From Pseudovirgaria hyperparasitica (Eukaryota; Ascomycota; Dothideomycetes; Acrospermales; Acrospermaceae): a stretch of 64,000 nucleotides of DNA. How positions within the stretch are numbered: position 1 is the stretch's first letter; every line of letters begins with the position of its first letter. The translations under genes and the position numbers were made by a program. The notes under the pieces are model-generated. The model was not told the origin of the DNA and did not search any database. It saw nothing but the letters and a program-made list of their open reading frames with translations. Positions 1-64,000 of the stretch are shown here, in pieces. The stretch covers positions 1 through 64,000 of the forward strand of contig NW_022985572.1 of assembly GCF_010093815.1 (NCBI RefSeq), read 5' to 3'.

Positions 1-3000
1 TACCTTATATAAACTTATTAGATATAGTAGAGGTTAAGTTTATAGTAACTACCTTAACGGGAAGCGGGTTAGTAAAGTCTATATATTTCTAGAGATATAC
101 GATATAGAGAGTATTAATATAACTAGTAGTATAGTAGCGCGATTCCTAGATATATTAGTTAAACTACTTAATAACTCGGGTAGAGGTAATATTAATACTA
201 TTAGTAGCCTTATACTATTACGTATAGCGGGTTAAAGGTCTAGTAATAAGACTTATATAATAGATAGATTCCATGTCTACGAGCTAGAGCATGTCCTATA
301 CTCTATATAGATTATATTATATTAGTTAGTTATAGATAGTTTATTCTAGTTAAACACGTATAGTAATTAGAGAATCTATAACGAGGTATATAACCTAGAC
401 TTCTAGGCTATAAATAGATAAAATGTAACTATAGCGTTAAAACATAGGCGCGTATCGTAAGTCTATCGCTATCTACTACCGCCTACTATAGTATACTAGT
501 ATATACCGGTATATAGCGGAAGTAATAGTTTATATATAGTAGTACTTAATAGTCGTATTCTATACTAGGATATCTCTAAGAAATAATTATAGTTTATTAT
601 AATTAGTTCTATAAAAGACTTATATTTAATAACTATCTATAATTTTAGCTAAGGAGTATCTAGGGATATACCTCCTTATTATCTAATAATTACTAGCTAG
701 TATAAGAACTCCACGTCTCTAAAAGGGGTATATAGAACTTAAAGGATCCTTATTTACGGGTAGAACTAGATATAGATAGTATTAATCTAATATAGATAGA
801 TTATATATATTAATACCCTAAAATCCGAACTATATCTCTAGGTCTACTAGACCTAGCTTATACCCGATTCTAATATTTTCGTTATCTACGTTTATACCTT
901 ATTAGATACTAGGTATATAATAAGTCTATAGTTAAGTAAGTATTAGATACGTAATAAGTCTATTAATAAATAAGTGCTAGGTATATAACAAGTCTATATA
1001 AATAAGTATAAATAAGTATATACCGGGTATATAACGCTCTTACTAGGGAAACATCTTCCTTAAGTATCTCCCCCTTCTAATATTTCTTCTTCTCTTTCTT
1101 TATTCTTTCTCTAGTCTTATAAGTATAGTTAGACTTATATTACTATATTATTAATATATATATTCTTATATAGACTGTTAGAAACTATAGTAACTAGATA
1201 TATATTCTTATAATAGATAAATATACCGTACTAATACGTTATATTATTCGTGTTTAATATAAGGGTTTACTACTATAATTATTTATTATTACGCTCGTCT
1301 ATCTCTTCTTAATAATAGTACTAATTAATAATAATCTATTATAGAGATAATAGTTAGTATTATATACTTCTCTTAAATATTTATATATTAATATTATATA
1401 AGTATATGCTTCGCGGAGGTCCTCTATCCTTCCCTTAAGCTATCTAGACTATTCTCTAATCGCTAGAAACTCTTATATCTAACTATTTCTACTATTTATT
1501 CCTTGGTTCTACTTATTAGGCTTCGAATAATAGCGAACTATAATAGATTAGTAGTTATCTATATTTCGCGTACGCCGAGTTAGCATGCCTAAATATAATA
1601 GATAATAGTATATTTATAATAGTATATACTAGATCTTATAGTATTCCTCTTTAGCGGTAGATCCATATAGTCGTAAAGACGGTCTACTATTCTATTATAC
1701 CTATATACTACGCTACTCTTTTATTATATATAGATAGTATTACTAGAGTAGAGCTATTATCTATTATACTTAACGTTATATATAGAGTATTATATATTTA
1801 ATATCGTTATTTCACGTTCTCTATGTTAGTACAGGATCGGATACTAGTTATATATTTCCCTACCTCTATTAAATTAACGAGTTATTACTAATAACTATAC
1901 AGACTACTCGCGTTAATATAGCTATAACGTACGTATTATATCTATATCTATTATATAGAGTATATATATTATCTCTCTATTACCCTAGTAATATACCCTA
2001 TTCTCTATTCCGTCTACCTATGGCCACGTCTAGCTAGCCGTGAATAAATAGCCAAGTAGAAGTAAGTCTTAACATGCTTTATATATTTAGGGCGTCCGAT
2101 AGGTAGAAACTTTAGATACACATAGAAGAGTTAATTTAAGAGGAATTTACTAGCCTATTACTAAATCTACGTAGTAAGGAAGTAAAGGACTACTATATAA
2201 AATAAGAGTATTACCTCTAGATAGTCACGGATAAATATATATTTATTAATAGTAGTTATACTATTTCACGGGTAGATACTATATATTAACTTAATACTAT
2301 ATTCTTAGTATTTACGCGTAACTGGCGGCGGTTAGCTAAATACTATTATATACGTTAAAACGATACCCTAGGCTAGATAAGCCGTTATAATATTATATAT
2401 ACCCTATAAACCCGCCTAATATATCTAGCTAACCTAGTTATTTAACTATTAGACTACTAGTATCTATATCTTCTAAAGTAGCCGTACCGCTATATTATAT
2501 ATATATATCTATAGTCCTTATCCGCGATCGTACTTAGGTTACCCTAGTACTAATAATAGCTATATAGAATAGTATAACGCCGTTAAATGTTAAGGGTATA
2601 AAAATACATAATATAGTAGGTCTTAGTATAAATAAACTATTAGAATTTATTAGCTTATCTTTAGATATACTAGGGAACGTAGACGGTTATAGACATAGTC
2701 GCGTCTACCTAGAATATCTAATTCTACTAAGTAAGTCGAGTAATATAATTCTTCGTAAGGATAGTTTAGACTAGATATTATAGTAGACTATTAAATAGGT
2801 ACTAGGCTTAGGACTAGATCGGGTGGTTTTCCGCGTGGGCGATATAAACGGTATATTTAGAAGTCTACTATAATATATTAACTATAATCTAACTATATAG
2901 GAACATCGCGCTATAAGTATAGTAGTAGAATTCCTCTGTCTAGCGCGTATAGATAAGCTTAAGATATATATATGCCGATAGATATTGGTATATATTAATA

Positions 3001-6000
3001 TATTATAACTACTAAGCGGCGTATACTAATATATGCCGGTATATCTAGTATATACCGGTATAATGCCGTCGCTCTTCCGTAGACCTAACACTATTTATAT
3101 ATCTTAGGTTTTCGGTTATCGGTTATATATAGGGTTATATACACGGTAGATATCTTACTAGATTTAGGTCTTTCGTTAATAGTATATAGGTACGCCCTAG
3201 TCTACTTAATATAGACGTAGTTAACGCTTTATCTACTTAAATAATAGACGTTAATAATAACGCGACTAGTAAATTTACCTATTATATTATTAGCTAGCTA
3301 ACATTATATTAGGAGAGTTAAGCGCTACTATCCCGCCTACTCTACCCGTTAATATTAACATACTAGTAATTATAATCTAATCGCCTTACGAATTAATATA
3401 TAATACTAGTATACTTAAGAGTTCGAGCGAATATATAAAAGTCTAATATTATATACTATTTAGGGCCGGGGAGAAAGCGCCTACCGGCGTAGTAGTTATT
3501 AAGGCGATAGTAGAAGTCTATATATAACTAGACATACTAAGTCCGCCTCCTTCTTATATAGTCCTATTACTAGATAATATTACCGGTTTTAATATTATAG
3601 GAGAGGAGTTTATAGACACGAACCCATGAATATTAGTATAATATTAGCTTAATAGTATATATTATAGTATAAAGTAAGTTATATTTAAGCGGTAGTTAGA
3701 TACGTGCGTCTATATACTAACGGATATATAGTATCTCTACTATAAATAGAATAGGTAAGGCATAGCTAGTAATATCTTACTATCTAGAAGAGATAGTTAC
3801 CGTAGAATTTAGGAGATAGACTTAGTATCTATAGCGTTAGTATATTAGACGGCTAAACTTTTATATAATACTATTTACTTATATCTATATTTACCTAAGC
3901 CCCGATTCGATAGCCTTCTATAATATACTATATACTTAGTCGGCGAGCTACTAGACTTATATAATAGTAGTATACTACCCTACTTTATATACTACTTAAG
4001 CTACTATTACTTTAGCCTACGTTAATCTTAGCTTCCTTTAGTTATCCCTATATTATAAAAGAAAACTTCTATAAACCTTTCCTCTACTTATCTTAGTTTT
4101 TAAATCTAAATCTTACCTTCTATACTTTATTCCGTGTTAATTATAACTATATATAAATGCTATATTAAACTCGACTCTATTAACCCTTAAGGTCCATTCT
4201 ATATAATAGTTAACGAGGTTATATTTATAGTTTATAATATGGATTAAGAACTCGTTACATTCGGTAATATTTAGGACTAGTCTACGCTTAACCTAATTAA
4301 GTCCTATGTTTAAGCCGAGTCTTACGTTTAAGCTAATTCTTACGTTTAAGCCGAGTCTTATGTTTAAGTCGAGCCTTACGCTTAAGCCGATTCTTACGTT
4401 TAAGCCGAGCCTTATGTTTAAGCCGAGCCTTACGTTTAAGTCGAGCCTTATACTTAAGCTAATCCTTACATTTAAGCTAAGCCTTATATTTAAGCCGATC
4501 CTTATATTTAAGCTAAGCCTTACGCTTAAGTCGAAGCTTATAATATAACTACTATCTCGACCGATAATAAACCACTTATCTTTAGTATACTTACTAGTAA
4601 CTACCGTTCTAATAACGAGTATAAACTTAAGAAGGTCTAAAGTAGTAAGGCTTCCGTTCCTATTTATACTACCTATTAGATCTCTCTTATATAGGGCGAT
4701 CTATAGTTAACCTTTAGGAATGTCTATAGTATTAGTAGAGAAATAGATGGACTTAAGTAGGAATAAGCAAAAACTTAAGCCGAGCTTAAGCTAGTAGTAT
4801 TTAAGGCTCGTAGTAAAGGTCACGGGTTTAAAGAGTTAATTAGTTATATATATAGATTTCTTAAATTCTCTAAGTACTACTCTTAGATTAAGTTACACGC
4901 TCGCTTCTAATAGATTAATAAAGGGAAATCGGTATCCTTAATAAGCTTACTCTGCTTTAATTATACTAATATCCTTCTATTATCCGACTACTCTATAGTA
5001 TAGATCTTTAAGATTAAGTAAGTAGGTAACTTTATTAAGTATTTTTCTAAACTTTCTAATCTTATTATAAGCGAAGCGGATAAAGCTAATATACTATATA
5101 CTAATACCGGCCTCTATAAAGACCCTCGCGACTTTTAGATTATTAAACTTATAGCTAGCGAGCTTCTTAGTATAGGTTTTACTATTCTATTATATATTAG
5201 ATCTAATATAATATATAAATAAGTAAAGTAATTCTTTAAAGATCTAGATACTTATACTATAGTTTATATCTTGCTACCGCTACGTAACCCTATGGATCTT
5301 ACCGGCTTTAATAATAAGCTTAAACTAGAGAGCGATCCGATTAATTCATAGTATATAGAAGTTACTACTCTCTATATATAATATAGTATAATAAGTAGGC
5401 CGGACACTTAGCCCTAGATCTCTATTCCCTACTACGAGTTATTTAATAAGAAATTTAACTATCTAATATATATTACTATGAGTACCTTATAAGACGAATA
5501 GGCGGATCTTCTATTATCCTAATTCTAAGACGTTACTATTAGATATATCTAGCTCTTAGGTGTTACTAGGGCGCTCTTAGCTATTATCTATTCTATTAAT
5601 ATAAAAGAATTCTATTATATAGAACTAGGTAGTCGTGGGTACCTTAAAGTAGATTTAAAGAATTATAATAATAACGTATACCGCTTTAAAGTCCTTCGAT
5701 TTCGCCTAGGCGTCCTTCTATTTAAATGCCTTACTCTAAAAGTCTTTAATAAGGTTAGGCGTCCTCCTAAAGTACCTAAGATACCAATTATATTAATGGA
5801 TATAGTTACTAATATAACTTAAGCTCGTCCTAAACATTTTATTTAGACTAGTAACACTAGTTTAAGTATAATTAGATCGTCCCTTACTACGCTTATAGGG
5901 TTTATAGACGTTCCGGCTTTAGTTAGCGTATAAACCTATGATAAGCTTACTAAGTAATACATTAATACGTGCTAGAAACTAACCTACTACGCCGTGTAAG

Positions 6001-7038
6001 CTTCTAGAGATGGCGGCGTAGATAACTACGCCGCTTAGGATACGTTTAATATAATAGTCCTTAATATTATTATAGACTTAGTATCTATATCTCTAATATA
6101 TAGGCCCGCTAACCCTAACGACGAGATTCTAGATCATAGTATAGAGGCTTAGAATACCCTTGTTACTCTTTCTAAACTATCTATATCTCTAGATAATAAT
6201 AAGAATACGAATATAGAATATAGTCACGATGTTATTAGCGACGAAGGTTCTATTACTAGCCCCGTTACTAATATATATATACTTCTAATATTATCTAAAG
6301 TCTACTCTAGTATTCTATCCCCTTTACTACTCTCTATATAGAATCTAATACTTAGTAATAACTACCTAAATCTTTAACCCGTCGACTATAACCGCTACAT
6401 TAAAGATTCTAACAGATTCTATAATCTCTAGAATATTATATGTTTAGAACTATCTCTCTAATAATAGTATATCTATATATAGGCGACGGACGTACTTAGG
6501 GCTTAGTTTCTACTTCACGGCTATAGAGGAGCTAGAAAGAGCCATTTATAGCTTCGTCTACTACTAGCTATACTTCTAATTAATAAAATAAATAGTACTT
6601 CTATTATCGCTTATACTACTAAGGTAGTTATCTTATCTAGTAATATAATAGCGCACCTCCCTATACTAGGTTCCACCTAAATATATAGAATATATATATA
6701 TATTATTATTAGTCTAACTAACGAAACCTATAACGACGCTATAAGAAAAGTATATAAATATATAAGTAATATATTTACTTACTATAAGTCTCTAAAGATA
6801 CTAGTTATTCTTTAAAGATACCCCGAAGCCGTTAATTAAGAGGTTTTCTTTACTATAGCTAGACTATCTCGTCGCGGTAACTCTCTTATTAGGCCAACCT
6901 AGAACGATATAATAGACGGTACTATCCTTGTGTAAGCTTAGACCGACCATAGTAAACGACTATTAGAATATAGCACGGATCCTTATGCTTATCTATAGAA
7001 ACTTATAATAAATTACCGGCTAGAGCTACATCGAGATA
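1..7038. repeat. RIP-mutated AT-rich repeat block, left part
   Basis: The sequence is dominated by TpA-rich strings (ctatata, tagta, aagtata) and has very little CpA or TpG while CpG persists, which is the signature of RIP on repeated DNA. I see no open frame beyond about 80 codons, and that one is an artefact of the tandem array at about 4300. Coding-like traces exist (for example about 4.9-5.8 kb and 6.8-7.0 kb) but I cannot assign them to a family. A degenerate tandem repeat of roughly 45 bp lies at about 905-1030, and the palindrome TATACCGGTATA occurs at 502-513 and 3051-3062. This is probably several old transposon copies and their fragments; I found no clear terminal repeats for the part left of 7039. 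Confidence 0.8.
4300..4543. repeat. 18-bp tandem repeat array (minisatellite)
   Basis: About 13 imperfect copies of an 18-bp unit of the form CTTACGTTTAAGCCGAGT run head to tail. Because 18 is a multiple of three, one frame stays open for 80 codons as a six-residue repeat (TFKPSL and variants). Units differ mostly by C/T and G/A changes (CCGAG, TCGAG, CTAAT), as expected if RIP acted on an originally homogeneous array. I do not regard it as a gene. Confidence 0.85.
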
Positions 7039-7532
7039 TATAGACTCTAGTACGAGTAGTATAAGAGATAGTATAACACGTAGAAAAGGTACCTATAATA
7101 CAATAGATAGCCTTAGATAACTATCTAAGGACAAGGTAGGCACCTATAGGGAGAGCTAATTATAGATACTTAGAATAGGTATTCTAAGTAGCCTACTAGG
7201 TAATTAGAAATAGAATATTAGTATTCTAAGTAATATACTAAACGCTTAGAATAAATATTCTAATTAGAGGACCTTAGTAGAACTATATAGAACCTTTAGA
7301 CCCGATCTCTAGAGATAGTTCTATAGTAATTAATTTAAACTTATACTAATATAATTACTACTTCACTCGCCTACTAGCTAGTTACTATTTATACCCTATT
7401 AATACTTACTATAAACCTACTTACACCCCTTAGAGCCTTCTAAGTACCTTTATCTTTAGAAAAGCCGGGATACTCTATATAACGGACTACTTTAGAGATA
7501 AGCCGCATCCTTAGTAGAAAAGGTTTATTATA
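7039..7532 (+). repeat. Left LTR of the 7.0-14.0 kb Gypsy element
   Basis: It aligns along its whole length with 13549-14041, from the shared start TATAGACTCTAG to the shared end GGTTTATTATA. The TA..TA ends are what RIP would make of a canonical TG..CA LTR. Most differences from the partner repeat are C/T or G/A. Confidence 0.85.
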
Positions 7533-10500
7533 GTTTAATTACTTCTACTTAGACTCTAAAGTAAGTATTTATACTATCTATTTAAATATAAAATAGTAAA
7601 TGATAGATAGTCCTTATCTTTATAAACCACCCTATAAGCTCTAACTATAGAATAAGTTAGAAACCTTATTATAGAGCTAGAGAAGTAAGTTATAGAGCTC
7701 CGGAGGGAAAACGTTAAACTTAGAAAAGCTAAAGAGGGCTTTAAAAGAAGAATCCTAGAACCTTTTAAAGATAAGTAAAGTAAACTCTAAGGATTTCTAA
7801 TATAGATTAGAACGTACCTCTAGGCCTATTAAATTCAGGACCTAGAAGAATAAGTTATATTTACTACTAGACTACTAAAGGGAGACGTACTCGTGTAGTT
7901 TAAGCCCTACTTAAGGGACTTTATAGAAAATAACCCGTAGGATTAATAGAATAATACTACTAAGGTCTTTAAATACTTTAAAGAATTTAAGGAATATATT
8001 AAGATAACTTTTAGAGATATAGATAAATAAAGAATAGCTAAGAGAAGGATCTAGTAAATAGTCTAGATAAAATCTATATCTAACTATACCTCTAAATTCT
8101 AATAAATCTCTAGTTAGCTAGGATAGGACGATAAACCCCTAATTCTCTAGTTCTATACTAGATTATATAATAATATTAAGGACGAAATCTCTAGAGAAAG
8201 AGACCGTCTAACTAACCTCTAAGAGTATATTAAGCTTATAGTCTAGATTAATAACTAAGTATATAAGAGACGCTATAAGAAAAGGGGAAAAAAGATCTTT
8301 TAACCTATACTTAAATAACATACTTAGAAGGGTTATATTAATAAAGCCCTAAACTATCTATATAAGAGATTCTATAATAGACCTATACTAATAGAACTTA
8401 GTACCTTATAGATAAAATATCTATCTAATAAGGAAAGGGAATAACTAAAGAAGGAAGGTAAGTATCTCTACTATAAAGAAAAGGGATACTATACCTACGA
8501 ATGCCCGAAAAATAAAAATAAGAAAAATTAGATTAAGGACCCGGTATTAAGATAAGGAAACTTCGCTATAGAAAAAGAAGAAGTACCTTATATAGCTATG
8601 TTATAGACTAGTTATACTAATAACCTCTATTTTATATATAAGTTAGAAAAAGATAGTATAGATTAGTATCTAAAGAAGAGAAACGTCTTAATAGCTAGTA
8701 AATAACCCCTCTTACTTTACGAAAAAACGGAACTATAGAAATACTTAGATATAATAAGAAGATCTAAACTAACTAAAGAAATAGTATGTAAAGAAGTAAT
8801 AATTAAAGGAAGTACTATAGAAGAGAATAGTAAGGAAGAAATCCTTACTATAGAGGAACTATATAATAAGTTAATAATAAAATAAGACCCTATTACTTAC
8901 TATATTATCTATAGCTATAGAAAGTATATAAATAAGGATAATAGAGACTTATCTAGAAGAGGCGTAGAAATCTAATTAGAAGATAACTAACTTATTTTAC
9001 CCTACCACAAGGAACACGGTAAGACTTCCTAGATTACTTATATCTATAATAACTATCTTCGCTACCTCTATAAGAAGCGAACCTAGAAATAGTTCCTACG
9101 ATAGTATTAAAACTAAGTAATCCTTAAAGCCTTTAAGGATAAAGATATATAATAGTATAAAATAATTACTAAGGAAGCTAATAAAAACTACTTTATATTA
9201 AGACGGGTAGAAAACAAGACTTATCTAGAGAACTAATATACCTAATGTCTAGACGTTACGTGCCGAACCTATCTAATATCTAAGGCTATTATATAGTATA
9301 ACCTTTAAGTAGACTTAGATAAAATTAAGAAATAAGTCTAATCTATAATCTAACTTATATAGAAAATAGAATAGAAACTTAGTAAGCTATAAAAAAACTA
9401 GGAAGGCCGGATATACTAAGAGAAACGGCCGAGCTAAAAAGAAAATCTCTTATATCTATTAGTAGCTTAGATAATAAAATATAAATATCTCTTAAAATTT
9501 AGCTCTATTAAAAATACTCTATTAAAGTACTAATTAATAGTAGAGTATAGTCTAATTTTATCTCTCTAACTATAGTAGATAAACTAAAAATACTCTATAA
9601 TAGTAAAGAAGAACTATATAAATTATCCACGTTTAAAGGACTCGATATATAATATACTAATAGAATAGTATACTTAGAAATAGAACCTCTAGATTTAGTC
9701 TTAATAGTAGAATACTAATAATTATAACTAGATATAGCGGAGCTAGAATAATATAACTTAATTCTAGGAATACTATAGCTCGAAGAAGTTAACCCTATAA
9801 TTAACTAGAAAACTAAGGAAATTATACCCTAGAGAACGTTAAGACCCTTAGAAACTATTAGAGAAGAAGTAGAGATTAATAAACCCGTGAAGGCGCTAAT
9901 AACCGGGAAGTCTATCTACTATATATAGAAGCTTAATAATAAGTAAGGTAATATAAAGAGCGGACCCTTACGTAAGAAATATATAGTATAATAAAGTATA
10001 TCTATAGATAAATAGATTTAAAAAATAAATAATATACTTATACTAAAGGAATACTACTAATATTATATTATCTTTAAAGAAGAACTTAAGACGGGACTAC
10101 TAAAGTATAGTCTATATAATTATATAATAATACTCTAACCGGGAATAGCACCTACATTTAAAAGTATATATTAACTTACTAAAAAATAGCTAGAAATAAT
10201 ATAATAATATATTAAGAAAATAGAAGTAAAAGGATATATCTAACTCTCTAAATTATCTATAGAATATCTAATACTCTTTATACTAAAGAAAGACGGAAGC
10301 GAACGACCCTATATAGACTATTAATACTTAAATAATATTAGTATTAAAAATAGATACCCTCTACTCTAAATTAATAAATTATAGAACTAACTTATAGAGA
10401 CTTAGTACTTTACTATAATAGACTTATAAGAAGTCTATAACCTTATATATATAGTAGAAGGAGATAAATAGAAAATAGCCTTTCGGACTTAATATAGCTA

Positions 10501-13500
10501 CTATAAATATCTAGTAATACTATTTAGGCTAACTAATATACTAGCTATATTCTAAGTACTAATTAATGATATACTAAGAGAATACCTTAACTACTTTATA
10601 ATAGTCTACCTAGATAATATATTAATTTACTTAAGAAACCTATTAGAGTATAGAGAATACGTATATAAGATACTTTAGAAATTATAAATAGTAAACCTAC
10701 TAGTAGAATTAAAGAAGAGTATCTTCTATATATAGAAAGTTATATTTTTAGAATTTAAGATTATACCTAGAGAAATATAAATAGACCTAAAGAAAATTAA
10801 GGCTATTAAAAATTAGAAGTAATCTAAAATAGTTAAGGAAATCTAAGGATTTACTAGATTTATAAACTTTTATAGAAAATTTATATATAACTATTCTATA
10901 AAAATAGCCCTACTATACGAGCTTATAAAGAAGAATACAATATTTAAATAGAGACTAAGATAGAAATAAGTATTTTAATAGCTAAAAGACTCTATTATAA
11001 CTAAACTAATATTAAAGATATATTAAATAGAGAAACTCTACGAAGTAGAGATAGATATATTAGAATTCGCTATTAGAGGGTAGTTAATCTAAATAGATAA
11101 ATAAGAGAAAAGATATTCTATAGTATTTTACTCCCGAAAGTTCTAAGAATTAGAAATAAACTAGCTAATCTATAAAAAAGAACTCTATACTATTATTAAA
11201 TACCTTAAGAAATAGAGAAGCTACCTCTATAGATTAGGCTATATAATAAAAGTATATACTAACTATAAGAACCTAACTACCTTTACTATAATAAAGGAAC
11301 TCCGAAAGAAATAAATTAGTTAGTATAAGCTTCTTATAGAATTTAATATCTAGATTATATACTATAAAGAATCCGAAAACGGAAGAGCTAATACTCTTAG
11401 CTAATAAGCGGAATACGAATAAAAAGAACCTACTATAGAATAAGCTATACTAGAGGTTACTAAAGACGGGAACCTTAGGCTAATATAATATATTATAGCT
11501 ATATAAAAAGAATTTATACTTAAGAACCCCGAGAGAAGAAGCATAATCCCTAGAGATAAGGTCTACTATTTTATTAAAGACTTCTATAAAGATCTAATAT
11601 ATAGATATTAAGAAGAAATAAAAACTTATAAGAGATTTAAGAGATACTATACGACTTATAAGGAAAGATAAGTTATTAAGAAAGTAATATAAGACTATAT
11701 TCTATATAGTAAAAGCTAATCTAATAGATATAAACTATACGGAGAACTCTAACTAATTCCTCTACTATTATATACTTAGAAAATAATCTCTATAGACTTT
11801 ATAATAGATCTACTACTCTTAAAAGAACTAGTTTCGTGAGTATAGTATAACGCTATACTAGTAGTAGTAGATAAACTTATAAAGTATATCTACTTTATAC
11901 TATACTAAAAGAATATAGATATAGAAGAAATAGCCTATATATTCCTATAAGTAGTTATAGCGAACTATAGATTATCTAATAGTATTATATCTAATAGAGA
12001 TAAGCTCTTTATATTAAACTTTTAGAAAAGTCTAGTATAATAGCTTAGAATAAATTACTAACTATTAATAGTCTATTATCTATAGACGGATAGATAAATA
12101 GAGATTCTAAATAGAATATTAGAATAATATCTATAATACTATATTAATAAATAATAAGATAATTAGATAGAACTACTACTACTAGCTTAATTTATCTATA
12201 ATAGCGCGATAACCTTAATAACTAAAACCTTACTATTCTACGCGAACTATAGATTTAACCCTATAGCTAGCTATAATTATAAACTAGAATAATCCGTACT
12301 AAAGGTAAAGATTAAGGTAGAATAACTATATAAGCTACACTTAGAGTTATAAACTAAACTTTCCTTTATAAATAAAAGAATAGTAAAATATATAAATTAA
12401 AAAAGAATAAAGGAACTATCTCTAAGAGGAGGAGACCTAGTATTCCTTATATAAAAAAATATTAAGATATAATAACTAAATAGTAAACTAGACTTTAAGA
12501 AAATTAGACCTTTTTAAATAAAATAAAAAATTTTAGAAGTTAATTATAAACTATCTTTACCTTAGAATATAAGGATATACCTAGTATTCTATATCTTATT
12601 ACTAGAACTAGTACTATATAATATAAAGATTAAAACTAATATTAAGGCTATAGATAAAGAATTTAAAGTTAAAAAGATTCTAGAATCTAGAATTAGTAAT
12701 AAAATACTAGAATATCTAATTAAGTAGAAAGGATACGGACATAAATTAAATACTTAGAAACCTAGGAAATATTTAATAAACTACTAGTAACTATTATAGA
12801 AGTTCTATTAAATAAACCTAGACTTACCTAGTCCTCTATACTAAGCTAAGAATTATTAAACTCTAAGGAAGGATTCGGAACCTTCTTAACGGTAACTCTC
12901 TATTATTATTTAAGTCGCTCCTCCTTCTTCTTAAGGTCTATTACTAATAGATTCTAATAAAGTATATTATTTTAATAATACTCTAATAGCTTCTACTATT
13001 TCTCTAAACGCTCTAGATGCGCGAAGGTAGTCTAAGCGTTCTACTAAGCTTTTTGCTAGATAGTAGCCGTACGTTCTTTCTCTAGCTTAAGATAAGTCTT
13101 TTTAGAATAAATCTTCTTATCTAGAAATATTACTTACTAGCTCTAATAAAAAAAAAGAAAACTTATAAGATAACTTACTTAAAGTCTTAATTCTATACTT
13201 ACTCGCTAAATAATCTTAATAAATATACTCTAAATACTTATCGGACTTTATAAATACCGCACTATAAGTTAAACTATATTTCTTATAAAATAAGTAAGGG
13301 AAAGATATCTTATTACTCTTATAATTAATTAAGATAGATAAAGTAACTCTCTATTTTACTAGATTAGACTTAGAAGACTTAACTAATTTTATAACTCTAG
13401 ATATAATAGAAGAAAAGGAAGAAGGGCTCCTTACTAAAGGAAGTTAGAATAACCCTCTACTTATAAGTAACTATAGAAGTACTTTAGAATGAAGTACCTT

Positions 13501-13548
13501 AGAAGAGGTATTATATAATAAATTACTAGCTATAATTACTAAAGAATA

Positions 13549-14041
13549 TATAGACTCTAGTATAAGTAGTATAAGAGATAGTATAACCCGTAGAAGGGGT
13601 GTCTATAATACTATAGGTAGCCTTAGGTAACGGCCTAAGGCTAAGATAGATAGCTATAGAGAGAGCTAATCATAGATACTTAGAATAGATATTCTAAGTA
13701 ATATACTAAGTAATTAGAAATAGAATATTAGTATTCTAAGTAACGTACTAGACGCTTAGAATAAGTATTCTAAGTAAAGGACCTTAGTAGAACTATATAG
13801 ACCCTTCGAACCTAACCTCTAGAGATAGTTCTATAGTAATTAATTTAAACTTATACTAATATAATTACTACTTTACTCGCTAACTAGCTAGTTACTATTT
13901 ATACCCTATTAATACTTATTATAAACCTACTTATACTCTTCTAAGCTCTCTAAGTACCTTTATCTTTAGAAAAGCTAGAATACTCTATATAACGGACTAC
14001 TTTAGGGATAAGCTACGTCCTTACTAGAAAGGTTTATTATA
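13549..14041 (+). repeat. Right LTR of the 7.0-14.0 kb Gypsy element
   Basis: This is the direct-repeat partner of 7039-7532, with nearly equal length (493 against 494). It lies about 770 bp downstream of the chromodomain trace. Sequence beyond 14041 differs from the sequence that follows the left copy, which fixes the right boundary. Confidence 0.85.
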
Positions 14042-15840
14042 ATATATACCTTAATAGCTATACCTTAGAAGAGTATTCTATAGTATACTATTCTTAATTA
14101 TTAATCTTTATAGAAATAAATAATACTAACTAGTTATAGTATTATATACTCTATTAGAACTTCTCTATTATATAGTTCTAAATAGTAGTACTATTCTAGA
14201 TCTATTATATCTATAAGAGAAGCTAGTATAAGATAGAGGGATATTTAGATAGTACTAGAATCTATACTTTACTATTACTATAGTAAGGTATCTAAATCTC
14301 TCTATTTACTCTTATTACTAGAATCTCTTTATACTAGAAGAAGATATTATAGAATCTATATAATATACTTAGATAGTAGAGAATATACTAAAAGTTACTT
14401 ATAATAGGGTAGGTAATATAGGCGTATAGAGTAGCTAGCCTAGATTTATAGTAGTAGATATCTATTATATAGTATAGTACTCGATTATTTACTACTTTAC
14501 GACGCTAATATATAGATATTTAGTATATCTAGAATTAATATTATAGTATCTACTAGAGAGGGTCTAAGAAAGACTTCTAATTATAATATAACTATTAGTA
14601 TAGAGTATAGAGTATATATTACTAAGATAGTAACTCTAGTCTTATAATATACTCTATCTAAGAATAACTTTATAGTATTTACTAGAGAGTATCTAAGGAA
14701 GAGTTCTAGTTATAATATAACTACTAGTAAGAGATAGATAGTATCTATTATTAAGACGGCGATTTCTATATTATAATAATTTAACTCTCTCTATATAAAT
14801 AACTTTATAATATCTACTATAGAAGGTCTAGAGAGAAGTCTTCTTCTATAACTAAAGGTAGCTATTATAGAGTAAGTATTAGTTCTAACTATAGTATAAA
14901 AGAAGTTCTAAATATATTATCTAGTAGATATTTATCTATTATAATACTTACTAATCTATCTATAGAACTATCTATTATCTAGAACTATTATAGATTAAAT
15001 TAAATTAGCTTTTAAATATATTAAGGTCTAGCTAGCTATATACTAAAGAGAGTACGCTATAGTATATATATAAGACTATTAGTATAGTATAGGGTTATTT
15101 AGAGAGTATTTAGATTACTTATAATATAGTAGAATAATAATTAGAAGGTATTATAGAGTTAGTAATAATATTAGTAGCTCTAGCTCTTAAGATATAACTA
15201 TTATAGAGAATAGGGTGTAAAGGGGATAATAGTTTAATATTATAGAGGACTAGAAAGAAGGAGTTAGTATATATCTAGCTATAAAGAAACTACTTAGAAG
15301 AATATATATAGAAATTAGTATAGAGTATTCTAATCTATTATAGAACTAGTACTACTAAGAGAGACTAGTAGAGAGAGTAATATATATTACTACTACTATT
15401 ATATATTTTAAATCTTTAGACTCTTTTTCTTTATTTATAGTAGTATAATAATATATTATAGAGAGAGAATAGAAGAAAGAATAGAAGAGAGAATAGAAGA
15501 GAGAATAGAAGAGAGAATAGAAGAGAAAAAGATAATAATAATAAGTCTTAGATATACTAGAAAATTAATAGTCCACGCCGCTAAGAGCTATAGATTTTTT
15601 ACCTACTACTAAACGCGATACTAGAGGCTTATAACTAGAACTTATCTATAATACCGCGTCTATAAGTTATAGAAAGTATATAGAATTACTTAGTATAGCT
15701 AGAAGTATAATTTATTAGAATAGATTTTTAATTAAGATTATAGTTAATTTATTATATTATAAAAAGTGGTTTTTTAGTCGTGGTTTTAGTGAGGGCGCTA
15801 GCGGGCGCTAGATAAAACGTTATATCTTTTTATGATTCTA
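14042..15840. repeat. RIP-mutated AT-rich block, right part, with degenerate tandem repeats
   Basis: Base composition matches the left part of the block. Three degenerate copies of a 130-145-bp unit start near 14542, 14671 and 14816; each begins with a TATAGTATCTACTAGAGAG-like string followed by a TCTAAGGAAGA-like string. A 12-bp array (unit AGAGAATAGAAG, about five copies) lies at about 15465-15526. I see no open frame and cannot name the parent element. The block ends sharply near 15840, about 100 bp from the stop codon of the next gene. Confidence 0.75.
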
Positions 15841-15944
15841 TAGGAACAGATAGACTTAGTAGACACGTTAATCAATTTTACCACGTCTAATTTACCAAAG
15901 TTCCCACACTCGACACGTCGTTCCTGCTTACCCCTACTCAGTCT

Positions 15945-17248
15945 TCACCATTCACGAATTTCTCCACCGGGACCGATGAAGCCTGGGCTTAGCCATGGCA
16001 TTGCTTTTTTGGACAGACTTCGCACCTGCTCCTCGTCGATTTCAATCCCCAACCCGGGTCCTGTTAACAAGTTGATGTATCCACCCTCCACGTCCCATAC
16101 CTTAGGATTCTTCGTATAGCTTGTCAGATCTTGGCTACCGGCATTGTAATGGATACCCAGGCTCATCTCCTGGATGGCAAAGTTTGCACTCACCGCGTCC
16201 ACCTGGATGTTTGCAGCCAATGCAATTGGCCCAAGTGGACAATGAGGGGCGAGGGACACGTCGTATGCTTCACACATTGCTGCTATGCGTCTCATTTCCG
16301 ATATTCCTCCCACATGTGAGATATCTGGTTGCAGTATATCAACACAGCCAGCTTCCAGGAACGGGCGTACATCCCAACGGCTGTGCAGACGCTCACCAAG
16401 TGCAATTGGAGTGCTCGTCTGCTTCGACAATGCTTTGATGCCGTGGATATGTTCCGAGAGTAGGGGCTCCTCGATGAACAGCGGGCGGTGCGGCTCGAGG
16501 GCATGAGCGAGTTGCTTTGCCATAGGCTTGTGAACTCGACCATGGAAGTCGATGCCAGCGTCCATGCCGAGTGCCTTTACAGCCTTCAAGCGCTCAACGC
16601 TGTTATCTAAGGCTGATGGGGAATCCAACCAACCCAGGTCCTCTGTGGCGTTCATTTTTACTGCTGTGAACCCTTGGTCTTTGCGTGCTTGTCTAACAGT
16701 CTCCTTCGTCAGTCAGTCTCCGGCACTGAACATCTTCATTCTTACGCTTGAATGCCGACGTCTCCAGGTCGGTCGCCGCCTATCCATGCATATACCTTCA
16801 GTTTGTCGCGAACCCTTCCTCCGAGTAATTGGTATATCGGCACGCCTAACTTTCGTGCTGGATCATGTCACCCTCAGGATAAGTAGGTACATTTACCTCA
16901 GAACGAACCTTTGAGATCCCATAGAGCAATGTCGATACCAGCTAGCGCACTCATGAATACAGGTCCACCTCGGTAGAAAGTTGTACGCCAGGACATCTGC
17001 CAAATGTGCTCAATGTCACTTCAAAGCATTAGTAAACATACAGGCTACATGTAGACGACGTAATCAGCATACTCAGCATCAAGTCCCATGTATCGATCGA
17101 ACCATGCATCTAAACATCCCTCAACAGCCTGTGTATGACCTTCCAATGAAGCTTCTCCCCAGCCAACGTTTCTCCTCTCATCAGTGATTTTCACGAATAG
17201 CCAGCGCGGCGGAACTCGAAAATACTCCATAGTCGCGATTTTCCCCAT
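15945..17248 (-). CDS. dgoD-like: D-galactonate dehydratase (enolase superfamily), 381 aa, four exons
   Basis: The enzyme dehydrates D-galactonate to 2-keto-3-deoxy-galactonate, the entry step of the De Ley-Doudoroff galactonate route; it is cytosolic. Exons read as 17248-17073, 17018-16909, 16857-16746 and 16692-15945. The introns of 54, 51 and 53 nt are all GT-AG, and the coding length of 1146 nt is exactly in frame. The protein opens with [20 protein letters not shown] and carries [20 protein letters not shown], the [12 protein letters not shown] segment with the Asp/His pair typical of DgoD, metal-binding acidic residues in FIEEPL and [19 protein letters not shown], and the catalytic-His segment [10 protein letters not shown]. 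It closely resembles bacterial DgoD and is shorter than fungal L-galactonate dehydratases, so I prefer D-galactonate, though substrate is inferred. At first sight it looks broken into pieces, but the introns restore it. It shares a 303-bp divergent promoter with the aldolase at 17552 and lies about 100 bp from a RIP-mutated block. Confidence 0.9.
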
Positions 17249-17551
17249 GATGGCAATATAATGTTCTCAAGAAGTGACGTTCTCAATTGTTCAAGTCACC
17301 ATGGGTATGAAGATTTCTTTTCCGAAAATGTTTCCGATCCAGCTCCGGACCCAAATGCCGCTCCAACCCTGTCGACATGCGGGGCAGAGTAGTGTAGCGG
17401 GGTAGGCCATCCATTCATCGGCGGAAACCATGCCGAAGTTCAAACGCCGACAGAGGTATTTATATCATCTATTTCAACTTTGTAGTCAACACCTATAAGT
17501 CGTCCGTACGGATGTCACACTTTGGAATATCTTATCTCACACGGCTCGAGT
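17249..17551. promoter_or_regulatory. Divergent promoter of the dehydratase-aldolase pair, with candidate CreA sites
   Basis: The 303 bp separate two opposite start codons. Two GCGGGG strings (17379-17384 and 17397-17402) fit the CreA carbon-repressor consensus SYGGRG, and they lie 13 bp apart. A CGG-N9-CCG pair (17346-17360) could be a Zn2Cys6 activator site. Carbon repression plus pathway induction would suit a sugar-acid catabolic pair. Function is inferred from motif matches only. Confidence 0.4.
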
Positions 17552-18643
17552 ATGGCACAAATACCACCGACTGGTGTGTTCGTCCCAGTCCCCACTTTCT
17601 TCACAGAATCGTCAACATCATCTGGTAATGGCCTCCAGGCAAAGGTCGATATCGACACACAAGTCCAGCACAGCATATTTCTCGCCAATAACGGCATCAG
17701 GGGACTCGTTCTTCTGGGTTCAACTGGCGAAGCTATCCACTTGACCAAAGGAGAGAGAATAGAACTCGTGTCTAGAACACGTAAAGGACTAGACCACGCG
17801 GGCTTCAACGACTATCCAATAATGGCTGGAGTCCTCACTAATGGTGTGGACGAGACACTGGAATGGCTTGACGACTACGCAAAAGCAGGTGCCCAATGGG
17901 GCTTGGTGCTCGTGCCCGGATATTTCGGAGTCTCGGCAAATCAGGAAAACATTAAAGAGTGGTTTACATTAGTTGCCGACAAGAGCCCGCTGCCGATTCT
18001 AATGTATGTCCCAGGACATTGTCTCGGGCACTGGTTGTTTCTCGCTAACATGGTTCACAAGATATAATTATCCTGGCGTCACGAACAATGTTATGGTTGA
18101 TCCCCTCACATATACCGAGCTTGCACAGCACCCAAATATCGTAGGCTGTAAAATGTAAGCCTCGAGCCACATTCACTCAAATCGGGCCAGATACTGATCC
18201 CCTGAAGGAGCCACGGAAATGTTTCACATCACGTCCAAGTCTCTCTCGACCCAGACATCGACCATAGTAAGTTCCGTGTCTACAGTGGCTTCGGCCAACA
18301 GCTCGGTCCCATAGTGTTCTTCGGCGCTGCAGGCGTCATTGATGGCTTGTCATCTGTCTATCCAAAGACTGTGTCGCGGCTGTTCGATCTTGTGGAGAAG
18401 AACGGGACGGATGCAAAGACTATCAAGGAAATCCAGAGGCTGCAATTTGCTGTTAGCAGGGCGGAGGAGTTCATTGGTAAGTTCGGTATCATAGGCATCA
18501 AAGAGGCAACGTACCGAGTGGCTGGTTTCGGCAATTTGAAAGGTGGAAGACTGCCGCTGAAAGGCCAAATGGGGAAGGGCGAATTTGACAAGTGGCATAA
18601 GATTCTATTGGCACGGATTGAGGGAATTGAGAAATCATTATAG
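17552..18643 (+). CDS. DapA-family 2-keto-3-deoxy sugar-acid aldolase, 326 aa, three exons
   Basis: Members of the dihydrodipicolinate synthase/N-acetylneuraminate lyase family cleave 2-keto-3-deoxy sugar acids to pyruvate plus an aldehyde through a lysine Schiff base. Exons: 17552-18003, 18062-18154, 18208-18643 (introns 58 and 53 nt, GT-AG; the first has a CTAAC branch site). The coding length of 981 nt is in frame. Visible family marks are GLVLLGSTGEAIHL (phosphate/carboxylate loop), IYNYPGV with the catalytic Tyr, and NIVGCKMSHGN with the Schiff-base Lys; the M of KMSHG is split by intron 2. The start ATG at 17552 gives MAQIPPTGVFVPVPTFF; the open frame upstream has only a TTG. Placed head to head with galactonate dehydratase, it most likely cleaves 2-keto-3-deoxy-galactonate. 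A 4-hydroxy-2-oxoglutarate or L-KDR aldolase role is the alternative. Confidence 0.85.
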
Positions 18644-21600
18644 ATGGCATGCTTTGCTTACTTTCTTTAGATTGACGGAGCGCAATAGTAATACAATGTA
18701 TACTTCGTTCTGATATTGCAACCGCCCGAGATCTATATTATAATAGCGTTTGATTGTAGCTGAAAATGAAAGCTACAATTAGGCATAAGACTCAATAATA
18801 CAAACATGTTTTCGAGCCATCCCTATCATTCCAATCCCTGTGTTCCTAGAACTTCTTTATGTATGTGGATATCCAGCGGACGGGCACGATTTCATGATAT
18901 TGTTTTGCTAGCACAATCATATGTGTTTCGCCTAGAAGCAAATGAAACACAAGCTCCGATTTAATAACAAAGTAAGTACATGCGTCCCCTAGACCTCATG
19001 CGCTACCTTCAGCCTTATTTTAGATAGTAACATGTTTACTACCCACTCGTACGTGGGAGGGCTACCCGGCTTATCTAAGTTACCTCTAATGCTACCGGGT
19101 ACAGCCTTGTAAGCTTAAGAATGCATGCCCGGTAAGATCTACTTGGATTTTTATATAGTTTTCCTCCGTGACTCCTCCTCTACTTTTGTTCTTCTTTAAA
19201 TGAAATTTACGCTCTAAGAACTTATAATAGCTTCCCTATCTAGTGGCGGACACCCTTGTTAAGAAGTATATTCACCCTAAATCAAGAAGGGAAGGGTGTA
19301 TATTACGTTGGCTACTTCGCTCTAGTACCTAGATAGATAGAAAGGAGACTAAAAATGCGGATAATAACTTATCTATACCTTGATAATAATCTGTTTTACG
19401 TTAAAGTAGTAATGAAGATTAGTAACAGGTATATATACTATCCTTCCTTTGCTATTATTCCTTCGTTTATCTTTGCTACTTAAGGAATTAATGCTAGTAG
19501 CTCTATACTATAGGAGGCATTCCATCGCTAATTCCGCGACCTGATTCTTTAGTAACTTTTGTACCCTTAGCCTTCTTCCACTAGCTCTACCGTATATATA
19601 TAAAGAGATAGTAATGTTAACGCTGGTAGCTTAGCTTATACGTAAAGTAATATGAGCTCGTAGTCTATTGCATGCTCTATCTACCGCGATATAGGACTTT
19701 CAATAATAATCTACAGCACTAAAGGCCTCTACTACTAGCCACTACGGTATTAATAAGAACGAGGTCGTTGTATAGCGGATCGATGGAGCCCAAATGTAAC
19801 GCTAACAATACCTGTACCTTAATAGTAACGTAGATAGTGTGATCACGTAAGACTCGTTCGTACCTACATATGTAGACTAATGTATGTATCTTCTTAACAA
19901 AAGCCTAACATACCTTTAGATGCTACTATCTTCTCCGTAGATAAGTGGTATTGCGTTCTTATCGAAGGATTACATAAGAAGTCATCCATGCTCAGGTACT
20001 GATTCGTCATTATGCTTCGCATGTGGTAGAGTTTATGTCTACCATCGGCTTTGGGTTCTTCCCGTCGATCCTTAATCGAGAGATTTCAGCTCATTCTCTT
20101 AAAAACTACCTCTTCTGTATCTTCATTCCAATTCTTGCATATCTTTCGCCTAGATGTTACATCTCTCGTTATATTGCTCCGCTAACTCATTCTGTTTTCT
20201 TTACAGAGATAGACACTAGATGGATAAGTCCTTGTAGATTTTCTATAGCACTGTCTTAGATCGTGTTACCCAAGGCTTAAATCATAAGCATTGTACGTTC
20301 CTCTTTCGCACCTGAGATCTAGGGTACATTCTCCAAAGTATCGGATCGTAAATTTTTCTCTGGGCGATTTCGTGCCGTTATGTTATGCTTTAGGTAGTAG
20401 CGCTCGATGTCATCGTGCGCAAAGACTAGGAGTCGCGTTTTCTTGTAATGAGAAGAATAATTTTCATGGGCGAAGTATGATCATGTCGAAAGGTTCAGCT
20501 GGAGCGGTTAGTACTAAGTACTAATGTACGTTGTAACGTTAAGAGGATCCAAATTATTAACAACGAAATGAAAAGATAGTACTCCGTTAGATGAGGGAGG
20601 CCTAGTCGCGAGGAGAGGAGCGGGAGACAACTTTGATGCTAGTATCATGCAGTGTGCTTTACTAGAGGCGAATTTCTTGTCCTAGACTATGGTGGGTCAT
20701 ATAGGGGTCTACTGGCTGGCTAGCTTTGAGTTTGGTAACTCTACACATGATTACTATCGAAGTTCGCGTAGGTTGTACCTAAGCTGGTACTAATCCAATC
20801 ATTGGTGATTTCAGAAGAGCCTTGCATAAGGGGCTGTCATTGGACAAACGTCTATAGATTGGAAAGTATTTATCATGAGGACTATTGAACGTCTCCGGGG
20901 CCAGTCCCGGGGGTAGCCATCTTCTCGCGATTGGCGGACGATAGCAAGGGCCAGAGGTCAAGGCTTTATTGGCCGTAGACTCTTTAGTCTAACAATATCG
21001 TACTGAAAGGGCCAGTTGAGAATCAACTGACGTAGTTACGTAGTTAACCTTTATGTCTAATTGTTCTGTGGTTATCTCTCCATTAGTAGACTAATAAGTA
21101 CATCTATCGTCGTGTTCTATACGAGGATTTGCAGTTCGGCCCCTACTAAATGGGCTATGACAGGATCTAAAAACCTTTTACTGAATTCGCTGCTATGTAG
21201 AAGAATAGAACATGAAGTACTAGCACGACCCTGCCCGCTCATTAATCCGAGTGGTGCATGTATGCATGCCAAAGTCCGATCTACAACCTCCCCTCTTCTC
21301 CGATCAAGCTCGCAATGCGTACAGTTTAGGCTGGGACTGGAACCTTGCCATGTATTTACTAGGGACTGTTGTTGTTGACCTGTGAGATAATTCGCAATAT
21401 CTGCACATATATGCTCTTAGGTTCCAGGTCCTTGCTATTGATATACATTACTCAAGATAAGGGAATGTAGCACAGTACGGAGATTTTACGATGCCACTTA
21501 TGAGTGGATTTCCCGCTACTGCGATTTTGTTTGTCAAGCTACATTGTGTTTGTGAGTAACGAGGGATAGTGTCTCTCTATTCGTCCAACTGCATAATTAG

Positions 21601-22759
21601 ACTTACGAGCGTAGCATTCAGTCAATCATGAATCATCTCCTAAGAAGGATTCACTACAACTGCCATATATATTATGGATCCCCAGCAGTAATAATCAAAG
21701 AAATATGAGCTTCTCTTCTCTCCGGTGTATTCTTATCTATCTTCTACACTCCGTATATTTCAAGCTCCTTCTTTTATCTTTTATCTTGACTTCTACTTCG
21801 ATTTCCAGGATAAATAATGCTCTCAATTAGAACTTAGTCTTGTCTGGTAGCTTATTAGTCCCTTAGCTTCCAGAGCACCGCCACTGTTTCATTATCTGGT
21901 ATGTAGTCGTTCGTGCGCAGCGTATGCATTGAAAATTTTTCGTTCTTTTTCGCTTCAGCTTGCTAGCTTAGTTTTCCTGTCTCATAACGACTAGGGAGAT
22001 GGTAGTTGAGCTACTAGGTTCATAGGATTCCATGCACTTGCTTCGTATTTCTAGCGATTAGGTTACGCGTACGTCTTTCCTTGTCGTTTATATTGGCGAT
22101 GAGATGGTTGGTTCTGGAGAAAGAAGCATTCATGTGTGTCCTCGAGGTATCAGGTTTGAGTTTGGCTGTCTGTTCGGAGGTGAGTCTGAGGGAGGTAAAT
22201 TTCTCGTAGCTGCGGCTGTATTTGCGGACCTTCACGGATGTATCTTGCTGTATCCGACCCAATACAGCAAGATGGAGACGAATAGTGACATGTTGAGCCT
22301 GTCGTGAACTTGGAGAAAATGATTCGTGCTATGGAAAGCAGCCAAAACAATATCTGTACCTAGTCTACATTCGATGGTCTTGGCATTTCATCCCCGGAAG
22401 GAAGTCTTCAGGAGGCTGTTTCCAAGCTTCTAGCTCAACCTGTACGATCGCTCCAATCTGAGAGCTCTGCCATCGGCCTTTCTTATGACGCATGAAATGT
22501 GTCCAGCAGGCCTGCGAAGAGTACCAAGATCGATATCTGTCTACAGACAACTGCTACTGTTCATTATCCATTCACAGAGGCACAAGAAGTGAGTTATGGT
22601 CTCGCACAGGCGCAGACGCGTCTTCTAATTTATTGAAAGACATTTGACTCAATCGCCAAACCTTTACGGCAGTATCAGACGCAACCATACACTCAGAGTC
22701 GCATGCGCACAGCCAAGAAACTACCTACACCCCCGGCTATCTCGAGCTAAGATAAAAAA

Positions 22760-22978
22760 ATGGATTTTGAAATCGACCTTCTGCACCGAAGACCGTTATG
22801 GCAAGAAATCGCTCATAAGATCCGTATTTCGAGCCGGGAGCCACAAACAAGTGATACATCAACACGACAGTTTCAGCTTAGGATTAGCCCATTGAAAATT
22901 CAGCTCTACGCTGCGCACACAATTCGAAATCACACTGACATTGAGAAAGAGTTACTCGTGGATATTTGTATTGACTGA
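22760..22978 (+). CDS. Small open frame, 72 aa, unrecognised
   Basis: It starts with an ATG in a good context (AAAATGG) and reads MDFEIDLLHRRPLWQEIAHK, with an overall composition like a real protein and no low complexity. It may be a short gene, a last exon or a relic. I recognise no family and see no obvious partner exon. Confidence 0.25.
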   Translation: MDFEIDLLHRRPLWQEIAHKIRISSREPQTSDTSTRQFQLRISPLKIQLYAAHTIRNHTDIEKELLVDICID

Positions 22979-23274
22979 GAGCTAGCTAAATTCAAATGAT
23001 GTGAAAGTCAGGCAAAGATCTCCTGTGCTTCGATGAAGAGGGAGTGACAGCCAGTTCTTCAATTGAAGAAAAGGTACAGGTCTAGCAGAGGTCTAGCCTT
23101 ACAGACTGAAACATTCTGAACCAAACCAGGTCAACTACTTACCATATAAGCGCTTTGCATCTTGAGCTGACGTGACCAGCGACTGCGAGTATCGTACGAT
23201 GATCCACCCTACGGGTCCTGTAACTTGGACAGGAGCACATAATGGCAAGGTGAAGGAGGTGCTAGGCAACTCAT

Positions 23275-23654
23275 ATGACTCTTCTGAATGACTATGAAGG
23301 AGTTGGAGCGATGAGATCAGAAAAGAGTAAATCAACCTTCGGTACCCTCGCTCAGAAACCAAGAAGGAACCCGGTCAGCGACAACGCGTTGCAAGTGAAG
23401 GGGAGGCAATCAATCGATACATGGTTAAGGTCTGACAAGGAGCTGCGCAAACATCTCAAAGATGACCCTAGAAATTCGGGAGTTTGCAAAGCCGCAGGCT
23501 AACCCCGGGAAGGGCTGCAGCAGAAGACGAGCAGAAGGCAGCACAGAAGAAAGTGCGGAAGAAAGTGCATGTTGCAGTATCTAAAGAGTATCTCATTCGA
23601 GACCTAGAATACAGAATACTGAATGTCTTTCTGCTCGGAAGCTGTGACACTTGA
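23275..23654 (+). pseudogene. Coding-like relic in two adjoining frames, unrecognised
   Basis: From the ATG at 23275 a 75-codon frame runs to 23502 and contains GRQSIDTWLRSDKELRKHLK. A second frame, overlapping its end and running to 23654, reads AAAEDEQKAAQKKVRKKVHV and then a hydrophobic tail. Both look protein-like (charged helices) but they are in different frames and I see no good 3n-correcting intron between them. A frameshifted host gene or transposase tail are both possible; the family is unknown. Confidence 0.3.
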
Positions 23655-23886
23655 GAAGAGGACCTGTGCCATTGGAAATATTCGACGACTAGCTTCACAG
23701 ATCCACCAAGGCTGCCGCTAGCATGGCATTCGAATTCAAGGATCTACTGGAAGAGCTGAAAGTCGTGTGATGTAATTGCGGGTAACAGCCAGTCTACGGT
23801 CAATTCTCCGGAAAATATGAGCTTTTCCCTGGCTAGTACTTCATAAGACGTGCCGAAAGGAAACCCGAAATACCGCTAGCAGCCTT

Positions 23887-24257
23887 GTGTTGCTTTTCGA
23901 ACTCGTGAGCAGCATGAATAGAGCGAAAGAGACTACGGGATTTCACCCTAGAGAAGTTCCTCCCATCGTGCCCAATAAGATGAAAAGGGTCGACAGTGTC
24001 AGTTCTTCAAGCGAATCCCCAGGACGCAAGAGAAAGGCAGTCCGTGTTTCGTCCTCTGAAGACCCGGAGATCGAAATGTCTGTTTCCACCGATGAAGCTG
24101 AAACGAATGGCCGGCTATCTGTCGGCGCATCTCCTCCATCATATGCAAGTTGGAAGATGTGATCACGCAAGTGGAAGAGCCCATCCGTACTGTGCTTAAC
24201 GAAATTGCCAATGAGTTAAGAGACGTCGTGGATGGGTCTCCAGGAACACACTGAAAT
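23887..24257 (+). CDS. Possible small gene, Ser/acid-rich, unrecognised
   Basis: The ATG at 23920 (MNRAKETTGFHPREVPPIVP) is in frame with an upstream TTG at 23887. The chain is rich in Ser, Glu and basic clusters (SSSSESPGRKRKAVRVSSSE), which suggests a disordered nuclear protein. The frame ends at 24162. A neighbouring frame, from about 24149 to 24237, continues with an amphipathic stretch (LEDVITQVEEPIRTVLNEIA), so an unrecognised intron or a frameshift near 24140 is likely. No family recognised. Confidence 0.3.
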
Positions 24258-25119
24258 TCTGTCATTTTTAGGAAGCGTAGAGCAGACAATGAAGAAAAGG
24301 GCATAAGCGATGGAGGTACATTTCAGCAACTTTTGATATATGCAACACGATGGGGTCTTGATGGGAGCTAATCACCCACACGGAACATGGAACATGGATG
24401 CTTTCATGTGCATTCTAGGCCGATGGCGTTCTCGACTTTGTCTTGTGGATATCAGAAATGTCTAGGACAATTGGGCGTGTTTATAAGCAGTTTGTCCTTT
24501 AGCACATCTCTGGTGTCAAAATACAAGTCCGTATGCGATATGCTAGCTGCTTTTGCGCTAGCGATAAGATCATCTCTATTAGGAGAACTGTCGCGGATAT
24601 GATACCTTGCGTGGAGGCTGGAGATATTCTTTTCATTACTGTCGACCGGTGTCTGGATGAACAAGGGACTAATGAGTCGAAAGCTGGGGAAATCCACTAT
24701 CCACGCTCTTCCATGGATCTGTATTTTCTAGCTTAGACTGACTAATAGTATACGGCAACATGCAAGACTTTGCTCTCTACTGGGGACATAGTCAGCCGAC
24801 TGTATGGGGATCTGTCACCTAGCATATTAACTCCTGCTTCGTTGTGCTTATAGATCTATTCAGGCACTTTGTTCCAACAGCCGATCCGTAAGTCAATGGC
24901 ACGATACGTGCTATGATATATCCCAATCCCGATGTTTGAGGTATCGCCGAAGACGCACAGCCAGCGCCACGAGATCTGTTGATCCAATTAGCCCCCACTA
25001 CTCACCACCTGTCAACTCCAGTGGTATATGCTTGCTAATATGTCAAGAAAATGAAAGTAAACCCATGGCACGACTGAATACACACTGGCCTTCATGATTC
25101 GAGAACGGTGCGTGCCTGA

Positions 25120-28100
25120 CTAAGTGGGATCGCGGAAGAAAGACAAGATATCGAGCCCGAACGATCCCAACGCACGGGACTTTTTGCGCTTCTCCGGGAT
25201 TAAGAGTGCTTCGTCGAGGTCGTCTACCTCAATGCCACGTTTGATGCCTGTTTGGCGTGAGTCTATGCTAATATACAAGGGTGTTCGGGCAGCGGAGTCG
25301 AATACGGTCGGTGTTTGCGAAGATGAAGTGTCGAATCCAGGCACTCTGTTACCAGCTTTCTCCTGAGTGGAGCTGGAATCAGAAGGGTCGGTTACGAAGA
25401 CTGCCGATTGAGAGCCATCGATATTCCGCGATTCCAGCCATTCTTCGTACTCTATTCTGATCCTTGTAGTCTCGTTTTCAACAAAGGCACGATACTGATC
25501 GTCCGTCTCACAACGCTCAGTACAGATCTGGCAGCTGATGTAGTAGGCCTGGGTAACAGCTGCAAAGCCTAGCATCTCAAATTCAGGAAGATTGCTGCCA
25601 ATGAGTTTCGTTTTGTCCCAGTCTAGACAATCTTCACAAAACGCATTTTCGCAGAATCTGCAGCGAAACACCATACCACCCGCCATGTAAGCTTTTCTGG
25701 AACAATGAGTACAGACGTGTTGCGGACAAGAAGTGGCTCCAAATGGTCTGGTCATGGCGGCAAGGTCCACCTCGTCCAGGCACTCAGCGTGGTACGCCCG
25801 CGGGCAGCCAACACAGCAGTGTAGTTCGCCACCGTCCCAACATATGTGACAGATGGATTCATGCTCAATTTCAGGTTTTTTTTCGCGTACTGGCTCTGCA
25901 AGGCGTGGGTCCTTTCCTGCGAGAGTTGGCACCGCTTCCCAATCTCCGCAATCTATGCTCTCTTTACTAACCTCCCACCCGTCGACCGTAACAGTAGTGT
26001 TTTTGCCTTCGCGTCTGTCCGCTCTCGTAATCCCTGGTGGCAGAACAGCATCGATTTCTTTGTCCGTCACCTGTTGTTGAAAATGCTTGCCTTCATATAC
26101 AGCCGTCTTGACCTTCTCCATCTCCGAGAGCCATTTCTCTTCATCCGTGTCTGGTCTACTTGATGCATTATCCATGTTGTGGAAATCAACAGGTTGGTCT
26201 CGACATTTATCAAGCATTGTTTCAACGTCCCACGAAAGCATTTCGTTTACGTCAACCTGTGGACGAGTCAAGGTCTGAGCGCCTCTGCGAAGCAAAGATT
26301 TGAGCTCTGACATGCTTAGTTGTGGCATTGCGTCTGACGCTACTTGTCCATGTGTATTCTTTGACGTCAATCGGCCGTGAATGCTCTGCATTGACTCTGT
26401 AATCTTAGCAGATAGGTAAAGCTTCTTTCGAATTCTACCCATCATTTGCTCTTCGACTGTGCCAGCTGTGCAGATTTTATAGACTGTTACTGGCTGTGTC
26501 TGTCCAATTCTGTGGGCCCTAGCTTCGGCTTGTATGTCTGCTTGGGGATTCCAGTCCTGATCGAGAAAAATAACTTCGGTCGCGGTGGCCAGATTGATGC
26601 CTAGTCCGCCAGCGCGCGTCGATATCAGTATGACATTATGGTTCGGCGTCGTATTGAATAATCGTATCGCCAAATCTCGACGGGCTCGTGAAGTACTGCC
26701 GTCCAAGGTTAAGTAGTTGTGCTCCGCTCCATCTCGGAAGCCCATGAAAGCAAGGACATCCTCCACGCACTTGAGCACACCTAGGAAGCCTGAGAAAATC
26801 AACACCTTCTTCCGTTTCTCAAAAACAAGATGTTGAAGCAGCTTCCGTAAGACAATGAACTTGCCTGAAGCCAGCACGATATGTTCTCCTACCAAGTAGC
26901 CATCAGGCGCAGCGTTCGGCAATTGATAGGGGTGTGTGCAGCATTTGCGAAGCTGCATGATGAGGTTCATTAATCTCGTCCAAGTTGACTTAGTTGAGGT
27001 AGCTTCTTGCTCGGCTTTCTCTAGTTCCAGAGCAGTTTCCATAATTTCTCGGCTTTCTCCCCAGCCATAGTCGAAAGCACTACGCTGATGGGCCGCTTCA
27101 CTATGTGATTCTCTTGCTTGCAATAATAGCTCAACCTTTGTTAATCTTTCTTGCTCCAATATCTCAACCCGCAAAGCCTTTTCTTCTTCTTGTTTCACGT
27201 CGGAAAAGAGATCGTCTAGTATGGCATCACCGGCCTTGGTAAGAAGTCGCATATACCAAAACTTTTGCATGGGTGTTAGTGGTACATAGAGTAGCACTTC
27301 TGTTTTTGGAGGTATGCCTAGATTGACTCCTGGTGAGTTTTTCAACCTTCGGAGCATAATAACTTCCAATAGTCTTCTTGCGTGGTCCATGACTTGCGTG
27401 CTGACATTCCCTTTGGATAGATCAAAGGCGTCACGGAACAAGTCTGCAGTTCTGTCGACAAAGACGTCCGGATAGAGCCAGTGAAGTAATGCCCAGAGCT
27501 CTGTCAAATTGTTCTGTAGTGGTGTACCAGTCAGTATGAGTCTGTACTCGGCCTTCAGGGTTTGGAGTGCGCCAGCGATAATCGTTTTGTTGTTCTTGAT
27601 TTTGTGTCCTTCGTCAAGGATCACGTAGCGCCATACAAACGATGTTTGGAACCACGATTTTTGTCTAAGGAAGATATCGTACGTGGTAACAATAATGTCG
27701 AATTCTCCGATCTGCTCGCCGTCAAGTTTCAAAGCTTTACGAGACTTTGCGATCTCGTTGCCGAAGCGATCGTCGAGCCCTGTAGCAACCCTCTTAAGCG
27801 ACATGCGCTCCTCTGCCGTTCCATGCAACTGTATGATCTTAAGCTTCGGTGCCCATTTTCGCACCTCTGATATCCACGAGGACAACACACTAAGAGGACA
27901 TATCACAAGATAAGGTCTTCTTTCTTCGAGATGGTTGACGGGGTGTTCATTTTCAATGAATTGCATCAGGGCGATTGTTTGTAAGGTTTTCCCGAGGCCC
28001 ATCTCATCACCAAGGATCCCGTTCATACCGTTGCGATATAGATAGACTAAGAACGATAGACCCGTCAATTGATATGGCTTCAGTGTTGCTGTAAGGCCTG

Positions 28101-28689
28101 CAGGCTGTTTGTCCAGCTCTTCGTAGGTGAATGTATCAGGTGCGTTGCCGCCAGCCGTGTGTGAAAGCTTTGTTATGTAATTGCTGTGTGGCAATAGCGG
28201 CTTGAAGTAGCTCTGGTGTTCTAGCAGGAACTGGTCTCGTCTTTTGATCGTGTTCATTTCTATGTCTTGACGTACACGGTTTCGAGCAGTGTTGGCCTTG
28301 GCGACCATGCCATGCTTCGTACGTTTCGGCCTCATTGTATCAGATATTAGGATTGTTTTAGTCTTGCGTCTTTTAGCCTTGCTAAGATCCTTGCGATAGC
28401 GTTCTAGTTTGAGAGCCTTTTTCACATGGTCTTGCGCACGACGAATTTTGGATAGACGTGTACCGACTCTCGACGACTTCCTCTCGATCAAAGGATATGA
28501 TGGACGTTGCAGTGCTGATGTGGGGGTTTTTGAGGGTATCTCAACGTGGGAGAATCTCCGAATTTGTGTTGCAGATGGATGGCTCCCGACCGAGCTGAAT
28601 TGTGCTAGTAGATCTAAAGCGTGCGTCTGGCGTCGCTTCGGCGGCATGGCTGCGATTGGTGACGGTTGCGGATTTGCCATTTTGTTCAT
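25120..28689 (-). CDS. SNF2-family chromatin-remodelling ATPase with C-terminal Cys-rich PHD-like module, 1189 aa
   Basis: This is a nuclear DNA-dependent ATPase of the SNF2 superfamily in a single exon. The start is the ATG at 28689; the longer frame upstream begins only with TTG. A basic N-terminus (KRRKTK, MRPKRTK) precedes the SNF2 N domain. Walker A is DEMGLGKT (about residues 228-235), the Walker B box is DEGH (about 359-362), and LTGTPLQNN follows. The helicase C half has LDGSTSRARRD (about 662), ISTRAGGLGINLA and the arginine-finger motif ARAHRIGQTQPVTVYK. From about residue 945 a Cys-rich module reads CHICWDGGELHCC ... CPRAYHAECL ... CPQHVCTHC ... FRCRFCENAFCEDCLDW, a PHD-like zinc-binding fold. 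ISWI, ALC1/CHD1L and Lsh-type ATPases share parts of this sequence, so the subfamily is open. It is divergent from the Clr2-like gene at 29143, which hints at a joint silencing role. Confidence 0.9.
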   Translation of the reverse strand: MNKMANPQPSPIAAMPPKRRQTHALDLLAQFSSVGSHPSATQIRRFSHVEIPSKTPTSALQRPSYPLIERKSSRVGTRLSKIRRAQDHVKKALKLERYRKDLSKAKRRKTKTILISDTMRPKRTKHGMVAKANTARNRVRQDIEMNTIKRRDQFLLEHQSYFKPLLPHSNYITKLSHTAGGNAPDTFTYEELDKQPAGLTATLKPYQLTGLSFLVYLYRNGMNGILGDEMGLGKTLQTIALMQFIENEHPVNHLEERRPYLVICPLSVLSSWISEVRKWAPKLKIIQLHGTAEERMSLKRVATGLDDRFGNEIAKSRKALKLDGEQIGEFDIIVTTYDIFLRQKSWFQTSFVWRYVILDEGHKIKNNKTIIAGALQTLKAEYRLILTGTPLQNNLTELWALLHWLYPDVFVDRTADLFRDAFDLSKGNVSTQVMDHARRLLEVIMLRRLKNSPGVNLGIPPKTEVLLYVPLTPMQKFWYMRLLTKAGDAILDDLFSDVKQEEEKALRVEILEQERLTKVELLLQARESHSEAAHQRSAFDYGWGESREIMETALELEKAEQEATSTKSTWTRLMNLIMQLRKCCTHPYQLPNAAPDGYLVGEHIVLASGKFIVLRKLLQHLVFEKRKKVLIFSGFLGVLKCVEDVLAFMGFRDGAEHNYLTLDGSTSRARRDLAIRLFNTTPNHNVILISTRAGGLGINLATATEVIFLDQDWNPQADIQAEARAHRIGQTQPVTVYKICTAGTVEEQMMGRIRKKLYLSAKITESMQSIHGRLTSKNTHGQVASDAMPQLSMSELKSLLRRGAQTLTRPQVDVNEMLSWDVETMLDKCRDQPVDFHNMDNASSRPDTDEEKWLSEMEKVKTAVYEGKHFQQQVTDKEIDAVLPPGITRADRREGKNTTVTVDGWEVSKESIDCGDWEAVPTLAGKDPRLAEPVREKKPEIEHESICHICWDGGELHCCVGCPRAYHAECLDEVDLAAMTRPFGATSCPQHVCTHCSRKAYMAGGMVFRCRFCENAFCEDCLDWDKTKLIGSNLPEFEMLGFAAVTQAYYISCQICTERCETDDQYRAFVENETTRIRIEYEEWLESRNIDGSQSAVFVTDPSDSSSTQEKAGNRVPGFDTSSSQTPTVFDSAARTPLYISIDSRQTGIKRGIEVDDLDEALLIPEKRKKSRALGSFGLDILSFFRDPT

Positions 28690-29142
28690 TGTTTGACCGA
28701 TTTGGCGGGACAATGGGATACGCTGCAAGGACTCTTAGCAATACGTTCAAGTGAACAGGCGAAACGTGTGACGCCGGTACGTACCCCTGTGCTTCTTACG
28801 ACTTCTCAAGTGAACAAAGGCGCCTATCAGGCGATCAAATGTGAGTGATGTGTCTGACTTCCATGGGGTACGTAAAGCAACGTTCGCGGATAAATGAACA
28901 GTTACTGAAAATATGACCTTCGGAAGCCTGTCACTCAACCTTGCCTAGTAAGAAGTCGCGTCTTTGACGCGTCAAATTATACGCCTTAAGGTTCTAGAAC
29001 TAAATCCGAATCTCCGAGCGCACGGACACCTCACCATCTTCCAAGGCCGTATCTTCATTCCACCCCAACCGCTCATTCTGCGCCAGCATCTCTACCCCAT
29101 CGTCGCTTCAGTCATGTCTATGCGCCTGACCTAGCTTCAACA
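28690..29142. promoter_or_regulatory. Divergent promoter of the SNF2-PHD and Clr2-like genes, with an MCB-type element
   Basis: The 453 bp lie between opposite start codons. They hold TTGACGCGTCAA, a perfect palindrome around ACGCGT (28967-28972), and a nearby TCGCGT (28957-28962). ACGCGT is the Mlu I cell-cycle box bound by MBF (Mbp1/Swi6 family) in fungi. A G1/S-linked supply of chromatin factors would fit; this is an inference from the motif. Confidence 0.4.
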
Positions 29143-31145
29143 ATGACACGCTTCTATCCCATTTACGTGCGGCGTTCGGATGGGAAGCTGGAAGTTTCAG
29201 GCAAGAATGGCAGACTACGCGACCGGAATGGCCCATCAGCTGAGCAGCTCGACAGCACACCGAACAACAAAGGAATTTCCGACTACTATCGCGAGATTGG
29301 CGCGGAAGAAACAAAACATATTGATTGGAGGAGGAAGCTTGCAGGTATGCTTGTCAGGCAGATTGGGCAAGACAAGCTACACCAGGGTAACACATTGTCT
29401 TTTTGCCCGCTTCCATGTCATCACTGACCAGCACAGAAAGACAAACCACAAGCATTCTCGTCGCGCTTCCTGATAACTACCGTCTCTATGAACACATAAA
29501 ATCTCGAACGACAGATGGAGAAGCTCCAAAGAAGAATCATGCGGGAGGAGGACATGACCGGCAAGACGCGTACCTTTATGGCCATCCGATGGGTCCGAAG
29601 AAACGCTTTCGGAGCCCGGCAGACTTTTTCCCTCACCTGCTTTGGCTTTGTACAGATGTCAATGGTAACACCGATAATTGCTCGTGCAAGCTATGCTGCC
29701 CCGAAGAGATTGAAGAGAAGAAGGCTCCGCAGGCCGCGCAGTCACCCATCAATAAAGAAGAGCCCGAGGTGATGCCAGAGCCAAAAGACATTTTGCCACC
29801 ACAGGGAACCATAAATGAATCATCAAATCGATCTTTATCCAATCTGCCGTCTCTAGTGCGCAAACAGTCCCCTGTGCCACAGTTGGCAACTACTCCTCCC
29901 ACTGTTCCAGCGCCGTCACAGCTCCCAACTCCCCGCTCGATAGACCAGCAGATTGACACATCGTTCAACAAGTTCCACAATCGTACCGCTGAAATAGTCT
30001 GGTTCCAACGTGGCCAGGCGTGGGCCCTCGGAGTGATCACTCGCCGATATAGGACGAAGAATGAGCAACAGCAAGAAGCTCGTCATTATGTAATTCAGCC
30101 ACTATCTTATCCCCTCCACAATCCTCCATTAGCAATTATAACAGACGAAAGCCATCTGCGACCCTGGCTAGCGTGGAGTCCTCCTCCGCTCACACACCAA
30201 TCCATCCACGATCAGCCCATTCGCATTGTACCTTATCACAGCATCGACTGGGTGGGTGTCTCAGAAGGCAAATATGGCCCGGGTGAGGTCGAGGTAGATG
30301 CCAGTATTCTTGCGGCGAAAAGCGTCGAAGACACCTTCACTTTGACTGAACCTCTGAAACGTACTACTTCAGGAGGAGTAGAAGAGAAACGTTGGAACTG
30401 TATCTTTCTAGGGGGCGAAAAGATCTGGCTCGGGGACTCTCTCCGACTGCGTATTGCCCCCGGCAATACCGTCATGGCGCTAACAGAGATTATCGAGCGA
30501 GTGACCAAAAACCAATCAACCTATACACTTGTGGGAGACTTATACTCTCTCGTGGCTCTCAGTGCAACATCTCAAGAGCCGCCTGAAAATCGCAACATCC
30601 CCATACGCATGCGCGAAGACCTAAAATGGCGAAATGGTATTACGAACACCGCGAAGCGTGGTAAAAGCTACTGGAAGCTCATCCAAAACGATTCCCGCCT
30701 ATCTATCAACCAAATCAAGGGCCGATGGTACGAAGACTCATATTTATTGCCTTTGTTGTCGCAAAACAACAGTCAGCTCCAACAGGAACTAGCAAACGGT
30801 CAAGTGACAGAGCAAAACGGGTTCTTGAACTCCAGAGGAGACTCAACGATTCTATACAATAGCCAAGATAATCCAGGAATACGTTGTGCTGACAGAAAAG
30901 ACGCATTTGGAAAGAGTATACCGGCGCATACGGTATTTGCAAGTGGCATCGATCCGCCCGCGCAGAGTCAAAGGACACAACAACAGCAGACGCAACCGCA
31001 AAATTACGAGCCGCAATCACAATCACAGTCACAGTCACAGTCACAGCAACAAGGCCTAGAGCAGTTTGTGAATCTGGATGGTGAAGAAGTCCCTGGGTTT
31101 GGACAGCAATATAGCTCGCAGGGGCAGGAACAAGGGTTTTTCTGA
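29143..31145 (+). CDS. Clr2-like transcriptional silencing protein, 650 aa, two exons
   Basis: Clr2 is a subunit of SHREC, the Snf2/histone-deacetylase repressor complex that silences heterochromatin in fission yeast. Exons are 29143-29386 and 29437-31145 with a 50-nt GT-AG intron whose CTGAC branch site sits just before CACAG; the sum is in frame. An alternative donor at 29345 would also keep the frame but makes a longer intron. The N-terminus MTRFYPIYVRRSDGK and the block FRSPADFFPHLLWL with CSCKLC (about residues 140-170) match the N-terminal Clr2 domain. The middle (about 250-450) holds the conserved C-terminal Clr2-type region, including HNRTAEIVWFQRGQAWALG. The C-terminus is a Gln/Ser tract encoded by CAG-TCA repeats (31014-31046), presumably disordered. 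Placement next to the SNF2-PHD gene is suggestive because SHREC also contains a Snf2-type ATPase (Mit1). Confidence 0.8.
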
Positions 31146-32421
31146 TCCACGTATCTACTTGATGTTGAAAGAGCTCAAGTGATACCCAAGATTCGTTCAT
31201 ACGGATTTGTTATGTATCAATACCATGCATAGTGACACATAGATTGCTCGTGCAAGCGGCTCGGCGCAATGAGAAACATCCTGATGACCAGGTAATGTCT
31301 TTGACGCCGACTGACGACGAATACATCAGCATAGATCTCTGATATATGATGGCCGTACTTTCTGTATCTTGATATTAACGATACCCTCTGTGCGCAAGCC
31401 ACACTACCTCAACAACTCACCTGCAAGATTTGTTACGCCTATCTCTACATGCAAAGCCAACTACACAACAGATCAGATAAGCATGCCGACGCCCAGATGG
31501 ACATACATCCCATGCCGGCCACCTAAGAAACCCATTCCATACCTTGGGGTCTTTCCATCAACTTTGGCAGGCCCCCTTGAGCGGTCACCATAACGCATAC
31601 AGTATCGGTCCGGGCCCTGACACGCGGATGACAGCCGCTTGCCCGTCTCATGGGTGGGTCCGCGTGCCGTTTCTAGCCAAGGGCTCCGATGGTTGTTATC
31701 AACAGTACTGGGATTGCTACGAATCCGGCATGCTTTCCATCACACGTAGGTATGCTGAAGACGGGCGTGTGCGGTTTTCATGCACAGAATTGAGAGTGCG
31801 GTTGTGCTAAGTTGCAGGGGACATGAAAAGCATGAGGGGGCACAGAGAGAGTGCTGCACGCAAGGCTGACATTCCTTGTGAACCTTTGGCAAGAAAAATC
31901 AGAAGAATCAAGTCAGATTGAACGTGACCCTGCAATAATTCGATAGCAACTATGCACCGCTCGTGTATCCTTCATTCGACTTCTCCAAAGCCCTCAAATC
32001 GCCCAAACACCGATCCCCCCATGAGGACCCGTTAGACAGGCTGAAGAACGTAACCACACGGTGGCGCAGAACTTGAAAACGGCACACCACTGTGGGTACA
32101 CTTGCGCCATCTGAACCGGTGTTGGTTGGAGTTGAATGGCTTTAGGACGCCAATGATGAGGGCTTGCCAATGAACATGGATGGGAATAATGTTCCATATC
32201 CAGCGCACGTTTAACGAGTGAAGGATGCGAGCGACAGGGGACAGGGTCACCCTTTAATGGGTGACTGTCGTGTCGTGGCTTCCCGGGTACATATAAGAGG
32301 AAGGAGCGCCGACGACTGCCATCGAAATCCTTTCCAAGCTGTTCATTACCTTCCTTCGTTAACTTCCTTGCTGTTGAGTTTCTCGAACACCGCGGTAACT
32401 TCAACGGATCTGAGAGGTCAC
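31146..32421. promoter_or_regulatory. Upstream region of the ammonium transporter, with candidate GATA sites
   Basis: No gene is visible in these 1.28 kb. Four strings fit the AreA/NIT2 consensus HGATAR: 31439-31444 (reverse), 31475-31480, 31696-31701 (reverse) and 31941-31946. Nitrogen-scavenging transporters of this family are classically under AreA control. Four matches in 1.3 kb is only modestly above chance, so this is weak support. Confidence 0.35.
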
Positions 32422-33982
32422 ATGGCTACAATCGCTGTTGGCGGCCTCGAGCCGTCTCCTGTGCGTTTTCCCGACCTCTTCATGTGAGCTGATTGACTGA
32501 CGGTATTGTGATGTGCAGCCAGAGTACGATGAATCTGCTCCCAGTGGCGGAAATCCGCTGGAAGTCAATGTCAATGACCCGTATGCTCTCCAGGAGTTTC
32601 ACTATACCTATCTCGTCTTCTGTGCATTCATTGTATGGCTCATCATCCCTGGCATTGGTCTCCTCTATGGAGGTCTAGCACGTCGCAAGTCGTCTCTCGC
32701 CCTTTTGTTCCAGTCACTATTGGTTGCTTCAGTGTAAGTCATGTATGTCGAGGAACGAAAGCCTGGACTGATTCGCTGGTGCAGGACCACCTTTCAGTGG
32801 ATGTTCTGGGGCTATTCGCTTGCCTTTTCGCGGACCGGAAATTCCTTCATCGGCGACCTGAAGAACTTTGGTTTGATGGGTGTCGGTGTGGCTCCTTCGC
32901 CTGGGTCGGCCTATATCCCCGAAGTAGTGTTCTGCCTCTACCAGATGTTCTTCTGCGCCTGTACGGTACAGATCGTTATCGGTGGAGCGTTCGAGCGTGG
33001 CCGCATCGTCCCCTCCCTCGTCTTCTCTTTCTTATGGGCTACTATCGTATACTGTCCGATTGCGTGCTGGACCTGGAACTCGAACGGATGGCTCTATAAC
33101 CTTCCATCTCTCGATTATGCTGGAGGTGGTCCAGTACATATAGCCAGCGGCTGGTCTGCTCTCGCATATGCGTTTGTCCTTGGCAAGCGCAAGCACCACG
33201 GCGAGAAATCCCATCACAAGCCTCACAATACCACACTAGTTTTCCTGGGTACCGTATTGATCTGGTTTGGGTGGTTTGGCTTCAACGGAGGTTCCGCACT
33301 GAACGGTACTGTACGTTCCATGTATGCGGCCTTCAATACAAATACTGCTGCATCAACTGGTGTTCTCGGCTGGGTCATCATCGACTTTATTCGGACAGGG
33401 GGAAAGTTCTCCGTCGTTGGTGCTTGTGAAGGAGCCATCGCTGGATTGATTGGGATTACGCCTGCTGCAGGATTCACATCACTATGGACTTCTGCATTGC
33501 TTGGTTTTATCACTGCGGTAGCCTGCAACTCGGTCAAGAACCTGAACAAGTGGATTGGAATTGATGAAGGTATGGATGTTTTCAAACTTCACGGTATCGG
33601 TGGAATGATTGGTTCCTTCTTGACTGGGATATTCGCCCAACAATGGGTGGGCGCACTCGACGGTACATCTACTGGGTACTCGGGCGCTATGGATGGTGTC
33701 GGTATACAGGTTGGACGTCAGCTCGCGGAGATTGTTGCAATTGGTGCCTATGCTTTCACGGTTTCATGCATACTACTTTATATCTTGAAGTACATCCCGG
33801 GCATGAATCTGAGGGTTAGTGAAGAGGCGGAGATGATCGGTTTGGACCTGGACCAATTCTTTGACGAACAGATAGGTGATTGGACCATGGTCGAGCAGCA
33901 CGCTGCCATCAATGATTCGATAACCCCAAGCAGTCAGCACAGTATCAAGCAGACCTCAGAGATTCCTAAGAAAGCTGCTTAG
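32422..33982 (+). CDS. Ammonium transporter, Amt/Mep/Rh family, Mep2-like, 483 aa, three exons
   Basis: It moves ammonium across the plasma membrane. Exons: 32422-32460, 32519-32733, 32785-33982, with GT-AG introns of 58 and 51 nt and an in-frame sum of 1452 nt. The first exon gives only MATIAVGGLEPSP. The protein has about 11 hydrophobic segments. The family signature LDYAGGGPVHIASGWSAL contains the first pore histidine and FKLHGIGGMIGSFLTGI contains the second, so the twin-His pore is intact, as in Mep2 and unlike yeast Mep1/Mep3, which lack the first His. The cytosolic tail (SEEAEMIGLDLDQFFDEQIG and beyond, ending PKKAA) matches fungal Mep tails with phosphorylatable Ser/Thr. It converges on the cofactor D gene, with 98 bp between stop codons. 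Nitrogen regulation is suggested by GATA sites upstream. Confidence 0.95.
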
Positions 33983-34080
33983 ATATAGGCTACGAGGTGG
34001 TCGATCTGGTCTTGTCAACGATTTTTTGGAGCGATTTCCCTTAGTACCTCGTAAGCTCCTTGATCAGATCTATGCCACCA

Positions 34081-37000
34081 TCAAACGGCATTTATTTTCT
34101 CGACAATTGTTTTTAATCGTACTGGAGACTGTGACCAGTCATATTTCTCGAGCTCACCGTTCTGGGTGATGCAGTAGAGAGCCTCAGCGGCTGCAACCCG
34201 AATCTAGGAACATTATCAGCGAGTCTATTAGGCCTTATAATGCAAGGCACGTACCTTAGGAAACGGATGGACAAGCATGCTCTTTATCTTAATCAGCACT
34301 AATGCCCTAATACTCTCAACCTCTGCAAGCCCACGATACAGCTCCAAAGCCAAACACAGCTTATGCATTTGCGTCGACTTGAAGTGACTCTTCTGTACCA
34401 AGCTAAGTAGCGTACGCCACTTAAACTCCGTACTGGCAAGGCGACACATGACACGCATGTCGAACAAGAATGTCAGACTCTCCATCAGCGGGAGAAGAAC
34501 TCTGTCGTTACTCACATGCTGCTGATAGACGTCCACTAGAGAGTCACCGAATTCGAGCAATGCGAACGTGTCTGGACTGGACGTGCTGGATGCGGGGAAG
34601 TCGGTCAGAGTGGCGATGAGCGCCATGCGGGATGCCTGCACGACAGACTCGGACGCCATGCCCATTGCTGAGACATAGCCTTCGAGGATGGCGGATTTGA
34701 AACGTTTCGAGACGTTAGATTGCAGGAGAGCAAGAAATGCTTTGAAGTATGCATACGAGGACACGCCTTCGGTGGTGACGATCTGGGAGCTGGGGTTCTT
34801 AGTAAGGAGTTCATGCTGTGCAAAAAGGAAGGGCCGTACATATATGAGGACCCGCCGTCGACCAGAGCGAGAGCCTGAGCTGCACGCATGCGGATCCTGT
34901 CCAATTTTTCGAGAGATAGACGGACGACGGAGTCGTAGAGCGGCGAGGAGGCGGGTGAGTCGAGGAATGTACATCGCCAGGCCGATTCTGTGGCGCAGAG
35001 AGCTTCGAGACGGACGAGAGAACCGACGTCGCCGCGCTCGTTGATCGTGTAGTCATTGAGAGCGGTATGTAGGGCTTGAGCTATCTTAGAGATCTGATCT
35101 TCGCGGTCTTTGCTTGTCGAGGATGCTACGTCTGCGAAGGTGAGCTGGAGACTTTTGAGGGCGGTGCAGCGGGCTTCGATGTCGACTTTTGGGGTGCATC
35201 GCTCGGTGAGGACTTGAATGATTTGTTGCGGGAGATCTGATGTGGTTGAGAGGTTGTCTGTGGATAGGACGTGGTATGCTGAGCCGAGGGCTAATGTATA
35301 TCCAGCACCTTTTGCACCGGAATAGGATGCGCCTTGCTTGAGAACTGTTAGCCATTCCGTGGTGACTCGAGCCAGGTCGCTGATAGTTGCAAGTAGAACG
35401 TTCTCGACTGCGCTTGGAGCCATCCCCAGGATGTCTTTCTCGTCTCGTCGAAGGCACCAGTTCAGATGGCGCTGGAGGGTGCGGGCATCTAAGTCTAGGT
35501 TTGGCTGCTGTCCATAGATGACGTGTGAGAACTTCGCCATGGAGGAAATTAAAGAGCAAACGGCAAAAGCGGTAAGCTCAGGACGGGAGATGGTCGAGCT
35601 GAAGTCTTTCTCTTGCAGCTTCAGGCTACTGAGAATGTCCCAAGGCGACAATCGGCGGAGATCATCCATACCTCTTTGCAGTGCTTGAACACCCTTCACC
35701 ACTGCGACGCACCCTTCGTGTTGCATGACACACCTGTCAATTATTGCGGACAGAGTCATCATAGTACCGTGACGCCCTTCCACATCTCTTTTTGGCAGTA
35801 CCAACAGCTGCCACTTGACCTGTTGGAACATCGATGCTACCGTCTCAATATCCATGAATGAGCTCAAAGAAGCAATTCCAACCGAACTTGAAATACGAGA
35901 AGATGCATCAACAGATCCGACCCCACGCCACCCCAAGAAATTATCATAAAGTCCCTGCCAATAAAGAACATCAAGTCTGGCTGCTTGTATGGCTACAGTA
36001 CGCAAAGCACGGTCGCGGAGGCCAACAGCATGAAAGTCAACGATCTGGACTAATGGTATGCCCTGGATGATGGTGTCTGGATGTCGACCGACCAATTCTT
36101 GCAGCGCAGCAGAGGATCCTCGCCGGATGTTGCCAGCAGGGTCGAGGCATGCTGCGACTAGAAGCTCGATAGCAAGGAACTGGACGACGGATATGTTGCC
36201 GTGTTTCCTTATATCGGCCGCCTTGATGTCGACTGTGCGCACACCAGATAAGTCTGAAGCTGCATATCTCCGTGACATTGCCCAGATTCCAAAGCACGCA
36301 GCGTCTCTTACATTCGTCCCAATCGAGCTTCCGGTCGACGACCGTTGCTCGAAATTTAGCGCCAGGAGTAGAGCATTGAGGATATCCGCAAGCTGGGAGG
36401 TTGGCGGTGCTTTCCGATAGAGCAAATGTGCAAGCGTCAAGGTGAGGCCATGCCATCTCAGGGGGTTGACTGCGCTGAGGTCCCTTTCTGAATCATGCCA
36501 AAGCACGTCCTCTGCAAGAGATCCAATGACTGCCTCAACGACCTCCTCGGCAAGTACAGGGTCGAGTTTTAGGGTGATTGTACTCAGAGCTTTACTTGCT
36601 GCTAGCCTCACCGGAGTATCTCCATCAGCCAGAGCTTGGAGCAGGTGATCGATAACCTCTTCCAGGATCGCAGAGAGGTCGATACCTGGAAGCATAGCCT
36701 CGTTCTGCACCCCATGAACGACGATTGTGCGAAAACACTTGATGAGTAGCTTTCTGGCTACAGCAGATGCTCGGACAGCGGACAGATGAGGCGAATCGAG
36801 GACATTCTGGCTGGTCTGGTATAGCGCGGGAATGAACGTTCCAATTTCTTCGGCAGTACCAGAAGAGAGCAGTTGGCTAAAGAATGTGAGTACGCCAAGG
36901 TAGCCATGAATCGCTGAGACTTCGCTCGATGAATGTGTGAAGAAATCAAGCGACCACTGGATCATCGAGCGCAGGAGCCCGATCTTACGCATATCTGGTC

Positions 37001-37779
37001 TCAAGATGAGTCGAACGAGAAGTCTGCTTGCCGCATTACGCTCTTTTGTCGCAGAGCTCATATACTTGATACATAATGGGAGAACACGGAGAGGTACACT
37101 AGAGAGTGTTTGCGGCAGTTTTGGATGATCTAGTGATGTTTTCTCTTGAGTAATGGCAGTGGAGGAGATAGTCGCCAAGTCGAATGGAGCCAGCATCAAA
37201 TGAGACAGCCAAAGCAGAAGAACATACCGCTCTTGCCACGCGGATGCAGTCGTTATGTCTGAAGCTCGATCGTCATCGTGGCTCAAAATTTCGAGCTGCG
37301 ATAGAATGGTTTCTAAATATCGTGGTTCGTTGTTCAGAAAACCAACAATGACTTTCTGGCCGCGTACTTTACAGAACACATCGATGATCAGTCCTATGGC
37401 ACTGGAAAGCTGCACCTGTTGAGAGACTTGCTTATGTCTAGGGCTGTACTGTAGATACAGCAGGTATGCTTCGACCAATGGCGGAATAAGATACTTCAGG
37501 TGCGAGTCTAGTAATTGGGGGTCTTCCTGGAATGGGCTTATCTACCAGGGATCAGCAGTAGTCCGTATGAAATAGTGTCTCGAGCATTCCATTCGTGAGT
37601 CATACTAAAGCAAGGACTCGGTTCAAGTCTCGTTCCTTGATGCTATGGTGGACCGAGATTGTATGCGAGTTTGATTGGGACTTCTTCCAAAGACAGCGGC
37701 CCAAGAGAGTCCTCAGCTCAAGAAGATAAGAGCCAGAAGCCCGTTGAAGTTCGATGTCTTCCTCATGGGTAGACACCAT
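34081..37779 (-). CDS. Tubulin-folding cofactor D (TBCD/Cin1), 1178 aa, four exons
   Basis: Cofactor D binds beta-tubulin and assembles the tubulin heterodimer with cofactors C and E and Arl2. Exons: 37779-37606, 37541-34863, 34815-34255, 34203-34081. The introns are 64, 47 (34862-34816) and 51 nt and the sum of 3537 nt is in frame. The N-terminal part reads EDPQLLDSHLKYLIPPLVEAYLLYLQY, and the body is helical HEAT/ARM-like throughout, with ERYVLLLWLSHLMLAPFDL as a family block. The C-terminal region IVTTEGVSSYAYFKAFLALL ... FKSAILEGYVSAMG fits the TBCD C-terminal domain. The third intron has a weak donor (GTCGAC), so that junction is the least certain. The start is the ATG at 37779, because the frame upstream has only TTG. 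A Mutator-like element begins 144 bp upstream of this ATG. Confidence 0.9.
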
Positions 37780-37914
37780 ACTCAATCAGCCGGACACTTA
37801 CCACATGAGAGGTTGAGTGATGTATCTTGGGTTGTTCAATATTGTACCGTAGGAGTAAGGCTGTATCCGCGCCGTGCCAAGCATTTGTAGAGATCGGATC
37901 CTACCATCCAATCC

Positions 37915-37922
37915 CGCTACGC
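37915..37922. repeat. Target-site duplication of the Mutator-like element, left copy
   Basis: CGCTACGC lies directly before the first base of the left terminal inverted repeat (GAGGGTTCC). The same eight bases follow the right inverted repeat at 49618-49625. Confidence 0.85.
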
Positions 37923-38134
37923 GAGGGTTCCTCAAGCGTCCAGCGTATAAATGCGTATTTATACGTACAAAATGTAACGTCTGCGTACGGAATGTAACGT
38001 ACAGACTAAGCAGGTCAGCAGATCCAGACGCTCTATATGATTTTATATGGGGCGTTCGGATCGAGGGATACCCGAGACTTACCGAGTACATACCACACTT
38101 ATTTGTCTTTATTTATCTTCATTATCTTCATTTA
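37923..38134 (+). repeat. MULE left terminal inverted repeat
   Basis: It pairs with 49405-49617 in reverse complement. Conserved blocks include AGCGTATAAATGCG, CTGCGTACGGAATGTA, AGATCCAGACGCTCTATA and GGATCGAGGGATACCCGAGA. Differences are mainly C/T and G/A. The inner edge is approximate. Confidence 0.85.
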
Positions 38135-40148
38135 TTTACTTTCTTGACGCGTCGTGACTCCTTAATTCGTCTATACTATTATTATCCGTGGTATTAAGTA
38201 TTGAGTCTATCTACTCGTATAATTCATTACCGCTAGTAATTATAACGTTATTGTTAACGTCATAGTTGCTATTACTATTATAAGTGTTCTTAGCGCCAAC
38301 CTTATTACTATTACCTTCGCCTAGGTCTTACATTCTATTCTAAAATTAGTATAATTCTAGGTTATAGTTAAATACCGGGGGAGGTAGATTATCGATAAGA
38401 ATATCCTAAGTAGTCTTATTCGAGAGATCGCCGTCTACTTTAGAAAGTTATACACGAGTAACTACTTTAGAGCCTTTATTAATAATATAATTAGCCGCCT
38501 TAGTATACTTAATCTATGGTATTAAGTCGTTAACCTTAGAATTACTATCACTAGATATAAGGGTACTAGCGCCCTAAACCTTATCTAATATTCTATTAAA
38601 CTTATCCTTATTAAGGAGATCTCGAGTAGATACCTAAGTAAGTTTACCTATAGCTATAGATAGACTATTTATCTAGTCTAGTCTTATTCTATTACTCTAA
38701 TTAGGCTTAAACTAACGCGAATCTTTAAGTAGATTATACTAGATAGCCCTTAGTTTATTAATTATCTTACGTACTTAGAGTATATTGCGAGTTTCTCGTC
38801 GCGCTAAGCTCGTAGCCATCTCCTCGATATTACTATTCTTATCTCTTTAACTAAGTGTCTTATATACGTTATACCCGGCTTCTTTAAACTTAAGACTAAA
38901 GCCGTAGAGTACGTCTCCGTTAAGTATATCCCTAAATAGTATATAGCGGTACTAGAGGTAGCGATAGGGTAGGATATACCTTCTAAAAAAAAGGTAGTTA
39001 TAGTTAATAGAGTCTCTCTACGGCTTTAACGCTATACCGTTATTAACTTTACGTTAAGCGAATTAAATCTCTATACCTAGAAGCTTCTAAAATAGTAGAG
39101 GAAAGTCTTCTAAGCCTAGATATTAACGACTTAAGCTAAGTGTTTTAGTATAGAACTTAGTTACTCGTTTTCTACTCCTTATATCCTAACTTTTAACTTA
39201 CTAATCGAGCGCTAGAATAAGGCTAGTAATAGAGAACTTCGCCATTATCTTCTTTATCGCTAGGGTACGTGCTTTAATTATAGAGTGCTAGGCTTTAATA
39301 ATATTCGTGGTCGTAATCTAAAGTAATATAGGTAAGTATTACCGTGTAAATATCGCCTATAGATACTTCTTTAGCGTCTAATATACCTATATATACTTAG
39401 GTAAGTTAAATAGTAGCTTTTTTAAACGACGTTTACCTTCTACTCGTAGATTTAGGCCATTTTAAGTATCTTAAGGTCGTATATTAGTCGTTAATAGTAG
39501 TATAGAGTTATAAATAGATACTATAGATACCGTTAAGGATATTTTCCCCCACTTCGCGCTAGGCTTTTTAGAGCTAGAGAGTTGCCTTTTAGCGTTGGTA
39601 GACGTCTTAGTAGTAGAACGCATAGACGAATTTCTATTACTACTTTTTATAGCTTACTTAACTTCGAATTAACGCTCGGAATCTCTCTATAAATCTACGA
39701 GTCTCGCCCTTATCGCTACTACCCTCTCCTACTTCTTAATCGCTAGTATCTCTAAGGGATTTAGGTACTTTAGATCTCGTAGACACGCACGTATCGTAGT
39801 AATATTTATCGCCTTATTAAGCGACTTATTATAACCAATTTACGTATACTAATATATCGCCTATTTTAATAATCTCTATATATCTATATCCTTTACCTTT
39901 TCCTTAATTATATACTAAGAGTATACTATATAAAGGAACTATATTAGCTTTATTATACCCTCCTTAATACTAGGAAAAGCTTTATAAATTACGCGCTACT
40001 TAGCCGCCGAGTTATCCGTAAGGAAGTACCTTAGGTACTAGCTATTACCACGAGGTTAAATCTTACGATACTAACGCCTTAGCGTCTTTATAATAGTAGT
40101 AAGTATTCTACTCTTCTCTAACGTAGATAGTACGTATATACACGGGAG

Positions 40149-40153
40149 ATAAG
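40149..40153. repeat. Target-site duplication ATAAG of the nested LTR element, left copy
   Basis: ATAAG directly precedes the left LTR and is repeated directly after the right LTR (48186-48190). The exact match fixes the element ends. Confidence 0.85.
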
Positions 40154-40391
40154 TATAAAGAGTAAAGACGTGGGATAGCAGTCTAATAGTTCATAGAGAG
40201 ACATAGGAATGTATTTATGGAGTAATCTTACTCTTATACGAGGTTGATTCCTAACGAGCAGGAATCGGTTTATGCGGTCCACTTATATAGTAATATCGCT
40301 TAACTCAGCTAACTTAACCTAGCTCTAGCCACTACGTGGCTATATGGATTAGAATAGTCCATATAGATCCATTATAGTTCCCGTCCTAATA
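40154..40391 (-). repeat. LTR (3' LTR relative to the element's own strand)
   Basis: It has the same length (238 bp) as the partner at 47948-48185. By eye the two differ at about 18 sites, all C/T or G/A, the pattern expected of RIP rather than random decay. Confidence 0.85.
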
Positions 40392-40870
40392 ATATCCTTC
40401 TTCTTTTTATGCTTCGCCCCGAAGTACTTAAGTATATATAATCCTAAGTCTCTATAATCTATCGTGTACCTATATATCCGTGACTAAGTTTCTATAACGT
40501 TATAACCATCCTTAATATAGGTGAACTCGAGATTCTAGTTTACTTTTACTAGTTCATGTACGCGCTCATCCCTTGCTTCGTGGCTACTACCTAGGACATA
40601 TAATTACTACTTTAGTCGAGTATATATTTAGCTTCGCTCGCCTTTGATTTTATTCTCTAGTATATCCACCTCGCTCTTAAGGTAAGTCGTTAATTCATAT
40701 ACTATCTTCCCTAGTTTAGGTTTAGAAGGGTCTGTAGTGGTCTATTCTTATTAGAACCGGTCCTATATAACCCATTCGCGTTATTACGGTTACTAATTTA
40801 GCTTCGTTAATCGCCGTTAAGGGTGGACGAATATTCCTTTCTTAGATCTCCAGCTAACGTATATATATAG

Positions 40871-41287
40871 ATGTCTAATACTAGTCCTATCTCTAAGCCT
40901 ACCTCCTCCTCTCATAAGACTCGCTCTAAAGGTATCGCCTCCTCCCCGGCCACGCCGGCTAAGAAGCCTACCCATCGCGGTAGCATAAAGGCGCGCTCTA
41001 AGTCGGAGAAGAGAGTAGCCAGGGCTGCTGCTATTACTACCTCTATTACTAATGTGGCCACTAGTCGCTCTAATCCAGGTGATCCTAGTACTAAACTTAT
41101 GGATAAAGTGGTCGTAGGTTCTCCTCTCGCTCTAAAGCGCACGCCGCCTACTCTACCTCCTCTAGAGAATGAAGAAGATCTCGTCATAGACGATAATCGC
41201 GAGCCCTCGCGCTTACCCACGCCGCCGCCTCGCCGCTCTTCCTTCCGGTCTAACATGGACCGATTTAGTTACTCTAGGTCCTTTTAG
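40871..41287 (+). other. Open frame of 138 aa antisense to pol inside the nested Gypsy element
   Basis: An ATG at 40871 opens a Ser/Thr/Lys/Pro-rich frame (MSNTSPISKPTSSSHKTRSK; later TPPTLPPLENEEDLVIDD). It is disordered and basic and lies in the 3' region of the element, between the chromodomain trace and the 3' LTR, on the opposite strand to gag-pol. Further + strand coding-like sequence, including a heptad-like stretch, continues at about 41650-42190. Extra antisense frames in the 3' region are known in some plant Gypsy lineages. It is part of a fossil element; its role is unknown and it may be spurious. Confidence 0.45.
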
Positions 41288-42469
41288 GACCTTAATATTT
41301 ACTCTAAACCCTAGCCTACTAATAATGAGGCCTAGGTCGCTGAGGATACTAAACGTAGTCGCGGTTTACGCCATAGGAAAACGGCGAACTACGGTTCGAT
41401 ATACTATGAGTGTATTAAGGGCTATACGGCCGGCTCTAAATATCTCTTTCGCTCTAACTCTAGTATCAGCTACTACTCTACTAACCGCGACGGGCCTATA
41501 CGCCCTATCTTTACTCTACCTACCCGCTACCGCCGCTATACCGTGACTAGTAAGACTTGTCTATAGGTAAGTATAATAGGCTATCTTAATCTAGTGTAAT
41601 CTAAAGTAGTCCGCGCTAATATATTCTTAGGTTCCTATGCGTATATAAGATATATATAACGACCTTCGCGTCCGCGAGACCCTCGGGGGTCCTTATAGCC
41701 GCCTACCTACTATATAGAGGGAGTTTAGGGAGCGCTACAAGCTCTTCCTAGAGGTTATTAAAGTATAAGTTACGAGCACGTTAATTGTTTTTAACATCTA
41801 TTAATTTTTCTAGCCGCCGCGAGATCCCTAGCGCCTAGGCTACCTATTCTAGAGAGTCTATCCTAGCCATAGAGGCCGTAGAGAGGATTCGCTCTATCCC
41901 CCTCCGTCTATCTCGCGCTACTAACGGATCTCGTAAGAGGTCTACTATTTCTCCCTCTAAGTCGCCTCGTAAGAGGGTATATATTCCCTTCTAGATTATT
42001 CTAGATCGTGTTAGCTAACTTTAGACCTAGTCGCTACGCTCCGGCGCTTAAGGCTCTTCCCTCCAGGCTCTAACGGATCGGGTTATTACTCTAGAGGCTA
42101 AGGTCGTCGTCCTCCGCTACTATATCGTGCGGTTAGAGAGGACTATACTAGAGGTTAGGACGGATAATAAGATAGAGGAGTAGCTCTATGGTTCTAGCTC
42201 TATAGGTTTAGCTCTATGCCTAGCTCTATATATTCTAGATCTACTATAGGTGGTGCGCGCCGGCTCTGTTTGCCTAGCTTTTATCCATTTTAGTCCTTTT
42301 TAGACCGTTTAGATACCCGTCGGCTAGTTTCTAGCAATTTAATTCTTAACTTAACGATATTATATATGCGCTCGCTTAGCTTATAACTATCGGTTTCTAT
42401 ATTCTAATTTTCCTTAAGTTACCTAAGTGTGGGCACCGTATATAAATTAGTTTATCTCTATAAATTCCA

Positions 42470-42571
42470 TCAGAGCACCCGAACTAGTGGCCTAGTAGTT
42501 ATCGGTTCGGGTACTCTAACTTTTTATGTTTCGTGTTAAGAGTTTAATTCTATGGTAGGGTACCTTTTTTT
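42470..42571 (+). other. tRNA-like Pol III promoter motif pair (SINE-like fragment?)
   Basis: TGGCCTAGTAGT (42488-42499) resembles a tRNA A box, especially of the Ser/Leu type. GAGTTTAATTC (42540-42550) resembles a B box after C-to-T change, and a run of seven T follows at about 42564-42570, as a Pol III terminator would. A stem GAGCACCCGAAC / GTTCGGGTACTC (42472-42483 and 42504-42515) overlaps the A box. I cannot fold a full tRNA cloverleaf from it, so a tRNA-derived SINE head or chance are both possible. Confidence 0.3.
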
Positions 42572-43361
42572 AGGTTCTTGGTCCTATGTTTTTCTCGTGT
42601 ATAATAGTCCATATTAGTCCATTCTAGACTCTTCTATGTTATTCTATTATGGTATGTCGCGTCGTGTTCCTAAAATGGTTGTTTACGCTTTCTTCGCGTC
42701 TAGTAACTATACGACGCTTAAATTATGGGGCTGCCATATAGAGTTTTCCTAGTGCGCGTCTAGATTTCCTGGTTTGGCACTTCGTTCTCTATAGTATTCT
42801 TCTTCTTTTTACGACGACCGCGACGTCGCTATACTTATATTAATAATGCGCTATTCTGTATCTTTTGCTTATACGTAGCCATTATAGAACTTAAGATATA
42901 TACCGCTGGTTCCTAGGTGTCCTCGTCCTTAGTATAGTCCTTCTAACGGATTCTATATTTCTAAACACCGTCTTTATCGATCCCATGTTCGATAATATGG
43001 TCCACTTTAAACACGTCTAGTCTATCTTAGGGTATAATAGAGTGTAACTACACGTTAGTGCGGCCATACACGTTAGGTTAAAATCTTTCGAGTAGTGAGA
43101 CGTGGAACACGTTATAGATTCTTATATCGCTTCCTAAGTCGAGCTCGTAGGCTCTTATACTAATATAACGTTTGATTCGGAAGGGACCAGCCATTTTATA
43201 ATTAAGCTTCTTATTTACTCGCGACGTTCGTATATTACGGACGTTAAGAAGGACCTCGTCGCCCTCCTCGTACGTCTAATCCTTAGCTAACCTATTATAG
43301 TACTTTATATACGAGTCGTTTACTTATTAGATTATAGCGCGATAGTTACGTACGGTTTCGA

Positions 43362-44041
43362 NNNNNNNNNNNNNNNNNNNNNNNNNNNNNNNNNNNNNNN
43401 NNNNNNNNNNNNNNNNNNNNNNNNNNNNNNNNNNNNNNNNNNNNNNNNNNNNNNNNNNNNNNNNNNNNNNNNNNNNNNNNNNNNNNNNNNNNNNNNNNNN
43501 NNNNNNNNNNNNNNNNNNNNNNNNNNNNNNNNNNNNNNNNNNNNNNNNNNNNNNNNNNNNNNNNNNNNNNNNNNNNNNNNNNNNNNNNNNNNNNNNNNNN
43601 NNNNNNNNNNNNNNNNNNNNNNNNNNNNNNNNNNNNNNNNNNNNNNNNNNNNNNNNNNNNNNNNNNNNNNNNNNNNNNNNNNNNNNNNNNNNNNNNNNNN
43701 NNNNNNNNNNNNNNNNNNNNNNNNNNNNNNNNNNNNNNNNNNNNNNNNNNNNNNNNNNNNNNNNNNNNNNNNNNNNNNNNNNNNNNNNNNNNNNNNNNNN
43801 NNNNNNNNNNNNNNNNNNNNNNNNNNNNNNNNNNNNNNNNNNNNNNNNNNNNNNNNNNNNNNNNNNNNNNNNNNNNNNNNNNNNNNNNNNNNNNNNNNNN
43901 NNNNNNNNNNNNNNNNNNNNNNNNNNNNNNNNNNNNNNNNNNNNNNNNNNNNNNNNNNNNNNNNNNNNNNNNNNNNNNNNNNNNNNNNNNNNNNNNNNNN
44001 NNNNNNNNNNNNNNNNNNNNNNNNNNNNNNNNNNNNNNNNN
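43362..44041. other. Assembly gap (680 N)
   Basis: A run of N lies inside the nested Gypsy element, within its integrase region. The true length may differ from 680. Nothing can be said about the missing bases. Confidence 0.99.
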
Positions 44042-47000
44042 TAGTACTAACGAATTAAGCTTAGGGTACGTACATACCTAAAGTATCCTACTAGGTTAGC
44101 GTTATGGTATCGGCTAACTACGTTAAATCGCGCGTTGCCCGTCGGCATATAGCACTTTCTATCGTAGTAAAGTAAGCCGTCCACGAAGGTCTACTTATAG
44201 TCTACTTTAGTCTATAATAACCTATCTTGCTATATTTTATATAACTTTAAAACTATCGGGTCTGTCTTCTATAGATCCACGATTAACTAGGCGAGGTTAA
44301 TTGGACATTCACGCCGGGTATTATTGCCCTTCCCGACAGCGCTAATAAATGGTCTACTAGAGACTTCGGTACCGCGTCTTTGGTTACCGGCTTCGGTCTT
44401 AGAGATTTAATTACCGGCATTAATGTTAGTATCTCGCTAATCGCCTAATAACTTAAAATCTAACCTTATCCTTAAGAGTTGGGCCTATAGCTACTCTAGG
44501 ACCCTATGGCTACTATAATTCTAGGCGCCTTCTTTATAGTTAGGTCTTCTTAACATCCCATTAGCTAGATTTATACTTCTAGGTCGATGGTAGATTATAA
44601 AGTAAAAGTTCGCAAGCTACTTAGCCTATTAGACCTATTAACGGTTTAAAACCGTCGTGCTTATAAACCCCTTTAAGTTATAGTAATTAGTTAGTAACTC
44701 GACGTCATGCATAGCACCTTTAAGATAATATTACCACTATTTAAACGACTCTACTATTACTAGTAGCTCTTAGTCATAGATAGTGTATCTAGTCTTAACA
44801 TCGACCATTTTACGTGAGAAGAACGTAACTAGATACCATTAGACCTTTTTAGACTTAGTTAGTCTAGGCTAGGAGAGAATACCTAAGATTATAAATCCTA
44901 ACGCGTCGGTTTCGACGCGGATAGGTTTAGTTAGGTCGAAGTGCACTAGCAATAGAGCAGTTATAAATGCCTCTTTAATTTTCTCGAAGGAGGCCCTTTC
45001 GCCTTCTGACAATTCTATAGGCTACGATTTAATATTACGCTGTTTCTATCTACCGCGGACCGTAATAGACGAATCTATGGTAGTAGTGCGCGCGTTAAGC
45101 GGTACTACTAGCCGGGAGAAATGCTTAACGAATTTTCGGTAGTAATTAGCGAATCCGATAAAGACACGTATGTCTTAAACCGATTTTGGTTTAGGCTAGT
45201 CCACGATAGTAGCGACCCTATCCCTTTCCATAGTTATACCTTAATTAGTAATAACGAAGCTAAGAAAGTTAACGTGGTCCTAGTAGAACTCGTATTTAGA
45301 TAGCTTAATGTATAGCTTGTGTTTTTCTAGCCTATCTAGGACTACGCGTACGTGCTAGATATGTTCTTCTTCGTTATTAGAGAAGATAAGAATGTTATCG
45401 AGGTATATAATGCACGTCATGTCGAGTAGGCCTACCAGCGCGTTATTAATATACGCTTAGAAGGTTCCTAGCGCGTTAGTTAGTCTAAAAGAGACCACTA
45501 TATACTCGAAGTATCTATAACGGGTCCTAAACGCCGTTTTCTACTTATCGCCCTTCTTAATACATAGGCGGTAGTAGGCGTCGCGTAGATCGAGCTTAGT
45601 GAAGATCTTCGCGCGCCCTAGTCTATTAATAGACTCGGAGATAAGAGGTAGTAGGTAACGATTCTTTCGCGTGATGTTATTTAGACTATAGTAGTCGATA
45701 CATAGACGGAGACTCCTATCCTTCTTCTTTATAAAGAGAATTAGAGCTCCGGCTAGGGATATACTAGGCCTAATCCATCCTCGCGTAAGGTTCTTTTCGA
45801 TGTATTCTCGGAGGACCTATAGCTCGGGTTCTAATAGAGGGTAGATGGGTCCGTGTAGAGGTTATTAACTGTCTTCGAGGTTAATAGTAAGGTCGTTAGG
45901 TTAGTATTAAGGTAATTCGGACGAGTCGATCGCTAACACGATATATTAGTATATTTTATACTAATATAGTAGGTTTTCGTCTACTTTAATGCTAAGCTCT
46001 CTATTTTAAGTAAGTAAGAGGACGTAGATGGCGGAGATTACCTTTTCGTAGTCCTTCTAGAATTATTCGTCGTCGACTAGCTATACTAGGTTCTATTATA
46101 GTGGGTACATGCGCCAGCCAGCTGTTTTCTAGATGAAGTCTAGTTTCGGGTTATATTTTTCGAGCTACGGCATACCGAGGATCATGTTAAAGGGACTATC
46201 TACCACGATAAAGGTTGAGTAGTAGGGTTTCCACTTCCCCCCGCTATCCTAGATGCCGTATTTAATAGTATAGGTACCCTACGATTTAATAGGACTATCG
46301 ATACTATAGAAGGTGGCACCTATTAGTACTTAAATATCGACGTTAAGTTCTCGTGCTCGTTAAGTCGATATAACGTTAGTAGCTAAACCGCTATTAAGTA
46401 TTACGGTCTAATATTATCCACGAGGGACCTCGATAGGCCTAGCCTATAGTTTAATATACTAGTTGGCTAGTTATCCCTCTATTTTAGTTACGTCTATAAG
46501 TCGCGAGGGTTCCTCGTAGGTAGTTAGTTTTTTATATTATATACCGGGTAGTTAGGCGCGATGTGTCCTAGCTATTAGCACTTATAGCATATAACTAACT
46601 TAGTATCTATATTAGTATTCGGTGGTTTCCCTAAGCGGCACTTAGGTGCTATATGGCCTATTCTACTATAGGTGTAGTAGGTGACTTTAGGTCATTTATA
46701 TAAGTCGTTTCTCGCGTCTCGATATATTAACTAGTAGAAAGATCTACGGTACGGGCCTCGTCTTCTCGAGTTCGTAGAGTGGTAGCGCCCACGAGGTGTT
46801 CCGCGCGATCTATTACTAAACCGGTCCTCTTTAGACGATTTCGCATCGGATTAGATTAATAGGGATAGTCGTGCGCCTGTACGACGTTAGTTATTTATTA
46901 TACGCTAATGTCGTTCTGCGAGATTCGCGAGTGCCTAAAGGTCGGTAGAGATAGACGTTATAAAGTCGATGCGTTCCTTTACGCTCGGGTTAAGGGACCT

Positions 47001-47947
47001 TTTAAAGTCGTCGTATTATCGAACCATGCGATCTTCCTAGGCTTCTCTCTAAAGAGGTCGGAGGTATTTAAGGAGTTATAACGGGGATTATCTCTCTTAC
47101 TATTAAGTCTTAAAGATATGGCTCTAAGCCTATTCGCGTCGCTCGGCTCTATCGCCGAAGTATTAAAGAAGGAATTCGGTGAACGTGTCCTAGTTATGCG
47201 CATCCTTAGGGTATTTAATTCGATGTGCTATCCAACGTTCAGATAGCGTTAGGTCTAGGTAGTTCTATGCGAACCTAATCTTATTACTATCGTTCGTAAA
47301 TAGGTGGAAGAATCGGCTATACTAGTAAGCCTATTTATAAAAGCTCCTCCTAGTTTTACCGTCGAAGTAAGGTAGTTTCTTAGGCCGAGGTAACTAGGAT
47401 AGTAATAGACTTAGTTAGACTATTTCGGCTTAAGTTAGTCCATATTAGTGTAGGTTAGTTACTACTAGCACTAAAGCGTGTAGTACGGCTTCGAGTCTAG
47501 TAGTTCGTCCTTATACTTCGTCGAGTTCGCGAAGTTACTACTCGAGCTAAGCCTAATACTACCTCTCCGCGTGTAGCTTAGTATATACATTATCGTAAGG
47601 CGTGGTTAACGTTAGTCGGTTCTAATAAATTAATTCGTTAACGTTAATAGGGTCTAGTCTTATAGTAAGGATGGGTCTAGTATAGTATGAACTAGACCGC
47701 GATAGAGTATAATAGACTCCTTCCTTATTATCTAGGTAATCTTCTATAGTTATACGGAATGCCGTACTAGTTATTAGTACGATAGCCTATAGGGTATACT
47801 TATTAGTAGAGGTGGTCGTAGGGAGACTATTCTCTTTATTTAGATTTAGAGAGAGTCTCTCGTGTAAGGTAGTGCCACGGGTATTATAGCGCGTAGTAGG
47901 AGCTATCTCTATAAGCTACCGTCGTGCTATATAGAGAGGAATTAAAA

Positions 47948-48185
47948 TATAAAGAGTGAAGACGTGGGATAGTAGTCTAATAGTTTATAGAGAGATATAG
48001 GAATGTATTTATAGAGTAATCTTACTCTTATACGAGGTTGATTCCTAACGAGCAGGAATCGGTTTATACGGTCTACTTATATAGTAACATCGCTTAACTT
48101 AGCTGACTCAACCTAGCTCTAGCTACTACGTGGCTACATGGATTAGAATGGTCCATACAGGTCCATTATGGTTCCCGTCCTAACA
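47948..48185 (-). repeat. LTR (5' LTR relative to the element's own strand)
   Basis: It is the direct-repeat partner of 40154-40391. On the minus strand it begins TGTTAGGACGGG, so the canonical TG start is intact here. It is followed on the + strand by the duplicated ATAAG. Confidence 0.85.
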
Positions 48186-48190
48186 ATAAG
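48186..48190. repeat. Target-site duplication ATAAG, right copy
   Basis: It is identical to 40149-40153. The MULE transposase trace resumes immediately to the right. Confidence 0.85.
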
Positions 48191-49404
48191 AACCATAGAA
48201 GTCGCGAATTATCTAGGTATATAGATACTATCTTAACTTATTAGTTCTATAGGTGGCGTCTATTAAGGTAAGTTCGCCGTAGTTAATTAGCTACTCTAGT
48301 TGGTATTTCTAGACGAATACTAATAAAGATTTAATACTAGTTCGGTCATAGCGATAAGCGACAACTCTCTTATACCTCTAGTTACAATCTCTAAGCACCT
48401 CCTTAGCCTTATCTAGCTAACTATTAGCGCTTAGAGTATTACCCTAAAGTAGTCGATTAGGGCTATAGTTAACTACTTAAGCCTAGTTATAGATTTACCG
48501 TATAGTAAGGTAATTACCGCCAGCCTTACTAAGTTTAGAAACCTTACGTCCTATCTATAGATTCTTAAGACTCTAATAAAGATAAGCCTTTAATAGGCTT
48601 GGATTTAGCCTTATTATCTCGACTATACGATTACGTAAGCCATCGTTAAGCTTTAGACTATTAATACAATTAAGACTATAAGAGTACTTAGCTCTTCTTT
48701 AGTATTTTACTATTCTAATACTACTAGTAGTATTAAAAAACACTCGTATACTAGCTCTATACTACTTACTATTACGGATAGACTTTATTAAGGCCTTACG
48801 GAGGTTCTTAGGCGGACGAGGAGTATTAGTCTTACACTTAAGATAATAATTAAAGAAGGTAACCTTAATACCCTTAATAATCTCTATAGATTTCTTACTC
48901 TACACGTTACTAATGTATAGCTAGTAGGTATTCTACTACTATTATATTAATATAAGGCCATTAGATAGCGTGAATAACCTCTCTCTCTACTATATAATAC
49001 GCCCTAGGTTATTAAGGCTAGCGTGGTGATAGCGCTTAGTATAAGGTTACTTCTAGATAGCGATAGATAGTATAATATAAGTAATAGTAGACTACTAGCT
49101 TAGTGCCTAAGTTAAGGAAGTAGAGTTAGAAACGGTACTACCTAATTCGGTAGTATTCTAAGATTCTATAGCATTATGATCGCGAGATTCAATAGGTATA
49201 ATAACTTCTAGTAGCTATCTATTAGCTAATTCGGTAATAGTAACGTTACTAATAACAAGGTTAACGAGTTAAAGTATATTAGCTTTAACTTATAGAGTAG
49301 TATAAGATATCTTAACCTTAATATTAATAAGAATATACTAATATAGGTAGATTTACGGTATTAAAAGATAAGGAAATAGTAAGACGGTAATAAGGTATAA
49401 CACG

Positions 49405-49617
49405 AGGAATGAAGATAATAAAGATAAATAAGTATAGTATATGCTTGGTAAGTCTCGGGTATCCCTCGATCCGAATACCCTATATAAAATTATATAGAGC
49501 GTCTGGATCTACTAACCTGCTTAGTCTATATATTATATTCCGTACGCAGACGTTACATTCCGTCACATTCTGTACGCACAAATACGCATTTATACGCTGG
49601 ACGCTTGAGGAACCCTC
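49405..49617 (-). repeat. MULE right terminal inverted repeat
   Basis: It is the reverse complement of 37923-38134, ending in GGAACCCTC just before the duplicated CGCTACGC. The inner edge is approximate. Confidence 0.85.
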
Positions 49618-49625
49618 CGCTACGC
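49618..49625. repeat. Target-site duplication of the Mutator-like element, right copy
   Basis: CGCTACGC is identical to 37915-37922. The next base (G) allows no longer perfect duplication with these ends. Confidence 0.85.
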
Positions 49626-49712
49626 GCACCTGGCCCGGCCCATGACGCGTCTCACGCGCCCAACACAGAAGACTTTGCCATCATCGACATATGATCCAGC
49701 CAGGCATCCAGA
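49626..49712 (+). promoter_or_regulatory. POLD3 proximal promoter with MCB elements
   Basis: ACGCGT lies at 49645-49650 and ACGCG at 49654-49658, with another ACGCG overlapping the target duplication (49622-49626). ACGCGT is the MBF-bound cell-cycle box that drives DNA-replication genes at G1/S in fungi, which fits the downstream polymerase delta subunit. Only 87 bp of original promoter remain between the transposon footprint and the ATG. Confidence 0.5.
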
Positions 49713-51290
49713 ATGGCAGACAAATACAAAGAATATCTCACGGCAAATGTCCTCGATGAAGGGAGACCGGTAAACATGTCCATCTGACGCAGCATACTAA
49801 TTCTGACCCTAACAGATCACTTATCGCTTGCTCAGTAGAGCCCTAAGAGTTCATGTTGATCTGGCAAAACAGTAAGCTCCGAAGTCTTCGCAGATTGCCA
49901 AAGCTCACATCCGGTCTAGAATGCTGTACGACTTCTATCAGAAACAGAACGCAAAGAACTCAGGGTGTCTGCACGCTACCTACATAGTCTCGGGCACACG
50001 ACAAATGAGGGAGCGAAAACTCGCCAATGGAGTACAGTCGTATGATGGAGGACACAGATTCATGCAAAGTAGCCCTTCTATGAGGCCTGCGCCAAGAGAG
50101 GAAGAGAAAGAGGAGACGATATCCACAATTTCTGTTGTCACATTGGTCACTGAAGAACAGCTGGAAGGTACACCATTCATCTCAAGAACTAGCCGGATAC
50201 CGCTAACCTTTCATTCTCCCAGATGCAAAATCTAGCCTGGACAAAATTACAAGCTTACATGTCTACAGTCTACAGCCAGGATCCATTGAGGTAGGTACCC
50301 TGTGTTTGGTGACCATAATACAAATACTGACCTGTCCTCCAGAATGTTCATATCCTCTCGGTTTGTAACCAAGAAGTGTCAATGAAATATGCTCCGGACG
50401 ATCCTTTGAAGGCATACGAGATATATGGTACAATACATAATCCTGATGCCAGACGAAGGACTATGCGCAGGCAGCCTCCCGCACCTACCCCAGCACCAAG
50501 CAAAAACACTGTCAATACGCCAGCCAAATCCACGTCCAAGCATTCGCCCCCGGCCCCGTCGGATTCAAAAGCTACTGCTGCGCCAGAGCGACGAGGTAGT
50601 ACTGAGGATGGCAGCGCAGTTGTGAGACCGTCGCCGGTGTCAGATGTTTCGCTAAAGAAACCAGAAAACATAAAAAGTGCCTCCAATCGCGGTCAATCAG
50701 CTTTGTTTAAATCGTTTGCAAAGACTCAACCCAAAGTAGCAAAAGCGGCATCTCCAAGAAGATCACCAGCTCCTTCAGCTGAACAAACTGCCCAAGAGGA
50801 CGAAGCTATGGATGATGCAGACGCATCGGATGGAGAAAATGAGGCCGCGGCCATCAAAAAGAGAGAAGCAGCGCAGACAGAACGGAAAACTCGAGTTGAA
50901 AGAGAGGCACAACTACGGAAGATGATGGAAGAGGACGACGAAGAAGATGAGGACGAGCCTATGACCGATTCTCATGAGTCTGAGAAAGTAGAAAGCCAAG
51001 AGAGCGCAATTGACGCAGCGAAGCCAGCAGATTTAGATATCAAAGAGCAGACCGTACGTGTTGAGAATGGTCGGAGACGAGGTCGGAGAAGAGTCATGAG
51101 AAAACGGACCATCAAAGACGAAGACGGCTATCTTGTCACAAAGGAGGAGGCAATATGGGAGTCTTTCTCAGAAGACGAACCGGTGCCAAAGAAATCTAAA
51201 CCCACTCCCTCAACCTCCACTGCAAAGGAACCAAAGAAAGGTAATAAACCAGGACAGGGTGGCATCATGAGTTTCTTCAAGAAGGGATAA
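49713..51290 (+). CDS. DNA polymerase delta subunit 3 (POLD3/Cdc27-like), 458 aa, five exons
   Basis: This is a non-catalytic subunit that links polymerase delta to PCNA during lagging-strand synthesis. Exons: 49713-49769, 49816-49871, 49920-50167, 50223-50290, 50343-51290. The introns are 46, 48, 55 and 52 nt, all GT-AG, and the total of 1377 nt is in frame. The N-terminal winged-helix-like domain reads MADKYKEYLTANVLDEGRPV, then ITYRLLSRALRVHVDLAKQM and LYDFYQKQN, followed by the block LHVYSLQPG. The middle is a long charged, disordered, Ala/Ser/Lys-rich region with an acidic run (EEDDEEDEDEP). The C-terminus QGGIMSFFKKG is a PCNA-interacting (PIP) box of the form QxxIxxFF. The promoter has MCB elements. 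A transposon inserted about 95 bp upstream separates it from its former divergent neighbour TBCD. Confidence 0.92.
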
Positions 51291-51662
51291 TTTGTTTTCC
51301 TTTGGGATTGCATTGAAGGCGTCCTGTGAGTTAGTATAACTCACGTCATATTTTCTGCCCCACCTCTCCGCCTACTCCACACGACGCGCTTCATGCCGTC
51401 ATGCACTTCGACCATACATCATACATATCAGATATACGACATATGTAACCCGCTTGCAAGCACACGCATCCAGTCCAATCTTCAAACCTCCTCGAAACGT
51501 ACACATCTCAACGTCCTGGTCACGAGTCACTAGTCTGTCAAGCAGCACTCGCGAAAAGATCAGGTCGTCTGTCCCGTCAACACCGCCAAGATATCTTCAC
51601 CAACTCGCACTCGTATTTCTCGACTTCTTCGCGTCATTCAGCCAACAGTATCACGCAAGAGA

Positions 51663-52559
51663 ATGTCCACACACTCTGCTCTGTCATCGTCCTTGCCTCA
51701 GGCACCATGGAAACCCATCTTCGAGAAACATCTCAGCAGCATGGAAACACCTCAATTCGTATTGTCCACTCTGACTCCAGCTCCTGCTGGCTCTCCAACA
51801 CCGTATCTTCCGCGTTCTCGGTATGTAATATATCGCGGATTCTGGGGTACTTTGCCCGAAAACAAGCACAACGTCGTCGAGCGTAACCCACGTGTCTACG
51901 AGAGTGAGATGCCTTGTATAACGACCGATGTCAGGATGCAAAAGACATTCGAGCTCTTCAGCAGCTCAGAGGGCAAGGCGACTGAAGAAGAGCAAGTGCA
52001 AGGCAGCGGCGGCGGCGGTCCGGTTGAGGCGGTCTGGTGGGTGGAGGGCGATGTTCAAACACAATGGAGGCTTAAAGGTCGCGCATATGTGTTATGCAAG
52101 GACGACATCGAAGGCGAAGGCGAAGAGAGTAGCGGCGTTAGGACTGTCAAAAGTGAAGTTGGTCGACGAATGAGGATTGTCCCTGAGGGAGAGGGCAAGG
52201 AGGGAGTATGGAGCTGGAGTCGCGAGATCAAGGGCCACTTTGGCAACAATTCGCCTGGCATTAGAGGTAAGCATCCCGCTGACACTGGCAAGCATCATCT
52301 AATCAATCCTGTCGTAGGCTCTTTCAAGGCACCACCGCCCGGACAACCTGTGAACATGCCGTATGATGACAAGAAACTTGTGCTTGGAGAGAAAGTGACC
52401 AGCAATGACGACGAAACAGCGTTGCACCACTTCCGTGTAATCGTCATTCGTCCTGACGAAGTCGAGCAAACAGACCTCTCTGATCCCAAAAAGGCACGCC
52501 GATATATTTACACTATTGGTGAAGATGGCAATTGGAACAAGGAAGAGACCTGGCCATAA
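51663..52559 (+). CDS. Alr4036-family FMN-binding (pyridoxamine-phosphate-oxidase-like) protein, 281 aa spliced
   Basis: The family has a split-barrel flavin-binding fold related to pyridoxamine 5'-phosphate oxidase; the substrate is unknown for the fungal members. The protein starts MSTHSALSSSLPQAPWKPIF and shows the family strings VIYRGFWGTLPENKHN, WWVEGDVQTQWRLKGRAYVL and FGNNSPGIRGSFKAPPPGQP. The whole region is open in one frame as 298 aa, but a 51-nt segment (52267-52317) has all marks of an intron: GTAAGC donor, CTAAT branch site and TAG acceptor. Its removal restores GIRGSFKAPPPGQP. Because 51 is a multiple of three and holds no stop, the unspliced RNA also encodes a full protein with 17 extra residues. 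It lies 372 bp downstream of POLD3 on the same strand. Confidence 0.85.
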   Translation: MSTHSALSSSLPQAPWKPIFEKHLSSMETPQFVLSTLTPAPAGSPTPYLPRSRYVIYRGFWGTLPENKHNVVERNPRVYESEMPCITTDVRMQKTFELFSSSEGKATEEEQVQGSGGGGPVEAVWWVEGDVQTQWRLKGRAYVLCKDDIEGEGEESSGVRTVKSEVGRRMRIVPEGEGKEGVWSWSREIKGHFGNNSPGIRGKHPADTGKHHLINPVVGSFKAPPPGQPVNMPYDDKKLVLGEKVTSNDDETALHHFRVIVIRPDEVEQTDLSDPKKARRYIYTIGEDGNWNKEETWP

Positions 52560-54233
52560 TACGTCGTATCAGCATACGGTCAAGTCAGGATTGTCGCATA
52601 TCTGACTGACAGTCTGACCCCTCTTCGGCCGAGATATTGTAGTCTGTGGGTCATATAGAAGACTGTCTATAGGTGCTCGGAACAAAATCAGAATAAATCC
52701 CGGTAGGGTTCTCTGGTTTCTGTCACAGAAGCATATTTCCACCAGTTATTGCTCGATCTTTCTTGCAGGCTATCTACCGCTCATGTGTACAACCACGTAC
52801 GTGAGCTAGCTCGGCCGACCTTGGCCTAATCGTGCAGAGTCGCTCTCGAGCAAACGCAAAGACTGCCGCCTATGCTGTTGTCTAATCATTGTATTAGCTT
52901 CGCTCACTATCTTTGGATGCATCTCTGCGAGTATTTCGCAGGCAAGTTGGAACGTTGTTACTGCTGCCCAGGTGCTGCCCTCACGCACAAAGACGAGCTG
53001 TCCCGTTAATGATCGCCCGGGCGGAAGAAGCGAAGGAATGGCGGCGTCCACCCCACCTGCAGCCACGTAAGGTCTCCCTGCCGAGCCGGCGGCCAGTGCA
53101 CACTCACGCTCTCTTCACGTATTCACCATTCTCCTCATCATCATCACGCCCCGCTGTCGTGCGTTTGTGCGTACGTACGCTGTCCGTTACACGTCCCCTC
53201 AGTCCTGCGATTCGTAATCGACTCCGGAGAGGCCTCGTGCAGGGACCAAGCAAAAGCAGTCATCACAGACAGCAGCTTATTGAAAGTGGAGATATGATCA
53301 GCATTTGTGTATTGAGAAGAAGAGAAGAAGAAAAAAGAGTAGCAACGGGGGGCGCTGGCTGTTCTTGTCTGCAAGTATTTAGACATCACGCTGAAATGAA
53401 GACTGCTGATGAGGAACCCAGCCAGCTGGTTTGGTCTATCTGTCTGGGGGACGAGCGGGTGCGGCGTTTTTCGTCCTCGTTGCGGCGCTGGGCGTTATGG
53501 CGAAGAAGATACTGTAGTTAATTACTTTGCATTGTGTTGACCTGCTGGACATCCTGACGTCGAAGCAGAACGCATCCCTGTTCTTGACTGATTACAAGTC
53601 AAGACTGCTGCCAGTGACAGCTCGTTGTGTCTTTCCAACATCTCATGGGCAACGGGCTGGTACAAATCCTGCTATTACGTGGGTCATGAGCAGCTGTCTC
53701 CTGTTGCCAAGGTACTCTCAGACGGATGTTAAATCTTAGTACAGTATGAAGGATGTCACGCTCTCACTCTCACTCTCGCTGTCTTTGTCTCTGGTCTGAC
53801 TGATACCAACGAACGTTATTTAACCAACTCGCGCCTCGGCTCCCCGGAAGATCCTTGGATTGCCCGGGCTGAAGTCCTAAGCACCGTGCGCGCCTTGCCC
53901 TGTTCACTAATTACTCCAGGTGCCTTTTCGGCCCGTCGATCTTCACGCGGATGCATGCTAACCTCCTACTCCCGCATCCACTCTCATTAATCCCCCGACC
54001 TCCACTTCACCGTCTAGCCTACACATCACTTCTACCACACTTGCTGCTTTGCGCCCAGGTCTCTCCAAGTGCTGTACGCCTACACCTTCAATTCTACCAA
54101 CCTCAATTCCAAGGTGACAGCAACTGCACCACCTTTGCGCAGGTTCAATGACCGTTACAACTTCTGCATCACTGTGATAGCTTACCGAGCCGTGTCCAAG
54201 TGCTCGGCTTCACCATCAGTTAATCCTGCTACC
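52560..54233. other. Intergenic region, no convincing gene
   Basis: Open frames exist on both strands (52913-53521 + from a TTG; 52806-53066 - from a GTG) but none begins with ATG and neither shows a known family. A CT-rich microsatellite-like string lies at about 53760-53795. The last few hundred bases are pyrimidine-rich and probably form promoter and 5' leader of the gene at 54234. Confidence 0.5.
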
Positions 54234-55034
54234 ATGTCTGGGGAAGCCCACAAAGCTTTCGAGTATCTGAAGGAAAAGGTCCCAGAATGGATCGAAAATC
54301 TAGAAGCACTTCGTGCTCGTGTCGCAGAGAAACACCGTCATGCTCTGCGGGCTTCAACAGCTCCAAGGAAGAAGAAACGCACAGGATCCATGGACTCGTT
54401 ACGACCTGACGAGAACGATGCCGTGTCCTCCATTCCCACCAGAATAGTGCTGGCTCCTCAACCGCTGTCTACTACGCCTCTAGCACCTTCGACCAACAAT
54501 CTCACCAAGCGCAAACGCGACGCCAAGTCAATCACGTCAGGTCACATCTCTGGTCCGCCAAAATATCGTATGCGGCAACAAATGGTTGTTGTATACTACG
54601 ACAGCGAGATTCAAAAGTCTTTTGAGACCCTGGTACGAAACATCACCACAGGAAGAAGCATGCTGCGCAAAGGCAAGATGGCTGCCAAAATGGAAGCGCT
54701 TATGTACGCCATGGATGTAGATGACTCCACCTCTGGTGATAATGATGAAGACCCGAACGCAAAGATCGACATTCGTTCGAACTTGACTGGCTTCAGGATC
54801 ACTCGCTCCATTCGAGCTGTTCCTAGTCCCTTGCGTAACGCAGGCTCTTCTAGCGATGACTTCGACTCCGCCGACAAGGACCTCGAGACAGCCCAAAGTC
54901 TATGCGAACGCGGTGCTCACCAATTTCTTCGAGATGGTGACTGTTCTCCGGAATTGGAAGGCTCCGAAGCGAGCTTTAAGAAGATCTTGGCGCTGAGCGA
55001 GATACTTGTCGCACGACAAAGAGCAAAAGAGTAG
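54234..55034 (+). CDS. Unrecognised charged protein, 266 aa to the first stop; same-frame extension to 55271
   Basis: The start is the ATG in ACCATGTCT (54234), an ideal fungal context; the frame is open further upstream but without ATG. The chain begins with a helical segment (MSGEAHKAFEYLKEKVPEWI), then a basic stretch (APRKKKR), a second conserved-looking block (RMRQQMVVVYYDSEIQKSFE, then LVRNITTGRSMLRKGKMAAK), an acidic loop and a helical end (ILALSEILVARQRAKE). Directly after the UAG at 55032 the same frame stays open for 78 codons and ends in a typical acidic tail (LALEVDDDEEEEEIDESVFA). An unrecognised intron could remove the UAG: 55008-55067 keeps the frame but has a weak donor (GTCGCA), and 55031-55089 has a better branch and acceptor but shifts frame. 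Readthrough or a recent nonsense change are the alternatives. No family recognised; probably nuclear. Confidence 0.6.
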   Translation: MSGEAHKAFEYLKEKVPEWIENLEALRARVAEKHRHALRASTAPRKKKRTGSMDSLRPDENDAVSSIPTRIVLAPQPLSTTPLAPSTNNLTKRKRDAKSITSGHISGPPKYRMRQQMVVVYYDSEIQKSFETLVRNITTGRSMLRKGKMAAKMEALMYAMDVDDSTSGDNDEDPNAKIDIRSNLTGFRITRSIRAVPSPLRNAGSSSDDFDSADKDLETAQSLCERGAHQFLRDGDCSPELEGSEASFKKILALSEILVARQRAKE

Positions 55035-55271
55035 GAAGCTAGGTCACGGCAAAAGACGCAACAACAGCAGGAGCCATTAACTCTTCCAGTACCGACACAA
55101 ACAACATCATTGCCATGTCGGACGCCTGGTCCGATCGAGGAGAAGCGCATCTCATTTCACCGCCCGGACCTTCTCGCCCTCGAAGTAGACGATGACGAAG
55201 AGGAAGAAGAAATTGACGAAAGTGTATTCGCTGCGCTGCGACCTCCCGTTCGTCTAACACGGCGGTTATGA

Positions 55272-56239
55272 TGTCAATCTAGCGATGTTTCCCATCATCT
55301 GATTTTCCTTTAAGTTCACATGTATACCGCATTCGAGCTACTTGGCTCACTTGGCGTTTTGGTCTGGTTATCTGCATATACTTTAGCGCGGCACTCCTCG
55401 TTCGAAGATCGAACATTGCATTGTGGAACTTACGAACGGGCCTGTCTAAATTTTCAGCTACGTCAGACCACACGATTTTCTGTCCAAAATATACATAGAC
55501 ATCTGGATTTCAGACACCTTTTACGTTGAGAAGTAGTTCCAGATCGCTTCGCTTATTGGGTCGGATTTTCCTTTTGCGAACTACACCCTCTGTCACTTGG
55601 CAAGCCTGACAAGACTCATTTCATTGTATACACTAGTCGATGCAGCTATTTCCTATGCATCTCACAGGCTCTAAATGAGTGCATCTTCTGCTTCTGTCGA
55701 GTTTATATTTCCTCACCCGCCTTGCGTAGTAGTGTAACTCAATCGTGAGCCATGCGATTGCCTAACCAAAACCTTGGGGAATTTGACCTGCTATTTGAAG
55801 AAGCAATTTCATCGCTATCGACATACATTTTAGAACTGTAGCTGCCACTTTTCGGTTCCCCATAAGGCCCCCAGGGCTGTGTCATTTTTTCTCGCTTTTG
55901 AAGTGATGCCGTACCTGCCAGTCCAATTCACCTTCGGTGCACGGGCCCCTCTCTATTGCACACGATCATTTTCGAATTGATCACCTCCCAGATTTCCAAG
56001 CGTTCAACTTCTCTGATATCAGTACACTGCTGGTATCGTTTTACTTGAGTACTGTGCCGATTCGCTGATGTACAGCCCTCCTCGCTGGCACACTGCAAGC
56101 TGGCTTCACAGCTCTACCGTACTACTATCAACTCTGGTTCTTATTGAGTAGAACGCCTTTTTGCCTGAGAAGCATTCTGGTTTCGCTACGGCTTGCTCTG
56201 ACTCTCACGGGATTCGCTCCAGTATACTCTTACAGCAGC
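55272..56239. other. Intergenic region, no gene seen
   Basis: This stretch of about 970 bp has normal GC and only short, non-protein-like open frames. It should hold the 3' end of the upstream gene and the promoter of the gene starting at 56240. No repeat or RNA gene was seen. Confidence 0.5.
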
Positions 56240-58223
56240 ATGGCACGCAAGGTATTATCATATCGATCTAAGCTATACAACGCTGCTGACCGTATCGCAT
56301 CAGAGATCTTGTCCGGGTCTCTTGGAGGCTTCGCGCGTGAAACGGCACATTCGAGGTTCAAGTGACGGCAAGGCACGTGTAGTGCATGATTCCGTACATG
56401 TTTATGTCGGCTCATGTGGCGGGTCCAAAGTCAACTAACCAGCCAATTAGACTACTGCAAATCTATCAACGTCAACTCAGCCAGTCTTCAAAAGACCGGC
56501 TTTACCGACTCCGTTACGAGCAGGTGATGTTTCCGCCCAGCGTGCGAGAAAGCCAAGGGTCGTGGCTGGAATCGAGTCCCAGAATTTGCCTGCAACGTCC
56601 AAGATTCCCATAGATTTGGCTTCTTCCGACGAGGAGGGTGAAACGGTTGTTCATGAGACGATTGTAAAAGCGACACAGCGTGCGACACGCAATCGTGAGC
56701 ATCACAACAATCGTATCAAAAACAGCATCATATATCATCCCATGGATCATCTCACGAGGCCAAGACGAGCTTCAGAGGTGAAAAGGCTTGCGCCAATCGT
56801 GGTGCTGTCCGATGATGACGATGACGACGAGGACATTGTGGCTGGATTGGCGGACAGCCCGGGATCGGATGACACCCATATCTCTCCTCGTCCTCAGGCT
56901 ATCTCAAAGAATCATACCTCCGGACCGATCAGGTCGGCTGCAAATACTCATGACCCATATGACACAAGTACCCACCTTCAGGACGAAGATCTTCATCTCT
57001 CTGGCGTTGTCTTCTCACGTAAGAGGGTTGAAAAGCCTAATATCCTTGTCATACCGCAAAACCCACGCAAAGCCAGAGCTGTATCTACCTTGATCTCTAC
57101 GGAGCGAGAGACACCTACAGAGGAATCGAAACGGCGCAGGAGTACGAATATCATCACCATAGGTAGCAAAGATGCCTTGATTGAAAAGTCCAATGAGTGT
57201 ATCACTGTCAACAGTAACAACGATTGTTCTGACCATTCTGATGCTAAAGCTAGCGAGCTTTCGACTTTATATTCACGAGTTGACCGCATAATCCGTACAA
57301 CGCCCACTGGATCTACCAAGTTGACCAAACGGCAGCAGCAAAAAGAGGCCCGACACTTTCATATATATGAGGATGAGGCAGGTCTATCTCCCGCTCGGAA
57401 CCTGAGGCAAAGAATACTCATCAGGGCCCACAGGAAGGATCATGATAACTTCCCGACGGAGAATATGATAGGCGCAAATCCCCGCCACAGATCACGTCAT
57501 TGGTCAAACATCTTCAGGGCACTGCGTTCAGACGACAGTGATCATGCTGACCTCATCACTGATGACGACCATGACGGGAGTTTACCTGAAGACGACCAAG
57601 GACATCAGCCCAGCGTTGATGGTGGGCGCATATGGAGCGACTCTTTCGAAAGACAAGAGACTGAAGCACTTAGTGAGCCACATGGAACCCTGACCGCAGC
57701 TTTTAGGCATAATGATGACCTTCCTGACATAAGTGTTGACTACGCTGAATCATGTTCATCCGGAGGCATGACCCAATTATTCGAGCGCAGTCTCTACACG
57801 GCCCTTATCGACTTTAGCAACTCTTGGTCAGGCTACGGTGCCGATGAAGGCATTTCTGGGCTTCAGAGAATTTCCGAAAGCAACGACGGCGTCTTCCAGA
57901 GACCATCTGAACCATCTACTAGCTGTGCAATGCCTTCGGGAGACCCGGAGTGCGAGGATGAAGTGAACATCATGGACGATCTTATATCTGCACTCAGCGA
58001 GGACATCACTAGGTCAAGTGGCAATGTCACAGCCGGTGCAGAACAGGTCGCTGCTATCACCCCAGAAGACTCTTTGCTAGTCGGCTGTGATGGCTTCAAC
58101 ACAACGGCTCATTCCATCCTACGTTTCAGTGGAAACCCATATGACACCTTTCTTATGGTGTCAGGGTATTCTAGTCGAGCTCTAGACGGAGAAGAGTCAA
58201 GTGTGAGAGCTACACCGGTATAG
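56240..58223 (+). CDS. Unrecognised acidic nuclear-type protein with SUMO-interacting motifs, 624 aa to the first stop; same-frame extension to 58517
   Basis: Exons: 56240-56251, 56304-56393, 56451-58223, all in phase 0. The introns are 52 and 57 nt, GT-AG, with CTGAC and CTAAC branch sites; the first exon encodes only MARK. The N-terminus continues RSCPGLLEASRVKRHIRGSS, then a basic linker. Two SUMO-interacting-type motifs follow: PIDLASSDEE (about residues 87-96) and PIVVLSDDDDDDED (about 149-162). The rest is disordered, rich in Ser, Asp and His, with LTKRQQQKEARHFHIYEDEA as the most conserved-looking part. After the UAG at 58221 the same frame stays open for 97 more codons with similar composition (LHENSDEAEVRSDCEPSV). 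A 102-nt intron 58166-58267 would remove the UAG and keep the frame, so the real protein may be longer. No family recognised. Confidence 0.65.
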
Positions 58224-58517
58224 TTCGACACATTAAATATTCCTATCGTACGCCTGCATGAGAACAGCGATGAAGCCGAAGTCCGCTCTGATTGTGAGCC
58301 ATCCGTCAGATATCCCCACCAAGGCGACATGCATAGCATCGCTGGTACAGACAACCATGGATCTCGCTCATGGGCTGCGTATCACCCACCCATCCAGTCA
58401 GCATCAATAGAGTGCAGCCCAGACTTGCGCATACCGCGCTTCGTCGATGACTCACAGTCAGCAGAAGCCTCCCAGGTCATCGATAAGTCCATGGGTAAGG
58501 CGAGTTTTGACTCGTAG

Positions 58518-59101
58518 CTCCATGTTCTACACAAGTTTTTTGAACCGAGAAGAGTAAATTCTGGGGGTCTTACTCTCTTTTCCACGCGGCACGCGCAGCT
58601 TGATCAAGAGATATGCTTTGAAGAGGTCAAGATGATTCAATTTCAACACTGTATACACGTCTGATAGCGATGTATTTCAGTATGCACTTTCAGCAACGTC
58701 GGCTCCATGTAATGTTAGCAAGTAGTCTCACACCCTACGTGTTACTTTTCCGATGGATTTAGAAAGTTGTGCGTTCTAATATCAGTATATGATCATTATA
58801 CATCACCGAAAAAAGTCGTCACATAGAGAATATATATTCTCAGGGCCTGACACGACAGTGTTTGTACCCCATTATCCTCGGCCATCGCTCAGGTACTGCT
58901 AGAACCTCAAGGCAGATTTCCGGCAATTTGATTAGAGGTTTATGTTTCTTTTATTTGGGATTTCTAAGATCGACTCAATTGAAGAGGGGAAGACTTTGCC
59001 GAGGCTATCCTACTCAGAGTTCTACCTATGTCCATAGATCATTTTAATTTGTACCAACATCTATATTAAGCTCCAGACTTCTAGTTTCGATATATCCCAA
59101 G
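58518..59101. other. Intergenic region, no gene seen
   Basis: About 580 bp separate two genes on the same strand. I see an AT-rich patch around 58780-58850 with the inverted string GAGAATATATATTCTC, which may be a 3' end or chance, and no coding signal. Confidence 0.4.
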
Positions 59102-60747
59102 ATGCAATCCAACAATAAAGGTCACGTAGTCGAATTCCACTACGACGTCAGTCCACTCCAGTCCTAAGCCTGCGAGGCCAACCACGTGTCCGCCGCACCC
59201 CCCAAACAATCTGACCTCAATCCAGATCTCCTGCCCATTCGCATACATAGCATCGACAAAGCAAGTCAACAGATCCGCCAGATCAAAATCTCAGTCTTTA
59301 CTTACACCAACACAGAATCGAAGCCCTCGCCGCCCGCACAAACGCCCGTCTCATCTACCGTCCTACTCTCCTGGGCGCCATCTATCGTCTGACAGAAGCG
59401 CCCCAGGGCGCCGCCGGCTCCGCATCCGACGTCTTCAACAGCACTAAAAAAGCAGTGACTTCGCGTGCCCTCGAGCGTACTATTGCCCGTCATGGCATCC
59501 CGTACACCGAGCCGCCGCAGCACCCGATGAAGACGACTGCGGCGCTGCGGTTGTTGTATTGTGTCTCTGAGGAAGACAGGGGGAGACTGACGCAGGCGCT
59601 GTTTACGGCGTACTGGGTGCAGGGGAGGAAGATTGGAGAGCAAGCTGTCTTGATAGCGGCGGTCAGGGACGCAGCGGTGGCGCACGCGCAGGCAGTGATT
59701 GAGGCGATTGAGAATGGACAATTTGAGACGCAGCGCGAGAGGAGGATGCTGGAGGATGCGACGAATCAGGCTGTTGAGCGTGGCGCGCCTGGTGTGCCTG
59801 GGTTTTGGATCCCGGATGTCAAGCGGTTGTTTTGGGGCCAGGATCGAATGCATTTTGTGGAGGCTACGCTGCGTGCACTGAACGCTGGACTAGGAGGCCT
59901 GGAGGCTTGGGAGAGAATAGGTGCGCCGCTGAGGAGTCTTGTGCCAAGATGTCTTGCGAAGCAGGATTGTGTGCCGGACGGAGAGGAGGTTAAGGTGGAG
60001 TTTTGGTTTGACTTCTCGTCGCCGTGGGCGTTTCTGGGGTGGACGCAGCTGGAGGCATTGAGACGGCGGTTTGGGACTAGATTGAGCATTGACATGAAGC
60101 CGTTTCTGCTGGGGATCTTGTTCCGCGAGATTGGGGCCCCGGATGCGCCGATGACTGCGTACAGCAAGCAGAAGAGAAACTATTCAATGCTAGATCACGG
60201 CGATTGGGTGAGGTGGTGGAATGCGGTGGGCGCGCAAGAGAAAGAGGGAGACAGGCAGATCAGCTTTCACTGGGCAGACAAGTTTCCGATTCGCACGCCG
60301 ACAGTTTTGAGGGTGAGCTTGGTGGAGCCGGGCACTACAGGGGTGCTATGTGAGTTGTTCAAGGGCTCAAGATCGAACTTTATGCTGACGACAGCAGATC
60401 GAGCGTGCTGGGAGAGGAATATGGATATGTCAGTTGACGATGTCGTCAGGCAGGTCCTCACCGAGGCAGGATTTGATGGCAATGCGCTTCTTGCAAAATC
60501 CAACGAGCCGAAGTACAAAGCTGAGCTGCGTGCGCGGACAAAAGAGGCCAAAGACGCGGGACTCTGTGGCGTGCCTACCTACCGTATCTTTCGCAGAAAG
60601 GCTGGACAGGATGATGATGCTTGGAAACAGGCTGGTGATCTTGTTTGGGGACAAGACGAGATGGGTGTTGTCGAAGATTTGATTGCTGGCTGGGATGGGA
60701 GTGGCGTCGCTGAATCCAGTGTGACGCAGGAAAGAAGTAGACTGTAG
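59102..60747 (+). CDS. Tandem DSBA-fold protein (HCCA isomerase / kappa-GST-like), 503 aa, three exons
   Basis: Each half resembles 2-hydroxychromene-2-carboxylate isomerase and kappa-class GST, which are glutathione-dependent DSBA-like enzymes. Exons: 59102-59146, 59226-59260, 59316-60747; the total of 1512 nt is in frame. The first intron (79 nt) is GT-AG. The second (55 nt, 59261-59315) is GC-AG with the classical donor GCAAGT, needed to join CPFAYIASTK to IEALAARTNARLIYRPTLLG. Half one begins VEFHYDISCPFAYIAST and half two (from about residue 246) begins VEFWFDFSSPWAFLGWTQLE; both then have a PTLLG/PFLLG-like block after the second strand. The active-site position reads SCPF in half one and SSPW in half two, so there is no CxxC, as in HCCA isomerase/kappa GST and unlike true DsbA. 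The first half also contains VPGFWIPDVKRLFWGQDRMH and the second VPTYRIF and VWGQDEMG, the conserved cis-Pro and C-terminal motifs. The substrate is unknown. Confidence 0.88.
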
Positions 60748-61327
60748 TCAGACTTGCAATTTTGGCTGCAGGCAACGATGACAAAATGTGTTCGCTGAGG
60801 CCGTGAAGATATTCGGTTATACGCAGCAGAGGCATGATTCCGGTCACGCTCGTCTAAGCAAAAAGTAACCCATAACGTCCTATAGCAAGTCATGAATCAT
60901 ATGTCACATAGGATAGCGGGATGTTAATACTGATACTACGGATGAGTCCTCTACGTCGTCACGATCGCAGACATGCTTCATATCCTGAATCACTGGTTGA
61001 CGTTGTCCGCAAAGAGATGCTTGCAATAGCACGAGCTTATAGAGATCCTGCATAGGGCTTGTAGTATCTACGAGTGACGATACAGAGGTAATCGCAAACG
61101 GTAAGGATGATGTCGTGACAACAACTAATGATAGAACTCTTAGCGTAGCACTCCTCAACCCCTGAAGCAGTAAGTAGGTGAGGTGAGTCCGAGTTTCGAC
61201 CGCTGACATAATCCATCACCACTCCAATTACCTTCAGTAGGCTCAATTCACCCTACCACCACCCTACCGGTGTTCGAATTCCCCCTCCGTCCCACGAACG
61301 AAGAGCACAGCACATCCATATTCCGCC
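60748..61327. other. Intergenic region, no gene seen
   Basis: About 580 bp lie between two + strand genes. Short open frames on the minus strand do not look like protein. A CCACC-rich stretch just before the p24 start may belong to its promoter or leader. Confidence 0.4.
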
Positions 61328-62279
61328 ATGCTGCTCACCTCCTCCTTGATCCCGCTAGCCCTGGCCCTCGCCGGGCTAGCCAGCGCGCATAACATCCAAA
61401 TGAAGGCACACACACGCGAATGTTTCCACGAGATGCTGCACCGCGACGACCGCATGACGGTCACGTTCCAGGTCGGCGACCGGGAGTTTGGCGGAAGTGG
61501 GAATCTGGATATTGATTTCTTTGTGCGTCCTGGCGGCTCCTCCTGTTACCGTTACATCCCCATGCGAAGAAGAACAATTGCTTTGCCATGGGATTGACAA
61601 GTGCTAACTCTGGGGGGTTGCCTCTGTAGATCTACAACCCTTCTTCAGTAGCCCAGGTCGCCCAATTAGGCGTGTCCTCGGGCGACCACTCCTTCACCGC
61701 GACCCAGGACGGGAAATACGAATACTGCTTCAGTAACGAGGCGTGGAGCAGCACGACAAAGGAAGTCTCCTTCAACGTCCATGGCATCGTGTACGTCTCC
61801 GAAGCCGACGCTCCACAGGAACCTCTGGAGAAAGAAGGTAATACCCTCACAACTCAATGCTATGTCTCTATGCGAAGCTCAACTCCACACGACATCCAGA
61901 TTTCAAACATAGCACAAGAGAAAACTAGCTAACACAAATCCCAGTCCGAGCCCTCTCCGATGCCGTAGCTAGCATCAAAGACGAACAAGGCTACATCGTC
62001 GTGCGCGAACGCACGCATCGCAACACGGCCGAGAGCACAAACGCTCGCGTCAAATACTGGAGTATCTTTCAACTGGTCATCCTGTTCGGCGAGGCCTTGT
62101 TTCAGGTCTGGTGGCTTAAGCGGTTTTTCGAGGTACGTGGCATATGACACACATACATATTTGATAAACACTATTGTGGAGAAGAGGCCTGCGATGGAAT
62201 ACAGCAGATGAGGACATGGAAAATTCTAGAGAGCGACAGAGAGCTGATGAGGGACTCGCAGGTCAAGCGCGTTGTTTAA
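61328..62279 (+). CDS. p24 family ER-Golgi cargo receptor (EMP24/GP25L), 202 aa, four exons
   Basis: p24 proteins cycle between ER and Golgi in COPII/COPI vesicles and sort cargo such as GPI-anchored proteins. Exons: 61328-61522, 61630-61837, 61945-62132, 62262-62279; introns of 107, 107 and 129 nt, all GT-AG; the sum of 609 nt is in frame. The protein has a signal peptide (MLLTSSLIPLALALAGLASA) and a GOLD domain with the paired cysteines (RECFHEML and YEYCFSNEAWS). Next come a coiled-coil segment (VRALSDAVASIKDEQGYIVV, then RERTHRNTAESTN), one membrane span (YWSIFQLVILFGEALFQVWW) and the cytosolic tail LKRFFEVKRVV. The FF pair and the dibasic/hydrophobic VKRVV end are the COPII and COPI signals. 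The last exon is only 18 nt (VKRVV plus stop); acceptance of a nearer acceptor at 62207 would add 18 residues before VKRVV. Confidence 0.9.
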
Positions 62280-62788
62280 AAGAGTACATTTTTGGAAAGG
62301 CTGGCTGGACGGAAGGGCGGGACAAAGAAGGAGATCCATGACTATAGGGTAGGTATCTGGTCACGAAAATGAGGAGAATGGCGTGCAGTCATTGTAGTCG
62401 ATGGATGCAGGTTCTTGTGAATCTGTATCCACCAAGGGGCACAACAGCACTTTAGGAAGTGATGACGCAAACGAGGAGGGCAATTTATCAGCACACTGAC
62501 GAGTCTGGCAGGTGTGACCGTCTGTACATTCATCATTTGTACTGCCACAAGACACAACGGTGGGAGGTGTAAAGGGTCGTCTGCGATGGAGAAATAAGAA
62601 TTACATGTATACCATACACAAACGAAAAGCTATACCAGGGTATCCAGCAACGACAAATTAACATATACACAGAACGAAGGATCCTTCTAGCCTCCCTCGT
62701 CTCATCACAAGCTCTCCCTATTACTCGCAAATGCAACCCATGCATCCATCGTTCAGTTCTCGATCGATTCTCAGCCCTGTCCCTCCAA
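62280..62788. other. Convergent 3' intergenic region
   Basis: About 510 bp lie between the stop codons of the p24 gene (+) and the PhoD-like gene (-). Only shadow open frames are present. It should hold both 3' untranslated regions. Confidence 0.45.
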
Positions 62789-64000
62789 TTACCAGTGCGT
62801 CCCCTGCTGCGCATGTCCCTTAGCATCCAGCGCAGGCACTGAGAATCCATATCCCTCAGTCTTGCCTTCACGGTCCTTGGGCGAGATCTCTACTCGCAAC
62901 GTAACATCGAGTCCGTATGTGCCGCACAGACCCGTGCGATGCAGTCCAGATGCCGCAGGGTGCTTCGTGCCAGCATCTTTCTCACCGTTATGAATCGCAT
63001 GTCGTGTGTTTGCCTTCTTCTCCAACGTGTTGGACACGTCTGCAGTAGCTCCATTTGTAGCAGGAGCCACAGTGCCATCGGCAGGTGCGAGGGTGGATGC
63101 GGCGAGCTGGCCTGGCTCATGCGACTCGTCGATAATGGCGTAGTTACGGGACGGCATCGTCGCGTTATTCGCATCCGCAGTCTTCTTAGCCGGGGCATCG
63201 CCGTTTGCATGGTCAGCACGACCCGGATCGCGGTCAAAAATCTCGAGCAGAGTCTCATCAGTCTCGTGATCGAGATGGTGGATCTTGTTGCGGCGAGCAA
63301 GTAGATTGGCGACTGCCTGTGGTGGTGGCTTGTTCGTGATGGCCGAGGAGATGATGTTGGGCATGTAGCGGTAGTCGCGTTCGGCTGGGATCTGTTGTTT
63401 AGGGTTGGAGAAGAAGCGGCCGATGGCAGCGAGATGAACATCGCCACCAAGAATGGAGACGCGGACGGAGTGTTGTTTAGAGAGCTCTTGCAGGCGGTGT
63501 ATGAGTTCCTTGCGCTCGTGCTTGTGCTGATGGGCGGTGTAGTGGTCGTCGAGGTCGTCGAGGAGATCGACGTTGCCGTCGAACTTGTTAAAGAGTCCAC
63601 CAGCAATACCAAAGCGCTTGTTCAACAAACGGATTGGCGCGATCACCGGGGAAGAAAGGATGTTCTCGAGCCACTGGAGTCGTGGGTATGCAATGGGCAC
63701 ACCGAGTAGAAGAACTAGATGCTTGACATCAGGTGCGGCAGATAGCTCTCTTGAGATCGTGTCGAAGATCATTTTGTAAGTCTCCGGATAGTTGATTTGG
63801 TGACGCGTTCGCTCAATACGGGCATCAAGCCCAGCGAATGCAATTCTGGCACCGAGTTGGCAATAGATAGACCGACTCTTCTCGGCTACATACGGACCGG
63901 GCTTGCCACCAATTATGTAGGATGGATCCTCCTCAGTCTCTTCCAGTACGAAAGTGTCCTTCAGCTGTACAGCATCAGTACCAACAACACCTTCAGTATC
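62789..64000 (-). CDS. PhoD-like phosphatase domain protein, C-terminal 403 aa (5' part beyond the window)
   Basis: The frame is open from the right edge of the window to a stop at 62789, so the gene is cut at its 5' end by the window, not broken. The visible part begins DTEGVVGTDAVQLKDTFVLE and contains YIIGGKPGPYVAEKSRSIYC, QINYPETYKMIFDTISREL, the block HLVLLLGVPIAYPRLQWLEN and SILGGDVHLAAIGRFFSNPK, whose GDVH is a metal-binding signature of PhoD-type phosphoesterases. A disordered Ala/Asn/Asp-rich stretch and a final conserved segment (LHRTGLCGTYGLDVTLRVEI) follow. Fungal members of this family are large cytosolic or membrane-associated proteins of unknown substrate. It converges on the p24 gene. 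Confidence 0.85.
   Translation of the reverse strand, partial: DTEGVVGTDAVQLKDTFVLEETEEDPSYIIGGKPGPYVAEKSRSIYCQLGARIAFAGLDARIERTRHQINYPETYKMIFDTISRELSAAPDVKHLVLLLGVPIAYPRLQWLENILSSPVIAPIRLLNKRFGIAGGLFNKFDGNVDLLDDLDDHYTAHQHKHERKELIHRLQELSKQHSVRVSILGGDVHLAAIGRFFSNPKQQIPAERDYRYMPNIISSAITNKPPPQAVANLLARRNKIHHLDHETDETLLEIFDRDPGRADHANGDAPAKKTADANNATMPSRNYAIIDESHEPGQLAASTLAPADGTVAPATNGATADVSNTLEKKANTRHAIHNGEKDAGTKHPAASGLHRTGLCGTYGLDVTLRVEISPKDREGKTEGYGFSVPALDAKGHAQQGTHW

Follow-up and report, generated by a model that had tools for sequence, protein, structure and literature searches.

In the genome of the dothideomycete Pseudovirgaria hyperparasitica, the genes for tubulin-folding cofactor D (TBCD) and DNA polymerase delta subunit 3 (POLD3, Cdc27) are parted by an 11,695-bp nested transposon at positions 37923-49617 of the 64,000-nucleotide stretch analyzed here (the window). 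This observation was confirmed. We think it rather probable that a Mutator-like element (MULE) split a compact promoter shared by TBCD and POLD3, that a retroelement followed, that RIP mutated both, and that each gene now runs on its own remnant of the former intergenic region. As a whole, the earlier interpretation of the locus is partly supported. Its outer features are as follows.

34081-37779, minus strand: TBCD, multi-exon and intact, starting with the ATG at 37779; its stop codon was identified by eye
37780-37914, no strand: TBCD-side remnant of the original intergenic region, 135 bp, CCAAT word at 37908-37912
37915-37922, plus strand: target-site duplication CGCTACGC, TBCD-side copy, adjoining the left terminal inverted repeat
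37923-40153, plus strand: MULE-type element, left part including the left ATAAG copy, ending at the retroelement
37923-38123, plus strand: left terminal inverted repeat, pairing with 49617-49408
37956-37963, minus strand: TATAAATA word in the left repeat, facing TBCD, 184 bp from its ATG
48191-49617, plus strand: MULE-type element, right part, carrying a weak DDE remnant
48192-48380, minus strand: MULE-type RNase H-like (DDE) domain remnant (PF21056, PF10551), weak, cut by the retroelement
49408-49617, minus strand: right terminal inverted repeat, pairing with 37923-38123
49618-49625, plus strand: target-site duplication CGCTACGC, POLD3-side copy, adjoining the right terminal inverted repeat
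49626-49712, no strand: POLD3-side remnant of the original intergenic region, 87 bp, containing ACGCGT and ACGCGC
49713-51290, plus strand: POLD3, intact, 458 aa, ATG at 49713, Pfam CDC27 (4.4e-93)

Removal of the element and one duplication leaves 135 + 8 + 87 = 230 bp, in agreement with the original prediction of a gap of about 230 bp; the distances it gave to the start codons, 144 bp (TBCD) and 95 bp (POLD3), are correct if the duplication is counted in each. The 8-mer CGCTACGC, of which a further copy lies inside the element at 42032, is by itself no proof of an insertion, because shuffling the window 100 times produced at least three matches on 34 occasions. We accept it as the predicted target-site duplication because it adjoins the terminal inverted repeats at both element ends. 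A 10-bp duplication (CCGCTACGCG matching on both sides) was rejected, because GAGGG also starts other copies of the family and because another genomic copy of the MULE-type element (C4) has exactly 8 bp in common beside that end.

Both neighboring genes proved intact, as had been claimed. The main exon of TBCD matches Pfam ARM_TBCD (3.3e-52) and ARM_TBCD_2nd (9.1e-33), and the public model (P0001), of 1157 aa, has the identical start; a frame change near the C-terminus was rejected as a frameshift since the public model has a splice there. For POLD3, the public model (P0121) is identical across 458 aa. The protein starts agree within a residue or two in 9 of 10 aligned TBCD proteins (one relative's model is truncated) and in all 11 aligned POLD3 proteins.

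The outer element is assigned to the MULE type by its ends and duplications. By itself it measures about 3.66 kb (11,695 minus 8,032 minus 5), so that the figure of about 11.7 kb holds for the whole nested insert and not for the MULE-type element alone. The terminal inverted repeats of about 200 bp agree at 86% over 211 columns, with the outermost 38 bases identical; the left repeat had no match among plasmid records. The genome contains 47 occurrences of the family ends GAGGGTTYCTCAAGCGTCCAG and none of the reversed pattern. The C4 copy has an 8-bp duplication as well, and exact 8- or 9-bp duplications accompany 11 of 15 pairs of ends in short relatives, with one mismatch in a twelfth and none found at the other three. 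MULEs typically have terminal inverted repeats over 100 bp and duplications of 8-10 bp (PMC5225508). The transposase remnant is weak: the right part matches PF21056 (8.8e-5, 22.9 bits, cut-off 27.2) and PF10551 (0.18), and the C4 copy matches the same families (0.014 and 0.052), in each case below the curated cut-offs. The left part gave no Pfam match to a MULE transposase domain, and a genome-wide search with PF10551 found no MULE domain in P. hyperparasitica. By crude ORF calls, 10 of the 12 other copies that have a call lie closest to a gene start, and 4 further copies have no call; a Pfam scan of flanking ORFs matched 15 of 20 (three under the cut-off). The family's preference for gene starts is a trend only, because only 9 of these 15 ORFs have their 5' side facing the element.

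Nesting was also borne out. A Ty3/gypsy-type LTR retroelement interrupts the MULE-type element, flanked by ATAAG on both sides, and the C4 copy has an empty site where the retroelement sits here.

40149-40153, plus strand: ATAAG 5-bp duplication, left copy
40154-48185, coding on the minus strand: Ty3/gypsy-type LTR retroelement, identified by LTRs and domains, 8,032 bp including an N gap
40154-40391, plus strand: LTR copy, 238 bp
42871-43011, minus strand: chromodomain remnant (PF00385, 18 bits, cut-off 25.1)
43081-43263, minus strand: Tf2-1-like SH3 domain (SH3_Tf2-1) remnant (PF24626, 54.5 bits)
43362-44041, no strand: assembly gap of 680 N, where domain order would place the integrase core
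44608-45006, minus strand: RNase H domain remnant (PF17919 and PF17917, over cut-off)
45253-45732, minus strand: reverse transcriptase domain remnant (PF00078, 6.8e-22, over cut-off)
47948-48185, plus strand: LTR copy, 238 bp
48186-48190, plus strand: ATAAG 5-bp duplication, right copy

No Ty1/copia-type reverse transcriptase was among the families listed for the retroelement, and no integrase domain was found in it, the N gap occupying the expected place. The retroelement is a candidate chromovirus, a type in which an integrase precedes a C-terminal chromodomain: its SH3_Tf2-1 match is sound, and its chromodomain match falls under the cut-off.

The original prediction had named a joining of unrelated flanks across the N gap as a possible artefact, and the 680-base gap does sit within a repeat. 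Such a misassembly is nevertheless very improbable, because both nested duplications, of 8 bp and 5 bp and independent of each other, match; the two repeat pairs likewise agree across the gap, and reverse transcriptase, RNase H, gap, SH3 domain and chromodomain stand in the domain order of one retroelement. It is also opposed by the linkage of TBCD and POLD3 in relatives, which the original prediction had expected: the two genes are on equally long contigs in 35 of the 38 other species compared. In six other species they carry consecutive gene tags. Glonium stellatum, Lepidopterella palustris and Lojkania enalia are among the relatives with both genes on their contigs. Linkage and consecutive tags leave a bidirectional promoter, with two divergent genes under 1 kb apart, putative in the relatives, whose TBCD DNA was absent from 37 pattern matches in genome_contigs and 22 in viral_contigs, both non-fungal collections.

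RIP on the element, another predicted feature, was evaluated by raised TpA/ApT and lowered (CpA+TpG)/(ApC+GpT). Indices are high in all 500-bp windows of the element (0.88 to 2.02), and the two LTRs show 18 differences, all transitions, 17 of which are in CpA/TpG context. The signal ends at the element's ends: leakage into the flanks was considered and rejected, as none is visible in the 135-bp and 87-bp remnants (indices -0.36 and -1.98). Silent chromatin probably covers the RIP-mutated body and halts at or near the ends of the element. TBCD (143 bp away) and POLD3 (95 bp away) are close to a block of strong RIP, whose silencing might threaten them as the original prediction proposed, yet both are intact.

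New in this analysis are three ACGCG sites (MCB, the G1/S box) in the 95 bp retained on the POLD3 side, at 49622-49626 (-91), in ACGCGT at 49645-49650 (-68) and in ACGCGC at 49654-49659 (-59). The outermost is formed by the target duplication and the G that follows it; on the TBCD side, the duplication and the element's first G form another ACGCG (37919-37923), which lies 145 bp away from the ATG of TBCD. None of 3600 overlapping background windows from this contig and 5 of 1141 windows from other loci had three ACGCG per 95 bp; among 20000 Markov simulations, 152 had three per 230 bp. All of these p-values are post hoc because the motif was chosen after seven patterns had been viewed. In a small check, PCNA and three MCM genes (three fetched of six found in the genome) have 2, 2, 3 and 3 ACGCG-type sites at most 311 bp upstream of the anchor, the PCNA distance being taken from the second-codon region with the start codon not fixed; at least two such sites occur in 178 of 3560 background 300-bp windows. 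These boxes make POLD3 a candidate MCB-controlled gene. In every ascomycete tested by Gasch et al. 2004 (PMC526180), genes of the G1 phase show an enrichment of MCB boxes. Short upstream ATGs are present in both remnants and count against the split-promoter explanation.

How the genes keep working admits several readings. One or both could now start from promoters in the element's terminal repeats, as in maize Mu elements, whose terminal inverted repeats drive outward transcription. The TATAAATA word facing TBCD fits this idea, and RIP could have created the box, because other copies have CACAAATA there. A TATAWAWR word near an element end is unsurprising, however, because such words are common in the element, with 15 on one strand and 18 on the opposite one. 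On the POLD3 side, the repeat has none in its outer 130 bp, the nearest being at 49481, and POLD3 still has its own ACGCG cluster. In Fusarium, a study of mimp elements saw no promoter contribution from a MITE lying in a shared promoter (PMC3599309). We consider borrowed promoters quite unlikely.

The element might instead be a neutral passenger between genes that never shared control DNA and that each use under 100-140 bp. Intact genes, a gap of 230 bp without the insert and MCB boxes lying closer to POLD3 are all consistent with this, and on sequence alone it is hard to distinguish from a split promoter. Against it, the outermost ACGCG sits in the duplication itself, so the insertion did hit the box cluster; we find the neutral reading doubtful.

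The split promoter remains our preferred explanation. In the P. hyperparasitica lineage, as the sequence shows, a MULE-type transposon of about 3.66 kb entered the gap of about 230 bp, probably a shared divergent promoter, and duplicated 8 bp; a Ty3/gypsy retroelement later entered the MULE, duplicating ATAAG, and both bear the signature of mutation by RIP. POLD3 retained its three ACGCG boxes (-91, -68, -59), of which the outermost lies within the duplicated target. TBCD retained a CCAAT word near -130 and gained or kept an ACGCG at -145 by way of the duplication. We propose that the genes tolerated the insertion because it cut between working parts of the compact promoter, which it most likely split into two sufficient halves. 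Since both remnants keep boxes of their own, each remnant, rather than the transposon, most likely drives its gene. A less likely reading is that the duplicated MCB box turned one S-phase promoter into two self-sufficient ones, which would now act as barriers and hold a silent, RIP-marked block of 11.7 kb a few dozen bases away from both genes; here both genes would have kept a box because the 8-bp duplication carries the outermost ACGCG core. If the ACGCG reading is true, an insertion into a promoter can be made less harmful when the target-site duplication copies a regulatory box. The locus is a natural test of the minimum promoter that two housekeeping genes require and of the point at which RIP-linked silencing ends.

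In open literature searched by terms other than these gene names, we met neither this locus nor a shared TBCD-POLD3 promoter. The outer element resembles Mutator-like elements and their short non-autonomous relatives in the length of its terminal inverted repeats, in duplications of 8-9 bp and in its weak DDE remnant, and as in MULE families the short relatives have only the ends in common; unlike known MULEs, it has no transposase domain above a curated cut-off. POLD3, PCNA and three MCM genes, with ACGCG sites some 60-310 bp upstream, recall the MCB-regulated G1/S genes of ascomycetes (PMC526180). LTR retrotransposons nested in the transposase region of maize and rice MULEs (PMC3903597) provide a parallel for the nesting, whereas the present case is RIP-mutated and lies within a compact fungal divergent promoter. 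A parallel for the position comes from MITEs in promoters of Fusarium oxysporum genes, among them the shared SIX3/SIX5 promoter (PMC3599309): there too a bidirectional promoter harbors a DNA transposon, and the genes can remain expressed without its help. That case involves a small mimp, a 1365-bp shared region and effector genes, whereas here 11.7 kb lie within 230 bp between housekeeping genes.

The start codons of TBCD and POLD3 in Pseudovirgaria hyperparasitica, a fungus classed in Acrospermales, Dothideomycetes, are separated by an element of 11,695 bp on contig C24 (329,896 bp, in a genome of 35.0 Mb). The locus is arranged as follows:

37779, minus strand: start codon of TBCD
37923-49617: outer MULE-type element
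40154-48185: LTR retroelement nested in the outer element
49713, plus strand: start codon of POLD3

The terminal inverted repeats of the element match at 86% over 211 columns and CGCTACGC borders it at both ends, confirming the insertion with an 8-bp duplication claimed in the original prediction. The TBCD start codon lies 135 + 8 bp from the element and that of POLD3 8 + 87 bp; subtraction of the element and one duplication leaves 230 bp (135 + 8 + 87), the gap that had been proposed. Both genes are intact, the TBCD main exon matching a P. hyperparasitica protein at 98% over 92% and POLD3 at 100% over 458 aa.

The nesting was also correctly described: the retroelement has matching 238-bp LTRs and ATAAG at both borders, and in a copy of the outer element on contig C4 the corresponding site is empty and uninterrupted, with a single ATAAG. 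On its minus strand, reverse transcriptase, RNase H and a Tf2-1-like SH3 domain exceed Pfam cut-offs, and a chromodomain match falls below. A 680-N assembly gap is located within the retroelement. A false join across this gap, named beforehand as grounds for rejection, would need chance matches of the 8-bp and 5-bp duplications and of both repeat pairs; all of these match, and misassembly is very unlikely.

The outermost bases of the element, GAGGG...CCCTC, are found again elsewhere in the genome, where the 21-base end pattern has 47 matches at up to 3 mismatches (reversed control, 0). Short relatives form 15 end pairs spaced 330-734 bp, with exact 8-bp (8 pairs) or 9-bp (3) duplications, a 9-bp duplication with one mismatch (1) or no duplication (3). 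The C4 copy ends at 380073 and 471262, with the 8-bp sequence CTTACGAG repeated outside the two ends. These ends are 91,190 bp apart, in a stretch partly read, and since element pieces lie between them in collinear order, an element of about 3.7 kb seems to have swollen about 25-fold through nested insertions. The right part of the outer element carries on its minus strand a weak MULE-type DDE remnant ending at the retroelement border; its equally weak counterpart on C4 continues across the empty site. No MULE match exceeded the curated Pfam cut-off in either copy and PF10551 had no match genome-wide, so the MULE label rests mainly on ends and duplications. At the end of contig C41 (L029:9777-10000) a family end adjoins a tandem repeat reaching the contig end, and two short relatives surround one YL1 gene on its 5' and 3' sides (C1:3314865-3318907).

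The element bears the signature of RIP, as predicted. The composite RIP index is 0.88 to 2.02 in 500-bp windows wholly or mostly within the element and negative in TBCD, POLD3 and both intergenic remnants; the two LTRs differ at 18 positions, always by a transition, and 17 of these positions have a CpA/TpG context. Silent chromatin probably covers the element. The two terminal repeats are identical over their outermost 38 bases, although this stretch holds only 3 CA/TG sites. Ends are likewise spared in the C4 copy and not in a copy on contig C28, so sparing is not special to the TBCD-POLD3 site. Strong RIP-type composition also occurs at 1-15900 (GC 0.21-0.34) and 19001-20000 (composite index about 1).

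Among the best 120 matches per gene, 39 species were shared by name between the two genes; for 36 of them (35 of 38 without P. hyperparasitica) the species' longest contig was equally long for TBCD and POLD3. The exceptions, Phyllosticta capitalensis, Phyllosticta citriasiana and Ascochyta rabiei, may reflect clusters from different assemblies. Gene tags are consecutive in Lojkania enalia, Kalmusia sp., Paraphaeosphaeria sporulosa, Epicoccum nigrum, Coniothyrium glycines and Didymella sp.; many other species' tags, including those of P. hyperparasitica, are non-positional. Curvularia kusanoi has equally long contigs but tags 29 apart, which speaks against direct neighbours there. There is thus good support for linkage in relatives, and the window predicts a head-to-head order with 230-bp spacing for them.

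Seven motif patterns were examined in the joined gap, which contains one CCAAT and three ACGCG (MCB) sites. POLD3 retains all three, at -91, -68 and -59, the outermost spanning the duplication and the base that follows it; facing TBCD, the other copy of the duplication and the element's first G form ACGCG at -145. Three ACGCG in 95 bp is rare in this genome (none among 3600 overlapping windows taken from the unmutated part of the contig; 5 among 1141 windows with GC of at least 0.45 at other, partly overlapping loci), and at least three in 230 bp arose in 152 of 20000 Markov simulations. Because the motif was picked after looking, other replication genes were checked: PCNA (distance counted from the second-codon region, its start codon not being settled) and three MCM genes, out of six identified, have 2, 2, 3 and 3 sites no more than 311 bp upstream; in the background, 178 of 3560 windows of 300 bp contain at least 2. 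According to Gasch et al. 2004 (PMC526180), MCB is enriched upstream of G1-phase genes in all ascomycetes studied there.

Most likely, the insertion cut a compact promoter, probably shared ancestrally, at a point between its parts and would have left TBCD and POLD3 each a piece that is presumably sufficient. The genes may alternatively borrow promoter from the element ends: in the left repeat, TATAAATA at 37956-37963 faces TBCD where other copies have CACAAATA, and looks as if RIP had made it, but such words are frequent in the AT-rich element. The original prediction stands in its careful observations and its structural interpretation, while its functional part is hypothetical.

A second divergent promoter hit is a 432-bp relative without exact duplication (C1:691472-691903), which has the 5' side of a TAN-domain (TEL1/ATM-like) gene on one flank and that of a Nup192 gene on the other. 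The TBCD-POLD3 locus would allow a clean test of how small a promoter can be and of the point at which silencing ends.
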